Shown in pieces: positions 1-59,008 of a DNA stretch of 59,008 nt; the first letter of the stretch is position 1, and each line of letters starts with the position of its first letter. Under the pieces are notes generated by a model. That model saw nothing but the letters and a program-made list of their open reading frames with translations, made no database searches and was not told the origin of the DNA. The translations under genes were made by a program, and so were the position numbers. This DNA comes from Anaerolineaceae bacterium (GTDB lineage: Bacteria > Chloroflexota > Anaerolineae > Anaerolineales > Anaerolineaceae), in the NCBI GenBank assembly GCA_002702705.1, contig PABH01000002.1, forward strand, positions 1 to 59,008, in the 5' to 3' direction.

Positions 1-58
1 TTACTTTGGCTGTGTTCCTATTGCCAATTTTTTTGGCCTCGCCCTTTGTTTTTTCTGT

Positions 59-253
59 TTATCCATTCCCTATTGCCTTTCCATTACATCTGTAAGTGTA
101 ATTCGCGTTCTGTAGCGGTTCAGGTGTCAGCTCGGTCGGCACTGCTGAAGCTATCGGAGTACCAGTTATCGTAAGGGTCTTGGATGGGAGTGGAGTTTCA
201 ATTGAGATAGATGTCTCAGTCTCCGTCGATTTCGCGATCGGCGTGGCGGTCAA
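59..253 (-). other. Thr/Ser/Pro-rich peptide, gene remnant or tail
   Basis: A short open frame of about 64 codons rich in Thr, Ser, Pro and Glu, resembling the low-complexity linkers of secreted bacterial proteins. It has no convincing ATG or ribosome binding site. The frame continues open upstream to the end of the dioxygenase gene, so it may be a fragment of a larger lost gene or chance coding. No function can be assigned. Confidence 0.25.
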
Positions 254-310
254 CTCTGGCGTACCGATGGGGGTTGTTCGGCACAGTCTAAAAATTGTTT
301 GCCGTGGTTT

Positions 311-1123
311 TTATGTCCACAAAAACGCCACGCCACGTTTGCCTAAAATCTGATCATCAAAAATTACTTTTGCTGGTCCAACTGACAGTCCAAAACAAAC
401 ATGCAGCGGCAATAAATGTTCTTCTCGGGGGTGGCAATAACGGGCGGAGGGTGCTTTCTCCCACTCAATCAGGCGCTGTTCTCGTTCTTTCTGAGAAATC
501 TTTCCTGTGCACGTCTCGATGAGCCAGTTTTGGAAGGCCTCATTACCATTATCAGGTGCGCCAAAAGCCTGTCCGAAAAATGCATTCTGGTTATGGAATG
601 AGAATCCAGAACCGATCACCAGGATATTCTCATTCATTAATTCGCGCAGCGCTTTTCCAAGGGCAATATGCGCAGCCGGGTTTAGACCACGCAACAGCGA
701 AAGCTGAAGCGATGGAATATCCGCTTCCGGGTACATCAGTTTTAATGGGATAAATAAGCCGTGGTCAAACCCTCGCTTTGGATCAATACGAGCTGGAATG
801 TTATTTTTCTTCAGTAACCCGGCAATTTGATCCGCCAACTCAGGATTTCCCGGGGCAGGGTAGGTGATTTTGTAAGCTTGTTCCGGGAAGCCATAATAAT
901 CGTAGAACATCGGAGGGTTATTTGCTCCCAAGAGCGTTGCGGCACTTTCTTCCCAATGTGCGCTGATGACGAGGATAGCATCTGGTTTCGTGATCTGTGA
1001 TGGTAATATTTTCATGAAATCCACCATTGCTTTATGACTAGGATCACCGAGGATTGGTAAGGGACCACCGCCATGCGAGAAATAAACAATCTCTGCCTTT
1101 TTTTCAATTTTGTTTGATTCCAT
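311..1123 (-). CDS. DODA-type (LigB superfamily) extradiol dioxygenase
   Basis: About 270 residues, the usual length for the 4,5-DOPA dioxygenase/YgiD branch of class III extradiol dioxygenases, which open catechol-type rings with non-haem Fe or Zn in the cytosol. Visible family motifs are SHGGGPL near the N-terminus, ISAHWEE around residue 60, FDHGLFIPL around residue 120 (metal-binding His region), IGSGFSFHN around residue 170 and a late REEHLLPLH block. The ATG at 1123 is chosen because AAAGGAG lies just upstream; the frame also offers a TTG one codon earlier. It is the last gene of the quinone-stress group on this strand, separated from the esterase by about 280 bases with no other gene. 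The true substrate cannot be read from the sequence. Confidence 0.9.
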   Translation of the reverse strand: MESNKIEKKAEIVYFSHGGGPLPILGDPSHKAMVDFMKILPSQITKPDAILVISAHWEESAATLLGANNPPMFYDYYGFPEQAYKITYPAPGNPELADQIAGLLKKNNIPARIDPKRGFDHGLFIPLKLMYPEADIPSLQLSLLRGLNPAAHIALGKALRELMNENILVIGSGFSFHNQNAFFGQAFGAPDNGNEAFQNWLIETCTGKISQKEREQRLIEWEKAPSARYCHPREEHLLPLHVCFGLSVGPAKVIFDDQILGKRGVAFLWT

Positions 1124-1402
1124 CAAAATCTCCTTTTTGGTATATCTGGATCCAAAAACTTCTACATGAAATTTTAGGCCTTGCCATAAATTTGTCTAAC
1201 CCACTGCGGTAGTGTTGAATTGTTCCCATGCTACCTCATTGTGATGCTTGGGAATTCTTTTTTTTCACCCGTTATGTTCCACCTCGCGCCAGAGGTAGTC
1301 GCAATTGGTGAGATTGGAATTATTTAGATCAGATATCATTTTTCGTTCGAGGAAACAAGTAATTCATTCTGATAACCAGGTCAAACAAGAAGAAGATAGA
1401 TT

Positions 1403-2071
1403 CTATATTCGCCTGTCCAGCCAGCCCCTTATCATTTGCAAAGACTCTGCGGTGATGGTGTGATCCATATGGAAGTTGTGGTATTCCAAATCCACGCCAT
1501 AATGCAACAATAGGTCTCGGGTTTGAAGAGACCATTCCAAAGGCATGCGTGAGTCTTCGAAACCGTGTGTCATTATCACGGGTTTACCTGTGACTTCCAC
1601 ATCATTGATCAGAAATCTGTTTTCCAGGGGAATGTATCCTGATTGGGCAATGACTCCGGCCACCCGTTGTGGGTGAGTAAGCAAGTAAGACATTGATATC
1701 ATGCTGCCCTGGCTGAATCCCATCAGAAAAAATCTTTTAGGGTCAATTGGATAAGTGTTCATTAGTTCAGTAATGAATTTGTCTATACGTTTAAGCCCCT
1801 GATTAAGCAGTTCCGGGTCAGGTTTCCCGAATTGCGTGATGGGATACCAATCATAAGCTCCCGGTGCAAAATCCACCGGCCCGCGCCCACTGACCCACAG
1901 AAGATTCTCTTGTAAAGATTCCGATAATCCGATCAAGTCGCGCTCATTGCTACCGTGACCATGCAGCGCAAGGATTGTTGGATAGAGGACGCTTTTATTT
2001 GCGGGATCGTAGCCAGCGGGAAAATGGGTAAGGTGGTAAATTGAAAGGTCAGAATGGTCTTCATATTTCAT
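1403..2071 (-). CDS. Phospholipase/carboxylesterase family hydrolase, MhqD-like
   Basis: A cytosolic alpha/beta hydrolase of about 222 residues. The oxyanion-region motif LALHGHGSN is near residue 35, the nucleophile elbow GFSQG near residue 120, the acid in HGFEDSRMP and the catalytic His in MDHTI near the C-terminus, so the triad looks complete. It matches the phospholipase/carboxylesterase group that includes Bacillus MhqD. In Bacillus, mhqD sits with ring-cleaving dioxygenase and DoxX genes and is induced by quinones; the same neighbours occur here. The ATG at 2071 (MKYE) is preferred over an upstream TTG. It follows the VOC dioxygenase by 13 bases, so the two are probably co-transcribed. 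The natural ester substrate is unknown. Confidence 0.85.
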   Translation of the reverse strand: MKYEDHSDLSIYHLTHFPAGYDPANKSVLYPTILALHGHGSNERDLIGLSESLQENLLWVSGRGPVDFAPGAYDWYPITQFGKPDPELLNQGLKRIDKFITELMNTYPIDPKRFFLMGFSQGSMISMSYLLTHPQRVAGVIAQSGYIPLENRFLINDVEVTGKPVIMTHGFEDSRMPLEWSLQTRDLLLHYGVDLEYHNFHMDHTITAESLQMIRGWLDRRI

Positions 2072-2084
2072 AATCGTTTCCAAC

Positions 2085-3005
2085 CTAAAACTCAGGCGTT
2101 GAAAATATCATTCCGTTTTGAGAGGGGTCACGGATAAACAAACCTTCATCAAGTCGATCAAAAGTAACACCTGTCTGTTCCATGCGCTCCGCCATGCGGT
2201 TCAATTCACCGGCATTGGGCAGGTTGAAGGTAAAGTAGCGCATCCCAAGGCTGTTGGGCGGAGGAGGCGGCGCACCTGCACCTTGCCATGTGTTATATCC
2301 AATGTGATGATGGTAGCCTCCCGCCGAGACCATCCCCATACGGAAAGCGCGTGCAACTCCCATGTCACCCATGCCAAGCTGCTCATGATAAAAGTATCGG
2401 GTGGCGTTCAAGTCCGCAACAAATAAATGAACATGCCCCATTTTTGTTTCAAGCGGCATGGGGGCATCAAGACTATCGTTTGCAGAAAGATGAGTAAACA
2501 TTTCGTCCAGGTCCATTGGTTCACGGCCATCACTAATAGTGCCATCTGCTCGACGGGCTACAATATTTCCATTTTCAACCCCAAATACACCATCTTCTGG
2601 CGATTCAGTATAAATCTCAATATTGTTTCCCTCAAGATCATCAAGATAAACGCTTTTCGTGAGGATATGATCAGTAGGATAGTTGGTATATTTTAAATTG
2701 AGAAATCGTCCGATTACCCTGGCTAATTCACGCCGGTCAGGCAGCAGGAATGCCATATGGTATAAACCGGTTGTCCCACGGTAGCGGCGGACACCACTCA
2801 CTTCTGTAAGATGTAAAAGATCTGCCTGGCCCGCCCCCAGCCTGGCGCTTTTTCCTTCCCGCCCGTGAAGTTGTAATCCAATGGTATTCTGATAAAACGC
2901 AATTTGTTGTTCAAGATTGGCTACCGTCAGGTGTACATAACCTGGCCAGGAGTCTGGATGAATCTGGAAATCAGATATGGCTACCGGTTGAAGAACAGTA
3001 TTCAT
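2085..3005 (-). CDS. VOC-family ring-cleaving (catechol 2,3-) dioxygenase, CatE/MhqO-like
   Basis: About 307 residues with two tandem vicinal-oxygen-chelate modules: the first starts at GYVHLTVANLEQ (about residue 25), the second at MGHVHLFVADL (about residue 190). Candidate metal-binding His residues lie in these strands and in GGYHHHIGYNTW. The two-module, roughly 300-residue layout is that of type I extradiol dioxygenases such as Bacillus CatE, MhqO and MhqE, which degrade catechols and quinone-derived products. The ATG at 3005 overlaps the stop of the upstream luciferase-like gene (TGATG), indicating translational coupling. A run of five prolines in GAPPPPPNS is a small oddity. Substrate specificity is inferred only from context. 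Confidence 0.9.
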   Translation of the reverse strand: MNTVLQPVAISDFQIHPDSWPGYVHLTVANLEQQIAFYQNTIGLQLHGREGKSARLGAGQADLLHLTEVSGVRRYRGTTGLYHMAFLLPDRRELARVIGRFLNLKYTNYPTDHILTKSVYLDDLEGNNIEIYTESPEDGVFGVENGNIVARRADGTISDGREPMDLDEMFTHLSANDSLDAPMPLETKMGHVHLFVADLNATRYFYHEQLGMGDMGVARAFRMGMVSAGGYHHHIGYNTWQGAGAPPPPPNSLGMRYFTFNLPNAGELNRMAERMEQTGVTFDRLDEGLFIRDPSQNGMIFSTPEF

Positions 3006-3511
3006 CACATCACCACCTCATGCGATTTAACTAACTTGTCAGCCTGAATAGAAAGACCGGTGACAAAGTTGTAAGAGTCAATAATTAATTGAAAAATCAC
3101 ATCCAGCTCCTGCATATTCCGGGGAGTGTATAGCAGTACCATCCCATTAATACCGATTTGCTGCGCCAAAGGATGATATTCTGCCCATTGCGCTTCTATC
3201 GCTTCCTTTGCGCGTTCAGGGGATAGGGTAACATGCAAACTGCCATCCGGATGAATATGAGCAAATTCGCGCCCAACGAGGATCAATTCCTCATGTGCCA
3301 ACACTAAATCTTCAGAAAGCCATAATGCACGTGCTCCGGGGACGGAGATACGGGTTGCTACATTACTAACCCCAGGTAAAGAATATGCACGCCGGAAAAG
3401 TTCCGCCTTTACTTCAGGGTCTGGAGTAAGCCGAATCTGCATGTGTGGCATTCCGGTGGTTGTTGGTGGGCGGAAACCTGCCCGTTTGGGTAATTTAATA
3501 TTTTCACTCAT
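3005..3511 (-). CDS. Luciferase-like (DUF5519) domain protein
   Basis: A 168-residue protein matching the small luciferase-like family often listed as DUF5519. Diagnostic blocks are LPKRAGFRPPTTTGMPHMQ at the N-terminus, RISVPGARALWL in the middle, GREFAHIHPDGSLHVTL and WAEYHPLAQQIG, where the paired His residues and the HPLA block are typical. The family has no firmly established reaction as far as I know, and the name should not be read as meaning light emission. It is placed between DoxX and the VOC dioxygenase with overlapping or near-touching ends, so it belongs to the same operon and probably to the same detoxification response. No signal peptide or membrane segment is visible. Confidence 0.75.
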   Translation of the reverse strand: MSENIKLPKRAGFRPPTTTGMPHMQIRLTPDPEVKAELFRRAYSLPGVSNVATRISVPGARALWLSEDLVLAHEELILVGREFAHIHPDGSLHVTLSPERAKEAIEAQWAEYHPLAQQIGINGMVLLYTPRNMQELDVIFQLIIDSYNFVTGLSIQADKLVKSHEVVM

Positions 3512-3532
3512 TGCGTTATCTCCAAGATAGAA

Positions 3533-3919
3533 CTAAAATGACAGGCTAAAAAGCCATGGTTGCGGGATTGCCAGAAACATAAGTGCTGATGCTGCCAGCG
3601 CTAAATTCTTTAAGAAATTGGGCATTTGCATCATCATTGTCTGTTTATCTACGCCCCAAAAGCGATGCATCATAAAAGCCACGGGGACGAGAAACAGCAC
3701 AACTGCAATTACACCAATGGCAGGATACAGACCGGTGAGAAAGCTGATACCACCTAAAACGAGCAAAATTCCACTTCCCGGGACAGCAATATCTGCCAGT
3801 GGCACACCTTGCGATTTGGCGTAGGGAACCATCGTTTTTACCTGAGAGAAATGGTTATATGCATTGAACAGAAAGTAAACTCCTAAAACAATTCGGCCTA
3901 AAACAAAAGCGATTTCCAT
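3533..3919 (-). CDS. DoxX-family membrane protein (CatD/MhqP-like)
   Basis: A 128-residue integral membrane protein with four hydrophobic helices. It begins with a GRIVLGVYFLFNAYNHF helix, typical of DoxX proteins, followed by the segments GSGILLVLGGISFLTG, AIGVIAVVLFLVPVAF and NLALAASALMFLAIP. In Bacillus, DoxX homologues CatD and MhqP are encoded beside ring-cleaving dioxygenases and respond to catechol and quinones; here the dioxygenase and esterase follow in the same order. It is most likely a membrane-bound partner in quinone or thiol redox stress rather than an enzyme with a known reaction. Start ATG has an AAAGGAAAT-like site upstream. It is the first gene of the tight run that continues to the esterase. 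Confidence 0.85.
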   Translation of the reverse strand: MEIAFVLGRIVLGVYFLFNAYNHFSQVKTMVPYAKSQGVPLADIAVPGSGILLVLGGISFLTGLYPAIGVIAVVLFLVPVAFMMHRFWGVDKQTMMMQMPNFLKNLALAASALMFLAIPQPWLFSLSF

Positions 3920-4007
3920 TTTAATTTCCTTTCAACTTTCAATAAATTATAAAGTGTTTTTCATAACCAGCAATTCCGACACGCTGGTAATAATTGAACA
4001 AAAGTTA

Positions 4008-4619
4008 TCAACTTTTTTCTTCCATTTCAATCCGCTGCAAAGCTCGTTGAAAAACTTCATACGGCTGAGCACCGACAATCTTATACTGGTCATTCAGCAC
4101 ATAAGTTGGCACACCATCAACACCGATTTGATAAGCTTCGTTGACCTGCTCCTGGACAATGCTGGTGAATTTGCCGCTTTCCACCTCGTATTGCAATTCG
4201 TCAGCATTCAGTCCGACTTGTATTGCTGCTTTCTTGAGGAATTCCCAATTACCAATATCTTCGCCTTTCCTGTAAAACTTATCGAAGATCACTTTGTGAA
4301 ATTCCAAAGCTTTGCCATGCTGGCGAGCATATTCTGTGGATTCGTGTGCCAGACGAGTGTTAGGAATACGATTGGGAAAAACCATCTCTAACCCGGCATC
4401 ATTTGCCATCTGTTTTAGATGTGTATTGGTCTGTGCCATATGCGCCTTGACATTTTCTGGTAAATCCATACCTTCAGGGGGTGTATCTGGGCGCAAATAA
4501 AATGGGCGCCAATCTACATCAACTGAAAATTCTTTCGTTAACTTTGTAACAGCACCTTGGCCTACATAACACCAAGGGCAGACATAATCAGAATAAATTG
4601 TTAGACTGATTTTCTTCAT
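4008..4619 (-). CDS. DsbA-family (FrnE-like) oxidoreductase
   Basis: A cytosolic thioredoxin-fold protein of about 203 residues. The active-site motif CPWC occurs at about residues 14-17 in DYVCPWCYVG, and the cis-Pro loop is GVDGVPTYV near residue 160. This pattern (2-hydroxychromene-2-carboxylate isomerase/FrnE-like DsbA) covers proteins acting in thiol-disulfide exchange and some in polyketide or aromatic metabolism. The ATG at 4619 gives the canonical MKKISLTIYSDY start; the longer open frame upstream adds residues unlike the family. It lies upstream of and in the same orientation as doxX, with about 90 bases between, so it may share the response to electrophile stress, where thiols are consumed. 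Confidence 0.88.
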   Translation of the reverse strand: MKKISLTIYSDYVCPWCYVGQGAVTKLTKEFSVDVDWRPFYLRPDTPPEGMDLPENVKAHMAQTNTHLKQMANDAGLEMVFPNRIPNTRLAHESTEYARQHGKALEFHKVIFDKFYRKGEDIGNWEFLKKAAIQVGLNADELQYEVESGKFTSIVQEQVNEAYQIGVDGVPTYVLNDQYKIVGAQPYEVFQRALQRIEMEEKS

Positions 4620-4814
4620 TCTTTTACTCCAAAAATAATTTATGAACCTGTTGAAAGTAAGGAACAACCGGCATCATTAACACCCTTCGATTCATGAAAA
4701 TTTGGAAAGTTGAAAGGATTTTGAAAAGTGAACAATTCTAAAATCGTATTCACTACCTCAAGAGTACCGGTTGACACGTTTCTTTGATATAACAACGAGC
4801 AGCGCAATTTAGTG

Positions 4815-5108
4815 CTAATCATGTGTATAACCCTTGCGGTGATGATCATCGGGAAGATATTGATGTGGGTCTTCCTCAAACGCTTGTTGACAGCCAACAG
4901 AGCAAAAGTAGTAGGTTTGACCTGCGTGCTCACTCTTATACTGAGCAGTATCGATTTCAACTTCCATCTTGCATACGGGGTCAATTGCAGTAGTCATAAG
5001 ATTCTCCTTTTCTTCACTTGCGAAACACTCACCAGTAAGCGGGTCACAGTAACCACCGAGATTCTTAGATCCAAAAATGGTTAAGGGGGCTTGTTTGGTT
5101 GTTTTCAT
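4815..5108 (-). CDS. YHS-domain protein with Cys-rich N-terminal extension
   Basis: A 97-residue protein. The C-terminal half, from MTTAIDPVCKMEV, is a YHS domain: DPVCKMEV, then YYFCSVGCQQAFEEDP, whose Cys residues are thought to bind metal. The first 37 residues hold a short segment with GGYCDPLTGEC, possibly a second mini-motif that precedes a fused YHS domain. The ATG at 5108 overlaps the stop of the HxlR gene as ATGA, so the two are translationally coupled; the internal ATG at 4998 would give the bare YHS domain. Coupling to a redox-type repressor suggests a metal or redox accessory role. The exact ligand is unknown. Confidence 0.75.
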   Translation of the reverse strand: MKTTKQAPLTIFGSKNLGGYCDPLTGECFASEEKENLMTTAIDPVCKMEVEIDTAQYKSEHAGQTYYFCSVGCQQAFEEDPHQYLPDDHHRKGYTHD

Positions 5109-5416
5109 AACACCTCTTCGGGATACCAATTGGATACCCAATTAACTAATGATGTAAATACACCTAGCAAGTCTTGACCTTTGTCTGTGAGAAAATATTC
5201 CACATGCCGTTGTGCATCTGGAACGACCTGGCGTTGAACAACTCCTTCCCGCTCTAGTACTTTGAGTCGTTGAGAAAGCGTGCGGGGATTAACACCGCCA
5301 ACTCTTTCTTGTAATTCACAAAACCGTCGTCTTTCTTGCAGATAGTAAATCAACTCGAGGGTCCATTTTGACCCCAGAAATTGAGTGGCTTTACCAATTG
5401 GGCAATTATGAATCAT
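5105..5416 (-). CDS. HxlR/DUF24-family winged-helix repressor
   Basis: A 103-residue regulator with the classic HxlR layout: N-terminal CPIG around Cys5, LGSKWTLELIYYL in the first helices, RRFCELQERVGGVNPRTLSQRLKVLEREGVV as the recognition helix and wing, and a C-terminal YFLTDKGQDL segment. Members such as Bacillus YodB and CatR sense quinones or diamide through a conserved N-terminal Cys (Cys6 in YodB), and Cys5 here sits at the equivalent place. It is transcribed with the YHS gene and lies upstream of doxX, dioxygenases and MhqD-like esterase, so it is the likely repressor of this group. Start ATG at 5416 follows GGAGA. Confidence 0.92.
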   Translation of the reverse strand: MIHNCPIGKATQFLGSKWTLELIYYLQERRRFCELQERVGGVNPRTLSQRLKVLEREGVVQRQVVPDAQRHVEYFLTDKGQDLLGVFTSLVNWVSNWYPEEVL

Positions 5417-5430
5417 TGTCTCTCCTTGCT

Positions 5431-5458
5431 ATATATTTTATAGTAGATATATTTTATA
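5431..5458 (-). promoter_or_regulatory. AT-rich direct repeat upstream of hxlR-type gene
   Basis: Two exact copies of ATATATTTTATA (5431-5442 and 5447-5458), 16 bases apart start to start, lie directly in front of the repressor's ribosome binding site. The AT-only sequence also offers promoter -10 elements. It is a candidate autoregulatory operator; AT-rich repeats upstream of DUF24 regulators are common, but binding is inferred. Confidence 0.45.
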
Positions 5459-5517
5459 TAATTTGTCCGATTATGTCAAGTAGTGAATTGCGACTCATGA
5501 ATGAAAACTCCATTCCA

Positions 5518-5570
5518 TTGTCACTCTGTAGTTTTCAACGTACAATACGACAATTCTTTGGTCTTTTTGG
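5518..5570 (+). promoter_or_regulatory. Promoter plus TTTGG direct-repeat operator of decayed regulator
   Basis: TTGTCA (5518-5523), 17 bases, TACAAT (5541-5546) is a good sigma-70 promoter. Ten bases downstream is TTTGGTCTTTTTGG (5557-5570), a direct repeat TTTGG-N4-TTTGG with 9-bp period. The same 14 bases recur at 24916-24929 and 25667-25680. It survives although the regulator behind it is broken. Confidence 0.6.
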
Positions 5571-5581
5571 AAAAAACAACC

Positions 5582-6011
5582 ATGAAACTCACCCACCGTC
5601 AGGAAACTTATGTTCAATCCTTGCTTGACCTGTATCGCGAATTGAATGGTCCGATTCATTATTCAGTGCTTGCCAAAAGAATTGGGGTCAGTCCATTCAC
5701 AGCGTACGGGTTGCTGCGCCTGCTCGAAAAAAAAGGGTTGGTGATTTCCCAATACCATCTCAATTCTGGTAAACTAGTAGTTGGACGTTCTGTTGCCTCA
5801 GATTATTGAGAGGAAGGGCACGGTTACCCGCTCGGATCAAATGCTGCTGGGCGGTTTTACGCTAGGATTAATGGCGAATGAAAGTAATAGTGATGTGGAA
5901 TGGAATTAACTCTTTCTGGAGCACATCACGCCACTGACAACTTTACAAACTCGTATTTTGGAATTACTTGGTTTATCGACCAACGTACGTACACGACTGG
6001 CAGAAAATTGA
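5582..6011 (+). pseudogene. Decayed HTH regulator (MKLTHRQ family), internal deletion
   Basis: The first 65 codons closely match the intact regulator at 24941: MKLTHRQETYVQSLLDLYREL, then a helix-turn-helix-like VGRS-ending domain. The frame then stops at 5807-5809. Directly after, in another frame, come ERKGTVTRSDQMLLGGF and TLGLMANE, which correspond to the C-terminal MKGAISRSGLLLLGGF and LGLLANE region of the intact copy. About 95 codons between these parts have been lost, and a further frame change follows before an end at about 6011. The protein cannot be functional as written. It lies directly upstream of the aldehyde oxidoreductase gene, which it may once have controlled, by analogy with the two intact copies that precede their target operons. 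Confidence 0.85.
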
Positions 6012-6070
6012 AGAAAGTCATTTTATTTTCAGCGAATAGATAGTGTAATTACTACCAAAGGAGTGATCAG

Positions 6071-8068
6071 ATGGAAACAAAACAAGCAAGCACGCGGGCA
6101 GTCACGGGCAATATCCTCATCGTGGACTTGAATAGCGGGGAAACGCGCGTCGAACACCCACAACCAGACACCTACCGCAAGTTTCTCGGCGGCCAAGGCT
6201 TAGGAGTGGATTATCTCTTCCGCAACATGCCGGCACACGCTGACCCGCTGGGACCGGAGAATATCCTCGGTTTCCTGCCTGGGCTGCTGACCGGCAGCAG
6301 CGCTTATTTCTCAGGCCGCTACAGCGTGGTCGCTAAGTCACCGCTGACGGGTACCTGGGGTGATGCCAATTCAGGCGGTTTCTTTGGTCCCGAACTAAAG
6401 CGCGCCGGTTTTGACGCCGTCTTTATCCACGGCAAGGCGAAAAAACCGGTCTACCTGTGGATTAAAAATGGCGAAGTAGAAATCCGCCCGGCAGACAAAC
6501 TGTGGGGGCTGGACACCACCGAGACGCTGAACGCGCTGAAAGTTGAATTGGGTGACAAGTCGTTGCGCGCTGCCGCGATCGGTCCTGCGGGGGAGAAACT
6601 TTCTTTGATCTCCGCGGTGATTAACGATTATGGGCGGGCGGCCGCTCGCTCGGGCATCGGTGCGGTGATGGGCAGCAAGAACTTGAAAGCTGTCGTTGTG
6701 CGCGGCAAAGGAAAGATCGAGTTGGCTGACAAAAATGAACTGTTGTCAGTCAATCGTTCGCTGGCAGACCGCATGAAGAAAAAGCCGTCTTCCTTTGGCA
6801 AGATGTTGGGTGTGATTCTTCAGCCGATTTTGCCCTTGCTGTTGCGACGTGGTGGCATGCCGATGCCCGATGTCCCCACCATGGTCGAAGGCTTCGGCAA
6901 ACATGGTACCTCCATGCTTGCTTCCGGTTCATCCGAAATGGGAGACATGCCGATCAAGAACTGGTCCGGCGTGGGCTATCGCGATTTTCCCATGCGCACG
7001 CGTTCGAGCAAGATCAGCGATGAAAATGTTTATCGCTATGCAAAGAAAAAATATGCCTGCGCCAACTGCGCTCTTGGCTGCGGCGCTCTGCTGGATGTTG
7101 AAGAAGGCCCCTACGCCATCGAAAATGAGCACCGCCCCGAATACGAGACGCTGGGTAGTTTTGGCGGCATGATCTTGAACGATAACATTGAATCCATCAT
7201 CAAAGCCAATGGTATCTGCAATGCCTATGGATTGGATACCATTTCTGCCGGTGGAACGATTGCCTTCGCCTTCGAATGCTACGAAAAAGGATTGCTGACC
7301 AAAGAGCAGACTGACGGCTTGGAATTGAACTGGGGCAACCATGAAGCTGCCATTGCAGCCTTGGAAAAACTGGCTAAACGTGAACCGGGACTAGGCGAAT
7401 TGCTGGCCGATGGCGTCAAAGTAGCCGCCGAAAAGATCGGCAATGGTGCAGAGCAATACGCCATACATGTTGGCGGGCAAGAATTGGCCATGCACGACCC
7501 GCGTTTGAACCCGTCCTTTGGTACCACCTACGTCACCGATCCCACCCCAGGACGTCATACGCAAGGCGGAGCCGGTTTCAACGAATTCGGCCTTCCGCTC
7601 ATCACCCTGCCAGGCATCGAAATCCCCCCAACTCCGCGGCGCGAGTTCAGCGGGAAGGGCAAGGCACATGCCATTGGCAGCAAGGCCGTTGAAACCATGG
7701 ATGCGCTGGGTATATGTGAGTTTTCCTCAATGGCCGGCGAATATCCCTACCTCGGCATCATTAACGCAGCCACTGGCTGGGGCATTACCGCGGAAGAATT
7801 TCTGGAGGCCGGCGAACGCATCCAGGACTTGCGCCAAGCCTTCAACGTTCGAGAAGGCTTCAAGCCATCCGACTTTGTGCTGCCCGCCCGTGTGCTTGGT
7901 AAACCGCCGCTGGAAACCGGACCCAACGCCAAAGTCACAATTGACATTGAGACCATGTCCAATGAATTCTTTCGGGAAATGCAGTGGGATCCAACGAGCG
8001 GACGTCCCAGCCGTTCACGCCTGATTGAATTGGGGCTGGATTACGTCGCCGAGCAAATCCACGCCTAG
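6071..8068 (+). CDS. Tungsten-type aldehyde:ferredoxin oxidoreductase family protein
   Basis: A 665-residue protein of the AOR family, cytosolic enzymes that use a tungsten or molybdenum bis-pterin cofactor and one 4Fe-4S cluster to oxidise aldehydes (or reduce acids) with ferredoxin. The N-terminal domain has GNILIVDLNSGET and KFLGGQGLG, and RSGIGAVMGSKNLKAV, all typical. The cluster Cys motif CANCALGC lies around residues 329-336, and the fourth Cys is probably in ALGICEF around residue 549. Length is near the usual 600-700. A strong AAAGGAG site precedes the ATG. A MoaD/ThiS-like gene follows by 8 bases, as is common for AOR operons. The subfamily and physiological aldehyde cannot be told from sequence reading alone. 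Confidence 0.93.
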   Translation: METKQASTRAVTGNILIVDLNSGETRVEHPQPDTYRKFLGGQGLGVDYLFRNMPAHADPLGPENILGFLPGLLTGSSAYFSGRYSVVAKSPLTGTWGDANSGGFFGPELKRAGFDAVFIHGKAKKPVYLWIKNGEVEIRPADKLWGLDTTETLNALKVELGDKSLRAAAIGPAGEKLSLISAVINDYGRAAARSGIGAVMGSKNLKAVVVRGKGKIELADKNELLSVNRSLADRMKKKPSSFGKMLGVILQPILPLLLRRGGMPMPDVPTMVEGFGKHGTSMLASGSSEMGDMPIKNWSGVGYRDFPMRTRSSKISDENVYRYAKKKYACANCALGCGALLDVEEGPYAIENEHRPEYETLGSFGGMILNDNIESIIKANGICNAYGLDTISAGGTIAFAFECYEKGLLTKEQTDGLELNWGNHEAAIAALEKLAKREPGLGELLADGVKVAAEKIGNGAEQYAIHVGGQELAMHDPRLNPSFGTTYVTDPTPGRHTQGGAGFNEFGLPLITLPGIEIPPTPRREFSGKGKAHAIGSKAVETMDALGICEFSSMAGEYPYLGIINAATGWGITAEEFLEAGERIQDLRQAFNVREGFKPSDFVLPARVLGKPPLETGPNAKVTIDIETMSNEFFREMQWDPTSGRPSRSRLIELGLDYVAEQIHA

Positions 8069-8076
8069 ACAACGCG

Positions 8077-8349
8077 ATGGAAGTTAATCTAACCATACAC
8101 GGTCCTATAGCAGGCCAGGTTTTACGACTAAATACCAGCGTGCAATTACAGGAGCAGTCCACTCTGGCACAGTTGCTTAAAGCCGCACGTCCTCAAATTG
8201 GGACGGATTTGTCTGCACTGTTGCGAAAGGGGAGCGAACATCCCGTCATTTTGCTGTGCGGCGAATACCTGGAATTACCCACCGCCCTGGACCACCCTTT
8301 GAAGGAGGGAGATGAGATTGTCATCCTCCAAGGCATTGGAGGCGGATAG
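8077..8349 (+). CDS. MoaD/ThiS-family sulfur carrier protein
   Basis: A 90-residue beta-grasp protein ending in QGIGGG, i.e. with the C-terminal Gly-Gly that is adenylated and converted to a thiocarboxylate in MoaD and ThiS. The segment EGDEIVILQGIGGG is the family's C-terminal signature, and LAQLLKAARPQI fits the central helix. Located 8 bases after the AOR gene, it most probably supplies sulfur for the pyranopterin dithiolene of the tungsten cofactor; AOR operons often carry such a dedicated MoaD. There is one extra Gly before the final Gly-Gly. No MoeB/ThiF partner is present in the window, so activation must come from elsewhere in the genome. Confidence 0.88.
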   Translation: MEVNLTIHGPIAGQVLRLNTSVQLQEQSTLAQLLKAARPQIGTDLSALLRKGSEHPVILLCGEYLELPTALDHPLKEGDEIVILQGIGGG

Positions 8350-8370
8350 CCTCAAAAAACACAACCAACC

Positions 8371-8406
8371 GTAAATCCCTGCCATCGCTCAAAGGCAGGG
8401 ATTTAC
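8371..8406. terminator. Intergenic hairpin terminator
   Basis: GTAAATCCCTGCC (8371-8383) pairs perfectly with GGCAGGGATTTAC (8394-8406) across a 10-base loop. It lies between the plus-strand moaD-like gene and the 3' end of the minus-strand hydrolase, so it can end both transcripts. There is no clear U-run, which lowers certainty about intrinsic termination. Confidence 0.65.
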
Positions 8407-8532
8407 AGCTTCAATCACCACCGTCACGCAATTTGGGAAACCCGACCTCGCCATCCTTGCCACTGCACGGTAGTGGATTGACAATTTCATCAGCGCATTG
8501 CAGGCGTTATCGTGCAATCGGGCTACATTCCT

Positions 8533-9327
8533 TTACAGTCTGACCTGCTTTGCAATGAATTCGGCTATAGCTTGAAAGGCAATTTCGCGCTCCTCACTTA
8601 ATGTGACAACATGTCCAGTATTTTCGAGCCAGAGTGTTTCTTTGTGAGTTGAGGTAATACGCTCGCCGAATAATTGCATAGCGTTCTTTTCGACCACCGC
8701 ATCATGGCGTCCCTGAATGAACAGCACAGGCGCGGTAATATTGGGCAATCCATCCCGCATTTCCTCTACCAGCGCTAAAACTTCAGCCAGCGCCCGAGTG
8801 ACATAACGCGGGTAGGGATCTAGGTCAACACCGGGAGCACGTTCGTCTAATTCGTCTGAGTTGTCACTTAGAGGTGGTTTTTTGATCTCTTTGACAAACA
8901 GGCTAATAAATTTGATCAATCCCGGACGTGCAAGACGCGCTTGCCAGCCTTTGAGCAACCCAAAAGGCGTAGAGATGCCGATTACGCCATCAAACGGGTA
9001 GCGAGCCGCAGCGGTCATGGTAAGCACACCGCCCAAAGATTGACCCATGATAAATACCCGTTCACTGGAACCTTTCAGCAAAGAAAAACCATCCTCGACT
9101 GCAGCCAACCAATCCGTCCAACGCACACGGCGCATATCAGCAGGCGTAGTAGCATGACCGGGTAGACGAATACCCAGCACAGTAAATCCCTGGTCGGCAA
9201 GGTAACGTCCCATATCGCGGTTTTCGCGAGTAGAGCTGTTAAAGCCGTGAACGATCAAACAGGCGTTTTTGCCACCCGGGAAGAGATAAGGCTCAGCACC
9301 GGGAGTGAGTAAATGAACGGAAGCCAT
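8533..9327 (-). CDS. Alpha/beta hydrolase, carboxylesterase/lysophospholipase type
   Basis: A 264-residue hydrolase similar to the Est30-type carboxylesterases. VHGFNSSTRENRDMGRYL contains the oxyanion region, MGQSLGG around residue 95 the nucleophile Ser, QGRHDAVVE the Asp and NTGHVVTLSEE the His, so the triad is complete. No signal peptide; cytosolic. It is a paralogue of the hydrolase at 18702-19445 (shared LRLPGH, DWL..VEDG and GHxxTL..ER blocks). Thus two hydrolases flank the whole sulfatase region. It is the last gene of the minus-strand sulfatase locus, directly after the truncated sulfatase remnant, whose lost end was probably joined to this gene's upstream region by deletion. The natural ester is unknown. 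Confidence 0.85.
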   Translation of the reverse strand: MASVHLLTPGAEPYLFPGGKNACLIVHGFNSSTRENRDMGRYLADQGFTVLGIRLPGHATTPADMRRVRWTDWLAAVEDGFSLLKGSSERVFIMGQSLGGVLTMTAAARYPFDGVIGISTPFGLLKGWQARLARPGLIKFISLFVKEIKKPPLSDNSDELDERAPGVDLDPYPRYVTRALAEVLALVEEMRDGLPNITAPVLFIQGRHDAVVEKNAMQLFGERITSTHKETLWLENTGHVVTLSEEREIAFQAIAEFIAKQVRL

Positions 9328-9341
9328 GTGTTTGTCCCTTT

Positions 9342-9662
9342 TTAATTATAACCAACCACGAAGGTTAATTGTATCTTGAAACTCCTGATGATCATGTTAA
9401 TATGCCCATTCTGAGTAACGATTTTGGCGATATCGAGGTCTTCCGGTTCGAGTGGACCCCAGCCACGCCAGGGAAACTCAAAGCGTCCCGTCCACATATC
9501 GCGGCGGGCGGGCATGCACGGGTAAGATCCGAGATAAGCGTTCTCGAAGACGGTGCTCTTGCGCGCCAGCGCGTCGAAATTGGGAGTTTGAATCCAGTCG
9601 TTGCCGTAACAACCGAGGTGATCGCGGCGTAGGGTATCAATGATGATAAAGATGGTGTTCAT
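9342..9662 (-). pseudogene. Truncated Cys-type sulfatase A remnant
   Basis: Only the first roughly 92 codons of a type I sulfatase remain: MNTIFIIIDTLRRDHLGCYG, then the formylglycine site YPCMPARR and IVTQNGH. These are almost identical to the intact sulfatase at 12915-14369. After NGH the frame diverges into about a dozen unrelated residues and stops, so some 390 codons, including most metal and substrate residues, are gone. The break lies directly upstream of the hydrolase gene, consistent with one large deletion. The ATG overlaps the end of the broken anSME copy exactly as in the intact set. Non-functional. Confidence 0.9.
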
Positions 9663-10193
9663 GGTTTTTCCTTTCCATGATAAATTTTCATAATTCCCGC
9701 CGCCGGGCGGCGCTGACGGAGCAAGCCCGCCATGATTCGCATTGGCTGGTCGATATGGGTAAAAAAAGCTTTGTAACCTTTGCAAAGATGGTTCAGCCCT
9801 GCTTCACCATCAGGCGTGAGGTCGGTGCGGTTCTTGGGACAACCGCCGTTGCAGGCAAACAACACTGGACATTCACGGCAATAGTGCGGCAAAGAGGCTT
9901 TTTTTGTTCAGACCGAACTTTAGCTGCTGTTCACTTCCCACAAGTTCTATTAGCGGTGTTTCAAGAATGTTGCCCAGAAGATGGCGCGGTTCAACGAAAT
10001 GGTCACAGGAATACAAATCACCGTTGTGCTCCATTACTAGCGCTTTTCCGCAAGTTTCCTGAAAAAAGCATAATCCACCCGGCGCGCCCAGCCAGCGTCC
10101 CAGGGCGGTGTCGAATATCTGCACGAAGACCCTGCCCACATCGCGGTGCTTGGCCATTACATGAAAAGCGGGAGGGAGGGGAATGTCGGTCAT
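9659..10193 (-). pseudogene. Decayed anSME radical SAM maturase copy
   Basis: It begins MTDIPLPPAFHVMAK like the intact maturase at 14366-15568, but after residue 15 jumps directly to a segment matching residue about 250 (RDVGRVFVQIFDT). The deleted part includes the CxxxCxxC cluster that binds SAM, so activity is impossible. A second lesion follows: a run of seven A (T7 on the plus strand at 9899-9905) appears to carry one extra base and shifts the frame before CRECPVLFACNGGCPK. The SPASM-type Cys residues survive in the two frames. It still keeps the overlap with the sulfatase remnant downstream. Confidence 0.9.
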
Positions 10194-10203
10194 ATTTTTT
10201 TTC

Positions 10204-11771
10204 TCAAATACTGCGTTCATGTTCCCAGTGTGGGTTATCGCTGGCACGCAGATACCAGTGTAAAAAACGCTCCCGAAGGTGGTTTCGAACTTCCGACAAG
10301 GCTGGGTCGTCAATGCGATTATACAATTCCTGCGGGTCATTTTCCAGGTCGTACATTTCTTCCTTTCCAGCAGTGCGAATAACCATTTTCCAATCCTTCG
10401 TTCGGATCATAGCAGAACGCGCTACGGTCGTAGGATCATCATTCTGGAGTTTAAGTTTCTCGAAGTAAATGCCCATCAGGGGGTCATCGGGCGAATTGAT
10501 ACCAGCCTCAAAGGCTTGTGGCTCTCTTAAGTCGTAACCCCCAACAGCAAAAACTGCATCTCTTTGCACTTCACCTTCCATCAGTTCAGTGAGAGACAAA
10601 CCAAAATGGGTATAAGGCGTTTGAATACCCGCCTGCTCCAACACGGTGGGGTATAGGTCAAGTGATTCTGTAAAATGATCCACTCGTCGTCCGGCATACC
10701 TGTTTTCTGGATATTTAACCATCATTGGAACGTGCAACAAAACATCCTGATAACCTGTGAGCCATTTTTCTGGTAAACCGTAATCACCAACATAATCGCC
10801 ATGATCGCTTAGGAAAATGATGAGTGAGTTATCGTATAACCCTTGTTCTCTGAGCGTCTCTTTAATCCGCCAGACCTGCTCATCAAATTTGGAAACCATG
10901 CCATAATAGACCGCACGAATTTCGCGGCAGTCAGACTGGGTGAGGCGGTTCATTTCGTAACGATCATAAAGTGCTTGCATAAAATGAGGCTTATCATCCA
11001 GACGGGCTGAGATAGGCTGAGGAACTGTTGAACGTTCAACCATCGAGAAGTAAGGCTCCTCGACTTGATAAGGTGGATGAGGCAATGTGGCGGCGATATA
11101 CAAACAAAATGGCTGCGATGGTTCTTTGCTTAACCATTTCAGGACGGAATTGAAAATAAATGGATCAGTTTGTGCAACGAGAGAATCTGCTTCCGCTTTT
11201 CCAAAATAGAAAGAATGGTGCAGTTTGTGGCCGCTTGGGAAGGGCGATTGATTCAAAGGCAAAATCTCAGAAAATTTATTGAGGCGTGGATCACCATACA
11301 GAGCATTAAATGTTTTATGCTCGAGCACAAACAAATGGATAGCTAGAGCCAATAATTTCACCCTTTTTACAAAAGGGATTCGACGCAAACGCTTTCGCAT
11401 CATACTTAGTATAATCCCTTGTGGGCCTTCGAGACGGTGGCTAAAACTAGAGCGAAGGCTAGCCTTAGTCATCATGTCGTTTTTTCCCGCCATGACGGTG
11501 TAATAACCATGGTCTCTAAGTTGCTTAAAAAGGTTCTCTTCATGCGGCCTTAGCAATTGGTATAACGACCGATGTCCGTTAACGTGTGGATACAATCCCG
11601 TGAAGTTGGCGATGCGCGACGGCCCACAAACAGGACTGACAGAATAGTTTTGGGTAAAGAATACCCCTTTGCCAGAACAGAGAGATTCGGTGTCTGGACA
11701 AGGGGATTCTCTATTAAACCTGCTCTCATTTCATCAGCCACGATAATAACAACATTAGGTTGGCTAGTCAA
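10204..11771 (-). pseudogene. Frameshifted sulfatase B copy
   Basis: Paralogue of the intact sulfatase at 15577-17148. The N-terminal part reads SQPNVVIIVADEMRA in one frame up to LAKG, and from there the coding continues in another frame as FFTQNYSVSPVCGPSR and onward to the end. One frameshift near 11672 therefore separates the N-terminal metal-binding Asp from the catalytic Cys (CGPSR). The remaining 460 or so codons are intact and well conserved, including FLSDHGDYVGDYGL, so decay is recent or a base is mis-called. An internal start at the MYPHVNGHRSL segment would lack the active-site Cys. Start is TTG with AAAGGAG upstream. Confidence 0.85.
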
Positions 11772-11786
11772 AATTCACAAACTCCT

Positions 11787-12911
11787 TTACGATGATGAAG
11801 AGCTTGCATGCTGAATAAAATGAGCGGCCTCACAAAGTGCAGCATCAGCTTGCGGGAGAAAACCGCCAAAATTAAAAAACCCGTGAGTTACGCCCAGATA
11901 TCGCACACAGCACACTTTTATACCCGTATCTTCCAGTTTGGCAGCATACTCTTCAGCTTCATCGCGTAGTGGATCAAATTCAGCGGTAAGGATAAGCGCA
12001 GGTGGTAATCCTCTTAAATCTTCTGTGAGAAGAGGTGAGACACGCGGGTCATACCTCTGATCTTCTGCTTCGAGATATTGCTCGCACCGCCTGCGCAATG
12101 CCTGGGTCGTAATGCCAAAACCTCCTCCGCCATATTTCCGGTGGGAATCGGTATCCATTTTGGCTAGGTTAGTAACAGGATTAAAGAGTATCTGAAAGGT
12201 TATGGGTGGATATCCCTGTTGAAAAGCACTTAAACAAGCGACCGTCGCCAATGTCCCGCCCGCACTGCCTCCCGCAATACCTAAACGGGCAGGGTCGCCA
12301 CCCATTTTAACACCGTTTTTGAAAACCCAATCCAATACGAATAGGGAATCTTCTAATGCAGCAGGAAACTTATTTTCTGGAGCAAGACGATAATCTATGG
12401 AAATTACAATGCACTCTCCCTGCTTTGCTAAACGACGACATACCGGGTCAGATTGATTCACGTCTCCTACTACCCACCCACCTCCATGCAAGTAGATTAA
12501 AATGGGGCAAGGGGAAAGTAAGCTGGGTTTGTATATACGAACAGGTATAGTCCGATCTTCTCCAGGAATCAACAAATCATCCATTTGAACCGTCCTGTCG
12601 CGATGGACAAGAAACCGATTTAAAATACGCACCCTTTTTTTCTCTCGCATCCGCTCTTTAACTGGGGATAGTTCTTGTGTACGAGGTGCGGGAGAAATGC
12701 TATACAACAACTTCAGACGAGGGTCTAGCCTCCCACCTCCCAAATGGGCAGGGTCAGCAATGTAAAACGACATAAAGCTAACCCCAGGGGTTGTCCAGAC
12801 CTTTGCACACTTATCCAAGTTCTCGAGTCTCCTTTTATATTCTATTTTGCTCTTATCCTCATTCTCTTCCTTTAGGAGAGATAATCCGGGTGAGGGCAGA
12901 ATATATTCCAT
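11787..12911 (-). CDS. HSL-family (Aes-like) esterase
   Basis: A 374-residue alpha/beta hydrolase of the hormone-sensitive-lipase type. The oxyanion motif HGGGWVVGD is at about residue 141, the nucleophile motif GGSAGG at about 215 (GDSAG variant), Asp in AEFDPLRDE and His in GVTHGFF near the end. The first 46 residues before MSFYIADPAHLGG are unlike the family, so translation may start further in. It begins a few bases after the stop of sulfatase A and its end nearly touches the sulfatase B copy, so it lies inside one long transcript. It probably removes acyl or acetyl groups from the same sugars as the sulfatases; this is inference from position. Confidence 0.87.
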   Translation of the reverse strand: MEYILPSPGLSLLKEENEDKSKIEYKRRLENLDKCAKVWTTPGVSFMSFYIADPAHLGGGRLDPRLKLLYSISPAPRTQELSPVKERMREKKRVRILNRFLVHRDRTVQMDDLLIPGEDRTIPVRIYKPSLLSPCPILIYLHGGGWVVGDVNQSDPVCRRLAKQGECIVISIDYRLAPENKFPAALEDSLFVLDWVFKNGVKMGGDPARLGIAGGSAGGTLATVACLSAFQQGYPPITFQILFNPVTNLAKMDTDSHRKYGGGGFGITTQALRRRCEQYLEAEDQRYDPRVSPLLTEDLRGLPPALILTAEFDPLRDEAEEYAAKLEDTGIKVCCVRYLGVTHGFFNFGGFLPQADAALCEAAHFIQHASSSSS

Positions 12912-12914
12912 GCA

Positions 12915-14369
12915 TTATAGCCCCAACCTTGTAAATTGCTCGTGTGGGGCGTCGATGGAGGTCAGAAATTCACGCAGGCTGGCTTTAAGCCGATCCACAA
13001 CTTCAGGATGTTGGTCATAGAGATTATGCTCCTGCTGCGGATCGTCCTTGATGTTGTAAAGGGCGCTGGACATGGGTCCCCGCGTCACATGTGCAGAATA
13101 GCGAACTCCGTCGAAGTCGTCATCCACATCCACATCACCGAATTGGGGTGGCAGGTGTGAGTACCAGTAGAGAGGCTCGTTTTTCTCACCCGGCGGCCAG
13201 AGGTAGAGCGTCCACTCACCGTCGGTGATGTTCATGGCTTCGCCGTAGCGTCCGAAAACAGCCGTCTCGCGGATGGGTGCGCCTTCGTCAGTGTGGAGAA
13301 TGTAAGGTAGCAGACTCTGCCCATGCGTCTCGGCAGGAAGCGGGATGTTAAATCCATCCAGGATGGTGGCGAACAAATCCACTGGTTGTGCCAAATGCGA
13401 TACACGCTTGCCTTTTTGTCCGTTGGGGTGGTAGATCAGTAGCGGTATGTGTGCCAATTCCTGATACATATTTGAATCGCCCAAGTCTGACCAGGGTTTG
13501 CCAATCATGCCATGTTCGCCGAAGAGATGCCCGTGATCGGTGACGACGATGATCATGGTGTCGTCCATCAATCCAAGGTGTTCCACCGTATCAAGCAGGT
13601 GTCCGAGCCAGCGATCCACCATCGTGACTTCGCCGGCATACAAGGCGCGGATTTCCTCAAGTTCCTCCGGGCTGTAAAGATCCGATTTACCGTAGGTGGG
13701 CCAGATGAAACGATTGCCGGTATAACCGGGGTTGTACATTTCGTCGTACGGGAAGGGCGGGTCAAAGGGTTCATGCGGGTCAAAGACTTCCAGCATGAGG
13801 AAAAAATCCTTTTGGGCGCGGTTGCGCTCAACCCATTCTGATGCTTTGCGGAAGACCTGTGGGGCGAAGTAATCCTGCTCCACGCGGAAGTGAGCGGTGT
13901 TGCGTTTGTAACGCGAAAAGGAACCCGGGCGCAGAGCGTGCCGCGCCATGCGTTCGGGGTCGCCGGGAAATTGATCAGGGATGTCGGGGTCGGTAATCCA
14001 CAGGTCGTTTTCCTGTCCGCGAATAAATTCCGCGCCAGAGAAGTTAAAGAAATAGTTACCTGAGCCGCGCTCCCACATGTGATAGTGGTCACTAATGACC
14101 ATGCTGGTATGTCCGTTTTGGGTGACGATTTTGGCGATATCGGGGTCGGTTGTTTCGAGCGGACCCCAGCCGCGCCAAGGGAACTCAAAGCGTCCCGTCC
14201 ACATATCGCGGCGGGCGGGCATACAAGGGTAGGATCCGAGATAGGCGTTATCAAAGACGGTGCTCTTGCGCGCCAGTGCGTCGAGGTTGGGAGTTTGAAT
14301 CCAGTCGTTGCCGTAACAACCGAGGTGGTCGCGGCGCAGGGTGTCAATGATGATGAAGATGGTGTTCAT
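12915..14369 (-). CDS. Type I sulfatase A (Cys-type), cytosolic
   Basis: A 484-residue sulfatase of the alkaline-phosphatase superfamily that hydrolyses sulfate esters. IIIDTLRRDHLGCYG supplies N-terminal metal-binding Asp residues; the formylglycine site is Cys49 in YPCMPARR (C-x-P-x-R); IIVVTDHGHLFGEHG around residue 300 holds the second metal-binding Asp-His pair. There is no signal peptide, so it acts in the cytosol on imported substrate. A Cys-type site needs anSME conversion under anaerobic conditions, and the anSME gene lies directly upstream, overlapping the ATG by ATGA. The start at MNTIF is chosen over the longer frame. Sugar specificity cannot be assigned. Confidence 0.93.
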   Translation of the reverse strand: MNTIFIIIDTLRRDHLGCYGNDWIQTPNLDALARKSTVFDNAYLGSYPCMPARRDMWTGRFEFPWRGWGPLETTDPDIAKIVTQNGHTSMVISDHYHMWERGSGNYFFNFSGAEFIRGQENDLWITDPDIPDQFPGDPERMARHALRPGSFSRYKRNTAHFRVEQDYFAPQVFRKASEWVERNRAQKDFFLMLEVFDPHEPFDPPFPYDEMYNPGYTGNRFIWPTYGKSDLYSPEELEEIRALYAGEVTMVDRWLGHLLDTVEHLGLMDDTMIIVVTDHGHLFGEHGMIGKPWSDLGDSNMYQELAHIPLLIYHPNGQKGKRVSHLAQPVDLFATILDGFNIPLPAETHGQSLLPYILHTDEGAPIRETAVFGRYGEAMNITDGEWTLYLWPPGEKNEPLYWYSHLPPQFGDVDVDDDFDGVRYSAHVTRGPMSSALYNIKDDPQQEHNLYDQHPEVVDRLKASLREFLTSIDAPHEQFTRLGL

Positions 14370-15568
14370 GGTTTTTCCTTTCCATAGTAAATTTTCATAA
14401 TTTCCGCTGCCGGGCGGCGCTGACGAAGCAAGCCCGCCATGATTCGCATTGGTTCGTCCACGTGAGTGAAAAAAGCTTTGAAGCCGCTGCACAGATGATA
14501 GAGTCCAGGCTCACCGTCGGGGGTAAGTTCGGTACGGTCTTTGGGACAGCCGCCGTTGCAGGCAAACAACACCGGACATTCACGGCAATAGTGCGGCAGG
14601 GACTCGCGCTTGTCGAGTCCAAATTGTTTTTGCTGGACGCTGCCCACCAGTTCGGTCAGCGGCGTTTCGAGTAAATTTCCCAGGCGGTGACGCGGTTCCA
14701 CAAAATGGTCGCAGGAATACACGTCGCCGTTGTGTTCCATCGCCATCGCCAGCCCGCAGGTTTCCTGAAAGACGCACAATCCGCCGGGCGCGCCCAGCCA
14801 GCGTCCGAGAGAGGTATCGAACATCTGCACAAAAACCTTGCCCACATCGCGGCGTACCCATTCGTCGAAAATCGAAATCAGAAAACGCCCATACTGTTCG
14901 CCCGTAATGGAGCGAGACGTGAGCGCCGTCCCCTCTTGAAAGCCTGTCGAATTCTCACGTTCGACGATAGGGATGAACTGGATGTACTCCGCGCCAATTT
15001 CGTCGCGCAGAAAATGATAGACCTCCAGCGGCTGTGTAACATTGGCGGCGCTGACGCAAGTCAGGATGTTGAAATCCACTTGATGTTTTTTGATCAGTTG
15101 AACGGCGCGCAGGACGCGATCAAAGGTAGGCGCGCCGCCCTTATCCTTGCGATAAAAGTCATGCGCCTCACGCGGACCGTCGAGGCTGATCCCGATTAAG
15201 AACCGATTCTCGGCAAAAAATTTGCACCACTCATCATCCAGCAAAGTACCGTTGGTTTGCAGGGCGTTCTCAATTATCGTGCCGGGGCGCGCATATTTTT
15301 TCTGATACATTACCGCACTGCGAAAAAAATCCAGTCCCATCAGGGTCGGTTCGCCGCCTTGCCAGGCAAAGTTTACTTCAGGCGCGCGCTGGGCAGCAAT
15401 GTACTGACGAACGTAACTTTCCAGGGTCTGGTCGCTCATGCGAAAGGAACTGCCTTTGTACAGGTCTTCCTTGCGAAGATAAAAACAATATTCGCAATCC
15501 AAATTACAGATTGCGCCGTGGGGCTTGGCCATTACATGAAAAGCGGGAGGGAGGGGGATGTCTGTCAT
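14366..15568 (-). CDS. Anaerobic sulfatase-maturating radical SAM enzyme (anSME)
   Basis: A 400-residue SPASM-type radical SAM protein. The SAM cluster motif is Cys21-x3-Cys25-x2-Cys28 in CNLDCEYC. Further conserved blocks are WQGGEPTLMGLDFF, QTNGTLLDDEW and GISLDGP. The C-terminal SPASM Cys set is seen in CVFQETC, YSCDHF, CRECPVLFACNGGC and HLC. These enzymes oxidise the active-site Cys of sulfatases to formylglycine, with auxiliary 4Fe-4S clusters. It sits between two Cys-type sulfatases, which are its obvious clients. The ATG at 15568 (MTDIPLP) follows the stop of sulfatase B by under 10 bases, with GAGAAAA upstream. Confidence 0.95.
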   Translation of the reverse strand: MTDIPLPPAFHVMAKPHGAICNLDCEYCFYLRKEDLYKGSSFRMSDQTLESYVRQYIAAQRAPEVNFAWQGGEPTLMGLDFFRSAVMYQKKYARPGTIIENALQTNGTLLDDEWCKFFAENRFLIGISLDGPREAHDFYRKDKGGAPTFDRVLRAVQLIKKHQVDFNILTCVSAANVTQPLEVYHFLRDEIGAEYIQFIPIVERENSTGFQEGTALTSRSITGEQYGRFLISIFDEWVRRDVGKVFVQMFDTSLGRWLGAPGGLCVFQETCGLAMAMEHNGDVYSCDHFVEPRHRLGNLLETPLTELVGSVQQKQFGLDKRESLPHYCRECPVLFACNGGCPKDRTELTPDGEPGLYHLCSGFKAFFTHVDEPMRIMAGLLRQRRPAAEIMKIYYGKEKP

Positions 15569-15576
15569 ATTTTTTC

Positions 15577-17148
15577 TCAAATACTGCGTTCATGTTCCCA
15601 GTGCGGATTATCGCTGGCGCGCAGATACCAGTGTAACAAACGTTCTCGAAGGTTGTTACGAACTTCCGACAAGGCTGGGTCGTTAATGCGATTATACAAT
15701 TCCTGCGGGTCATTTTCCAGGTCGTACAGTTCTTCCTTTCCAGCGCTGCGGATGATTAGTTTCCACTCGCGGGTGCGGAGCATGGCGGCGCGCGCCACCG
15801 TGGTGGGGTCATCCTGCTGGAGTTTAAGTTTCTCGAAGTAATGTCCCATCAATGGGTCATCGCCAGATTTAATGCCCGACTCGAAGGCTTGTGGTTCGCG
15901 CGGATCGTAGCCGCCCACCGCGTAGACTGCCTCGCGCTCCGCGGCTCCTTTCATTAAAGAAGTAAGCGACTGCCCAAAATGGGTATAAGGCGTTTGAATA
16001 CCCGCTTGCTCCAACACGGTAGGGAAAAGATCAAGCGATTGGGTGAAGCCATCCACACGCAGACCTGCGTGAGCGTCGGCGGGATATTTGACAATCAACG
16101 GCGCGCGCAGTAAATCATCCTGAAAGCCCGTTGGCCACTTTTCAACCAATCCGTAATCGCCAACATAATCGCCGTGATCGCTCAGGAAGAGAATGAGCGC
16201 ATCGTTGTATAGTCCCTGCGCCTTGAGCGCAGCAACGATACGCCCCACCTGCTCGTCCAGTTTCGTGACCATGCCGTAGTAAGTAGCACGCAGTTCGCGC
16301 AAGTCTTCAGGAGTCAATTGCGCCAGATCGTAGCGCGAATACATTTCGCGCATAAAATGCGGCTTATCGTCCAGCCGTGCAGGTATGGGATCAGCGATAG
16401 TGGCGCGCTCATACATCGAGAAGTACGGCTCTTCCACTTGATACGGTGTGTGTGGCAAGGTAGCGGCAATATAAAGGCAGAAAGGCTGGCGCGGTCCAGA
16501 AGCCAGCCAACTCACGGCGGACTCGAAAATCAGCGGTTCCATCTGCGCGGCTGGGGAGGCGGGTTCCGCCTTTCCGAAGTAAAATGAATGCTGCAGGCGA
16601 TGTCCGCGCGAATAGGGACTGCGCACCGTTGGCAGAATATCCGCGAATTCTTGCAAGCGGTCGTCGCCGAATAAGCCGCTCAACGACTTGCGCTCCACCA
16701 CAAACAAGCGAAATGCCAGCGCGAGCATTTTCGATTTTTTACGCAACTTCAAATGACGCAGACTCTGGCGCATTAATTTTATCTGGACGCTCTGCGGACC
16801 CGACAGCCGACGCCGAAAACTGGCGCGTAGGCTGGGCATGGTCATCAGGTCGTTCTTGCCCGCCATGACGGTCTCGTAGCCGTTCTCTTTCAGAATCCTA
16901 AACAGATTTTCTTCATGCGGGCGCAGCAACTGATACAGCGAGCGATGCCCGTTGACCTGCGGATACAGTCCCGTAAAGTTTGCTATGCGCGAAGGTGCGC
17001 AGACCGGGTTGACGGCGTAGTTTTGGTCGAAGGTCACGCCGTCTTTCCTCAGCGCGGTGAGATGGGGCGTACGGACGATCGGATTCTCCAGCGTGTCAGC
17101 ACGCAGATCGTCGGCGATGATGATGACGATGTTGGGTTTGATAGTCAC
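15577..17148 (-). CDS. Type I sulfatase B (Cys-type), cytosolic
   Basis: A 523-residue sulfatase. IVIIIADDLRAD near the N-terminus provides metal-binding Asp residues, Cys50 in NPVCAPSR is the formylglycine site, and LFLSDHGDYVGDYGLVEKW around residue 305 is the second metal motif. No signal peptide is visible. Start is GTG at 17148 without a strong ribosome binding site. It belongs to a different branch from sulfatase A, so the locus can probably remove at least two kinds of sulfate group. First gene of the block after a terminator-like hairpin. The duplicated copy at 10204-11771 is frameshifted. Confidence 0.93.
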   Translation of the reverse strand: MTIKPNIVIIIADDLRADTLENPIVRTPHLTALRKDGVTFDQNYAVNPVCAPSRIANFTGLYPQVNGHRSLYQLLRPHEENLFRILKENGYETVMAGKNDLMTMPSLRASFRRRLSGPQSVQIKLMRQSLRHLKLRKKSKMLALAFRLFVVERKSLSGLFGDDRLQEFADILPTVRSPYSRGHRLQHSFYFGKAEPASPAAQMEPLIFESAVSWLASGPRQPFCLYIAATLPHTPYQVEEPYFSMYERATIADPIPARLDDKPHFMREMYSRYDLAQLTPEDLRELRATYYGMVTKLDEQVGRIVAALKAQGLYNDALILFLSDHGDYVGDYGLVEKWPTGFQDDLLRAPLIVKYPADAHAGLRVDGFTQSLDLFPTVLEQAGIQTPYTHFGQSLTSLMKGAAEREAVYAVGGYDPREPQAFESGIKSGDDPLMGHYFEKLKLQQDDPTTVARAAMLRTREWKLIIRSAGKEELYDLENDPQELYNRINDPALSEVRNNLRERLLHWYLRASDNPHWEHERSI

Positions 17149-17188
17149 GTTGATATGTTGCTCCCAAGCGAATTAATACTTTCTGAAT

Positions 17189-17230
17189 GAAGCAAAAAGA
17201 ATGCTTCCTCAAGCCCAGCTGCGGCTTGAG
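17189..17230 (-). terminator. Double hairpin between MFS and sulfatase B genes
   Basis: On the minus strand CTCAAGCC/GGCTTGAG (17208-17215 with 17223-17230) is followed by GAAGCA/TGCTTC (17189-17194 with 17202-17207). The pair lies downstream of the MFS gene and upstream of sulfatase B, so it may end or attenuate the importer transcript. Confidence 0.5.
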
Positions 17231-17321
17231 GTTAGTAAACCGGCAAAATTAAAATAACCTTCAAGCGCAACCTGGCAACGCATGCACAGCACTGCAATGC
17301 CCGCAATCTGAACTGACATTC

Positions 17322-18659
17322 CTACTCTACAAGTTCTGCCTTGCGTTTTTGCAGCAGGTCATTCAGCGCCATGCGGTCGCGGTGGTAAAACGGATAAAAA
17401 GCGAACCAGGAGATCACGCTCAACGTGAGTGAAACGGTCACTGCCCAGAAGAACAGGTTGGTGAGCGTAATCTGGTTGCCAACAATGCCGACAATGCCGG
17501 CTATGGCTGCCTGAATCAAGCCGTTGGCAAGGCGGTTGACGGCGTAAGCAGTGCTGCGTTGTTCGGGAGCATTGACGGCGGCAATCATCGGCGCGATGGC
17601 GGCGGGAAATGCCATGTCCATGAACAAGCCAAAAAGCACAGCAAATGCAAAAAAGTTCATCATACCACCAGAAATTTGCTGGAAGAAGAAGTAGCCTAGC
17701 ACAGCCATCATGGTACGCGACCCCTGCAACACGAACAGCCGTCCGAAGCGCGGATTTTTGCGTTCTGCCCAGTCGCCCAGCAGACCGCCGATCAGCGTAC
17801 TGAGCGCCGAACCGATGATAATCCCAGTGAGAACGGTGGTGGCTTGTCCAGGACGGAAGCCGCGTTCATCCACCAGCCAGGTAACGGCAAAGGTCAATAT
17901 GGTAATCTGTACTGGCACGCCGAAAATCTTTTCAAAAATAAGCAGCAGGTTGGTCGGCACGCGAAAGATGGAGGCAACGCTTTGCCAGGAAAAGGCAAAC
18001 TTTTTTTCCGACTTCTGCGCCACGTCATATATGGCTGCTTCCGCGCCGCCGCGCGGTGGTTCGGTCAGGAAGAGGGCAAAGATCAGACCACTCAACATGC
18101 TCAACGCACCGAAGGTAATGAAGCCGATACGCCAGCCCGTTTCGGGAATTTCAGCCATACGCCCAAAAAACAGGATGCTGACAATAACCGCCAGCGTGGA
18201 AATCATGCGCATAATGCCGAAGACCTTGCCGCGATCCTTTTGCGGGAACAGGTCGGTGAGCATTGAGTTCATCGGCGCACCAAGCGCCACCAGCCCAATG
18301 GCGGCAACCACACGCAGAGCCAGCAGCATTTCGTAACTGGCGGAAAACCCAATCAACAGAGTCCACAGGCCCCACAGACCGGAGCCGATGATCAGGATGC
18401 GCTTGCGACTGTAACGGTCTGCGAGAACGCCCCAGATGGGTCCGAAAATTATCTCCATAATTTTACCCAGGCTCGTGATCGTACCGAGGTGGGCGGTTGT
18501 CATGTTCAATGAGGCGCGAATGGCGGGAAACATGGAAGACATTGCCTGGTCTTCTCCCGCGTCCACGACACCGGCGAATGCCAGTGTCACCACATTGCGC
18601 CAACGTCCCTTGACAGCAGGAACATCGGCGGTGGGAAGTTCTTGATTTTGTGCGGTCAT
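17322..18659 (-). CDS. MFS transporter
   Basis: A 445-residue major facilitator protein with about 12 hydrophobic segments. The loop 2-3 signature is GVLADRYSRKRIL around residue 80, and the repeated signature in the second half is GGLLGDWAERKNPRFG. The family moves small solutes with protons or other ions across the inner membrane. Its place between a hydrolase and the sulfatases suggests that it carries a substrate or product of the locus, for example export of freed sulfate or sugar; direction and cargo are not readable. Start ATG at 18659 follows AAAGGAG. Confidence 0.88.
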   Translation of the reverse strand: MTAQNQELPTADVPAVKGRWRNVVTLAFAGVVDAGEDQAMSSMFPAIRASLNMTTAHLGTITSLGKIMEIIFGPIWGVLADRYSRKRILIIGSGLWGLWTLLIGFSASYEMLLALRVVAAIGLVALGAPMNSMLTDLFPQKDRGKVFGIMRMISTLAVIVSILFFGRMAEIPETGWRIGFITFGALSMLSGLIFALFLTEPPRGGAEAAIYDVAQKSEKKFAFSWQSVASIFRVPTNLLLIFEKIFGVPVQITILTFAVTWLVDERGFRPGQATTVLTGIIIGSALSTLIGGLLGDWAERKNPRFGRLFVLQGSRTMMAVLGYFFFQQISGGMMNFFAFAVLFGLFMDMAFPAAIAPMIAAVNAPEQRSTAYAVNRLANGLIQAAIAGIVGIVGNQITLTNLFFWAVTVSLTLSVISWFAFYPFYHRDRMALNDLLQKRKAELVE

Positions 18660-18701
18660 GTCATTCTCCTTTTGTTAAATACTTTAAAAGTTTCAAAACC
18701 T

Positions 18702-19445
18702 TTAGGTTATGGTGGTAAAAAAGTCGGCTACTTTGCGATACACGATTTCACGTTCTTGATCCAACGTGATGATGTGACCGCTTTTTTCGAGCCAAAGCGT
18801 TTCGGGGTGAAGCCTATGTAATTGCCCGGAGATCAAATCCAGCGCGTTCGGTTCGATCACCTTATCGCCGCGCGATTGGATCAATAAAACTGGGATGTTG
18901 ATTTTTGTCAGACTTTCTTGCATTAATTTTGCCAGTTCTGCGGCTTCGGCAATAGCGTGCGGGACAAAATAAGCGTAGGAAGTTTCGGCACGATTACCCA
19001 CTGCAGCGGGTTTTTTGAACTTTGGAACGAACAGGCTGAGGGGCCGCATAAGGTGCACACGCCAATCGCTGGTCAACCCGTAGGGCGTGGATAGCGCTGC
19101 TACACCCTGCACTTGATAACGGTTGGCCGCAATCAAGGTTAGGACTCCGCCCATGGAAATTCCCGCCACATACACTTGATCGCACATGCCGCGTAGCAGG
19201 TTCAAGCCATCTTCAACGGTGGTCAGCCAGTCGCGCCAGGCGGGACGGCGCAGATCATCCACCTGGGTGCCGTGTCCGGGCAGGCGGATGCCGAGAGTTG
19301 TAAAGCCCTGATTTTGATTCAAATATTCTCCCAATCCGCGCATAGCCGCGGGAGAACCAGTGAATCCATGAATGAGCAAAACACCGGTGCGATTACCCGG
19401 GAACAAGAATGGCTCAGCGCCTGGCATGGTTAGGGTTTGATTCAT
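18702..19445 (-). CDS. Alpha/beta hydrolase, carboxylesterase type (paralogue)
   Basis: A 247-residue cytosolic hydrolase. LIHGFTGSPAAMRGLGEYL is the oxyanion region, AGISMGG around residue 93 contains the nucleophile, SRGDKVIEP the Asp and KSGHIITLDQE the His. It is a clear paralogue of the gene at 8533-9327. The gene lies between the DUF2179 remnant and the MFS transporter on the same strand, with short gaps, so it is probably co-transcribed with them. It may de-esterify imported sugars, but no specificity can be read. Confidence 0.86.
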   Translation of the reverse strand: MNQTLTMPGAEPFLFPGNRTGVLLIHGFTGSPAAMRGLGEYLNQNQGFTTLGIRLPGHGTQVDDLRRPAWRDWLTTVEDGLNLLRGMCDQVYVAGISMGGVLTLIAANRYQVQGVAALSTPYGLTSDWRVHLMRPLSLFVPKFKKPAAVGNRAETSYAYFVPHAIAEAAELAKLMQESLTKINIPVLLIQSRGDKVIEPNALDLISGQLHRLHPETLWLEKSGHIITLDQEREIVYRKVADFFTTIT

Positions 19446-19453
19446 TTATTTAC

Positions 19454-19780
19454 CTACCTGTTCTCTTTCAATGATTGAAAGTCTCGACCCAGTACTTCCT
19501 GGGCTGGCACAACAATTACAAAAGCCTGCGGATCTTCGGTGCCAACGATGGCAATCAAATACGCTGCCTCCTATGCAGTCAGCGCTACCAACAACACGTC
19601 TCGGTCTGTCTGCGCGTATATTCCCTGGCCGCACAGAAGAGACCCGTTGCGTTTCACTTCCTGGATAATCTTTTGACTGACTGCCTGCGGGTTGTCCGTT
19701 ACCACCAGAGCTAGAATGGTGTGACTTCTGCGAGATGCTTGACCGTTTTGTTGCGAAGGAGCAGGGTTGGAATCTGTCAC
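19454..19780 (-). pseudogene. DUF2179 (YitT C-terminal-like) protein with in-frame amber codon
   Basis: Residues from VTDNPQAVSQKIIQEVKR through LLCGQGIYAQTDRDVLLVALTA match the DUF2179 domain, which in YitT proteins forms the soluble C-terminal part. A TAG at 19571-19573 follows, and the same frame then continues with EAAYLIAIVGTEDPQAFVIV and EVLGRDF, exactly the rest of the domain. One substitution, probably CAG to TAG, has therefore cut the gene. Start is GTG at 19780, 8 bases after the permease stop, so the gene is the tail of the ABC importer operon. No membrane segments precede the domain, so it was a stand-alone protein of about 108 residues. Function unknown. Confidence 0.8.
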
Positions 19781-19787
19781 AGACGAA

Positions 19788-20639
19788 TCATCCTTTCAGC
19801 GCGCCGAGCGTCAGTCCCTTGATGATGTAGCGTTGCGCAAAGGCAACCATCAGCAGGGCGGGGATCATGGCGAAGAACGCGCCGGCTGCCATTTCTCCGT
19901 AGCGGATGCTGTATTCGGTCACAAAGCCGGCGATACCGACCGGGATGGTCATGCCGCGCGGCGTGCTGGTCAACGTGAGCGCAAAGAGAAAATCGCGCCA
20001 GGAGAAGATGAACGCCAGGGCACCCGCAGCGGCAATCCCCGGCTGAATAATCGGGATCAGCACCTGGGTCAGGGATTGGAAGCGGTTGGCGCCGTCCACC
20101 ATAGCGGCTTCCTCCAATTCTTTGGGAATATCCGCGAAGAAGTCCAGCAAAATCCACGTGGCGGTGGGCAGGTTCAAAACAATTTGTCCCATCATAACCG
20201 CCAGTACCGTATCATAAATATTGAGCGAACGGGCGATCAAATAAAACGGACCGAGGAATGTAACTGGCGGAAGCATGTGAATGAACAGAATGGTTCCTAG
20301 CAGGAGTCCGCTCCACAAGGGACGCCAGGGGAAACGGCTGAGGCTGTACGCCGCCAGGCTGGCAATCACCAACACGATGGCCATTGTTCCAGCAGCGATG
20401 ACCAGGCTGTTGGCAGTCAGACGCAAAAAATTACTTTGGGCGGGATCGAATAACCTCTGGTAGTTGACCAGTGTGGGCGTAAACCACAGTGAACCGGAGA
20501 TAATGTCGCGAAACAATTTAAGCGAGGTCGCCAGTGTAAAAAAAATCGGGATCAGGGTGAAGGCGACCACCAGCATCAGAAATCCATGCCGGAAAAAAGG
20601 TTCTATAGAAAATTTTTTCATGGGTGAATATTTCCTCAT
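19788..20639 (-). CDS. Sugar ABC importer permease, MalG type
   Basis: A 283-residue inner-membrane permease with six hydrophobic segments. The cytoplasmic EAA loop reads EELEEAAMVDGANRFQSLTQVLIPIIQPGI around residue 190, where EAA..DGA..G-type spacing contacts the ATPase. It pairs with the MalF-type permease immediately upstream (3 bases between stop and start). No ATPase gene is in the operon, so a shared MsmX-like ATPase must energise it; this is usual for such CUT1 importers. An internal ATG (MKKFSIEPF) six codons in is an alternative start. Confidence 0.92.
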   Translation of the reverse strand: MRKYSPMKKFSIEPFFRHGFLMLVVAFTLIPIFFTLATSLKLFRDIISGSLWFTPTLVNYQRLFDPAQSNFLRLTANSLVIAAGTMAIVLVIASLAAYSLSRFPWRPLWSGLLLGTILFIHMLPPVTFLGPFYLIARSLNIYDTVLAVMMGQIVLNLPTATWILLDFFADIPKELEEAAMVDGANRFQSLTQVLIPIIQPGIAAAGALAFIFSWRDFLFALTLTSTPRGMTIPVGIAGFVTEYSIRYGEMAAGAFFAMIPALLMVAFAQRYIIKGLTLGALKG

Positions 20640-20642
20640 GGT

Positions 20643-21575
20643 TTAAGCGGCGCGTCGTCCGAGACGCCGATAGAAAATGACAAAGACCGAGATAATGACA
20701 GACAGCCCCAATGCCAGGAAAGAGGCGTACCCCAATCTGAACTGACCCGAAAATACTTCGTAGATGTATAAACTGATGACCTCGGTCGCGGTGCCAGGTC
20801 CGCCGCCGGTCAACAGGAAAATTTCATCGAAGACCTTAAAGGCAAAAATGGTTCGCAGCATGATTGCCGTAATCAGGGTCGGGCGCAGGAGCGGAAGGGT
20901 GATGAAGCGCAGAACCTGAAATTCTGAGGCGCCGTCCACTCGGGCGGCCTCGTTAACCTCTTGTGGCATGGATTCTAACCCCGCCAGAATAATGAGGAAC
21001 ATAAAACTGGTCCAGTGCCATAAATCTACCAGAACCACAGAAGGCATTGCCAGTTGTGGGTTAGCGGTCCATGTGGGGACGGCGACAATGCCAATTAATT
21101 TTAACGCCTGATTGATAAAGCCGTAATTGTAGTCATACATCAGGCGCCACATGGTGCCGATAGCAATGGGCGGAACCAGTAGCGGGATAAGCAACACGGT
21201 GCGATATAAACCATCCAGATGTTTGCTACGGCTGACCAGGATGGAAATGACCAACGCCAGAAACGTCTCGATGACAACCACCGCTACGACAAAGACGAGG
21301 GTATTCTGCAACGCTATCGGCACGAGCTGGTCTTGCAACGCCGTTTCCAGGTGTTTCAAGCCGACAACTTCCCACACCACCTCCCCTTTGACAATATCCA
21401 CCTCCGAAACGCTCATGCGGAGTAGTTGAAGGGTGGGATATGCCACCAGCAGGAGTAGGACTATAACCAGCGGCGCGACAGTCCAATATTGAAAGGTGCG
21501 GTCTACAAAATTGCCAAAGCGTGCAACCAGACTTGGCGGTTTGGGGGGGAGGGAAGAATCGAGGGAAGACTGCAT
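20643..21575 (-). CDS. Sugar ABC importer permease, MalF type
   Basis: A 310-residue inner-membrane permease of the CUT1 sugar family with about six to seven helices. The EAA loop is QEVNEAARVDGASEFQVLRFITLPLLRPTL at about residues 210-240. The first 30 residues are cytosolic. It forms the transmembrane pore with the MalG-type partner encoded next. A stable hairpin at 21596-21626 separates it from the binding-protein gene and probably lowers permease output relative to the binding protein. Confidence 0.92.
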   Translation of the reverse strand: MQSSLDSSLPPKPPSLVARFGNFVDRTFQYWTVAPLVIVLLLLVAYPTLQLLRMSVSEVDIVKGEVVWEVVGLKHLETALQDQLVPIALQNTLVFVVAVVVIETFLALVISILVSRSKHLDGLYRTVLLIPLLVPPIAIGTMWRLMYDYNYGFINQALKLIGIVAVPTWTANPQLAMPSVVLVDLWHWTSFMFLIILAGLESMPQEVNEAARVDGASEFQVLRFITLPLLRPTLITAIMLRTIFAFKVFDEIFLLTGGGPGTATEVISLYIYEVFSGQFRLGYASFLALGLSVIISVFVIFYRRLGRRAA

Positions 21576-21595
21576 GAGTTCTCCAAAATGAATAA

Positions 21596-21626
21596 AGAGG
21601 GAACGGACGGTATGTCCGTCCCCTCT
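21596..21626 (-). terminator. Hairpin between binding protein and permease genes
   Basis: AGAGGGAACGGAC (21596-21608) pairs with GTCCGTCCCCTCT (21614-21626) around a 5-base loop, with one internal mismatch. Such stem-loops after a binding-protein gene commonly protect its mRNA and attenuate the downstream permeases; the role here is inferred from position. Confidence 0.6.
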
Positions 21627-21639
21627 ACATAGATAGTAA

Positions 21640-23085
21640 TTACTCAGCCAGCGGCTTGACCTTGTAACCCGCGTCCGTCAGGATTTTGTGAATTTCCTTT
21701 GCGGCTTCCGCAAGGGCCTGTTCCGCCGTGATTTCGCCAGCCACCGCCTGCTTTAGGCGGCGGTCAACAACCTCAATGATCTGGGGCGTCTCGGCCAGGC
21801 GCGGCTGGGCATGGATGAAGGGCGTGCTGTCTGCCATGGCTTTCATCCACCAGCCCCGCGTTGGGTCGCTTGACATTTCCTCGTACACGTCCTGGCGCAC
21901 CGGAATGGCGCCAGCCTGCGCGTAGAACAATTGTGCGTCCTTGGTCAATGCCCAGTTCAGGAAGGAAAGTGCGGCTTGTTTGCGTTCATCAGGCAGGTTG
22001 TGTGGAACACCCAACACCCAGATACCGGACATGGTAGCGTTTGAGCCAGCCATCTCGCCGGGTAAAACGGTTGCGCCTACATTGCCTACGACGAAAGATT
22101 TCTCTGCGTTGTCAAAATCAGAGGCAGAGGCGCCCACCAGGACAAATTGCGCCGCATTACCAGCCATCATCAAGCTGGCCATATCTGGCTGACCAATGTC
22201 AGCATAGTTAGGCGGCCCGTATGTTGTTCCCAGTTTCAACCAGGTAGCCAACGCTTTCTGTCCAGCTTCTTGGTTAATAGTGACTTCCCATTCGCCGGTT
22301 TTCTCGTCCAATGTGATCAATTTGCCACCATAGCCAGCCAGGAAACCTTGGAACTCCCAGTTGGGCGGGTTGGTGCGAATGACATAGCCGTACATATTGG
22401 GGGCGTCCTGAAGAGCCTCTGCTGCGGCTTCCACATCTGCCCAGGTCTGCGGAGCGGCGAGTCCCTTTGCCTCAAACAGGTCCTTACGGTAGAAGAAGAG
22501 CATAATATTACCGTTGATTGGCAGGCCGTAGATCTCGCCGTTCTCAGAAGAATAGCCTAATTCTGGATCCCAGCGGGTGGCCCACTCGTATTCGATGACC
22601 TGCGGGTCGAGTTCGAAGTTCGGGTCAATTTCCTTGATGGGTGTCACCAGCCCGTCGGCATAGAACTGCATGTACCACTGCTCGTTCAACGTGAGGATGT
22701 CGAACTCGCTCTCCGGGGCTTGCACCGCGTTGCGCGACTTCTCCAACATGCCGGGGAAAGGTGTGCGGTTCAATGTGACCTGATTGCCAGTCTCCTCCAC
22801 ATATTTGTTGACCAACGCCTCAAAACCTGCGAGCCATGGAGATTCATTAATCAGAATCGTAATAGGAGGCAGAGGCTGGGGCTCCTCGGTGGGAGTGGTG
22901 ACCTGGGGTTCCTCGGTGGGATTGGGGAACTGGTCTTCTGTCACCACTGACGGCGGTTCAGTCGGCACACTGGTGGCGGTTACCGCCGGTCCGCAAGCCG
23001 CAAGGCTAAAAGAAACAAACAGTAAGATACTCAAACCCCAATGCAGGGTCAGGCGCTTGTGTTTCGTGGTTTTGTTCATAATCAT
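21640..23085 (-). CDS. Extracellular sugar-binding lipoprotein of ABC importer
   Basis: A 481-residue solute-binding protein (SBP family 1). A signal peptide ends in the lipobox LAAC at about residue 30, so it is anchored to the outer face of the membrane by lipid. A Thr/Pro/Glu-rich linker of about 45 residues follows, then PPITILINESPWLAGFEALVNKY, and later motifs such as YGLPINGNIMLFFYRKDLFEAKGL and QTWADVEAAAEAL, typical of carbohydrate binding proteins. It precedes both permeases and probably delivers a sulfated oligosaccharide or sugar, inferred from the sulfatases downstream. Confidence 0.93.
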   Translation of the reverse strand: MIMNKTTKHKRLTLHWGLSILLFVSFSLAACGPAVTATSVPTEPPSVVTEDQFPNPTEEPQVTTPTEEPQPLPPITILINESPWLAGFEALVNKYVEETGNQVTLNRTPFPGMLEKSRNAVQAPESEFDILTLNEQWYMQFYADGLVTPIKEIDPNFELDPQVIEYEWATRWDPELGYSSENGEIYGLPINGNIMLFFYRKDLFEAKGLAAPQTWADVEAAAEALQDAPNMYGYVIRTNPPNWEFQGFLAGYGGKLITLDEKTGEWEVTINQEAGQKALATWLKLGTTYGPPNYADIGQPDMASLMMAGNAAQFVLVGASASDFDNAEKSFVVGNVGATVLPGEMAGSNATMSGIWVLGVPHNLPDERKQAALSFLNWALTKDAQLFYAQAGAIPVRQDVYEEMSSDPTRGWWMKAMADSTPFIHAQPRLAETPQIIEVVDRRLKQAVAGEITAEQALAEAAKEIHKILTDAGYKVKPLAE

Positions 23086-23183
23086 CTCCTTGAATAAAGG
23101 TGTGAATAAATTTCCTTGAACTAGCAGTTTAGTAAAGCAGGGTTATTCTTGTGGTCGCTTTCTCCTCCTTTCTTTTCATAAGT

Positions 23184-24197
23184 TTAGCGGGGAGCAAGTG
23201 CAGTTGTGCTGCGGATGATGAGCTGTGTTGAGAGTATCTGTTGGAAAGGTGAATTTTCAATTCCTTTGGTCATCAGACGGATGAGCGTTTCCGCCGCTAT
23301 TTGCCCTTTGCGAAACGTATCCTGGCGGATGGTTGTAAGCGGCGGCGTGGAAAAGCGTGCCAGACTGATATCGTCAAAGCCGATCACGGAAACATCCTGC
23401 GGAACGCGTCGCCCAGCTTCCTGTAAGCCTTGAATGACGCCGATCGCCATCATGTCATCACCGCACAGGATGGCTGTAGGGGGATTGGGTTTTTGCATCA
23501 ACTGGAGGGCGAGGTCATGCCCAGCTTCGGATGAAAAATCTACATAGTGGATGTTATCCTCGTCCACTGTCAATCCATTCCTCGTTACGGCTTGCCTATA
23601 CCCCTTTACGCGAAGTAGTACTGAGATGAGATTGCGAGGCCCAGCCAGCAATGCCATGCGCCGATGTCCCAGCGAGATCAAATGCTCAACAGCCTGTTCC
23701 AAGCCGCCGACAAAATCAGCATCCACCCAATTTGTGGGATTGTTTTCTTCAACAATTCGACAGGTGAATACGCATGGAGATTTGCTTTCTAGCACCCCAT
23801 CCAAGTTTGGATCACCCGTTAGTACACTCATGAAGATCAGGCCATCCACGCGACGTTGATTGTATAATTGTGCATAAGGAGTGTTCTGGTGGGCGAGATG
23901 CAACAGTAAATTCAAATTGTTGTTTGCCAGGACTTCAGCGATACCGCGCAAGACTTCATTAAAGAATGGGTGCGAAAAAATATAACCGACCGAATGAGGA
24001 ATAATGACCCCCACGGTGTTTGAGCGGCCATTAACCAAACTACGGGCCATCGTGTTCGGTTGATAGCCCAAATCTGAAATTACCCCTTTCACACGCTGGC
24101 GCGTTTCAGCAGACACTTCGGCAGTGCCGTTGACTACCCTGGAAACCGTTTTTATGGAAACACCTGAAGCGCGTGCCACGTCTTTTAATGTAACCAT
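23184..24197 (-). CDS. LacI-family transcriptional regulator
   Basis: A 337-residue regulator. The N-terminal helix-turn-helix VTLKDVARASGVSIKTVSRVVNG and the hinge helix PNTMARSLVNGRSNTVGVIIPH are canonical LacI features, followed by a periplasmic-binding-protein-like sugar domain with DGLIFMS, LGHRRMALLAGP and VSVIGFDDISLARFSTPPLTTIRQ. It is transcribed ahead of the ABC importer genes, and three operator-like repeats lie just upstream of its start. It probably represses itself, the importer/sulfatase locus and the divergent cupin until the imported sugar binds. Confidence 0.95.
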   Translation of the reverse strand: MVTLKDVARASGVSIKTVSRVVNGTAEVSAETRQRVKGVISDLGYQPNTMARSLVNGRSNTVGVIIPHSVGYIFSHPFFNEVLRGIAEVLANNNLNLLLHLAHQNTPYAQLYNQRRVDGLIFMSVLTGDPNLDGVLESKSPCVFTCRIVEENNPTNWVDADFVGGLEQAVEHLISLGHRRMALLAGPRNLISVLLRVKGYRQAVTRNGLTVDEDNIHYVDFSSEAGHDLALQLMQKPNPPTAILCGDDMMAIGVIQGLQEAGRRVPQDVSVIGFDDISLARFSTPPLTTIRQDTFRKGQIAAETLIRLMTKGIENSPFQQILSTQLIIRSTTALAPR

Positions 24198-24222
24198 GCA
24201 TTATCCTCAAAATCCATTATAA

Positions 24223-24272
24223 TAGTAATGACAACGTTGACGACAACGTTGACGACAACATTGTCATTACTA
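24223..24272. promoter_or_regulatory. Triple LacI-type operator in divergent promoter
   Basis: Three contiguous 12-bp units, GACAACGTTGAC (24230-24241), GACAACGTTGAC (24242-24253) and GACAACATTGTC (24254-24265), are framed by TAGTAAT and ATTACTA, so the outer arms form one large palindrome. Each unit is close to a palindrome with the central CG expected for LacI-type sites. TTGACG (24249-24254) and TAATAT (24271-24276) can form the cupin promoter, and TATAAT (24218-24223) lies at the edge. Confidence 0.75.
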
Positions 24273-24309
24273 ATATCATAAATCTTTTCACTTGTCAAGG
24301 AATTTAACA

Positions 24310-24753
24310 TTGAAAATTTTCTCCATACCATCCACTTTGCTCGAAACACACGAATACCAGGGTCAGGGCTATCAACATCTGATTAATTCCCCCCTCTGGC
24401 GCGTCGCGCTGATGAACTACACGCCTGATCAGCTTCCCGACCAAATCACTGAATTTCAACGTCACGATGAAACTGATGAGGTCTTTGTTCTCCTACAGGG
24501 ACACTGCATTTTGTTCCTCGGCGAGGGGGGCGATGAGGTCACACGCATCTTCGCTCAGAATATGCTCCCTTTCACGCTATACAACATCAAAAAAAGTGTC
24601 TGGCATTCCCATACCTCCAGCCCGGACGCTAAAGTGCTGATCGTAGAAAATGCCGACACATCTCCCGCGAATTCGCCGCGGCTTCAACTTTCCTTGGAAC
24701 AGAGGAAAGAAATTGCTGAGCTGGCGCAGCGTCTGTGGGAAGCTTACGGCTGA
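24310..24753 (+). CDS. Cupin-fold protein
   Basis: A single-domain protein of about 147 residues. QRHDETDEVFVLLQGHCILFLGEG matches the first cupin motif (His, Glu) and NIKKSVWHSHTSSPDAKVLIVEN the second, with a conserved His. Cupins of this size bind a metal and often a sugar or small acid; some are isomerases. A ribosome binding site AAGGA (24297-24301) stands 8 bases before the TTG at 24310, which is preferred to the TTG at 24292. It is divergent from lacI and shares the triple operator, so it is probably co-induced with the sugar locus. Enzymatic role unknown. Confidence 0.75.
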   Translation: MKIFSIPSTLLETHEYQGQGYQHLINSPLWRVALMNYTPDQLPDQITEFQRHDETDEVFVLLQGHCILFLGEGGDEVTRIFAQNMLPFTLYNIKKSVWHSHTSSPDAKVLIVENADTSPANSPRLQLSLEQRKEIAELAQRLWEAYG

Positions 24754-24875
24754 TTATCGATTCAGTACAGAGTCCATGGGCGCATCCTTGCTTTTCGTCT
24801 CAGGCGCATGAATGTGTGGTTACCATCACTACCGAACATAATAATACATGTCCATTTCATCTTGTCCACTTCTCC

Positions 24876-24929
24876 TTGACTTATTCACTACGAGGAAGTA
24901 AAATCTCACCTAATCTTTGGTCTTTTTGG
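24876..24929 (+). promoter_or_regulatory. Promoter plus TTTGG direct-repeat operator of regulator/efflux operon
   Basis: TTGACT (24876-24881), 17 bases, TAAAAT (24899-24904) is a strong sigma-70 promoter. TTTGGTCTTTTTGG (24916-24929), a TTTGG-N4-TTTGG direct repeat, lies just after the expected transcription start and 11 bases before the regulator ATG, a classic place for an autorepressor site. Confidence 0.7.
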
Positions 24930-24940
24930 AAAAAACAACC

Positions 24941-25651
24941 ATGAAACTCACCCACCGACAGGAAACTTTTGTTCAATCCTTGCTTGACCTGTATCGCGAA
25001 TTGAATGGTCCGATTCATTACTCGATTTTGGCAGAACGAGTTGGAGTAAGTCCATTTACCGCTTACGACATGATGCGTTTGCTTGAAGAGAAGGGTTATG
25101 TTACTTCTGAATATCGTACAGACTCCGGAAAACCATCTGTTGGTAGGTCTGAAGTTGTATTTATACCAACAGCGTTAGCACAGCGGCTTTTCGAAGAGTT
25201 GTCTAGCGGTGCAGACCTGGATAATTGGGACAATGTAAAGACGCATGTAATGGAGAGAATCCGAGCAGGCGAATTCCAGGATCGCATAATGGCTGAAGAA
25301 ATGTTAGTACGTGTCCCTCCAGAGGCACCAGAAACGTTGCGCTTCTGCTTTGAAGTAATGACGATTCTCGTGCTCAGGCTTGGCAGGGATACGGGCCGTC
25401 GTATACTCACACAACGCATCCCTCAGTTTTTAGAAATGAAAGGTGCAATTTCGCGTTCAGGATTGCTTTTATTAGGTGGTTTTGTTTTAGGTCTTTTAGC
25501 CAATGAGAATGCTGTAGATTTGGATAGAGACAAATCAATCATTGAACAAGTCGAACGGTATCAAGGGCTTGTAATGGAAATGGAACCTCGTCTTTGTCGA
25601 CGTTTAGGCGATGGTATAAAAGACATGTTTGCGCTCGTACTTCAGAGTTAA
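24941..25651 (+). CDS. HTH regulator of unnamed family, class MKLTHRQ
   Basis: A 236-residue protein. Residues 1-60 look like a winged helix: MKLTHRQETFVQSLLDLYREL, then IHYSILAERVGVSPFTAYDMMRLLEEKGYV as the likely helix-turn-helix with a recognition helix SPFTAYDMMRLLEE. The C-terminal 150 residues are predicted helical, contain LLLLGGFVLGLLANE, and match no domain I can name; they may bind a ligand. Paralogous to the gene at 36322 and to remnants at 5582 and 35077. The ATG at 24941 is chosen because it begins the conserved segment, although the frame also has a TTG at 24917. Followed by an efflux system whose first gene has the same operator, so it probably controls it. Confidence 0.85.
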   Translation: MKLTHRQETFVQSLLDLYRELNGPIHYSILAERVGVSPFTAYDMMRLLEEKGYVTSEYRTDSGKPSVGRSEVVFIPTALAQRLFEELSSGADLDNWDNVKTHVMERIRAGEFQDRIMAEEMLVRVPPEAPETLRFCFEVMTILVLRLGRDTGRRILTQRIPQFLEMKGAISRSGLLLLGGFVLGLLANENAVDLDRDKSIIEQVERYQGLVMEMEPRLCRRLGDGIKDMFALVLQS

Positions 25652-25666
25652 TTTTTTGTCTAATAT

Positions 25667-25680
25667 TTTGGTCTTTTTGG
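25667..25680 (+). promoter_or_regulatory. Second TTTGG direct-repeat operator, in front of ABC ATPase
   Basis: TTTGGTCTTTTTGG is identical to the copies at 5557 and 24916. It lies between the regulator stop codon and the ATG of the first ABC gene (10 bases away), where it could tune expression of the efflux genes. The preceding TAATTTTTT and TAATATTTT stretch is also shared with the site at 37050. Confidence 0.65.
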
Positions 25681-25689
25681 GATTTTACA

Positions 25690-26637
25690 ATGACAATTTC
25701 GGTTGAAGCTCTTCTTTTAACAAAACGGTACTCCTCTCAGACAAAGGAAAGTCGACCTGCACTCGATGCAGTTGACTTGCAGGTTGAGGCTGGACACTTG
25801 TATGGGTTGGTAGGTCCGGATGGGGCAGGCAAAACTACCTTGCTTCGAATTTTATCTACCGTACTCATGCCTACATCAGGTTCTGCTCGTCTGGCAGGTT
25901 TTGATGTAATAAAACAATCCGAGCAGATACGTGCTCGATTAGGATATATGCCGCAGGCATTTAGTTTGTATCCTGATTTAAGTGTGATGGAAAACTTGCG
26001 TTTTTTTGCCGATATGAATGGTGTGCCCCGCGGAAAGCAAAAAGAACACATAGAAGAATTATTGGAGTTTGCGCGCCTAACGGATTTCACCTCCCGGCGA
26101 AGTGAAAATCTCTCGGGGGGAATGAGGAAAAAACTGGCTTTAGCTTGCGCCCTGATCCACGAGCCTGAAATTCTTCTGTTGGACGAACCTACTACGGGTG
26201 TGGATCCAGTTTCCCGTCGCGAGTTGTGGCAATTGCTGGCAAAAGTTATTGAACGTGGTGTCACTGTTGTAGTGAGCACTCCTTACATGGATGAGGCAGA
26301 ACGTTGTGATGTCGTCAGTATCATCTATCAAGGCCGGATGTTGACTACTGGCGCACCCGTGGAATTGGAACGGCAGATGCCTTTTAAACTCATCGAAGTC
26401 AAAGCAAAACCACGCGGAACGTTACGACAAGTCGCAGACAAAGCAGAAGGCGTGATTGGCTGGCGCGCGGTAGGTGATCGGCTACGTCTCTCAGTGACCA
26501 ATCCGGTTGAAGCGCTTGAGCGGATTGAATCTGATTTAAAAAATGCCGGAGCGGAGATTAGTATTCTGCGGGAAGCGCGGGTGATGATGGAGGATGTCTT
26601 TATCCATCTGGTCGAACAGCAGGAGAAGCAGGCATGA
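25690..26637 (+). CDS. ABC transporter ATPase (efflux), first of two
   Basis: A 315-residue ATP-binding subunit of an ABC-2 efflux system. Walker A is GPDGAGKTTLL near residue 42, the signature NLSGGMRKKLALA near 143, Walker B ILLLDEPTTGVDP near 165. The C-terminal part after residue 215 is the extension typical of drug or polymer exporters such as YbhF. The ATG at 25690 is the natural start; the longer open frame overlaps the regulator gene. It overlaps the next ATPase by ATGA. Together the two ATPases, the ABC-2 permease and the HlyD-like lipoprotein resemble YbhFSR-type multidrug export. Confidence 0.93.
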   Translation: MTISVEALLLTKRYSSQTKESRPALDAVDLQVEAGHLYGLVGPDGAGKTTLLRILSTVLMPTSGSARLAGFDVIKQSEQIRARLGYMPQAFSLYPDLSVMENLRFFADMNGVPRGKQKEHIEELLEFARLTDFTSRRSENLSGGMRKKLALACALIHEPEILLLDEPTTGVDPVSRRELWQLLAKVIERGVTVVVSTPYMDEAERCDVVSIIYQGRMLTTGAPVELERQMPFKLIEVKAKPRGTLRQVADKAEGVIGWRAVGDRLRLSVTNPVEALERIESDLKNAGAEISILREARVMMEDVFIHLVEQQEKQA

Positions 26638-27587
26638 GCCCAGAAAATTCTGTACACGCTACCCATCTAACACGAAAATTTGGTGACTTCGTCGCTGTAG
26701 ACCAAATCAGCTTCGATATTCCAAAAGGTGAAATTTTTGGTCTCCTCGGGCCGAACGGAGCCGGGAAAACCACCACCATCCGCATGTTGTGTGGCATCCT
26801 GACGCCTACTTCAGGCCAAGCTCATGTCCTGGGATTTGATGTGGCCAGGCAAGCCGAACAGGTCAAGCAAAGAATCGGCTACATGTCGCAAAAATTTTCA
26901 CTTTATAACGACCTGACCGTAGCTGAAAACCTGGGTTTTTATGCAAATTTATACGGAATCCCGCGTGAGAAAGTAAAACCACGCATGACAGAATTAATTG
27001 AGATGGCCGGTCTACGGGGTCATGAGAGACAGTTGACAGGCGACCTTTCTGGTGCCTGGCGCCAACGATTGGCACTCGCGTGTGCAATCGTTCACGAGCC
27101 GCCCATGTTATTTTTGGATGAGCCGACTGCTGGAGTCGACCCTGTATCCCGGCGTGAGTTCTGGGAAATGATTTATACAATGGCCGGCCGTGGGGTTAGC
27201 GTGCTTGCTACCACACACTATATGGATGAAGCCGAGTTTTGTAATGTGATTGGGATGATGTATCGTTCTCGCCTAATTGCACTCAATGATCCAGACTCGC
27301 TGAAAGATGCGATGCAGGGTGTTTTGTTTGAAGTCGATTGCCATGAACCAGGCCGTGCTGAACAAATTTTAAAGGATTTTCCAGCCGTTCAAGATATGGC
27401 AGCCCATGGCGTTATATTGCACGTTATTATGTCCGACGAGAGTGAGAAAGCATTGTTGGAAAAAGTATTACAAGATAACGGGATTGTTGTAGATCGGATT
27501 GAACATGTTTTACCCTCTTTGGAAGATGTGTTTGTTTCATTGGTAGATCATGAAAATCGCCTGCGTGTGCGGGCAGAAATTGAATAA
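26634..27587 (+). CDS. ABC transporter ATPase (efflux), second of two
   Basis: A 317-residue ATPase. Walker A GPNGAGKTTTIRML is near residue 42 and Walker B MLFLDEPTAGVDP near 165, with the H-loop Thr-His in LATTHYMDEAE. The signature reads DLSGAWRQRLALA, i.e. LSGA in place of the usual LSGG; an Ala here may reduce activity at one site. Close relatives with LSGGWRQRLALA exist in YbhF-type proteins, so the single change is notable. The ATG overlaps the previous stop codon, and AAGGAGG follows near its end for the permease gene. Confidence 0.92.
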   Translation: MSPENSVHATHLTRKFGDFVAVDQISFDIPKGEIFGLLGPNGAGKTTTIRMLCGILTPTSGQAHVLGFDVARQAEQVKQRIGYMSQKFSLYNDLTVAENLGFYANLYGIPREKVKPRMTELIEMAGLRGHERQLTGDLSGAWRQRLALACAIVHEPPMLFLDEPTAGVDPVSRREFWEMIYTMAGRGVSVLATTHYMDEAEFCNVIGMMYRSRLIALNDPDSLKDAMQGVLFEVDCHEPGRAEQILKDFPAVQDMAAHGVILHVIMSDESEKALLEKVLQDNGIVVDRIEHVLPSLEDVFVSLVDHENRLRVRAEIE

Positions 27588-27597
27588 GGAGGTTCAC

Positions 27598-28734
27598 GTG
27601 GGACAAAGTTTTCGCCGAATGCTGACCATTGTTCGAAAAGAATGGTTACATATTATTCGAGACCCCCGCACCCTGGGTTTAGTGATTATTATGCCCGTCA
27701 TGATGCTTTTCCTGTTAGGGTATGCGGTTGCAAATGATGTAAAAGATATACCTCTGGCAGTAGCCGACCTCTCACACACCGATGCCAGTCGCACTTTGGT
27801 GGATAAATTAACAGTCAGCGAATTTTTCAAATACACCCATGTTGCTCAAAGCGAGAATGAGATTTTGGAGATGCTGGATGCAGGAACTGTTAAAGCTGGT
27901 TTATACATACCAGAAAATTTTGGGAGAATTGTCAGTACAGGTGGGGTAGGAACAATTCAATTTTATATCGATGGCTCAAATCCAACGGTCGCGCAAACTG
28001 CCCAACTAGCCGCTGAAACAATTAGCCAATCAATGTCCCAAGAGATTCTCGTCCAGCGCCTTGAGCGCAGCGGTACAGGGATGCACCTTAGTCTTCCGGT
28101 AGATGCACGCATTCGTTACTTGTATAACCCCGATATGAAGCGGATGAACTTCATGATCCCTGGTCTGGTCGCTATTATCCTGCAAATTCAGACATTGTTA
28201 TTAACTGCTTTTGCCATTGTGCGCGAGCGCGAGCAGGGCACGCTGGAGCAGCTCATCGTGACTCCGGTCCGATCTTGGGAATTAATGTTAGGCAAAATCT
28301 TACCCTTCGTGGTGGTTGCCTTCGTTAATGTAATCATGACCGTGACAGTTGGTGCAGTTTGGTTCGGAGTGAAGGTTGTGGGCAGTATTGCATTACTGGC
28401 GGGACTGAGCCTGATCTTCCTGCTTGGTTCGCTGGGGTTGGGCGTACTCATTTCCAACATTTCAAAAACTCAGATGCAAGCCATGTACATGGCCTCGTTT
28501 ATCATGATGCCGTCTTTTATTCTAGCCGGACTGTTGTTTCCACGCGAAAATATGCCCTGGTTGGCTTATTATGCCGGCTATCTTTTACCGGTGACTTATT
28601 TCCTGGAGATTGTACGTGGCATCATACTCAAGGGTGCTGAATTCTTTACTCTATGGAACTGGATATGGCCAATGGCTGTGTTCAGTATCGTAGTTTTCTT
28701 TGCTAGTGTCTTGTTGTTCCATAAGCGCCTATAG
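27598..28734 (+). CDS. ABC-2 type efflux permease
   Basis: A 378-residue membrane protein of the ABC-2 (YhhJ/YbhR) family. One helix near the N-terminus (DPRTLGLVIIMPVMMLFLLG) is followed by a large outer domain of about 150 residues, and then five helices from MIPGLVAIILQIQTLLLTAF onwards, including the family motif REREQGTLEQLIVTPV. GTG at 27598 is chosen because AAGGAGG (27586-27592) lies 5 bases before; the upstream ATG would overlap the ATPase gene. It forms the pore for the two ATPases and hands substrate to the HlyD-like adaptor. Confidence 0.92.
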   Translation: MGQSFRRMLTIVRKEWLHIIRDPRTLGLVIIMPVMMLFLLGYAVANDVKDIPLAVADLSHTDASRTLVDKLTVSEFFKYTHVAQSENEILEMLDAGTVKAGLYIPENFGRIVSTGGVGTIQFYIDGSNPTVAQTAQLAAETISQSMSQEILVQRLERSGTGMHLSLPVDARIRYLYNPDMKRMNFMIPGLVAIILQIQTLLLTAFAIVREREQGTLEQLIVTPVRSWELMLGKILPFVVVAFVNVIMTVTVGAVWFGVKVVGSIALLAGLSLIFLLGSLGLGVLISNISKTQMQAMYMASFIMMPSFILAGLLFPRENMPWLAYYAGYLLPVTYFLEIVRGIILKGAEFFTLWNWIWPMAVFSIVVFFASVLLFHKRL

Positions 28735-28786
28735 CATGTAGCACTTGGTTCCACTCAAAAATTCACTTCTCAAATAGGAGTTTAAA

Positions 28787-30082
28787 ATGAAAACAAATCT
28801 TTCCAAAATAATTTTGCTCGTTGTCATCCTTAGTCTAGGATTGAGCGGTTGTCAAAGTCTGAATGGACAAAGCACCTCACAACTCAATGCCTCAGGGACA
28901 ATTTCTGTAGCCCAGGTTAATATTGCCCCGCAAATAGGGGGCATGGTCGTTTCAGTCAATGCAGCAGAAGGCTCGCAAGTGAAAAAAGGCGATGAATTAT
29001 TCCGGTTGGATGATTCTTTGCTCAAAGCGCAGCGTGATCAGGCCAACGCTGCGATTGCATTGGCTGAAGCAGCATTGAACACTGCCAAAGTGCAATATGA
29101 ACTTGTCCTTAATACTTCGCGGCAGCAGGATCAACAGAACCGCACGAGTAGTTGGAATATTACTCAACCCACTCAATTTGAATTACCTGCCTGGTACTTC
29201 AACAAAGATGAAATAATTGCATCAGCTAAAGTTGAAATGGATGCCGCGAGCGCAGATCTTGACATGGAGAAAGTTAATCTCCAAAAAGTTCTCAATGAAG
29301 ATGCTTCTCAAGAATTCTTGAACGCAGAAAAACGCGTGGCTGATGCCCAAGTTGCGTTCCTTATCGCTGATCAGGTCCTCACTCAAGCAAATAGCGCGCA
29401 AGATAAAGAAGATTTGCAAAACTTTGCCCAAGACCAGCTTGATGCAGCTGAAACCGAATTAAAGTCCGCCCAAACCGATTATAATCGTTTGTTAACGACT
29501 CAGGCTGCGAAAGACATGCTCGAAGCTCGCGCGCGGGTTCGGGTGGCCCAGGAACGCTTTGACCGCGCTCTTGATTATTACAATTCGCTTATGAGCGGCA
29601 ATCAGTCTTTACAGGTTAGAGCTGCCGAGTCAGGCGTAAAACAAGCCGAAGCCGCATTGTCACAAGCCCAAGCTGCACTTGCCATACTGGATGTACAACT
29701 GGAAAAAACCATTGTTACAGCCCCGGTGGATGGCGTGGTACTGACCCGCAATCTCGAAGTGGGTGAAACGCTTGCCCCAACCGGTGTTGTATTGACCATT
29801 GGTCAACTACAAGAAGTTAATTTAACTGTGTACATTCCAGAAACCGAATATGGAAAAGTTAAGCTTGGAGATCAGGTTTCAATTACTGTGGATTCATTCC
29901 CGGGAGAAACTTTCATCGGCAATGTCGTCTATATTTCTGACCAAGCTGAGTTTACTCCCCGTAACGTACAGACAATAGAAGGACGTAAAACAACTGTATA
30001 TGCAGTCAAATTGAGTGTACCAAATCCAGATTTGGAACTCAAACCGGGGATGCCGGCGGATGTTACTTTTGGACTTAAGTAA
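28787..30082 (+). CDS. HlyD-family adaptor lipoprotein of efflux system
   Basis: A 431-residue membrane-fusion-type protein. A signal sequence ends in the lipobox LSGC at about residue 23, giving lipid anchoring. Residues 35-80 contain the first lipoyl half, with APQIGGMVVSVNAAEGSQVKKGDELFRLD, residues 85-300 a long coiled coil rich in Ala and Gln, then the second lipoyl half with VTAPVDGVVLTRNLEVGE and a beta-barrel ending in ELKPGMPADVTF. It ends the efflux operon. A lipidated adaptor without an outer-membrane channel gene fits a cell with one membrane or an unlinked partner. Confidence 0.9.
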   Translation: MKTNLSKIILLVVILSLGLSGCQSLNGQSTSQLNASGTISVAQVNIAPQIGGMVVSVNAAEGSQVKKGDELFRLDDSLLKAQRDQANAAIALAEAALNTAKVQYELVLNTSRQQDQQNRTSSWNITQPTQFELPAWYFNKDEIIASAKVEMDAASADLDMEKVNLQKVLNEDASQEFLNAEKRVADAQVAFLIADQVLTQANSAQDKEDLQNFAQDQLDAAETELKSAQTDYNRLLTTQAAKDMLEARARVRVAQERFDRALDYYNSLMSGNQSLQVRAAESGVKQAEAALSQAQAALAILDVQLEKTIVTAPVDGVVLTRNLEVGETLAPTGVVLTIGQLQEVNLTVYIPETEYGKVKLGDQVSITVDSFPGETFIGNVVYISDQAEFTPRNVQTIEGRKTTVYAVKLSVPNPDLELKPGMPADVTFGLK

Positions 30083-30149
30083 AAATATCCGCTTCCATTC
30101 TTGTAGCTGATAGTACAGGTTTTGTTTTTACTGCCATTATTTCATATCA

Positions 30150-30208
30150 GGTAAAACACTCAACCGTTGATTGCAACGTATTACTAACCTTAAGGTTGAT
30201 GTTTTACC
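30150..30208 (+). terminator. Long inverted repeat after efflux operon
   Basis: GGTAAAACACTCAACC (30150-30165) pairs with GGTTGATGTTTTACC (30194-30208) with one bulged base, and the loop contains the small palindrome AACCTTAAGGTT. It lies in the 177-base gap between the adaptor and thioesterase genes. It may be a terminator or the arm of a small mobile repeat. Confidence 0.5.
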
Positions 30209-30259
30209 AGTCCTATAAAAAATAAGGGGTGGAACCACCTTTTCAAAAGGAATACCAGT

Positions 30260-30715
30260 ATGGAATCTTTACCTAGTCACGGTTCATGTTTTGTTTGTGG
30301 AAATAGCAACCCGCAAAGTATCGGCATCATCTGGCAGAAAAATCCGAATAGCCGGATTGAATCGACTTTTGCATTTAATATTCACCAACAAGGCCCTCCG
30401 GGGTTCGTTCATGGTGGCGCTTCGGCAGCCGTACTGGATGAGGCTATGGGGGCAGCTGTTTGGCAGGAAGGATATCGGGCCGCTACAGTCCATCTCGAAT
30501 TGGATTATCGGAAGCCAATCCCGATTGGGGAAGAAATTAATGTTCAAGGCTGGTTGTTTTCTGAAAAAATAGATTCGGTGATTACTCGCGGCATCATTTA
30601 TCTTTCAGATGGAACAATCGCAGTTGAAGCCCACGCTAAATATGTTAGCGCACCCCAGCTTTTTAAGGATGTTCCAAACCTGGACAAAACTTCAGGTGTA
30701 GACGTTTGGCAGTAA
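30260..30715 (+). CDS. PaaI-like hotdog thioesterase
   Basis: A 151-residue single hotdog-fold protein. The family block GPPGFVHGGASAAVLDEAMGAAVW around residue 50 contains the HGG and catalytic-acid segment, and the later ATVHLELDYRKPIPIGEEINVQGW is the typical second strand pair. Such enzymes hydrolyse acyl-CoA or acyl-ACP thioesters in the cytosol. The N-terminal HGSCFVCGNSNP is the start seen in many members. In context (DegV, patatin, glycolipid genes downstream) it may adjust free fatty acids, though substrate is not readable. Confidence 0.85.
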   Translation: MESLPSHGSCFVCGNSNPQSIGIIWQKNPNSRIESTFAFNIHQQGPPGFVHGGASAAVLDEAMGAAVWQEGYRAATVHLELDYRKPIPIGEEINVQGWLFSEKIDSVITRGIIYLSDGTIAVEAHAKYVSAPQLFKDVPNLDKTSGVDVWQ

Positions 30716-30760
30716 AGTCATCTTCTAACCCAGAATGGTGATGCAAAAGTTTGACAATTC

Positions 30761-31450
30761 ATGAAAATGACTAAGAAAATTCTCTGGGTTGGAATATTTG
30801 CAATTGCCATGGCTTTTATTGAGGCAGCCGTGGTGGTATATTTGCGTCGCATTTATGGGATATCCGATCTACTCATTCACGTACCACCGTTCGACCCTCA
30901 AATTGCTCGCATTGAATTAGGTAGAGAACTGGCAACATTGGTCATGTTGTTATCCTTCGGATGGGTGGCGGGTCAGAACCTTCAATCTCGTTTGGGGTTT
31001 GCTTTGATTGCATTTGGGGTGTGGGATATTTTTTATTATCTGTGGCTTAAAGTATTTATTGGTTGGCCAAAAACCCTGCTTGATCCAGATTTGCTTTTCC
31101 TCTTTCCATTACCGTGGTGGGGTCCTATTATCGCTCCTCTTTTAATTTCCCTGTTAATGATCATAGGGGGGACATTAGCTGGCATTAGAAATGATCAGGG
31201 ATATGTCATTCGCTTTAGGATTACCGAAAAGATCGCTTTATTGGCTGGTATTTTGGCGATGTTGTACGCTTTTATGCAAAACGCAATATCCATCCTTCCC
31301 ACTGATGCAAATTTACTCAGTCAATTAAAGCCATCGCAATTTAATTGGCTGGTGTTCTTGGTTGGTTTATTCTTGAGTGGGTTTGTGGTTTGGCGAATAA
31401 TGAGAACTACTTCATATGTGTCGAATAAAAACTCCAAGTCTTTTTTTTGA
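30761..31450 (+). CDS. Unidentified polytopic membrane protein
   Basis: A 229-residue protein with about six hydrophobic helices: WVGIFAIAMAFIEAAVVVYL, a segment near residue 60 (LATLVMLLSFGWVAG), GFALIAFGVWDIFYYLWL near 90, a long one near 130 (IIAPLLISLLMIIGGTLAG), IALLAGILAMLYAFM near 175 and NWLVFLVGLFLSGFVVW at the end. There is no motif I can tie to a known family. A conserved-looking FGVWDIFYYLWLK with charged residues inside the membrane could be functional. It lies 45 bases after the thioesterase and about 165 before the MBL-fold gene on the same strand. Confidence 0.65.
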   Translation: MKMTKKILWVGIFAIAMAFIEAAVVVYLRRIYGISDLLIHVPPFDPQIARIELGRELATLVMLLSFGWVAGQNLQSRLGFALIAFGVWDIFYYLWLKVFIGWPKTLLDPDLLFLFPLPWWGPIIAPLLISLLMIIGGTLAGIRNDQGYVIRFRITEKIALLAGILAMLYAFMQNAISILPTDANLLSQLKPSQFNWLVFLVGLFLSGFVVWRIMRTTSYVSNKNSKSFF

Positions 31451-31614
31451 TACTGTAATATCCCTCGCAATGTTTACTCGATTAAAAGGTTCAGAATACA
31501 TAGACAAACTCGGTTTAGAAATAACATTTTTTGACATCGAATGCATCAAGTTGTAAGCTTTCCTTGAAAAAAACTTATCCATAGAAAATTTACCTGGTTG
31601 GACTGGAGTCAATT

Positions 31615-32286
31615 ATGAAAGTGCGTTATCTGGGACACTCGTGTGTAGAAATTATTGGCAAGAATCATATCCTCATTGATCCGGATTTTACCCGGAACCC
31701 CGAACCCGGGGTGGAGTATATCTGTGTGACACATGCCCATAAGGATCATCTCGGCCGGGTGGCAGCATTGCCGACTGGTATTGTCCTTGCTTCACCCGAC
31801 GTTTGTGAGATAGCAGAGAAGATGGGAGTTCCGCATGCACGACTACGACCTGTTAAACCTGGCGAGCAAGTCGGCAATATCTTCATTCTTCCAGGATATA
31901 GTATGGTCGATCAACCCGTTTATACTTTTTTTTATTTTCTTTTCAAACACAGAAAGCCGGCCCCAGGTGGTACGCCACTTTCATTTTTTATCCGGGATGA
32001 GGCTGACCTTTTACATATTGGCGATGCCCACGTAGCGCCATTGAAAGTTCATCCAGATATTTTGTGTCTGCCCTGGCGTACGACACCTTTTGGACCAAAA
32101 CGCTATAAATCTACTGTGATCGTAACGGCAAAGCAATTAGCTGCTCCATATATCCTTCCCATCCATTATGACTTACCTGGAACAGAAGCTGATCCGTTCG
32201 AAATTAGAGAGCGCATCAACTCAACCGTTCTTGATGGAGAAAATTGGCATAGCTTCCATAACAAAAAAGAAGTGTTAATTAATTGA
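31615..32286 (+). CDS. MBL-fold metal-dependent hydrolase, copy 1
   Basis: A 223-residue metallo-beta-lactamase-fold protein of the UlaG-like group. The metal motif THAHKDHLG (HxHxDH) is at about residues 39-45, LHIGDAH near 140 gives another ligand and PIHYD near 180 the last His. There is no signal peptide. It is a close paralogue of the gene at 44895, with the same start MKVR(Y/F)LGHSC(V/I)EIIG. Both copies are directly followed by degV genes, so the two proteins probably work together, perhaps on an acyl or phospho-lipid; that is inference. It has an insertion with FFYFLFKHRK that looks like a hydrophobic lid. Confidence 0.88.
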   Translation: MKVRYLGHSCVEIIGKNHILIDPDFTRNPEPGVEYICVTHAHKDHLGRVAALPTGIVLASPDVCEIAEKMGVPHARLRPVKPGEQVGNIFILPGYSMVDQPVYTFFYFLFKHRKPAPGGTPLSFFIRDEADLLHIGDAHVAPLKVHPDILCLPWRTTPFGPKRYKSTVIVTAKQLAAPYILPIHYDLPGTEADPFEIRERINSTVLDGENWHSFHNKKEVLIN

Positions 32287-32300
32287 TAAAGGAGAAAAAC

Positions 32301-33143
32301 ATGAAAAAGCAAAAAGTTGCAATTGTAACGGATGGGGCTTGTTCTCTGACACCTGCTCAGGGGGAACAACTTGGAGTCTATGTAGCCCCGGTTTAAGTGA
32401 ATATCGGTGATAAATCCTATCAAGCGGGTGTGGATCTGGAAGCCTCTGAATTTTACCGTCTGATGCATGCCAGTAAAAAACTACCCACTACGGCGCAACC
32501 GACGGCTGCCGATTTTATCAAACTGTATACCAAGCTGGCGGATGAGGTGGAGGAAATTGTCACTATTGTGATTTCTCACCATATGAGCGCGACACTTCAA
32601 TCCGCTGAAATGGCAAATGAACAGTTCTCCAAAGTGCCAGTCCATATCATTGACTCTGAATCGGTTTCTTTAGGGCTGGGCATGATGGCGATTGCCGCTG
32701 CGCAGGGACAAGATGCGCAATCCGTGATTCAACTCGTAGAAAATATCAAACAAAGGATTAACGTTATTTTCACCGTTGATACACTAGAGTATCTGCATAA
32801 GGGAGGGCGTATCGGTGGGGCGACAGCGTTCCTAGGTTCTGCATTGAGCATCAAACCAATTCTTTATATAAAAGATGGAAGGATTGAGCCTTTAGAGAAG
32901 CAGCGCACCCGCAATCGCTCGATCGCGCGATTATCGGAAATCATGGAAAAGAAAATTGGCGGTAGTGAAGTTCATGTTGCTATTCTACATGGCAATATTC
33001 CGGATGAAGCCCATGAACTTGAACAGCAGATCCGCGGAAGGTTCAATTGCGTTGAATTAGTTACATCTGAAATGGGTCCTGTGATTGGGGTTCATGCCGG
33101 ACCGGGTACATTAGGTTTGGTCTTTTACAGTTTTTCTGATTGA
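32301..33143 (+). pseudogene. DegV-family fatty-acid-binding protein with in-frame ochre codon
   Basis: The ATG at 32301 follows AAAGGAG and reads KQKVAIVTDGACSLTPAQ, the usual DegV start. TAA occurs at codon 32 (32394-32396) inside a beta strand, and the same frame then continues VNIGDKSYQAGVDLEASEFYRL to a normal end with DTLEYLHKGGRIGGA and GVHAGPGTLG. The strand position is Leu in the paralogue at 37077 (VIPLKIHWG), so TTA to TAA is the simplest change. A GTG directly after the stop could restart translation but would lose the first strand and fatty-acid phosphate-end residues. DegV/FakB proteins carry fatty acids to a kinase. Confidence 0.8.
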
Positions 33144-33730
33144 ACACCAGAGTGATGTATAAATCCAATACACTGCTCCGTTTCGCAATTTCTGCGGTTG
33201 TTCGACACGACAAGCAATATGGCTATTAGCAGATTTTCCCCAAAGGGTAAACCTTTCCTTTGAGATTTAACTGTTGAATGGCTGATTCCGACGTTTTAAA
33301 AAGCCTTGTGCTCTAGGATATTTAGGAGATGAATACAGTTGTTGCCATAATAATGTTTATCTTGTTTTTATATAGGATTGATAATTGTTTTGATTGTGAT
33401 CGCGAAGGTGGATCATAGGGATTCGTAATCGATGAAGCCCAAGCAATTTAAATCCCAGCGCCTAGATTTCTCAAGCCCATAGATAAAGTTCCGTCGTTTA
33501 TTTTACTAAATTCTTGGAATGCAATAATACTCTTTCACAAAATCAACTCTGTGTCATCTTCCAGTTCCATCCACAAAATGCAACGCGGTCTTTGTGTATG
33601 ATTACTTGGGATAAACCAATTGATTTTTACGTCGCGAATACTGCTCCTCGGTTTGACATCGCCAGCGTTCATCATAAAAAATATGAATGAGCCAGATATG
33701 TTCTGACCGGAAATTCCTCTCTTTTCGTAG
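33144..33730. other. Region without a recognisable gene
   Basis: About 590 bases between the degV pseudogene and the insertion sequence. A 67-codon minus-strand frame (33535-33738) has no family resemblance or ribosome binding site. The stretch may be the decayed remains of a gene disrupted by the element beside it. I see no hairpin or repeat of note other than the extra IS end at 33731-33751. Confidence 0.5.
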
Positions 33731-33765
33731 TGCCTCAAAAGAAAATGTTACTTTAGGGTAGACAT

Positions 33766-34979
33766 TGCCTCAAATAAAAATGTTACCGAACGATTTTCCA
33801 TAATAATGCTACTTTTGTATCGATTCGATCACGAAGGGTGACCGGATTCAATTGGACATATTGGTTTGTTAATCTGGCCTTGATCTCCACGGAGATTTCA
33901 TCGAGAGCCATCACTCTACGATAGGGGGTCTTAGCTTGATCATACTTACGGATAGTTTTTCCGTCAACTTTTTCTTTTCCGACCAATTTGAGTACAGGTT
34001 GGAAGAAATTGATATAAAGGCGTAGGTCAGCGTAAATCGAGCGTAACAATGCCAACTCCTCCGCGCTTTCTAATCGGTCATAGCCAACGGTATGTCGGAC
34101 AACGGACCAATTCTTTTGTTCCACATGCGCTTGGTCATTTTTTTGATAAGGACGGGAACGGGTAAAAGTGATCTTCTCTGCAAGACAATACCGATAAAGG
34201 GTGTCGTTGATAAATTCACTGCCATTGTCGGAATCCAGTCCTAATAAAGGAAAAGGTAAATTTTGACGTAACTCAATAATTGCTTGTGAAACCGCAGATT
34301 GGGTCTTATTGGGTAAACCCTGGCATTCTGTCCATCCTGTAGCTAAATCTACACTGGTGAGCGTATTGAGATAAATCCCCTCGACAGTAGTCCCGCAATG
34401 AGCCACTAGATCGATTTCCACGAAACCTGGACGCTCATCTTCCCATGGCGTAAAGGTGCGGACAGGAATTGCTTGTTTGAGCAAACTACCTGGTTTCGTA
34501 GTAGAGATCCCGTGGCGGGGCTGTGTAAATCGTGCTTTTTTCAGGCAGCGGTCAATCGTTGCGCGACTCATGCTCAAGAGTAAGTGCTTTACTTCTGAAG
34601 TTAAACTCAATTCATTACATCGTTCTAAAACCTGTATCCCTTCTGGCAAAAATGGTTGTAATCTTTTTGAACAAATCCGCCCATAAATTTCCCAGACCTG
34701 TTCTAAGACTTGTACCACTTCTCCTTGATAAATTTTTCGACGTCCTACTTTGCCCAATCTTTTTGGTCGAGAAGCATGTTTCAATGCCCGAATGGCGTGT
34801 TTCCGGTGGTAGCCCGTGATTTTAATAAACTCATCTAATATTTGTGTTTTTCCAGCTTTATTGGCTTTCAAATATCGCGGTCGAATTGCTTCTATCATTT
34901 CTTTTTTACTTCCTAAGCTCATCATGTTCTCCCTCCGCGGATCTTTTTTCCGCTTTAGAGTAACATTCTTTTTGAGCCA
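33766..34979 (-). mobile_element. Insertion sequence with integrase-type transposase
   Basis: Imperfect terminal inverted repeats: TGCCTCAAATAAAAATGTTAC at 33766-33786 and the complement of TGGCTCAAAAAGAATGTTAC at 34960-34979. The element is about 1.2 kb and holds a single transposase on the minus strand. A second, nearly identical end lies outside at 33731-33751. I could not see a clear target duplication. Confidence 0.75.
33783..34925 (-). CDS. Integrase-core (rve/DDE) transposase
   Basis: A 380-residue transposase. The N-terminal 130 residues are a helix-turn-helix part (ITGYHRKHAIRALK, then RATIDRCLKKARF). The catalytic core has EIDLVAHCG (first Asp), LLGLDSDNGSEFIND (second Asp) and DQAHVEQKNWSVVRH (Glu), making a full DDE triad in the retroviral-integrase style. 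It resembles the ISNCY or IS481-like proteins rather than IS3 because a single long frame is present. The gene fills the element and looks intact. Confidence 0.88.
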   Translation of the reverse strand: MMSLGSKKEMIEAIRPRYLKANKAGKTQILDEFIKITGYHRKHAIRALKHASRPKRLGKVGRRKIYQGEVVQVLEQVWEIYGRICSKRLQPFLPEGIQVLERCNELSLTSEVKHLLLSMSRATIDRCLKKARFTQPRHGISTTKPGSLLKQAIPVRTFTPWEDERPGFVEIDLVAHCGTTVEGIYLNTLTSVDLATGWTECQGLPNKTQSAVSQAIIELRQNLPFPLLGLDSDNGSEFINDTLYRYCLAEKITFTRSRPYQKNDQAHVEQKNWSVVRHTVGYDRLESAEELALLRSIYADLRLYINFFQPVLKLVGKEKVDGKTIRKYDQAKTPYRRVMALDEISVEIKARLTNQYVQLNPVTLRDRIDTKVALLWKIVR

Positions 34980-35022
34980 ACGTTCTTTGCTATAGTAAGA
35001 TTAATTGTGAGGCAATTCGCTT

Positions 35023-35069
35023 TTGACAAGATTCAAATTAAGTACGCTATAATAATTTCGCAAATTTCG
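35023..35069 (+). promoter_or_regulatory. Promoter plus TTTCG direct-repeat operator of regulator remnant
   Basis: TTGACA (35023-35028) and TATAAT (35048-35053) are 19 bases apart. TTTCGCAAATTTCG (35056-35069) is a TTTCG-N4-TTTCG direct repeat with 9-bp period, 7 bases before the ATG of the regulator remnant, the same distance as at 36322. Confidence 0.55.
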
Positions 35070-35076
35070 GATATTC

Positions 35077-35160
35077 ATGAAAAAGAAACACACTCAACAC
35101 CCACAACATTTTCGAGTCAGTTCCGTGACATCTACCCGGTAATGGAGATTTCCACGTAAA
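35077..35160 (+). pseudogene. Remnant of HTH regulator (MKKK class)
   Basis: The first 80 or so bases align with the intact regulator gene at 36322: ATGAAAAAGAAAC, then matching stretches GACATCTACC and AATGGA. A base loss puts the frame out and a TAA follows after 21 codons. Nothing recognisable of the remaining 200 codons is left, and the UbiA-type gene begins about 120 bases on. It was probably the regulator of that gene. The neighbouring insertion sequence may have been involved in its decay. Confidence 0.75.
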
Positions 35161-35276
35161 GCTTGATCATCAAGAAACAATTGAGACCCGGAAACGGTAC
35201 GATACATGAAATTATATGAATGAATTAATCAAAGTAATTTTATCTCGAAAAAGTTATTTGACTTCTAAGAGGCATC

Positions 35277-36207
35277 ATGCAAATCAGATGTACGATAAAC
35301 GGCAGCATCCGACTAACAAGGTTCAAGGAGTATCTGGCTTTTGTAATTGTAACCACCTTTTTGGGTGCTACTGCTGCAAGCAATGGTTCGTTTGGATGGA
35401 AACTAATCGGAGTTCTTTTCGCAAATTGGCTGGCGGTAGCCTTTGCTTTCATGATCAATGACGTTGAAGATGCTGAAGATGACGCATTAACTCCGCATAA
35501 ATGCCAACGGAACCCGGTTGCCGCAGGCGATCTATCCCCCTTTACTGCGCGGTTGATGAGTTTTGGTGTGGCTGTGGGATCCGCACTCGTCTATTCCACT
35601 CTGGGAAAAACAACTTTCTTGTTGGGTATGATCACTCTTTTGATCAGTTTCTTGTATTCTTGGAAACCGGTTCGCCTGAAGAATATCGCTTTTGTTGACT
35701 TTTTCGTATATGGCTTTATGCTTTCCGGGTTACAGTTCCTCACGGGGTATTTTACTTTTGATCCAGCCCCTTTCATGCACTGGATATTTCCCTTTCTTTT
35801 TGTTTTCTGCATCAGTTGTTATGGCGAGATGTTTAATGAAATGCGTGACCTGGACGGCGATTTAAAAGCGGGTCTCAAACATACCGCTGCGGTTTTGGGT
35901 CCCAGGGTTACTGCCAGGTTAATGGGCGCAGTGATGGTTTTGGCGGTAATTTCAGGGATTATAACAGCCTTTGTCATCCGTTTGGTTGGCCTTTTGGGTC
36001 TTATGGCTTGTTCTTGTCCTTTCGCTGATCTTTATCCTCCCTGCGGTCATGCGAATTCGTCGGAACAAGAATGGAATCGCCCTACAGGAGTCCTTTCAAA
36101 AGCCACTTGAATACGCTGCGTCCATTGCCTTGGGCAGCTATTTTACCTGGTCATGGGCAGTTCAGCACGTTCTTCCTTGGTTGGCCGCATTCCGCTTACC
36201 CACTTAA
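35277..36207 (+). pseudogene. UbiA-family prenyltransferase, frameshifted near 3' end
   Basis: A polytopic membrane protein of about 300 residues with eight or so helices. The first Asp-rich motif is MINDVEDAEDD near residue 60 and the second EMFNEMRDLDGDLKAG near residue 195; both bind Mg-diphosphate in UbiA enzymes, which transfer a polyprenyl chain to an acceptor. The main frame ends in a non-membrane tail, while another frame from about 36000 continues with LVLSLIFILPAVM, then AASIALGSYFTWSWAVQHVLPWL, the expected last helices. One frameshift between about 35980 and 36025 explains this. The acceptor is unknown; menaquinone or an archaeal-type ether lipid are options. Confidence 0.75.
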
Positions 36208-36268
36208 CCATAACCTTTCTCAACCACTACGTGGTGCCTCATAGGAAATTGTTACCAAGAGAGTACTA

Positions 36269-36314
36269 TTGACAAGTTTCAAGTAAGTAGGGTAAAATAA
36301 ATTCGTTATTTTCG
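36269..36314 (+). promoter_or_regulatory. Promoter plus TTTCG-class operator of regulator/lipid operon
   Basis: TTGACA (36269-36274), 18 bases, TAAAAT (36293-36298) is a strong promoter. ATTCGTTATTTTCG (36301-36314) is a direct repeat with the same 9-bp period as the other sites, first half ATTCG and second TTTCG, ending 7 bases before the regulator ATG. Confidence 0.7.
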
Positions 36315-36321
36315 GATAATT

Positions 36322-37032
36322 ATGAAAAAGAAACTTACTCACCGCCAATTACAGTTTTTGAGCCAGTTCCTGGACATCTACCGGGAAATGGAACATTCCG
36401 TGCATTACGTGACGGTTGCCGAACGCCTGGGCATCGGAAAAATTACGGCGTATGAGATGTTGCGCCTGCTGGAAGAAAAGGGGCTTATACGGGCCGAGTA
36501 TCGGGCAAACCCGGATCAACACGGCCCAGGTCGTTCAGCTGTCCTCTTTTTTCCGACCCAGGAAGCCAACCGTTTAATCAACAAATTGGCTGGCAATCCT
36601 GCCGATATCGAAGATTGGCAGGATGTTAAGGAACAAATCTTACAACAGCTACGACATGGAAAAGCTGGCGGTTACGAAGAGTTGCTCTCCAATCTTCTGG
36701 CTCGTATTCCGGAGAGGCGCTCCCCACTCATTTTTGTTACCGAACTGATCACTGCTGTGATCCTAATGTTGACGACGATCCAGGATGCGCCTGAAATTCG
36801 TGCGTTGTTGGAACGTCTGCATCAAATTGGGTTGCCAAAAAAAATCAACTTAAGTGTAATGAGTGGAATCGCAATGTTCCTGTCCGTTATAGAACGTACC
36901 AATCGTCGTTATTCCACAGTCTTGCTTGATCAATTCAGTCGGTATGAGGATGTACTTTCGCAATTGAGTGAGGAAAGCCGGCGACAGTTGGGTGAGTTCA
37001 CGCGGGAAGTAGTCCAAATCCTTTCTAGTTAA
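36322..37032 (+). CDS. HTH regulator of unnamed family, class MKKK
   Basis: A 236-residue paralogue of the gene at 24941. The N-terminal winged-helix region reads MKKKLTHRQLQFLSQFLDIYREM, then TVAERLGIGKITAYEMLRLLEEKGLIRAEYR, with the recognition helix in GKITAYEMLRLLEE. The C-terminal two thirds are helical, including AVILMLTTIQDAPEIRALLERL, and of unknown fold to me. DegV follows by 44 bases and then a long same-strand gene run. The operator in front of its own gene is repeated in front of degV, so autoregulation together with control of the lipid genes is likely. Whether it binds a fatty acid or lipid is open. Confidence 0.85.
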   Translation: MKKKLTHRQLQFLSQFLDIYREMEHSVHYVTVAERLGIGKITAYEMLRLLEEKGLIRAEYRANPDQHGPGRSAVLFFPTQEANRLINKLAGNPADIEDWQDVKEQILQQLRHGKAGGYEELLSNLLARIPERRSPLIFVTELITAVILMLTTIQDAPEIRALLERLHQIGLPKKINLSVMSGIAMFLSVIERTNRRYSTVLLDQFSRYEDVLSQLSEESRRQLGEFTREVVQILSS

Positions 37033-37049
37033 TTTTTTTTAACTAATAT

Positions 37050-37063
37050 TTTCGTTATTTTCG
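37050..37063 (+). promoter_or_regulatory. Second TTTCG direct-repeat operator, in front of degV
   Basis: TTTCGTTATTTTCG, almost the same as 36301-36314, lies between the regulator stop and the ribosome binding site AGGAG (37067-37071) of degV. The preceding TAATATT stretch resembles that of the site at 25667. Confidence 0.65.
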
Positions 37064-37076
37064 AATAGGAGATTCA

Positions 37077-37928
37077 ATGACCAAGATCGCGATTTTGACA
37101 GACAGTACAGCAAACCTTCCAATGGAATGGGTTGAGCAATATAACGTTCGAGTGATTCCCCTTAAAATTCATTGGGGGAACGAGACCTTTCTCGACGGCG
37201 TAGGCATCACGCCTAACGAGTTCTATACGCGATTATCTCACAGCAAGTCTCTTCCAACGACGTCGCAACCCTCGATCCAGGATTTTCTTCAGGCTTTCGA
37301 AAGCCTAGCCGATCAAGCGGATGGTATTGTCGTTCCGCTGATTTCGTCTGGTATTAGCGGCACGGTTGCATCGGCTCAGGCTGCTGCGCGCCAGTTTAAT
37401 CGCGTGCCGGTGGAAATTGTGGATACCCGTGTTACGTCGGCCGGGCAGGCGTTGGTTGTAATGGCAGCGGCTCGGGCAGCGGCACAAGGGAAATCGCTTC
37501 AGGATGTACGGCAGGCGGCAGATGGGGTTGTTCAGCGAATGCATTTGTTTTTTGCAGTGGATACATTGGAATATTTACATCGCGGTGGGCGGATAGGCGG
37601 GGCTTCCCGCTATCTGGGAACTGCCTTAAGCATAAAGCCCATCCTATATTTCGACTCGGAAGGAAAGCTTGATGCTCTGGAACGCGTGCGGACTAAAGGT
37701 AAGGCTCTGCAACGATTGATCGCCCTAGCGGAAGAAAAAGCTAACGGGCGTTCTCTCAATTTCAGTGTCATCCATGCCAACGCACCACAGGTTGCTCAAG
37801 AATTTCGCGAGCAAATAGCTCAGCATCTCCATTGCAATGATGTATTCACTCTGGAACTTAGCCCGGTCATCGGTGTCCACGTGGGGCCTGGAACAATTGG
37901 CATTGCCTTTTATACAGAAGAACTATAA
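37077..37928 (+). CDS. DegV-family (FakB-like) fatty-acid-binding protein
   Basis: A 283-residue intact DegV protein. TDSTANLPMEWVEQY at the N-terminus, PTTSQPS near residue 60, ISSGISGT near 90, DTLEYLHRGGRIGGASRYLG near 160 and SPVIGVHVGPGTIG near 270 are the family's ligand-contact blocks. DegV/FakB proteins hold a fatty acid in a closed pocket and, in FakAB systems, present it to a kinase for entry into phospholipid. No FakA kinase is present here. First gene behind the MKKK regulator; start ATG after AGGAG. It is the only intact DegV of three in this window. Confidence 0.93.
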   Translation: MTKIAILTDSTANLPMEWVEQYNVRVIPLKIHWGNETFLDGVGITPNEFYTRLSHSKSLPTTSQPSIQDFLQAFESLADQADGIVVPLISSGISGTVASAQAAARQFNRVPVEIVDTRVTSAGQALVVMAAARAAAQGKSLQDVRQAADGVVQRMHLFFAVDTLEYLHRGGRIGGASRYLGTALSIKPILYFDSEGKLDALERVRTKGKALQRLIALAEEKANGRSLNFSVIHANAPQVAQEFREQIAQHLHCNDVFTLELSPVIGVHVGPGTIGIAFYTEEL

Positions 37929-37945
37929 CCAGAAAGAAGGTTGAC

Positions 37946-38242
37946 ATGCGAATCTTGTTTGAACGAAGTGTCTTGGCGGGAATGGGTCTCCTCTCAATGA
38001 CTCATGACAAAGCCCAAAAGATCGTAGACGAACTCATCCGACGTGGTGAAGTTCAAAAAGATGAAGCCAAGGATTGGGTTGAAAGTCTGGTTCAACGCGG
38101 GGATGAAGAACGTCAGAATTTGCGTAAACTGATCCATGACGAGGTAAAGAGCACCTTGGATGAATTAGGCCTGGTTACGAAGCAAGACCTACAGGATTTG
38201 GCATCAAAGATAGAAACTCTTGGCAAGCAAGAAAAAGGTTAA
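37946..38242 (+). CDS. Phasin-like small helical protein
   Basis: A 98-residue protein, mainly amphipathic helix. KAQKIVDELIRRGEVQKDEAKDWVESLVQRGDEERQNLRKLI is typical of the phasin-related family annotated as polyhydroxyalkanoate synthesis regulators, in which a short helix-turn-helix precedes a coiled coil (TKQDLQDLASKIETL). The first 25 residues (LFERSVLAGMGLLSMTHDKA) include a membrane-association type segment. Such proteins often lie beside UbiB/ABC1-type kinases. It follows degV by 18 bases. A structural or lipid-surface role is likely; no catalysis. Confidence 0.7.
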   Translation: MRILFERSVLAGMGLLSMTHDKAQKIVDELIRRGEVQKDEAKDWVESLVQRGDEERQNLRKLIHDEVKSTLDELGLVTKQDLQDLASKIETLGKQEKG

Positions 38243-38256
38243 GGAATTGGGAATAA

Positions 38257-38391
38257 AACAATCGAAACCATTGGAGTTCTGTCATAAACCCAACAATCAC
38301 CAATCCCTTCGTATATGGATACCTGTTACTTCTCTTCGGCCTGGCACTTATCCTGGCGTGGTATCTGGATTGGTGGAAGCGAAAAAAATGA
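38257..38391 (+). pseudogene. Remnant encoding a C-terminal membrane helix
   Basis: A frame without a start codon ends in VYGYLLLFGLALILAWYLDWWKRKK, a clear membrane helix with a positive cytoplasmic tail. This looks like the last 40 codons of a lost gene between the phasin-like gene and the radical SAM gene. The identity is unknown; ABC1/UbiB kinases, frequent neighbours of phasin-like genes, do end in membrane helices. The following 80 bases are unassigned. Confidence 0.4.
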
Positions 38392-38546
38392 TCCTGGGCT
38401 GGGTTTACTTTCGTAAAGAGCATCAAATAAGCCAGCAGAAGATGCGCACAAGCAAACGATCTGCATGGAGGTAGAAAATAGTTACAAATTCACTTACAAA
38501 TGGGTTTTTAATAAATAAAGCTTTCAACGCGGGGCTGGATGTTGCT

Positions 38547-39971
38547 GTGGGAATATCCCCCCTCCTTTCAAAATCAGCATCCTTGCGGTACGGCGTATTA
38601 CAGACAGGAAAATTTGTTTCTTCCCGCATTCGCCCCGTCAACCCGTTATTATCCTCTCTCCCACCTGGTATATTGACTGATCAGACATTGTTCGGAGAGG
38701 CTTTCATAAAAACCTTCGATCGGATACTTGCCCGCAGATTATCTAAGGCAACATTGCGTTCCATTGCTCACAACCTGATTCATGGAGCCCTGGTCCAGGA
38801 AGGTGAAAAATCAGCGATCGCTCGCTTCTCCCAGGAATTTGGGATGTATCCTCCAAGTACGTTGACGATTAGTCCAGGGAAGACTTGCAATTTGCAATGT
38901 GTAGGTTGTTATGCAAGTGCCGGACCTGCCGCAGAAAAGTTGGATTGGACTACTTTTGACCGCATCATCACTGAAGCGAAAACGCTCTGGGGCGTACGGT
39001 TCTTGGTCATCAGCGGCGGAGAACCGCTGGCTTACCGATCAGAAGGAAAGAGCTTGCTAGATGCGGCAGAAAAACATCCGGACATATTATTCATGTTCTA
39101 CACCAATGGAACCTTGATTGATGAAAAAACTGCCCAGCGAATGGCTGCTTTAGGAAATGTGACGCCGGCTATATCAGGCGAAGGTTGGCGCGACCGAATT
39201 GATGAACGGCGCGGATCGGGCGTTTTTGACCAGATTCTGGCAGCCATGGAGCAATTGCGCAAGGCCGGCGTGTTTTTTGGTATTTCCTTGACAGCCACCA
39301 GGCATAATGCCGAAGAAATATTATCAGAAGAGTTCATCGATTACTTTTTTGAACAACAGGGAGCCTTTTATGGTTGGATCTTCCAATACATGCCTATCGG
39401 TCGTTCATATACCCTGGATCTGATGCCGACTCCGGAGCAACGACTTTGGATGTGGAAGCGTTCATGGGAGATCGTCAAAAAACACAAAATTTTCCTGGCT
39501 GACTTCTGGAATCACGGCACCCTCTCCAATGGATGTTTTGCTGGCGGCCATGCGCGTGGCGGAGGTTACTTATATATCGATTGGAACGGTCATGATTCAC
39601 CCTGTGTTTTTGTGCCTTACTCTCCTGTCAATGTCAGGGATATTTATGCACAGGGTGGCACATTGAACGATGTCTGGGCAAATCCCTTCTTTGCAGACAT
39701 CCACGGTTGGCAGGAAAGTTATTGGCAAAGCAAAGGTAACTGGCTGGCGCCGTGTTTGAATCGAGATCACCATGCTGCCTTAAGCCAGTTGATCGCCAGG
39801 CATGAGCCGGAGCCGATTGATGAAAGCGCCCGTACAGCATTGCTTGACTCGGAATACGGGAAAGGGTTGGAACACTACGGCGAGCTATACGAGAACTTAT
39901 CCGAATCGATCTGGCACGAACAATATCTACAAGATCAACGTCAAAAGGAGTTTTATGTCAAGGGATCTTAG
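38547..39971 (+). CDS. Radical SAM enzyme, possibly lipid-modifying
   Basis: A protein of at least 474 residues. The SAM cluster motif CNLQCVGC is at residues 114-121 counted from the GTG, preceded by LTISPGKT; FLVISGGEPLAYRS follows. A C-terminal region holds more Cys residues (SNGCFAG, HDSPCVF, APCLNRDH), suggesting an extra cluster. The GTG at 38547 is the first canonical start, but the frame is open and protein-like upstream to 38478, where ATA stands 6 bases behind a perfect GGAGG (38467-38471); that ATA is probably a mutated ATG. The neighbours (cis-prenyltransferase, patatin, glycosyltransferases) suggest a lipid or isoprenoid substrate; this is inference. The end overlaps the next gene by 17 bases. 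Confidence 0.85.
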   Translation: MGISPLLSKSASLRYGVLQTGKFVSSRIRPVNPLLSSLPPGILTDQTLFGEAFIKTFDRILARRLSKATLRSIAHNLIHGALVQEGEKSAIARFSQEFGMYPPSTLTISPGKTCNLQCVGCYASAGPAAEKLDWTTFDRIITEAKTLWGVRFLVISGGEPLAYRSEGKSLLDAAEKHPDILFMFYTNGTLIDEKTAQRMAALGNVTPAISGEGWRDRIDERRGSGVFDQILAAMEQLRKAGVFFGISLTATRHNAEEILSEEFIDYFFEQQGAFYGWIFQYMPIGRSYTLDLMPTPEQRLWMWKRSWEIVKKHKIFLADFWNHGTLSNGCFAGGHARGGGYLYIDWNGHDSPCVFVPYSPVNVRDIYAQGGTLNDVWANPFFADIHGWQESYWQSKGNWLAPCLNRDHHAALSQLIARHEPEPIDESARTALLDSEYGKGLEHYGELYENLSESIWHEQYLQDQRQKEFYVKGS

Positions 39972-40677
39972 CATTCAGGTAATCCCTCGTCACCTTGCCA
40001 TTATCATGGATGGTAATGGCCGTTGGGCGCAGCAACGTGGACTTCCCCGGATGGCCGGACATCAAGAAGGCGTGCAAACGGTCAAAAGGACACTTGAAGA
40101 TTGTGCTGAAATCGGGGTTAAGATTTTAACTTTATATACTTTCTCCACCGAAAACTGGTACCGCCCAAAAGAAGAGGTTGATTTCTTGATGCGGTTAGCT
40201 GAAGAGTACACGATGCACGAATTGCCCAACTTACAGCATAATGGTGTCTGTCTGCAACTCATGGGGAGCCGGGAAGGGCTACCTGCCTCGCTGTTGGGCA
40301 TTTTGGATAAAGCGACCATGCAAACAAAAGCGAACTCTTGTTTGATCTTGAATCTAGCCCTCAATTACGGAGGACGGGCAGAAATTGTTGACGCCATGAA
40401 AGCAATCATTTCGGATCATCAACAAGGTAATCTGGACGTCTCTAAAATCGATGAAGCCACTTTTTCACATTATCTATACTTCCCTGATATGCCGGATGTT
40501 GATCTGATCGTGCGTACGGGCGGTGAATGGCGCTTGAGCAATTTCCTTCTCTGGCGTGCAGCGAACGCAGTTTTCTGGAGTATGCCTGTTCTTTGGCCGG
40601 ATTTTCGCAAAGAGCATCTCCAAGAAGCGATTTGTATCTATACTAAGCAAATTAGAGGTGGCAATGATAACGCATAA
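39955..40677 (+). CDS. Cis-prenyltransferase (UppS family), key Glu replaced
   Basis: A 240-residue protein matching undecaprenyl diphosphate synthase. HLAIIMDGNGRWAQQRG holds the catalytic Asp19, then GHQEGV, YTFSTENWYRP and RTGGEWRLSNFLLW. In the next block, E. coli UppS has AYAELYF, whose Glu213 binds Mg; here the aligned residue is Val206 in AANAVFWS, and the His of RTGGEHR is Trp. The rest, including LWPDF, is intact. Thus chain elongation may be altered or weak. It catalyses head-to-tail condensation of isopentenyl diphosphate to make lipid carriers in typical members. Start ATG at 39955 follows AAAGGAG and overlaps the radical SAM gene; the longer upstream frame is a shadow. Confidence 0.9.
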   Translation: MSRDLSIQVIPRHLAIIMDGNGRWAQQRGLPRMAGHQEGVQTVKRTLEDCAEIGVKILTLYTFSTENWYRPKEEVDFLMRLAEEYTMHELPNLQHNGVCLQLMGSREGLPASLLGILDKATMQTKANSCLILNLALNYGGRAEIVDAMKAIISDHQQGNLDVSKIDEATFSHYLYFPDMPDVDLIVRTGGEWRLSNFLLWRAANAVFWSMPVLWPDFRKEHLQEAICIYTKQIRGGNDNA

Positions 40678-41590
40678 CAGGCCATCTGTTGGACTGGCAT
40701 TAAGTGGTGGTGGTGCGCGTGGGCTGGCTCATATTGGTGTATTGCGTGTATTGGAACGTGAAGGGATCTCAGTGGATTATTTGGCAGGCACAAGCATGGG
40801 CGGTGTCATCGCAGCGGGTTATGCTGCTGGGATGAGTTCTGATGATCTGGAACGAGAATCATTGGCTATTACACAGAAACGACATATGGTGCGTCTGGCT
40901 GACCGAGGTATGCCAAATGGCGGTTTGATCCGCGGTGAAAGGGTACTCGCTTTCTTTAAAAAAGAATTTGGAGATAAAACTTTCGCAGAATTGAACCTAC
41001 CATTGGCTGTGGTGGCGGTAGATTTGAATTCGCACCAGGAAGTCGTGTTGCGTGAAGGAACAGTGGCATTTGCGCTACGCGCTACCACTTCTCTCCCTGG
41101 ATTGTTCAAACCGGTAGAAATAAACGGTATGCGGCTAGTGGACGGTGGCGTACTCAACAATTTACCCGTCGATGTAGTCAGCCAAATGGGTGCTGAAGTG
41201 ATCATCGCAGTGGATATCGGTTTATCTCATGAAGATGGTATTGGTCAATGGATTGGGAATCATCGCTGGGTTCCAGAGGGGATTGCCAATACGCTGGAAG
41301 TCCTTGATGATACCTTTTATGCCCTGAGAATTGCAGGACAGAGGAACAGATTACATCAATTTGCACCTGATGTGCTGATTTGTCCTGAACTCCCCGCAAA
41401 TGTCAATGCAATCGTAGGCTATGGACGAGTGAAAGAATTAATCACCATTGGCGAGCAGACTGCGGAAGATCATATCGCTGAAATTAAATCACTCATACAA
41501 CCGCACTGGTATTGGCCATTTTCTCACAAGGCCATTGAGATAAAAAAGAAAAATAAACAATTATTCATTTCAAGAACTTTTGAAGGTTAA
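40664..41590 (+). CDS. Patatin-like phospholipase (RssA/YchK type)
   Basis: A 308-residue cytosolic patatin. The oxyanion motif GGGARGLAH near residue 17, the nucleophile in GTSMGG near 44 and the catalytic Asp in VDGGVLNNLP near 161 form the Ser-Asp dyad. Patatins of this size remove acyl chains from phospholipids or other lipids. The start ATG at 40664 overlaps the stop of the cis-prenyltransferase gene, so translation is coupled. In context it could release fatty acids for DegV or remodel the lipid product of this cluster. Confidence 0.92.
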   Translation: MITHNRPSVGLALSGGGARGLAHIGVLRVLEREGISVDYLAGTSMGGVIAAGYAAGMSSDDLERESLAITQKRHMVRLADRGMPNGGLIRGERVLAFFKKEFGDKTFAELNLPLAVVAVDLNSHQEVVLREGTVAFALRATTSLPGLFKPVEINGMRLVDGGVLNNLPVDVVSQMGAEVIIAVDIGLSHEDGIGQWIGNHRWVPEGIANTLEVLDDTFYALRIAGQRNRLHQFAPDVLICPELPANVNAIVGYGRVKELITIGEQTAEDHIAEIKSLIQPHWYWPFSHKAIEIKKKNKQLFISRTFEG

Positions 41591-41597
41591 TGATTTT

Positions 41598-42398
41598 ATG
41601 AAAAGTATCATGATCAGCATTGTTACTTGTACTTTCAATAGTGATAAATATTTGAAAAACGCTTTAAAAAGTATTGAAAGCCAAACTTACCAGCCAATAG
41701 AACACATCATTAATGATTCCTATTCGACAGACTCAACTTTGGAAATCATCCAGGAATATATTAAACGGAATAAAAACCGATACAGAATTAAATTCATTCA
41801 ATCAGAACCGAAAGGAGTCGGAAATGCTCTAAATGTTGCTACAAAAGAAGCAACAGGTGAAATTATCCATTATTTACATTCAGATGATTATTATCTGAAT
41901 CAGGATTCATTGGAAAAAGTAGCGGAAATCTTTAAAAACAGACCAGATCTTGTGTGGCTCACCGGTAATTTCTTAATCGAATTAGCAGGAAGAAAAGTGG
42001 TTATTCCACAAACACATTTACTGCGCATGAATCCAAAAACAGCCCTTTCCTTTATGAATTTCATCTCTCATGAAAATACTTTTATGAAACTAGATTTTGT
42101 TCAGAGGTATGGAGGTTTTAACGAAGCCAAGAATGAGGTTGTAGAATACAGCCTATGGCTAAACATGTTAAAAGACTATTGTCCGCTCATCATTGATGAT
42201 GAGTATACCGTTTTCATCATCCATAAAGGGAGTACTTCAACTGGTAGTTTCCCAAAATTCTTTAAGGCAGTAATGAGAGCATTCCATACCCAAAGAAAAG
42301 AAAAAGTCTTTCCATTAATTGGATACTATGCTGATAAAAGCTTTTATATCCGAACTAAATCAATTCTGAAGAAAGCAGCGAAATACACCACGATTTAA
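41598..42398 (+). CDS. Glycosyltransferase family 2 protein, AT-rich
   Basis: A 266-residue GT-A glycosyltransferase. MISIVTCTFNSDKYLKNALKSI at the start, IIHYLHSDDYY near residue 90 (DxD-like metal site) and ISHENTFMK near 150 are typical of the WcaA/colanic-type family 2 enzymes. There is no membrane segment, so it acts at the cytosolic face on an activated sugar. Its codons are markedly more A/T-rich than those of the flanking genes, which suggests separate acquisition. Start ATG at 41598 is preferred to the TTG at 41580. It starts 7 bases after the patatin stop. Confidence 0.85.
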   Translation: MKSIMISIVTCTFNSDKYLKNALKSIESQTYQPIEHIINDSYSTDSTLEIIQEYIKRNKNRYRIKFIQSEPKGVGNALNVATKEATGEIIHYLHSDDYYLNQDSLEKVAEIFKNRPDLVWLTGNFLIELAGRKVVIPQTHLLRMNPKTALSFMNFISHENTFMKLDFVQRYGGFNEAKNEVVEYSLWLNMLKDYCPLIIDDEYTVFIIHKGSTSTGSFPKFFKAVMRAFHTQRKEKVFPLIGYYADKSFYIRTKSILKKAAKYTTI

Positions 42399-42499
42399 GA
42401 ATTCTCGATCAGTGATTGAAAAGAGATAGAAAAGGAATTTCCCTTGATCACGTCTTTTCATCCCCCAATTTTCCGGGAATATGTTCACGAAAGGTAGTA

Positions 42500-43648
42500 A
42501 TGACTTACTCAAAAACCAAGCAGCCACATGTGCTTTTCCTGTTTTCTGATACAGGAGGAGGTCATCGCAGTGCAGCAGAAGCGATCATCGAAGCGATCGA
42601 TCTTGATTTCCCAAATCAAATTTCAACAGAAATGGTTGATTTTTTCAAAGCATATGCGCCGCCGCCATTCAATCTTGCATCTGATCTGTATCCTCCAATG
42701 GCCAGGGTACCTGATATGTGGGAGTTCGGATATAGGTTGAGTGATGATCCTCAGCGTACTCGAATATTTTATAACTTAATGTGGCCTTATATCCGGCGAG
42801 CAATCTACAGGTTACTTAACGATCATCCATACGATCTGCTGGTCACGGTACATCCCGTCCCAGTGTTTCCAGTCAGCCGAGCATTGAAGCCAGGTTTTCC
42901 ACCATTTATCACTGTCGTTACCGATATGGTTTCGACGCATACCTGGTGGTTTAACCAACGTTCTGATCTAATCTTTGTACCCACTGAAATCGCGAGGCAT
43001 AGAGGAATAGCTAATGGGCTCAAACCCGATCAAATTCGCGTAGTTGGACTACCTGTTGCCCAGCGCTTTTGCATGCCCTCGGAAAGTGGTCAATACTTCC
43101 GCGCCCAAATGGGTTGGCCGCAAGAGCTGCCAGTGATCTTACTCATTGGGGGTGGAGATGGAATGGGGCCTCTTGCCAAGGTGGCACGAGCGATCTCCGC
43201 TGCCCACCTCAACGCAACCATGGTGGTGGTGACCGGTCGCAACCATAAGCTCAAGGCACAACTTGAAGCTGAAGAATGGTCGATGCCCACCTTTATTTAT
43301 GGATTTGTGCGCGAGATGCCCGATTTTATGCGCAGTGCGGACATTCTATTGACCAAAGCAGGACCTGGCACCATCAGCGAAGCCTTTATCGCCGGCCTGC
43401 CGATGATCCTTTACAGTCACATGCCAAGACAGGAAGATGGCAACGTGTCGTATGTAGTCACTGAGGGTGCTGGTGTTTGGGCACCCGAGCCCACCCGCAT
43501 CATTGAGGTATTAAGAAACTGGCTTGATCATCCCGATGAGCGTGAAAAGGTTGCTGCCTACGGCCACCGCCTTGCCAGACCTGATGCTTCCCACCTGGTC
43601 GCATGTGCCATTGCGGATCAACTGGGCGTGACTGAAAGAATAATTTAA
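42500..43648 (+). CDS. MGDG-synthase-like glycosyltransferase (GT28, UgtP type)
   Basis: A 382-residue GT-B glycosyltransferase. The N-terminal domain starts with VLFLFSDTGGGHRSAAEAI, the signature of monogalactosyldiacylglycerol synthase and UgtP-type enzymes; the C-terminal nucleotide-sugar domain has LLIGGGDGMGPL and the GT28 motif TKAGPGTISEAFIAGLPMIL. These proteins add sugars to diacylglycerol at the membrane inner face. It strongly supports a glycolipid function for the cluster. The ATG at 42500 follows AAGG; the long frame upstream is not part of the family. Confidence 0.92.
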   Translation: MTYSKTKQPHVLFLFSDTGGGHRSAAEAIIEAIDLDFPNQISTEMVDFFKAYAPPPFNLASDLYPPMARVPDMWEFGYRLSDDPQRTRIFYNLMWPYIRRAIYRLLNDHPYDLLVTVHPVPVFPVSRALKPGFPPFITVVTDMVSTHTWWFNQRSDLIFVPTEIARHRGIANGLKPDQIRVVGLPVAQRFCMPSESGQYFRAQMGWPQELPVILLIGGGDGMGPLAKVARAISAAHLNATMVVVTGRNHKLKAQLEAEEWSMPTFIYGFVREMPDFMRSADILLTKAGPGTISEAFIAGLPMILYSHMPRQEDGNVSYVVTEGAGVWAPEPTRIIEVLRNWLDHPDEREKVAAYGHRLARPDASHLVACAIADQLGVTERII

Positions 43649-43661
43649 AGGATATTGGTAT

Positions 43662-44534
43662 ATGAAAACAAACAAATATTCGCATCGAACGTCGCTGCAA
43701 GGTCGAAATAACCCATGCTTAACCGTCATCATTCCTACGTTAAATGAAATTGCGTATCTACCCGGATTGTTTGATACTCTGGACGTGCAAACTCGTCTTC
43801 CGGATGAAGTCATCGTAGCGGATGCTGGTTCGACGGACGGCACAGCAGAACTGGCGCGAACACGTGGCGCGCGAGTAGTACGCGGTGGAATGCCAGCAAT
43901 TGGGCGCAACGCGGGAGCTCATGCAGCTGGGGGAAATCTCCTACTCTTCCTCGATGCCGATGTGCTGCCGCCGTCCGATTTCATTGCACGTGTTTTGGAA
44001 GAATTTGAACGTAAAGAATATGATGTCGCCACATGCTTCATTGCAGCATTAGACGAAAACCCACTGGATCGGATGATTTGCGTGGGTACAAACCTGTATT
44101 TCCGGATCATCCAACCGGTTTCCCCGCACGCCCCCGGCTTTTGCATTTTATCAAAGCGCATCGTCCACGAAAAGATGGGGGGGTTCGATGAATCGCTTGC
44201 GCTCAGCGAGGATATTGACTATGCTCGCCGTGCAAAACGGTATGGAAAGTTCGGAATAATGACAAGTGCCCGCATTCCGGTCTCAATGCGGCGGGTAGGG
44301 AAAGAGGGTCTTATGGGGCTTGGTCTAAAATACGCCTGGTGCGAGATACATGCACTGGTGGGAAAACCGGTACGTGAAGCTCCTTTTGAATATGAGTTCG
44401 GAACATTCAGCCCGCTCCAAGCATCTACCAGTCGAGCATTAATTAATAAAGATGCCATATACCGACAATGGAAGAAATTTTGGTATCCGCTGCAAAGATT
44501 CAGCCACAATATTCGTGATCAATTCAACCACTGA
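43662..44534 (+). CDS. Glycosyltransferase family 2 protein
   Basis: A 290-residue GT-A enzyme. LTVIIPTLNEIAYLPGLFDTL at the start, DEVIVADAGSTDGTAELA, GRNAGAHAAGGNLLLFLDADVLPP (DxD at DAD) and GGFDESLALSEDIDYARRAKRYG are the classic family 2 blocks. There is no hydrophobic anchor. It begins 13 bases after the GT28 gene and probably extends the same glycolipid headgroup or a polyprenyl-linked sugar. G+C content resembles the GT28 gene, unlike the AT-rich family 2 gene upstream. Confidence 0.9.
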   Translation: MKTNKYSHRTSLQGRNNPCLTVIIPTLNEIAYLPGLFDTLDVQTRLPDEVIVADAGSTDGTAELARTRGARVVRGGMPAIGRNAGAHAAGGNLLLFLDADVLPPSDFIARVLEEFERKEYDVATCFIAALDENPLDRMICVGTNLYFRIIQPVSPHAPGFCILSKRIVHEKMGGFDESLALSEDIDYARRAKRYGKFGIMTSARIPVSMRRVGKEGLMGLGLKYAWCEIHALVGKPVREAPFEYEFGTFSPLQASTSRALINKDAIYRQWKKFWYPLQRFSHNIRDQFNH

Positions 44535-44589
44535 ATGGCATCGGTGCTAATGGGCGTCAGATAATAATGTTGCCGCAGGAAAAAGAATT

Positions 44590-44898
44590 TTGCATGAAAG
44601 ATACGAAATGTTAATTATGTTTTCAACCCTGCATAATATTCTTAATAGAGCTTTAATTGTTGGATTGGCTTTGCTTATTCCGAGCACACCCCTAAATGGT
44701 TGTGTCAAATGGATCATCATCGACGGATTAGTCGCAAACAACAAGTTTGGAAATATTGTTGTTCATTTCTTTATTTCGATCCAGAAACAAATAGATCGAT
44801 TTTATTCTATAAAAGTCTCAATGATGACAAAAGCCTCGGCAATTATTTCCGCCCACAATGTTAGGAGAAAAATAATGGAGATAATCTACTCTCAATGA
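44590..44898 (+). CDS. Doubtful small hydrophobic open frame
   Basis: A 102-codon frame starting with TTG (ATG at 44608 possible), with one hydrophobic stretch LIVGLALLIPSTP. It fills the 360-base gap between the family 2 gene and the MBL-fold gene and overlaps the latter by 4 bases. There is no family resemblance. It could be a small membrane protein or decayed sequence. Confidence 0.25.
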   Translation: MHERYEMLIMFSTLHNILNRALIVGLALLIPSTPLNGCVKWIIIDGLVANNKFGNIVVHFFISIQKQIDRFYSIKVSMMTKASAIISAHNVRRKIMEIIYSQ

Positions 44899-45563
44899 AA
44901 GTGCGTTTTCTCGGTCATTCCTGTATAGAAATTATTGGCTATCGCCATATTTTGATTGATCCGGACTTTACCATTGAGCCCGAACCAGGCATAGAGTATA
45001 TCTGTATTACCCATGGTCATCAAGATCATATTGGGCGAATTGCTGAGATTCCTACAGGTTTGGTTATTGCCTCACCTGATGTATGCCAAATGGCAATCCA
45101 AATGGGGGTATCACACCATCGTCTGAGACCCGTGCAGCCCGGCGAACAGATTGCAAATATCCTGATTTTACCCGGGTATAGCCAGACCAAAGGTTATTTC
45201 TATAGTTTTTTGTATTTTCTTTTGTATAGAAGGAAACCAGAACCAGCTACAACGCCCCTCTCATTCCTTATCTTGGATGATGCAAGTTTGTTGCATATTG
45301 GTGATGCGCATAAAGCTCCCCTGAATGTGAAACCGGATATCTTGTGCTTACCCTGGCGTAGGGCACCTCTCTTTACATCTTACTATAAAAAAGTGTTAGT
45401 GAGCACAGCCAAGCAATTTCAGGCACCTTATGTTATTCCAATCCATCATGACATGCCTTCTACCATCACGGATACATCCGAGTTGTACAGGCGGCTTGAA
45501 GCTACTCTGCTGGACGAGAAAAAGTGGTATTCATTTAATCAGCATCGACTAGAAACGGATTAG
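44895..45563 (+). CDS. MBL-fold metal-dependent hydrolase, copy 2
   Basis: A 222-residue paralogue of the protein at 31615, very similar along its whole length. The metal motif is THGHQDHIG, further ligands are in LHIGDAH and PIHHD. The lid region reads FYSFLYFLLYRRK, again hydrophobic, which fits contact with a lipid or membrane. It is followed after 57 bases by a degV gene, the same order as the first copy. There is no signal peptide. Reaction unknown; phosphodiesterase or lipid-amide/ester hydrolysis are possible for UlaG-like proteins. Confidence 0.88.
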   Translation: MKVRFLGHSCIEIIGYRHILIDPDFTIEPEPGIEYICITHGHQDHIGRIAEIPTGLVIASPDVCQMAIQMGVSHHRLRPVQPGEQIANILILPGYSQTKGYFYSFLYFLLYRRKPEPATTPLSFLILDDASLLHIGDAHKAPLNVKPDILCLPWRRAPLFTSYYKKVLVSTAKQFQAPYVIPIHHDMPSTITDTSELYRRLEATLLDEKKWYSFNQHRLETD

Positions 45564-45620
45564 TGTATCCCATTGATAGGATGAATAACAAATTAACTTT
45601 TAATATTTGAAGGAGACATT

Positions 45621-45873
45621 ATGAAAAACATTGTAATAATTACGGATACAGATAGCAGCTTGCCCATTGATTTAACAGCACGATATGAAATCCGCCAAGT
45701 GCCCATTAACTTGCATATCGATGGTGAAACTTATGAAACGGGAGTGGACATAGATGACCACCTTTTATTTGAAAAGCTGGAAAAGTTTAACAAATATCCA
45801 ACAACATCAGCTCCTTCTCCAGAAGCCTTTGCCAAAGCGTTTAGGGCGTCAATTTCCGAGGGTGCCCAATCCA
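45621..45873 (+). pseudogene. DegV-family protein truncated by ISAs1-type element
   Basis: The N-terminal 84 codons of a DegV protein: IVIITDTDSSLPIDLTARY, then PTTSAPSPEAFAKAF and ISEGAQ. The coding sequence runs straight into the left inverted repeat of the insertion sequence at 45874. No degV continuation is found to the right of the element, so about 200 codons are lost. The ribosome binding site GAAGGAGA and the start are intact. Third DegV in the window, paired with MBL-fold copy 2. Confidence 0.9.
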
Positions 45874-47121
45874 CAGGGCAAACGCATCTAAATTAAAGTA
45901 GACAGGAAAGGACAGATGAATTATCCTCTTAGAAAAGAAAAATAAGAGGAAAAAATGGCAGACCAGATATCAGCAGGGATAGAAAAACATTTTGGCAACA
46001 TAGAAGATCCACGAATAGAACGAACAAAGTTACATAAATTGGTAGATATATTGGTAATAGCGATTTGTGCGGTCATTGCGGGAGCAGATAATTGGGAAGA
46101 TATTGAAGAATTTGGCAAAGCGCGAATAGAATGGTTTCAGACCATCTTGGAAATACCCAATGGAATACCATCCCATGATACATTTAATCGGTTATTTGCA
46201 CGCCTTGAGCCTGAACAATTCCAAAATAGTTTTATCAGTTGGATGAAGAGTGCAAGCGAACTAATTGGAGGGCAGGTCATAGCAATCGACGGGAAAGTAG
46301 TGCGTCGATCACATGATAATGGGATCGGAAAATCAGCTATTGATATGGTGAGTGCATGGGCAACGGCGAATCAGTTGGTATTAGGCCAGGTGAAAGTAGA
46401 CGAGAAATCGAATGAGATAACGGCTATTCCTGTTCTACTAGATGCATTGGAGATTGCAGGGTGCATTATCACGATCGATGCCATGGGTTGTCAGACTGAA
46501 ATTGCAAAAAAGATAGTAGATCGCAAGGGGGAGTATGGGCTGGCTTTGAAGGGAAACCAAGGAAATTTACGCGAAGATGTTGAACTTTTATTTAATGATC
46601 TAGAAAAAAGCCAATATAAAAACTTTTCATTCGACTATGAAAAAACGGTTGATAAAAATCATGGTCGGATTGAAATACGTGAATGTTGGGCAATCTCAGA
46701 CCGGGAAATTTTACGTCATTTACGAGGATTCGATAATTGGGAGAAATTGGAGACCGTTTCACTCATCCGCTCAGAGCGAAGGATAGGAGATGAAACCAGT
46801 GTCGAGGATCGCTTTTATATAACCAGTTTTACAGGTGCATCAAAAATATTAGGTGCGATTCGGTCACATTGGGGTATTGAAAATCAGTTGCATTGGGTTT
46901 TAGATATTGCTTTTGACGAAGATCACTCCAGAATTCGTAAGGATTATGGCTCTGACAACTTTGCGGTGTTGAGGCATATCGCTCTAAATTTACTCAAGCA
47001 GGAGAAAACCTGTAAACGTGGCATGAAAGGCAAACGACTTTTGGCTGGTTGGAACCATGATTATCTTATAACTGTTCTGTTAGGTTTGAATCAGGTGGCT
47101 AATTAAGATGCGTTTGCCCTG
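45874..47121 (+). mobile_element. ISAs1-family insertion sequence, complete
   Basis: Ends are CAGGGCAAACGCATCT at 45874-45889 and its inverted counterpart AGATGCGTTTGCCCTG at 47106-47121; total 1248 bp with one transposase. Flanking bases on the two sides do not match, so no target duplication is visible, and the interrupted degV gene does not resume on the right. This implies a deletion or rearrangement next to the element after insertion. Confidence 0.92.
45955..47106 (+). CDS. ISAs1-family transposase
   Basis: A 383-residue DDE transposase. The N-terminal IEDPRIERTKLHKLVDILVI and GADNWEDIEEFGKARIEW are diagnostic of the ISAs1 group; IAIDGKVVRRSHDN gives the first catalytic Asp, ITIDAMGCQTEIAKKI the second, and GIENQLHWVLDIAFDEDHSRIR the Glu region. 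The frame is intact and fills the element between the inverted repeats, so the element may still be mobile. Confidence 0.95.
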   Translation: MADQISAGIEKHFGNIEDPRIERTKLHKLVDILVIAICAVIAGADNWEDIEEFGKARIEWFQTILEIPNGIPSHDTFNRLFARLEPEQFQNSFISWMKSASELIGGQVIAIDGKVVRRSHDNGIGKSAIDMVSAWATANQLVLGQVKVDEKSNEITAIPVLLDALEIAGCIITIDAMGCQTEIAKKIVDRKGEYGLALKGNQGNLREDVELLFNDLEKSQYKNFSFDYEKTVDKNHGRIEIRECWAISDREILRHLRGFDNWEKLETVSLIRSERRIGDETSVEDRFYITSFTGASKILGAIRSHWGIENQLHWVLDIAFDEDHSRIRKDYGSDNFAVLRHIALNLLKQEKTCKRGMKGKRLLAGWNHDYLITVLLGLNQVAN

Positions 47122-47223
47122 AGAGAGGCTGTTGAAAAAGAAGTTACAAATTGACTAAAATGCCTGAATATGATTCAATTAGGTATCCTCAGCAGGCAGG
47201 TGAAAAAATGAAACACCAATGAT

Positions 47224-47504
47224 ATGTTGAAACCAACTCAAATTCCTTTTTTGGAGATTATCTATATGATCGGATTGTCCCACAAGAACACTTTCTGCGA
47301 AAACTGCGGGAAGTGGTGGATTGGCTGAATTTCACCGAGCAACTGATCAAGTTGTTTAAGAGACAAGGAGTAGTAGGGTGACTGCCATTTGATCCGGCCT
47401 TGGTGTTGAAAGTGGAAGTGATTGCCTATTTGTACAAATTGTCAGTATGCCAGATGGAAGTATATGTGAATGAGAATCTACCGGCGAAATATTTTGTAGG
47501 CTAG
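47224..47504 (+). pseudogene. Degenerate fragment of IS5/IS1182-like transposase
   Basis: N-terminal pieces of a DUF772-type transposase appear in shifting frames: MLKPTQIP, then YDRIVPQEHFLRKLREVVDW, then FDPALVLKVEVIAYLY and LPAKYFVG before TAG. At least two frame changes and a stop are present and the catalytic part is absent. It lies next to the ISAs1 element and marks a region that has taken repeated insertions. Confidence 0.75.
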
Positions 47505-47568
47505 TGGATGGGAAAGGCCGGATCTTTCTTTGCTAACGATATTTCGGGAACGGTTATTGAAGAATTTC

Positions 47569-47609
47569 ACACTCCACCCCAACTTTACACAAGAAAAGGG
47601 GTGGAGTGT
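47569..47609. repeat. Perfect 12-bp inverted repeat
   Basis: ACACTCCACCCC (47569-47580) pairs with GGGGTGGAGTGT (47598-47609) around a 17-base A-rich loop. It lies just after the transposase fragment and downstream of the minus-strand lipoprotein gene, so it is either its terminator or the surviving end of the degraded element. Confidence 0.55.
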
Positions 47610-47654
47610 ATATACTTTGCGGATGTACCCCATGTATTTATGGGACGGATACGG

Positions 47655-47996
47655 TTAAGGAAGATCATCCAATGGATCACCAGCCTGATTGGCGGCATCT
47701 AGTGTGTTGATCAAGTTGAGCAGGTCTTCTGCTTGCGTGTCATTAGAAGCATCTGGCGAATCGACTTTAGTGGCCGGTGTAATGTTTTCATCTGCACCTG
47801 GAGTGGTAGTTGGAGTGGAAGTTGGAGTGGTAGTTGGATCGCCAGGGGAGGTCGTGGGCAGGTTTTCTTGCGGCTGGGATAGGTCCGGGGTTATGGTAGC
47901 GTTCAACCACCGCCCACCCAAGGCGCACCCGCTGAGTGTGAAGACCAGCAGCAGCATAACCGCCAGGCGTATAATGTTCGTGGAAGAATTTTTCAT
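47655..47996 (-). CDS. Small Thr/Pro-rich lipoprotein
   Basis: A 113-residue exported protein. The signal peptide ends in the lipobox LSGC at about residue 24. A low-complexity linker with repeated TTTP and TPTS follows, then an acidic tail with DLLNLINTLDAANQAGDPLDD. This layout suggests a lipid-anchored surface or signalling peptide. It is 23 bases downstream of the secreted protein gene and on the same strand, so it is probably co-transcribed with it. No family known to me. Confidence 0.65.
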   Translation of the reverse strand: MKNSSTNIIRLAVMLLLVFTLSGCALGGRWLNATITPDLSQPQENLPTTSPGDPTTTPTSTPTTTPGADENITPATKVDSPDASNDTQAEDLLNLINTLDAANQAGDPLDDLP

Positions 47997-48019
47997 CGAC
48001 GATTCTCCAGTCTTACTTA

Positions 48020-48589
48020 CTAATCACGGTAGGTTTGCAGTGCCATCCGCAAGTTGAGGGTGGCTTGAGTGAGTGTCAAGTGCGCCTGGCGCAAATACTG
48101 TCCGGCGCTGCGCAAAGTATCTAGTGCGGTGTCCCGATCGACAACTTGACCAGAAGCATCAAACCCGGCTGGGTTGGCCAACAGGCTGGCAGCCGCGGCG
48201 TTGTTAGCCTCGGACTGGCTGATAGCCTGGGTGAAAGCACTCAGGGCACTTTCCAACGAGGAAGTATCTTTTCCGGAGCTATTCTGGTTGTCAATAAATG
48301 TCTGGGTGTTTTCAGCAACGGTGTGTGCCAGAGTCAGGCGGGTTTGTTGGTTGTTCATGGCCAGTTTCTCCCGGATCAGCAAGTTTTCGAGAGCGGTGCC
48401 ATCCAGTGTTGGCAAGGCGGACAGGGTAGCGCGTATCGGAGCGACGGTTTCTCTCCAGGGGACAGGTGTCCTTTCAACGGCAAAGTCCTGTCCGGCTACA
48501 GCCTGGGCGGTGCCAAGTGAGACGAAGAGGCTAAAAGCCACTACGCCCAATAAAATTATGGATACTGCGATTACATTCTTTGTTTTCAT
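48020..48589 (-). CDS. Secreted helical protein of unknown family
   Basis: A 189-residue protein with an N-terminal signal peptide (IAVSIILLGVVAFSLFVSLGTAQAVA, probable cleavage after AQA). The mature part is nearly all helix, with LRSAGQYLRQAHLTLTQATLNLRMALQTYRD at the end, resembling extracytoplasmic helical-bundle sensors or partners. ATG at 48589 follows AAGGAGA. Divergent from the two-component system, with shared control region, so it may be the target or a helper of this system; that is inferred. Confidence 0.7.
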   Translation of the reverse strand: MKTKNVIAVSIILLGVVAFSLFVSLGTAQAVAGQDFAVERTPVPWRETVAPIRATLSALPTLDGTALENLLIREKLAMNNQQTRLTLAHTVAENTQTFIDNQNSSGKDTSSLESALSAFTQAISQSEANNAAAASLLANPAGFDASGQVVDRDTALDTLRSAGQYLRQAHLTLTQATLNLRMALQTYRD

Positions 48590-48711
48590 ACATTCTCCTT
48601 GGTTTCTTAGCTGTTGGCGGATGGGTTGAAAGATCATGTTCCGTCAATCGGCTGTTAGTTGAATTTGATCATCCTTATCATCCCACCATCCAGTAATGCG
48701 AGTATGATAGC

Positions 48712-48742
48712 ATTGTAAAAAAATTGTAAGCGTTTCGCTTAC
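48712..48742. promoter_or_regulatory. Candidate response-regulator site between TCS and secreted protein
   Basis: ATTGTAA occurs twice as a direct repeat 11 bases apart (48712-48718, 48723-48729), the spacing used by OmpR/PhoB-type regulators. Overlapping it is the inverted repeat GTAAGCG-TTT-CGCTTAC (48726-48742). It lies in the divergent control region. Confidence 0.45.
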
Positions 48743-48796
48743 CCAACTAGTTATACTATTGAATAAGGAAACATGAATCGTAAGGAGACTGAATAA

Positions 48797-49483
48797 ATGA
48801 AGGGCGAATTAATTCTGATCATAGAGGACGAGGCCAATATCATTAAATTGGATCGTTTATATTTAGAGCGTGAAGGCTTCACGGTCGAATCTGCGATGGA
48901 TGGGCAAGCCGGGCTGCAGGCGATCGAACGCCTTCACCCTGCCCTGGTGGTGCTGGATATAATGTTACCGGTGATGGATGGACTGGCGGTGTGTCAGGCG
49001 TTGCGTGTGGCGAAGAACTCGGTGCCAGTCATCATGGCCACAGCCCGGGATGAGGACATCGATAAGATACTCGGACTGGAATTAGGTGCGGACGATTACC
49101 TGACCAAGCCGTACAACCCACGCGAATTGGTGGCGCGCGTGAAGGCGGTGCTGCGTCGTACAGCACCCGGCGAGGGTGAATCAGAATCAGTTGGTGTGTT
49201 GCGTTACGGCGATTTGACACTAGACTCAGAACAGCACGAAGTGCACGTTGGTGAAGAGTTAGTGGCGCTACGCGCTCAGGAGTTCGCAGTGCTACATGTA
49301 CTAATGACTCATCCTGGAATTGCCTTTACTCGTGAACGTTTGTTGATGTTGGCGTGGGGGTTCGATTTTTACGGGCAGACGCGCACCGTGGATGTGCACA
49401 TTGCCCAATTGCGCAAGAAACTACACTCCAGTCAGGTGAAAATCGAAACTGTACCTGGTATTGGCTACAAGATGGTGGTCTAA
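48797..49483 (+). CDS. OmpR/PhoB-family response regulator
   Basis: A 228-residue two-domain regulator. The receiver domain has the acidic pair Glu10-Asp11, phosphorylation site Asp54 in VVLDIMLP, Thr in MATARDED and Lys in YLTKPYN. The C-terminal winged helix ends with RTVDVHIAQLRKKL and VKIETVPGIGYKMVV. It is directly followed by the histidine kinase gene (stop and ATG adjacent). Ribosome binding site AAGGAG precedes the ATG. It probably binds the repeat at 48712-48742 and controls the divergent secreted protein. Confidence 0.95.
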   Translation: MKGELILIIEDEANIIKLDRLYLEREGFTVESAMDGQAGLQAIERLHPALVVLDIMLPVMDGLAVCQALRVAKNSVPVIMATARDEDIDKILGLELGADDYLTKPYNPRELVARVKAVLRRTAPGEGESESVGVLRYGDLTLDSEQHEVHVGEELVALRAQEFAVLHVLMTHPGIAFTRERLLMLAWGFDFYGQTRTVDVHIAQLRKKLHSSQVKIETVPGIGYKMVV

Positions 49484-50878
49484 ATGAGTACATCCCTACG
49501 CACACGCATGTTGCTTTCCTACGGCTTGTTGATTATCGTACTAATGTGTCTGTTCAGCGTCGGGTTGCTGGCCAGTCTATTGCGAAACCCGTTGGTGTAC
49601 GAGAGCTCTGCCCAACAACTACGCACAGCCCAACGCATGGTCAGTACGCACGCTGAGCTTCTGACATCCATTTCTGCTACCCCAGACATTGACTTGATGG
49701 AGAAGGCTGTTCGTTTGTTGAACATGCGGGTAGTTTTCGTGCGGGAGGATGGGACGATGGTTGCCGATTCACAAGGGGATTCAGCAGCTCGCTTGCGCAC
49801 ACAGCCCGTGCGTTTGAAGCTTCTGGCGCAGCGTAATGAAATTGCTTTTTTGCGCGACGATTCGAACCACCTATGGCTGGTACTGGTCCAATCGATCGAC
49901 GCGCATTCCTATCTGTTACTGGCAGTGAGCCGGCCGCGGCTGCTCATTCTTGAGTTATTTACCAATGATTTCCTGCGCCCGGTAGTGCTGACCGGTCTCG
50001 TTGGACTGGTGTTGGCATTATTGATCGCCTTGGGATTGGCGCAATGGATCAGCTCACCGCTCAAGCGTATTGGTCTGGCGGCGGATGCGGTGGCCACCGG
50101 GCGGTACAAGCCTATTACACCTACAGGTCCGGAAGAGGTGCGCCTCCTGGCGAATTCGTTCAATCGTATGACACAACGTGTGCAGGATGCGATACATTCG
50201 CAGCGCGATCTGGTCGCTAACGTTTCGCATGAATTGAAAACCCCGTTGACCTCTATCCAGGGCTTTACCCAGTCGATTCTGGACGGTGTTTCGCAAACCC
50301 CGGAAGAGATTCATCAGGCAGCCGAAACAATTTTCAATGAGAGCAATAGGATGAACCGCCTGGTGCAGGATCTGGTGACCCTGGCGCGGTTGGAAACTGA
50401 GATGGCGGACTTGCATAAATCGCCTGTGGACATCAGCGCGCTGGTGCGCGGTGTGACCGAAAAGTTTCGTCCCCAAACAGCCCAGACTGGGGTGCAGTTA
50501 AACCTGGATGTACCTGACCTGAACTGGTTGTTGGGAGATGAAGACCGGTTGGTGCAGGTGATCACCAATCTGGTGGATAACGCCATCAAGTACACTCCCA
50601 GCGGGGGCGTAGTTGGGATTAGCGCCCGTTCTCGCGGCAATAACATCGAAATCCGTGTGGCGGATAACGGTCAGGGTATCGACCCGGTCGACCGCGAGCG
50701 CATTTTCCAGCGTTTCTACCGTGCCGACCGCTCACAACCTGGTACCGGTCTGGGATTGACGATTACACGCCAGATTGTTCAGGCTCATGGTGGAACCATT
50801 CGCGTCGAAGGTAATTTCCCACGCGGCAGTGTGTTCATCGTTGAATTGCCATGTTCAACTGACCTGAGACAATCTTAG
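49484..50878 (+). CDS. Sensor histidine kinase
   Basis: A 464-residue membrane kinase. Two membrane helices (residues about 10-32 and 165-185) bracket an extracellular sensor domain of roughly 130 residues; a HAMP linker follows (SPLKRIGLAADAVATGRY). The phospho-acceptor His lies in NVSHELKTPLTSIQGF near residue 248, the N-box is LVDNAIKYTPSGG, the G-boxes RVADNGQGIDP and GTGLGL. All kinase motifs are present. It pairs with the response regulator upstream. The signal is unknown; the sensor domain has no name that I recognise. Confidence 0.95.
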   Translation: MSTSLRTRMLLSYGLLIIVLMCLFSVGLLASLLRNPLVYESSAQQLRTAQRMVSTHAELLTSISATPDIDLMEKAVRLLNMRVVFVREDGTMVADSQGDSAARLRTQPVRLKLLAQRNEIAFLRDDSNHLWLVLVQSIDAHSYLLLAVSRPRLLILELFTNDFLRPVVLTGLVGLVLALLIALGLAQWISSPLKRIGLAADAVATGRYKPITPTGPEEVRLLANSFNRMTQRVQDAIHSQRDLVANVSHELKTPLTSIQGFTQSILDGVSQTPEEIHQAAETIFNESNRMNRLVQDLVTLARLETEMADLHKSPVDISALVRGVTEKFRPQTAQTGVQLNLDVPDLNWLLGDEDRLVQVITNLVDNAIKYTPSGGVVGISARSRGNNIEIRVADNGQGIDPVDRERIFQRFYRADRSQPGTGLGLTITRQIVQAHGGTIRVEGNFPRGSVFIVELPCSTDLRQS

Positions 50879-50986
50879 CTAGGTATTAACCATAGAGGCA
50901 GAGGTTTATTCCTTTCTCCGCTCTTTAAAATTATTATCCTGCCACTGCTGCCAACTTCAGAGGAGCTTTATGTCATTTTGCTTAAT

Positions 50987-51547
50987 TTATCGGCTTCTTT
51001 CCCTGGATAGTGCAAGTAGTAAGCCCGGGTTGAACATGGTCAAAAACGAACTAACCATTTCTTCGATATCGGGGGTAAACCCCTGTTCTACCCACCAGAC
51101 TATGCTTGACCACAATGCACCGGAATAATAATTGAGGATGAATTCATGGGAAAAATTAACATTTTGGATGCGCTCTTGAATCGACGGAGATTGCAGGATC
51201 AATTTTGATACGGTTTTTACATGAATATCCCGAAAACGGTTGTACACCGTATTGGATTGTTCCTGGGTAATTGCCTGAAAAAGATCGGCACTTTTTAATA
51301 CCATTTCAAATTCAGCCTTGACAATATTGTCTTCACCTTTCGAAAACCACTGGATTAGTGGTCTTGGGCTAGCGTTTTCCACCAATGCTAATAGCTTATC
51401 TGCGAAATCCTCCAGCAGTAAATCTTCTTTGTCGTGGTAATGCAGGTAAAAAGTTGTACGACCAAGATTCGCTCGTTCAGTTATTTCTTCAATGGTAACT
51501 GCGTCGTAACCTTTTTCCTTAACCAGTTCGCGAAATGCCTGCCTCAA
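50987..51547 (-). CDS. TetR-family regulator
   Basis: A 186-residue repressor. The N-terminal helix-turn-helix is EKGYDAVTIEEITERANLGRTTFYLHYHDKEDLL, the TetR signature; the C-terminal ligand domain has WSSIVWWVEQGFTPDIEEMVSSFL. The only canonical start is TTG at 51547, but the frame upstream remains open and reads DRRITRTRSALRQAF, which looks like a natural TetR N-terminus, so the start may be lost or non-standard. It is head to head with the ABC ATPase gene, with only 16 bases between assigned starts, and probably controls it. Confidence 0.88.
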   Translation of the reverse strand: MRQAFRELVKEKGYDAVTIEEITERANLGRTTFYLHYHDKEDLLLEDFADKLLALVENASPRPLIQWFSKGEDNIVKAEFEMVLKSADLFQAITQEQSNTVYNRFRDIHVKTVSKLILQSPSIQERIQNVNFSHEFILNYYSGALWSSIVWWVEQGFTPDIEEMVSSFLTMFNPGLLLALSRERSR

Positions 51548-51563
51548 AGCAGATCGGGTACGT

Positions 51564-52277
51564 GTGATGCGCCGGTCTTCTTTTCGTAATGATCAAACTT
51601 TCCAGCCACTGGTTCATGTAAGGAGTTTAACAAAAGTATATCAAACACCGGCGGGAGGTTTTTCTGCATTGAAGTCAGTTGACCTGGATGTCCGCGAAGG
51701 TGAATTGCTTACTGTGATCGGAAAATCTGGCGCTGGAAAAACTACTTTAATCAATATGATAACTGGCGTCGACCACATTACCAGCGGTGACGTCTGGTTT
51801 AGAGACATTGCCATCCACAACCTAAACGAGGATCAGCTCACTACATGGCGTGGCAGCAGCCTTGGCATGATTTACCAATCCTTTTACCTGATGCCTGGAC
51901 TGAATCTGATTAACAACGTGCTGCTGCCAGTCGATTTTAGTGGGAATTTTCGCCCAGGATCCAGCAAAGAGCGGGCAATGGAACTGTTACGCATGGTTGA
52001 ACTGGAAGATCATGCTTACAAATATCCTTCTGAAATTTCTGGCGGGCAGCAGCAGCGAGTTGCCATCGCTCGAGCATTAGCCAATGATCCACCCTTGATT
52101 GTTGCGGATGAGCCGACCGGGCGTTTGGACTCGGCTACTGCTGAAGTGATCTTCAGTATTTTCGAAAATCTGGTAAAGATTGGTAAGACCATTTTTATGG
52201 TTACCCATGACACGAATTTCGCAGACCGATCTACCCGCACACTGGAAATTGTTGACGGACAAATCCTGAATTCGTAA
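51564..52277 (+). CDS. MacB-type ABC transporter ATPase, first
   Basis: A 237-residue ATPase of the LolD/MacB group. Walker A is GKSGAGKTTL, the signature ISGGQQQRVAIARAL, Walker B PLIVADEPTGRLDS, H-loop VTHDTNFA. It begins with GTG-ATG; the first 16 residues (RRSSFRNDQTF) are unlike the family and overlap the TetR upstream frame. Partner of the next ATPase and an FtsX-type permease, forming an exporter for lipid or peptide, but the permease is broken here. Confidence 0.9.
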   Translation: MMRRSSFRNDQTFQPLVHVRSLTKVYQTPAGGFSALKSVDLDVREGELLTVIGKSGAGKTTLINMITGVDHITSGDVWFRDIAIHNLNEDQLTTWRGSSLGMIYQSFYLMPGLNLINNVLLPVDFSGNFRPGSSKERAMELLRMVELEDHAYKYPSEISGGQQQRVAIARALANDPPLIVADEPTGRLDSATAEVIFSIFENLVKIGKTIFMVTHDTNFADRSTRTLEIVDGQILNS

Positions 52278-52307
52278 CGGTCAGTGAGCCATCGAGTAAA
52301 GAGAATT

Positions 52308-53063
52308 ATGAATACTTTTGACAATAATCATAAGAATAATCAGACAAAAGCAGAACCGAACCTGAAAAGCCTGATCCAGATGAAAGACATTACGAAGGTC
52401 TTTCATACCGGTGGAATAGATTTTGTTGCACTAAATAATATCTCGGTTGATTTTTACGCCGGTGAATTTGTTAGCGTGGTTGGCAAATCAGGTAGTGGAA
52501 AATCTACATTAGCCAATATGCTCACAGGAATTGATCATCCCACCCAGGGATCAGTCAAGATCGCCGGTATGCCGATCCACAACCTGAAGGAAAGCCCTAT
52601 GTCGATCTGGCGAGGGAAGAACCTGGGAATTGTATTCCAGTTCTTTCAACTTCTGTCCACCTTGACTTTACTGGAAAATGTAATGCTCCCTATGGATTTT
52701 TGCAACACTTACCCGCAGACCGACCGGGAGCCACGTGCGCGTGATTTGTTGGGTATGGTCAGTCTGGCAGAATTCGCCGATATGCTCCCGGCAGCAGTTT
52801 CCGGAGGACAGCAGCAGTCTGCTGCTATTGCCCGAGCGCTGGCCAACGATCCCCCCATCCTGATTGCTGACGAGCCAACCGGAAACATGGATTCAAAAAC
52901 GGCTGAAGCTGTATTTGAGTTATTTTCCAATCTGGTGGTAAAAGGCAAGACGGTGGTAATGGTGACCCACGATCCGAGCTTGGCAGCCAGGACGGATCGG
53001 GTGGTCCATATTCACGATGGTCGTCTTGTACAAGAAGAATTTGGCGGCAGCGCACAAGGATAA
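52308..53063 (+). CDS. MacB-type ABC transporter ATPase, second, altered signature
   Basis: A 251-residue ATPase. Walker A GKSGSGKSTLANML, Walker B PILIADEPTGNMDS and the H-loop VTHDPSLA are intact. The signature reads VSGGQQQSAAIARAL; the Arg after GQQQ, nearly invariant in relatives, is Ser. An extension of about 25 Asn/Lys-rich residues precedes the family start. ATG at 52308 follows AGAG. It lies 30 bases after the first ATPase gene; its permease partner is disrupted, so the system is probably no longer active. Confidence 0.88.
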   Translation: MNTFDNNHKNNQTKAEPNLKSLIQMKDITKVFHTGGIDFVALNNISVDFYAGEFVSVVGKSGSGKSTLANMLTGIDHPTQGSVKIAGMPIHNLKESPMSIWRGKNLGIVFQFFQLLSTLTLLENVMLPMDFCNTYPQTDREPRARDLLGMVSLAEFADMLPAAVSGGQQQSAAIARALANDPPILIADEPTGNMDSKTAEAVFELFSNLVVKGKTVVMVTHDPSLAARTDRVVHIHDGRLVQEEFGGSAQG

Positions 53064-53093
53064 AAAAATAATGAGGATATACAGGTGTTTCAA

Positions 53094-54282
53094 ATGAATC
53101 ACCACGTTGGCAAAAAGTATTTTCCGACCTCTGGAAAAATAAAACCAGATCTCTGCTGGTCATTGCGTCCATCGCAGTCGGTTTGTTTGCAATTGGAATT
53201 ATTGCCAAGACGTACTTATCCATCGACCGTGATATGCAGGTGGGTTACCAGGCAATTAATCCGGCTAATATTGAAGTTCAAACCAACCTGCTCAACCAGG
53301 ATAACGTGGATAGAGTGGCACATTTGGCAGGCGTTGAACACGTTGAAGCGGCTCGTCAGGTGCATTTTCAGGTGAAGGGTCCAGGCATCGAATTATGGGA
53401 TTCCATCAATGTCACCAGTAAAGATTTTAAAAGTAACCAGATCAACCGGGTTGAAGTTTTGGAAGGTACCTGGCCTCCCCAGGACCACCAGATCGTACTA
53501 GCCGACCATAAACTGGAGGATATTCAGGCTGGTCTTGGTGATTGGATTGTCTTGCGAGATCCTATGGGCGACACTTTTTCTTTGCAAGTTGTAGGAATTG
53601 TCAAAGACCAATCGCTCGGGTCTAACTCTTTGAATGGTGGTTTTTTCAATACACCGATCTCCAGCTATGTTACCGAGAACACCATGGAATGGCTGCAAAT
53701 AGACTTGCCGGAATTATATAACGTGCTGTTCATTGTTATCAGCGATGATCCAACCCTGGCATCCAATCGGACCGCGGTGGCGGATGTTGTTCGGAAGGAT
53801 CTGGAAAATAACGGAATTACGGTCACCAACCTTTCCTCTCGCAGCCCGTTGCACCATCCAAACAAAGAAATAGTGGATACCATAAGCGGAGTTCTAATCT
53901 TGCTTGGCTTTCTGATCGTGTTCCTAAGTGCATTTCTGATCACGAACACGCTGCAATCGTTGCTCAATCAGCAAATTCAGCAGATCGGTATCATGAAAAC
54001 CGTTGGGGCAAAAAGTAAGCAGGTTACACAAATTTATATGGCTTTGATTTTCATTTTTGGAATTGCTGCCTTTGCCATAGCTTATCCTCTGTCGAATATT
54101 GCAGCCAATCAGTTGGATCAGTTCTTAGCCTCCACGATTAATTCGACATACAGTGGTGCCCATTTCGAACCAGCAGTCTTGATCATCGAGTTGGTACTTG
54201 CCTTGCTTGTTCCCCAAGTCGCAGCGTATTTTCCCATTAAACAGGGTGTGAGGATTTCTGTACAGGAAGCATTAAGCGGCAT
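53094..54282 (+). pseudogene. FtsX/MacB-type permease, frameshifted at codon 2 and truncated
   Basis: The coding frame reads RWQKVFSDLWKNKTRSLLVIASIAVGLFAIG and on through an outer domain to two or three helices (SGVLILLGFLIVFLSAFLITNTL, then IFGIAAFAIAYPLSN). No start codon exists in this frame; the ATG at 53094 is in another frame, and adding one base after ATGAA would join it as M-N-S-P-R-W-Q-K. At the other end, coding stops making sense after SVQEALSG at 54282, where an IS630-type fragment begins. About half of a typical MacB permease is missing. Two lesions, one at each end. Confidence 0.85.
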
Positions 54283-54622
54283 TCATTGTCCAACATCCTG
54301 TCTGATAGCCACTTGCTTCTGGTCCATCACTAATAAGTTGATAGAGTGCTTGTTTTTGAGTTTTCGTCAATCGCCCAGGTCTTCCTTTTGGTCTTGGATA
54401 TTCAAGACTATCCCAACCTTTATATAAAAATGCTTTTAGCCATGCCGCTATTGTTTGTCGGCTTAATTGCCATGTTTCCGTTATTTCTTTGATTTTTTTG
54501 CGTTCCGCGATCATCAGCAATACCGATATTCTTCGTACTCTGCGTATATCCCCAGCAGCATTTGTCTTGTTTAATTCTTGTCGTAATTGCTTGACTGTTT
54601 CCTGATAAAAACGATATTCTCA
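54283..54622 (-). pseudogene. IS630-like transposase N-terminal fragment
   Basis: About 110 codons of an IS630-family transposase: RRVRRISVLLMIAERK, ITETWQLSRQTIAAWLKAF (helix-turn-helix), then YPRPKGRPGRLTKTQKQAL. It ends at GYQTGCW, before the catalytic DDE domain. No start codon is seen. It is fused to the 3' side of the truncated permease, which dates the damage to an insertion followed by deletion. Confidence 0.85.
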
Positions 54623-54932
54623 TTTTGGGGTCGGCTCCTATCCTTTTTGGTTTGACAACTTTAGGATAAGCCTTCCCCTCTTTTTTGTAAATTCCTTTTT
54701 CTTAATGTCTATAAAATAAACACTCCCCTCTGTTGTTGATGCGGTGAATATTCCAATCAGTAAGACGAAATTTCTCCATTAGAAACTGTTCGAAAGTTTT
54801 GAGGACGTACAGCATGACCACATAGGGTACTGCTAATGGGATAGAGCAGGTCTTGTCTCATTTGTTCCATGAGCAAGACAATTACATAGGAAATCTCGTG
54901 TCGCACACAACTGCTGTTAATAGGTTTGCTAA
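54623..54932. other. Region without a recognisable gene
   Basis: About 310 bases between the IS630 fragment and the end of the beta-propeller gene. A 61-codon minus-strand frame at 54757-54942 shows no family match. It may contain the outer end of the IS element. No structure stood out. Confidence 0.5.
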
Positions 54933-56423
54933 TCAACGCCAAACCAGCACCGGGGGAGACAAGAGTCGCAAATTGTTTACCAATGGAATTGGCTGGTAGT
55001 CTGGAGCAACTGCCATGTAGAGATTATCGTTGCTAGAGAAAAAGAGCCTATCATGGAAACCGTCCTGTTGGTTGCCGGTTGTTATTGCGAATGGATAGAA
55101 TGCAGGTGTTTTACTCAGGACAACAGGAGCGTTTATATTGTTGCCGCTCAGATGGAAGCTACCTCCTTCGTTCCAAACCCACCGTTCACCTCCTGCAAAG
55201 AAAACAGGGAAATCTCCTTTTCCATAATAATCACCAGCTTGGCAGATATTGAACGAGTGGATTTCGGGCCCCTGGTTGCCAGCAACTGAATAAAGGATAT
55301 GGCAAGTATCAAATTGGAGGCTGCGTCCGTTGGGTTCGGGGATGTACTTATCCATGGCGAGGTGTTCTCCGTAAATATACAGTCCCGGTTGGTCAGAGAA
55401 GTCGCTGCTGGTGATAACTGCTAACATTCCTGTAGGGCCAGTGGTGACATCGTCAAAGCATTCTGTGTGGATAGGTGCTACCATTTTTGATTCGATATCG
55501 ACCATGCGTAGATTTTTGTATGGGCAACCGCTGATTGTGGCGACATAAAAGCTTTCTGATTCGCCATAGCCCCAGCCAATAAAGGATTCTCCCCAGCTTT
55601 GTTCATCAGTTTTGTAGAGTTCCGTAACGCTCTTCTCATTTGGACGAAGCGCCCAGACTGCATCCATGTTAAAGCCTGCTCCGGTGCCAAAACAGGTGGC
55701 GCTAAAGTAAATCAGATTTTTTCCGCCGGGCGCCCAGTGGAGGTCATAGGTTTGCGTGGTTTCTTCGCTCAGCCGGGTGATGCTTTCATCTGACAATGAG
55801 TAGAGATAGACATCGGCGCTGCTACCTTGAAGGGAGCCGATAAAGGCGAGTTGAGTGCCATCAGGTGACCATGCGATGCTGTTGCCGATGGTGATAGCCC
55901 GCGCTGCTTCGTATTTGGGGTCGCACATTTCATGCTCTGGTTGAGGTTCGTTTTCGGATACGGTTAGCGGGATGGTGTGTTCGAGCTTGCCTTCGGGCAG
56001 TGAGATGATCTTCAGGATTAGGCCTTGCAGGGTTGCGCGGTCATTGGCGGTGATGTATGCCACATATGAATTGTTTTGCGAGATGGCGGCATTCAGCTCG
56101 GCCGGTGCAAAAATGACTTCTTCTGTCAATTGAGTCAAGTGGGAGCCATCTTCGTTCATTGCCCAGAGTCCGCTTTCGGTGGAGAGCAGCAGCCAAGGGC
56201 CAATTGTGGAGAGTCCATTTTGGGGCTGTCCTGTAGTATCTTGAACAGAGGCAGGCTCAGGTTCGATAGGAGACGCGGGCTCCATTTGAGCTGATGGGGC
56301 GGATTGGGCGGTCGGCTGGATGTCATCTACAAGAGCGCAGGCGGTCATCCAGAAAAGTAGACTCAGCAATAGGAAGACAAGTGTGATGGGGTTGATGGGG
56401 GTGGAGCGGTTGTTTTTTTTCAT
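54933..56423 (-). CDS. Lipoprotein with TolB/WD40-like beta-propeller
   Basis: A 496-residue exported protein. The signal peptide ends in a lipobox TACA near residue 27. A Pro/Ala/Glu-rich linker leads to a propeller with repeated motifs of the TolB/PD40 kind: GLWAMNEDGSHLTQLTEE, IAWSPDGTQLAFIGSL and YDLHWAPGGKNLIYF, about five or six blades. Such domains bind partners or carbohydrates outside the cell. It begins 15 bases after the stop of the large upstream gene, so the pair is an operon. No catalytic motif. Confidence 0.85.
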   Translation of the reverse strand: MKKNNRSTPINPITLVFLLLSLLFWMTACALVDDIQPTAQSAPSAQMEPASPIEPEPASVQDTTGQPQNGLSTIGPWLLLSTESGLWAMNEDGSHLTQLTEEVIFAPAELNAAISQNNSYVAYITANDRATLQGLILKIISLPEGKLEHTIPLTVSENEPQPEHEMCDPKYEAARAITIGNSIAWSPDGTQLAFIGSLQGSSADVYLYSLSDESITRLSEETTQTYDLHWAPGGKNLIYFSATCFGTGAGFNMDAVWALRPNEKSVTELYKTDEQSWGESFIGWGYGESESFYVATISGCPYKNLRMVDIESKMVAPIHTECFDDVTTGPTGMLAVITSSDFSDQPGLYIYGEHLAMDKYIPEPNGRSLQFDTCHILYSVAGNQGPEIHSFNICQAGDYYGKGDFPVFFAGGERWVWNEGGSFHLSGNNINAPVVLSKTPAFYPFAITTGNQQDGFHDRLFFSSNDNLYMAVAPDYQPIPLVNNLRLLSPPVLVWR

Positions 56424-56438
56424 TGAATGCCTCCTGTA

Positions 56439-59006
56439 TTATTTGCAGCGATCGATTGTACCGGCAGGGTCCCAATAGGTGTAGTTACCCGCTACGGTGA
56501 ATGAGTTTTGAGTGATGAGCTGCCCGTCGACGTAGATTTCCATTGTCCACTCGCCAGAACGTAGCCCTGCTGGTTCGCGCATGTTGATCTCGAAAACTCC
56601 ACTTTCAGGTCCGTCCCATTGACATTGGTAACGCACCCATTCCTGCCCGCCATTTTTCCAGATGCGGACGTACTCTGTGCCGGGCGCGATCCAGTCGTAG
56701 TTATATTGCAGATAAAGTTGGGTGGTGCCTTCGGGAAAGATGGTTTGTTGGCTGGCTGAGTTTTCGCTACAGGGTACCATGCAGGTCATAAAGTTGTAGA
56801 TGGTTGGCTCGGGGGATGTTTCCTGCATGAGTGCCTGTGTTGGGGTGACGGGGATGACCGGAGCCTGGGTGGGAGCCTGCGTGTCTGGCAGGGATGGCGG
56901 CGCGGCCTCCGGGGTGGGGAGGGCCGCATCCGATTGGGATGGCGCGGCCTCTGACGGCTGGGATTCGGGGGCGGCCTGCGAGGGGAGGTCACTGGTTTGC
57001 GAGGGAACCACCGAGTTGAGAAGATCCCGCATCCAATTCCGGCTGATGAACCCGGCGACCAGACAAAAGGCCAGGAGAATGACGACGGCAGCCGCGATGA
57101 TGGCGATATTTTTGTTGACCGGTTTTTTGGGGGTCTGATGCGGCGCGTCCGTCATCGGGCCTGCGGGGATTCTCTGTCCCTGGGGTGATCCGGCTTTCTT
57201 GCTGCGGAAGAAAATATAGGCTAACACGATGATGATGCCCAAAAAGGCGATTCCACAGCCACACAGAACCAGCCACAAAAGGTGCCCATCCATCCCCGGC
57301 AGGTTGAGCCCTCCCGGAGGATTTTGGAATCCGGCCTGATTCCCCTCAATCATCTTGATCTGCGGCGAGACGGCGGCCTCGAAAACCCCATCCCCGTCCT
57401 GATCCACCGAAAGGGTCCAGGATTCAGGGGCGGTTTGGGCGGGGTCGAGAACGAGTTCGGCCCGGGTGTCGGTGGTCACATCCTGGGATGGGAAGGCGGT
57501 GTGCTGGTTCGAGCCGGATTCAGGGTAATTGATGCTGAACAGCGAGAGCGTGTAACTGCCGGTATCGTTCCCCTGGATCGATAGAGTCAGCGGCCCGGCA
57601 TCCCCGTAGATGTTGATACCCTTCGAGCCGTCATCGAACGACCAGACCTCGCTGCCGGGGATTTCGGAGATCAGCCCGTCGGCAAACACCCCCGTCGTTC
57701 GGCCCTGCGCATCGGTAAATTGGAGGTAAACCGGGCTATGCACCTGACCGGAGAAAATGCGATCACGCGGTTCCGGAGAGGCGTTCGGGTCGAAATCCCG
57801 CCGCTGCTGTGAGAGTTCGACGGGGTCTAGCCAGTCGGCCAGAAAATTAGGTGTGACCACCGTCATCCCTTTTTCGAATTCTCGCCAGGTGTTTGAGCCG
57901 GCATAATTATAGGCCGCGCTGACCGTATAGGCGCAATTCAGGGAGAACATGCCATATTGGTGAGAACCCTCGTCGGTTCTTTTCGCAAAATCCAGCATGC
58001 TTTCCATGGCGTCTTTGCGCTGCTGGCAGGAGAGGCGGGTGCGCGGGTATCCGTACATCACCTCTTGCCCAGAGGTATTCAGCGCAGTCGAAGCGTGGTC
58101 ATACTTGAAGTTTTTCAAGCTGCTGATGCCAGCCCCACCGTAACTCAGATCGCTTTCGATTACGGCATCAGGGACGATGTCGCCGGGCTGCACCTGTTGG
58201 CCCTGCTTGAGCAAAATCCATTCGTACCCCGGTCTATCCCCTGTTTCCCAACTGGCCTGGGGGTTGGGTCGCCAGACCTCTAATCCTTGGGCGTGGCGGA
58301 CCTGATAGGCGCGGTCGGCGGTCAGATCCCCGGCGTAGAGTCCAACGTGGCCGAAGTTGAGTTGTCTGCCTTCGGAAGATGCATACCCTGCATAAAAACT
58401 AAACCAGGACGGTTTGGCATAGCGAAAGAGCATATCTCCCGCGGCCGGGCCGGTATCGGGGCAGCCGCACAGGTCTTTGAGGCCGCGCTGTTCGGCGCAC
58501 AAGTCTTCGTTATCGAGGATGCCGTCACCATCGCGGTCATTGGAGACGGGGGTGGCGGATGGATCTTTAGGTTGAGAATCAAGCAGGGTTGAATTTTTTC
58601 CGCCGCCCTCCAGATCGTAGGCCAAGGCGGTTTCGTAGAGGGTTTCAGCCCATTGGAAAGGGTCAATGCGGGGATGGCGGCTTATCGGGCAGGATTCGTG
58701 GTAGCGCCACACATCCCAATAGTCGCCGGTTGAGGTCGTCGCCAGGTATCTCTCTTTGAATTGAGATGTGTCCAAAACCATGAATATCCATTCACTCTGC
58801 TGCCAGACCAGATAGGAGAAATACCCCCCAGCCCTTGGTATATACTTCCAGGCTGCCTCGTCAAAATTATCATCACGAAGGTTGGGACGGCGCAAAAAGT
58901 TTAGCTGGTAGCCGTGGAAGGGCTGAGTGTCAATAGCCGGGTTATTTTTACCACCCATAGTCGGGTAATGTTTACCAGTCATGATCGGGTAGATGTTTAC
59001 CACCAA
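56439..59006 (-). CDS. Large membrane protein with NlpC/P60-like region, 5' end outside window
   Basis: At least 855 residues, start beyond the window edge. DRDGDGILDNEDLC near residue 160 is a thrombospondin type 3-like calcium loop. Residues about 180-390 include FGHVGLYAGD and MFSLNCAYTVSAAYNYAG, the His and Cys of a permuted papain-fold (NlpC/P60 or YiiX-like) enzyme. Two membrane helices follow (LLWLVLCGCGIAFLGIIIVL near 580 and IAIIAAAVVILLAFCLVAG near 640), then a Ser/Pro/Gln-rich linker and a C-terminal beta domain (YLQYNYDWIAPGTEYVRIW). A cell-wall or lipid-acting amidase is possible; the name is uncertain. Confidence 0.7.
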   Translation of the reverse strand: MVVNIYPIMTGKHYPTMGGKNNPAIDTQPFHGYQLNFLRRPNLRDDNFDEAAWKYIPRAGGYFSYLVWQQSEWIFMVLDTSQFKERYLATTSTGDYWDVWRYHESCPISRHPRIDPFQWAETLYETALAYDLEGGGKNSTLLDSQPKDPSATPVSNDRDGDGILDNEDLCAEQRGLKDLCGCPDTGPAAGDMLFRYAKPSWFSFYAGYASSEGRQLNFGHVGLYAGDLTADRAYQVRHAQGLEVWRPNPQASWETGDRPGYEWILLKQGQQVQPGDIVPDAVIESDLSYGGAGISSLKNFKYDHASTALNTSGQEVMYGYPRTRLSCQQRKDAMESMLDFAKRTDEGSHQYGMFSLNCAYTVSAAYNYAGSNTWREFEKGMTVVTPNFLADWLDPVELSQQRRDFDPNASPEPRDRIFSGQVHSPVYLQFTDAQGRTTGVFADGLISEIPGSEVWSFDDGSKGINIYGDAGPLTLSIQGNDTGSYTLSLFSINYPESGSNQHTAFPSQDVTTDTRAELVLDPAQTAPESWTLSVDQDGDGVFEAAVSPQIKMIEGNQAGFQNPPGGLNLPGMDGHLLWLVLCGCGIAFLGIIIVLAYIFFRSKKAGSPQGQRIPAGPMTDAPHQTPKKPVNKNIAIIAAAVVILLAFCLVAGFISRNWMRDLLNSVVPSQTSDLPSQAAPESQPSEAAPSQSDAALPTPEAAPPSLPDTQAPTQAPVIPVTPTQALMQETSPEPTIYNFMTCMVPCSENSASQQTIFPEGTTQLYLQYNYDWIAPGTEYVRIWKNGGQEWVRYQCQWDGPESGVFEINMREPAGLRSGEWTMEIYVDGQLITQNSFTVAGNYTYWDPAGTIDRCK
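58929..59001 (-). repeat. Three tandem 24-25 bp repeats
   Basis: Units of about 24 bases (58929-58952, 58953-58976, 58977-59001), each with the core GGTAAAnAT then ACCCG on the minus strand. They code for degenerate copies of GKHYPTMG in the gene's N-terminal part; the outermost has one extra base. The array continues to or past the window edge. Confidence 0.55.
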
Positions 59007-59008
59007 AA

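Follow-up and report, generated by a model that had tools for sequence, protein, structure and literature searches.

Cis-prenyltransferases (cis-PTs) include ordinary homodimers, in which the tail of each subunit crosses the interface and completes the diphosphate and Mg site of the other, and in the crystal of the E. coli enzyme UppS, Glu213 and His199 reportedly bind Mg. Bacterial enzymes are counted among the homodimeric cis-PTs in a review of the family (PMC7839719), and heteromeric cis-PTs have been described in eukaryotes and in Methanosarcina mazei (PMC8131916). In the complex of DHDDS with NgBR, the RxG tail of NgBR is described as crossing the interface and building both substrate sites of DHDDS, NgBR itself being unable to bind FPP or IPP; the βE-βF linker of DHDDS contributes to this interface, its residues R205, R211 and S213 hold the acceptor phosphate, and its homodimers are reported to work about 400-fold more slowly than the heteromer (PMC7573591). 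The account of the ternary complex of the M. tuberculosis decaprenyl synthase has Mg held by Asp76, by the phosphates of both substrates and by two waters, through which the RxG arginine acts, and names no Glu as a ligand (PMC6450523). In M. mazei MM_0618/MM_1083, two different cis-PT chains work together (PMC8131916), a prokaryotic, though archaeal, precedent that we liken to the present case by its description. Titles and abstract openings of the open-access literature yielded no bacterial heteromeric cis-PT.

The window analysed here, a stretch of 59,008 nucleotides from an Anaerolineaceae bacterium (contig PABH01000002.1 of assembly GCA_002702705.1), encodes a variant cis-PT, P0001, within a cluster of closely spaced genes (Table 1). 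Its open reading frame is real, and its start is supported by the motif AAAGGAG, which ends four bases before the ATG at 39955, and by the orthologous frames of loci L038 and L184, which have the same start codon. The protein contains the whole PF01255 domain (263 bits against a Pfam cut-off of 27) and scores 262 bits with the NCBIfam model TIGR00055 (cut-off 109.55) and 300.7 with NF011405, marginally under the cut-off of 304. The AlphaFold monomer model shows the full fold with a mean pLDDT of 91.3 and low confidence at residues 237-240; Foldseek aligned it with Bacillus subtilis UppS (7jlm) at TM 0.92 and with human DHDDS at TM 0.90, and the TM against E. coli UppS (1x07) was likewise 0.90. 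The chain ends at residue 240, and the DHDDS-like helix-turn-helix extension, used for tetramers, is absent.

Table 1. Coordinates of the variant cis-PT and of neighbouring features in the window
Feature	Coordinates	Strand	Remarks
UbiA-family prenyltransferase	35277..36110	+	Pfam PF01040, 102 bits; operon membership unsure
HTH protein	36322..37032	+	TrmB-like, below cut-off; synteny conserved
DegV-family fatty-acid-binding protein	37077..37928	+	FakB-like, below that model's cut-off; synteny
Phasin-like small protein	37946..38242	+	
Radical SAM protein	38547..39971	+	Pfam PF04055, 79.5 bits; overlaps cis-PT start by 17 bases
Shine-Dalgarno-like AAAGGAG upstream of cis-PT start	39944..39950	+	Sequence read
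Variant cis-prenyltransferase P0001	39955..40677	+	240 aa; V206 at Glu213 column, no in-register RxG tail
Patatin-like lipase	40664..41590	+	Pfam PF01734, 127 bits; ATG 40664 overlaps cis-PT end by 14 bases
Family 2 glycosyltransferase	41580..42398	+	
MGDG-synthase/GT28-like glycosyltransferase	42416..43648	+	
Family 2 glycosyltransferase	43662..44534	+	Best NCBIfam match TIGR04283, below cut-off

The original prediction had placed Val206 where E. coli UppS carries its Glu, Trp where it carries His, and had regarded the catalytic Asp19 as retained. Between the RTGGE and WPDF motifs P0001 aligns without a gap with E. coli ispU (L150, NC_000913), whose numbering is used for all alignment columns (P0001 being row L002), and this alignment bears out the position of Val206 at Glu213 and puts Trp192 at His199; Asp19 is equivalent to Asp26 of E. 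coli and is indeed kept in all orthologues. The comparison covered 169 distinct cis-PT sequences, deduplicated on their last 180 residues, of which 14 are orthologues of P0001 and 155 are others, the latter biased to UppS-like proteins because P0001 or its alignment served as the search query. Column 213 holds Val in 12 and Ile in two of the 14 orthologues and Glu in none, and the 155 others have Glu in 154 cases and Asp in one, so that the alignment proposed with the prediction finds the hydrophobic residue at every locus of the same cluster type. The exchange of His for Trp is real but uninformative, since column 199 varies freely: among the others it is M in 60, L in 23, Y and Q in 19 each, I and H in 10 each, with rarer letters in the rest, and among the orthologues it is W in nine, K in two, and R, L and Y in one each. 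Trp at this column was therefore rejected as a signal. As for a substitute carboxylate elsewhere in the protein, no Asp or Glu stands at the clade-characteristic positions.

The change at column 213 is part of a larger loss. Fifty columns were near-invariant, defined as at least 95% conserved in the 154 others that remain when E. coli is excluded from the count, and five of them are lost in the orthologues in the sense that the majority residue is found in at most two of the 14: Gln208, Tyr211, Glu213, Arg239 and Gly244. All five belong to the ten near-invariant columns from 208 onward. None of the 40 upstream columns is lost; 36 are kept in every orthologue and columns 24, 25 and 195 in 12 or 13 of them, while at column 193 six orthologues keep the majority Ile and the rest have Val, Leu or Met. 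The chance of all five losses falling from 208 on would be about 1e-4 if sites were independent, which they are not fully, so that this figure serves as a guide only. Tyr211, Glu213 and Arg239 are each missing throughout the orthologues, Gln208 in 12 of them. A C-terminal [RK]xG is present in 154 of the 155 others (145 RxG and nine RKFG); no orthologue has Arg-x-Gly in register, and the glycine is missing in 12 and kept in two. The 14 tails have little in common except Gln at column 239. Five have Arg at column 241, four of these with an RGG that lies a residue ahead of the register. The two longest tails (G281 and G298) end in RIFGANHKQN and are those with the glycine column kept. To judge from the letters, these tails with Arg at column 241 or RIFG might partly replace RxG, a point against the heterodimer proposed below. 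As a shifted RxG the RGG is doubtful: it is absent from 10 of the 14 orthologues, and in the window its codons lie on AGAGGTGG, the Shine-Dalgarno-like stretch upstream of the patatin gene as read from the sequence. Columns 208-213 are residues 201-206 of P0001; in the model they fall in the linker that joins strands 184-187 and 206-209, or at its end, and this linker corresponds to the βE-βF linker of DHDDS. As far as the alignment tells, the loss is concentrated in this linker and in the RxG tail, which reaches into the partner subunit.

The catalytic half presents another picture. Residues D26, N28, R30, H43, S71, N74, W75, R77, R194, R200 and S202 are kept in all 14 orthologues, the tabulated residues of the allylic site (S1) are unchanged, and 15 pairs drawn from six orthologues, out of nine sequences entered, gave dN/dS values of 0.13-0.25 at dS of 0.15-1.04. 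The gene is under purifying selection. A degraded pseudogene was rejected on account of these ratios and the kept catalytic residues, and a loss of activity, which the original prediction had offered as one outcome, is unlikely for the same two reasons. A different allylic substrate, offered as another, gains nothing from the tabulated S1 residues, the change being one of the dimer-linker and tail module. R194, R200 and S202 correspond to DHDDS R205, R211 and S213, and because they are kept in every orthologue a diphosphate acceptor would still be expected, presumptively IPP.

These features can be set beside those of the two-subunit eukaryotic enzyme. Asp76, which holds Mg in the M. tuberculosis decaprenyl synthase, is equivalent to Asp19 of P0001. 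DHDDS has Cys at column 213 and no RxG of its own, and NgBR has Glu at this column and an RLG end, so that the chain that gives the tail is the one that combines Glu213 with RxG. Read off the alignment, NgBR has neither the Tyr of column 211 nor the Arg of column 239, and the comparison with the eukaryotic enzyme therefore holds for Glu213 and RxG only. The notion of a Mg-binding Glu is not supported, as no Glu is named as a ligand in the M. tuberculosis complex and DHDDS, which is active in its complex, has Cys there. That NgBR keeps the Glu without substrate binding and DHDDS is active without it points to a donor-side role of Glu213, a residue on which titles and abstract openings returned nothing for UppS. 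The losses in P0001 appear, on this comparison, to sit on the dimer or donor side, away from the metal.

The reading that we favour, tentatively and at somewhat less than an even chance, is that P0001 is a catalytic subunit without tail donation which pairs with UppS, as the donor, in a heterodimer. P0001 would keep its catalytic half and would no longer lend an RxG tail to its partner, and it might function only in combination with another protein; the tail, Arg239, Gln208, Tyr211 and Glu213 would have been lost together while the catalytic residues stayed. The housekeeping UppS, with its intact Glu and RRYG, would take the part that NgBR plays for DHDDS and provide the tail in trans, and the product of the mixed enzyme would be a polyprenyl diphosphate. 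This product would be used by the proteins of the neighbouring genes (radical SAM, patatin, DegV and glycosyltransferase), by which a lipid or glycolipid would be built or modified. We infer both the heterodimer and the use of its product from the comparisons given here. Like human DHDDS, the variant is without Glu213 and without an RxG of its own and has a complete active site; it differs in lacking the C-terminal extension, and the proposed donor is an active UppS with which pairing is conjectured, whereas NgBR is a dead subunit. A single eukaryotic precedent cannot prove a rule.

A candidate tail donor is present in the window's genome (G000). This canonical UppS (contig C44, 100717-101367) keeps the Glu and an RRYG tail, lies by eye in the order frr-uppS-cdsA-like and is the sole other PF01255 match in the assembled genome; the absence of a canonical second uppS, named as a case against the original prediction, is thus not what the genome shows. 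A second cis-PT match was found in all 14 carrier genomes, and the sequences read in nine of these all have Glu213 and RxG. Against the pairing of P0001 with UppS stands the location of uppS on a different contig and in a different gene order. No sign of co-adaptation was seen either: genome G001 has the variant only as a degraded remnant beside the radical SAM gene, and its UppS is nearly identical to that of the carriers G004 and G006.

The variant was found in nine of 147 genomes of the family, in 13 of 400 drawn from the order (with a gap in score from 335 to 279 bits) and in one of 400 drawn from the phylum, the window's own (next match 283 bits); the 14 carriers are the 13 of the order draw and G013, which is in the family set and outside the order draw. 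In a contig scan of genomes, the best 80 of 591 matches included none above 51% identity. A tree made with a quick method from 91 of the 169 sequences (the 14 variants, 11 UppS of relatives, E. coli and, from the remaining 143, a set of 65 that omits L137 and L138 among others) groups all variants together (100), outside the phylum's UppS, which form a clade of their own (98). The latter clade includes a named Chloroflexota record, so that the phylum is probably Chloroflexota. On this tree a recent duplication of the local UppS was rejected. In relation to homodimeric UppS such as those of B. subtilis and E. coli, the variant thus shares fold and catalytic residues and differs by the absence of Gln208, Tyr211, Glu213, Arg239 and the RxG glycine and by its separate clade.

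Several observations concern the make-up of the contig and of related ones. The cis-PT genes of G000 and G004/G006 differ by dS of 0.15-0.27, as against 1.7 or saturation for canonical uppS, and this lower divergence suggests that the cluster was exchanged horizontally or that bins are mixed. Contig C46 of G000 (L198) and contig C2 of G067 (L199), from another genus, share about 19 kb at 99.95% (12.4 kb) and 99.0% (6.5 kb) identity, so that the window's genome bin is probably a mixture of organisms or has taken part in very recent transfers. Window positions 5515-9393 and 12934-19500 are 97-98% identical to contig C18 of G004, whereas for the larger part of 46-59 kb a search of nine genomes brought no close match, which gives the contig the look of a mosaic. 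The contig end (58923-59008) is 96-98% identical to several contig ends of G001 and is probably a repeated element that breaks assemblies. By eye, the stretch 45621-47106 holds a short DegV-like frame that directly precedes a transposase-like gene, and a further transposase-like gene lies at 33783-34925. The variant copies of G152 and G261 are on short contigs of 7.7 and 3.3 kb.

The neighbours of the variant are largely constant. The radical SAM gene or its end is next upstream in 13 of the 14 loci (in G281 as a match of only 27 residues, E 4e-4), with gaps of some hundred bases to the cis-PT gene in G281, G298 and G311; in G237 no radical SAM fragment was found upstream within the approximately 0.4 kb to the contig end. 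The patatin gene lies downstream at all 14 loci, running into the contig end in G003, G261 and G311, with one extra gene between in G024, G281 and G298. In the window the cis-PT gene is overlapped by its neighbours on both sides, and DegV, HTH and glycosyltransferase genes recur at orthologous loci. The specialised role beside a radical SAM gene that had been proposed for the variant is supported by this constancy together with that of Val or Ile at column 213. An exclusive pairing of radical SAM and cis-PT was rejected: the radical SAM family occurs at E 1e-90 in 37 of the 400 order genomes, and loci L198, L199 and L204 combine its gene with patatin and DegV genes and have no cis-PT. These paralogue loci, of which L198 also holds a CMAS-type (cyclopropane-synthase-like) enzyme, point by their gene content to acyl-lipid chemistry. 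Nothing on this gene cluster was found in titles and abstract openings of the literature.

The radical SAM protein is invariant at CNLxCxGCYA and at the later C330, C353 and C403 in nine rows of its alignment, and these conserved Cys suggest a SPASM-like end. Its model is poor (pLDDT 64.5), with fold matches that say radical SAM enzyme and no more. Similarity to the orthologues extends upstream to 38481, and the first ATG, GTG or TTG of the frame is the GTG at 38547, inside the conserved protein; the ATG start of the orthologues corresponds in the window to an ATA at 38478-38480, which follows a GGAGGT. The UbiA-like gene seems to shift frame near its 3' end relative to a 309-residue orthologue in L036. 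In G237 (L185:484-5400), ABC1-type kinase and aminotransferase-I-type genes lie near the variant cis-PT, and a frame similar to one of that neighbourhood was seen by eye in L136.

Alternatively, P0001 might be a homodimer with a relaxed or different acceptor (an alcohol, glycerol or a sugar lipid) that makes an O-prenylated lipid, the missing tail arginine being the cause; we regard this as unlikely, if the strongest of the competitors. M. mazei MM_0014, which ends in TLGG in place of RxG, O-prenylates small alcohols, and its authors suggest that the missing arginine could explain this, while holding alcohol prenylation to be unlikely physiologically (PMC8131916). The glycosyltransferase, patatin and MGDG-type neighbours would suit such a product. 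Against this, R194, R200 and S202, with their role in holding the acceptor diphosphate, are retained in every orthologue, and MM_0014, although it shares the absence of the arginine, keeps Asp at the Glu213 column and its TLGG end, neither of which the variant has. A homologue of MM_0014 in L137 is 30% identical to P0001. This frame (L137:3345-3986, contig C9 of G005) is, in a bacterial bin, a close homologue of the archaeal protein, with TLGG and Asp213.

Less probable again, in our estimation, is an ordinary homodimeric polyprenyl diphosphate synthase whose tail has drifted, perhaps slower or of another chain length, that makes a dedicated carrier lipid. The full fold, the TIGR00055 score and the tabulated catalytic residues would agree with it, as would Thr or Val in 13 of the 14 orthologues at the column of Ala69, a position which we take to affect chain length. 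There is also a precedent in the uppS2 of C. difficile, a second, non-housekeeping UppS in a dedicated locus for a cell-wall polymer (PMC4973711, PMC12548448), though likened here by description and, according to the cited paper, only 25% identical to B. subtilis UppS. The loss, however, is not scattered as drift would have it: it is concentrated in a single module, and no orthologue retains the usual residue at columns 213 and 239. A catalytically dead regulatory subunit that damps UppS, for instance, through pairing is improbable, for although near-invariant residues are lost and a partner would be available, the tabulated catalytic residues including Asp26 and the low dN/dS speak against it, and NgBR, a genuine non-catalytic subunit, is described as having lost FPP and IPP binding (PMC7573591).

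If P0001 does receive its tail from UppS, a wider proposal would be a bacterial heteromeric cis-PT in which a paralogue of a lipid pathway, having given up its tail-donor half, recruits the essential UppS, an independent counterpart of DHDDS/NgBR; we consider this conceivable rather than likely. One asymmetric dimer would then connect the synthesis of the cell-wall carrier with a lipid pathway distinct from it. This proposal also predicts that Glu213 serves tail donation and is not a metal ligand. The homodimers of the UppS kind and the heteromeric DHDDS/NgBR form one family, and the variant clade resembles a natural half-step from one to the other, with the receiver function kept, the donor function lost and a full enzyme still present as donor. 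It would offer a simple bacterial system in which donor-side residues could be sorted from receiver-side residues, and it hints that the function of a residue described as Mg-binding may be a different one.
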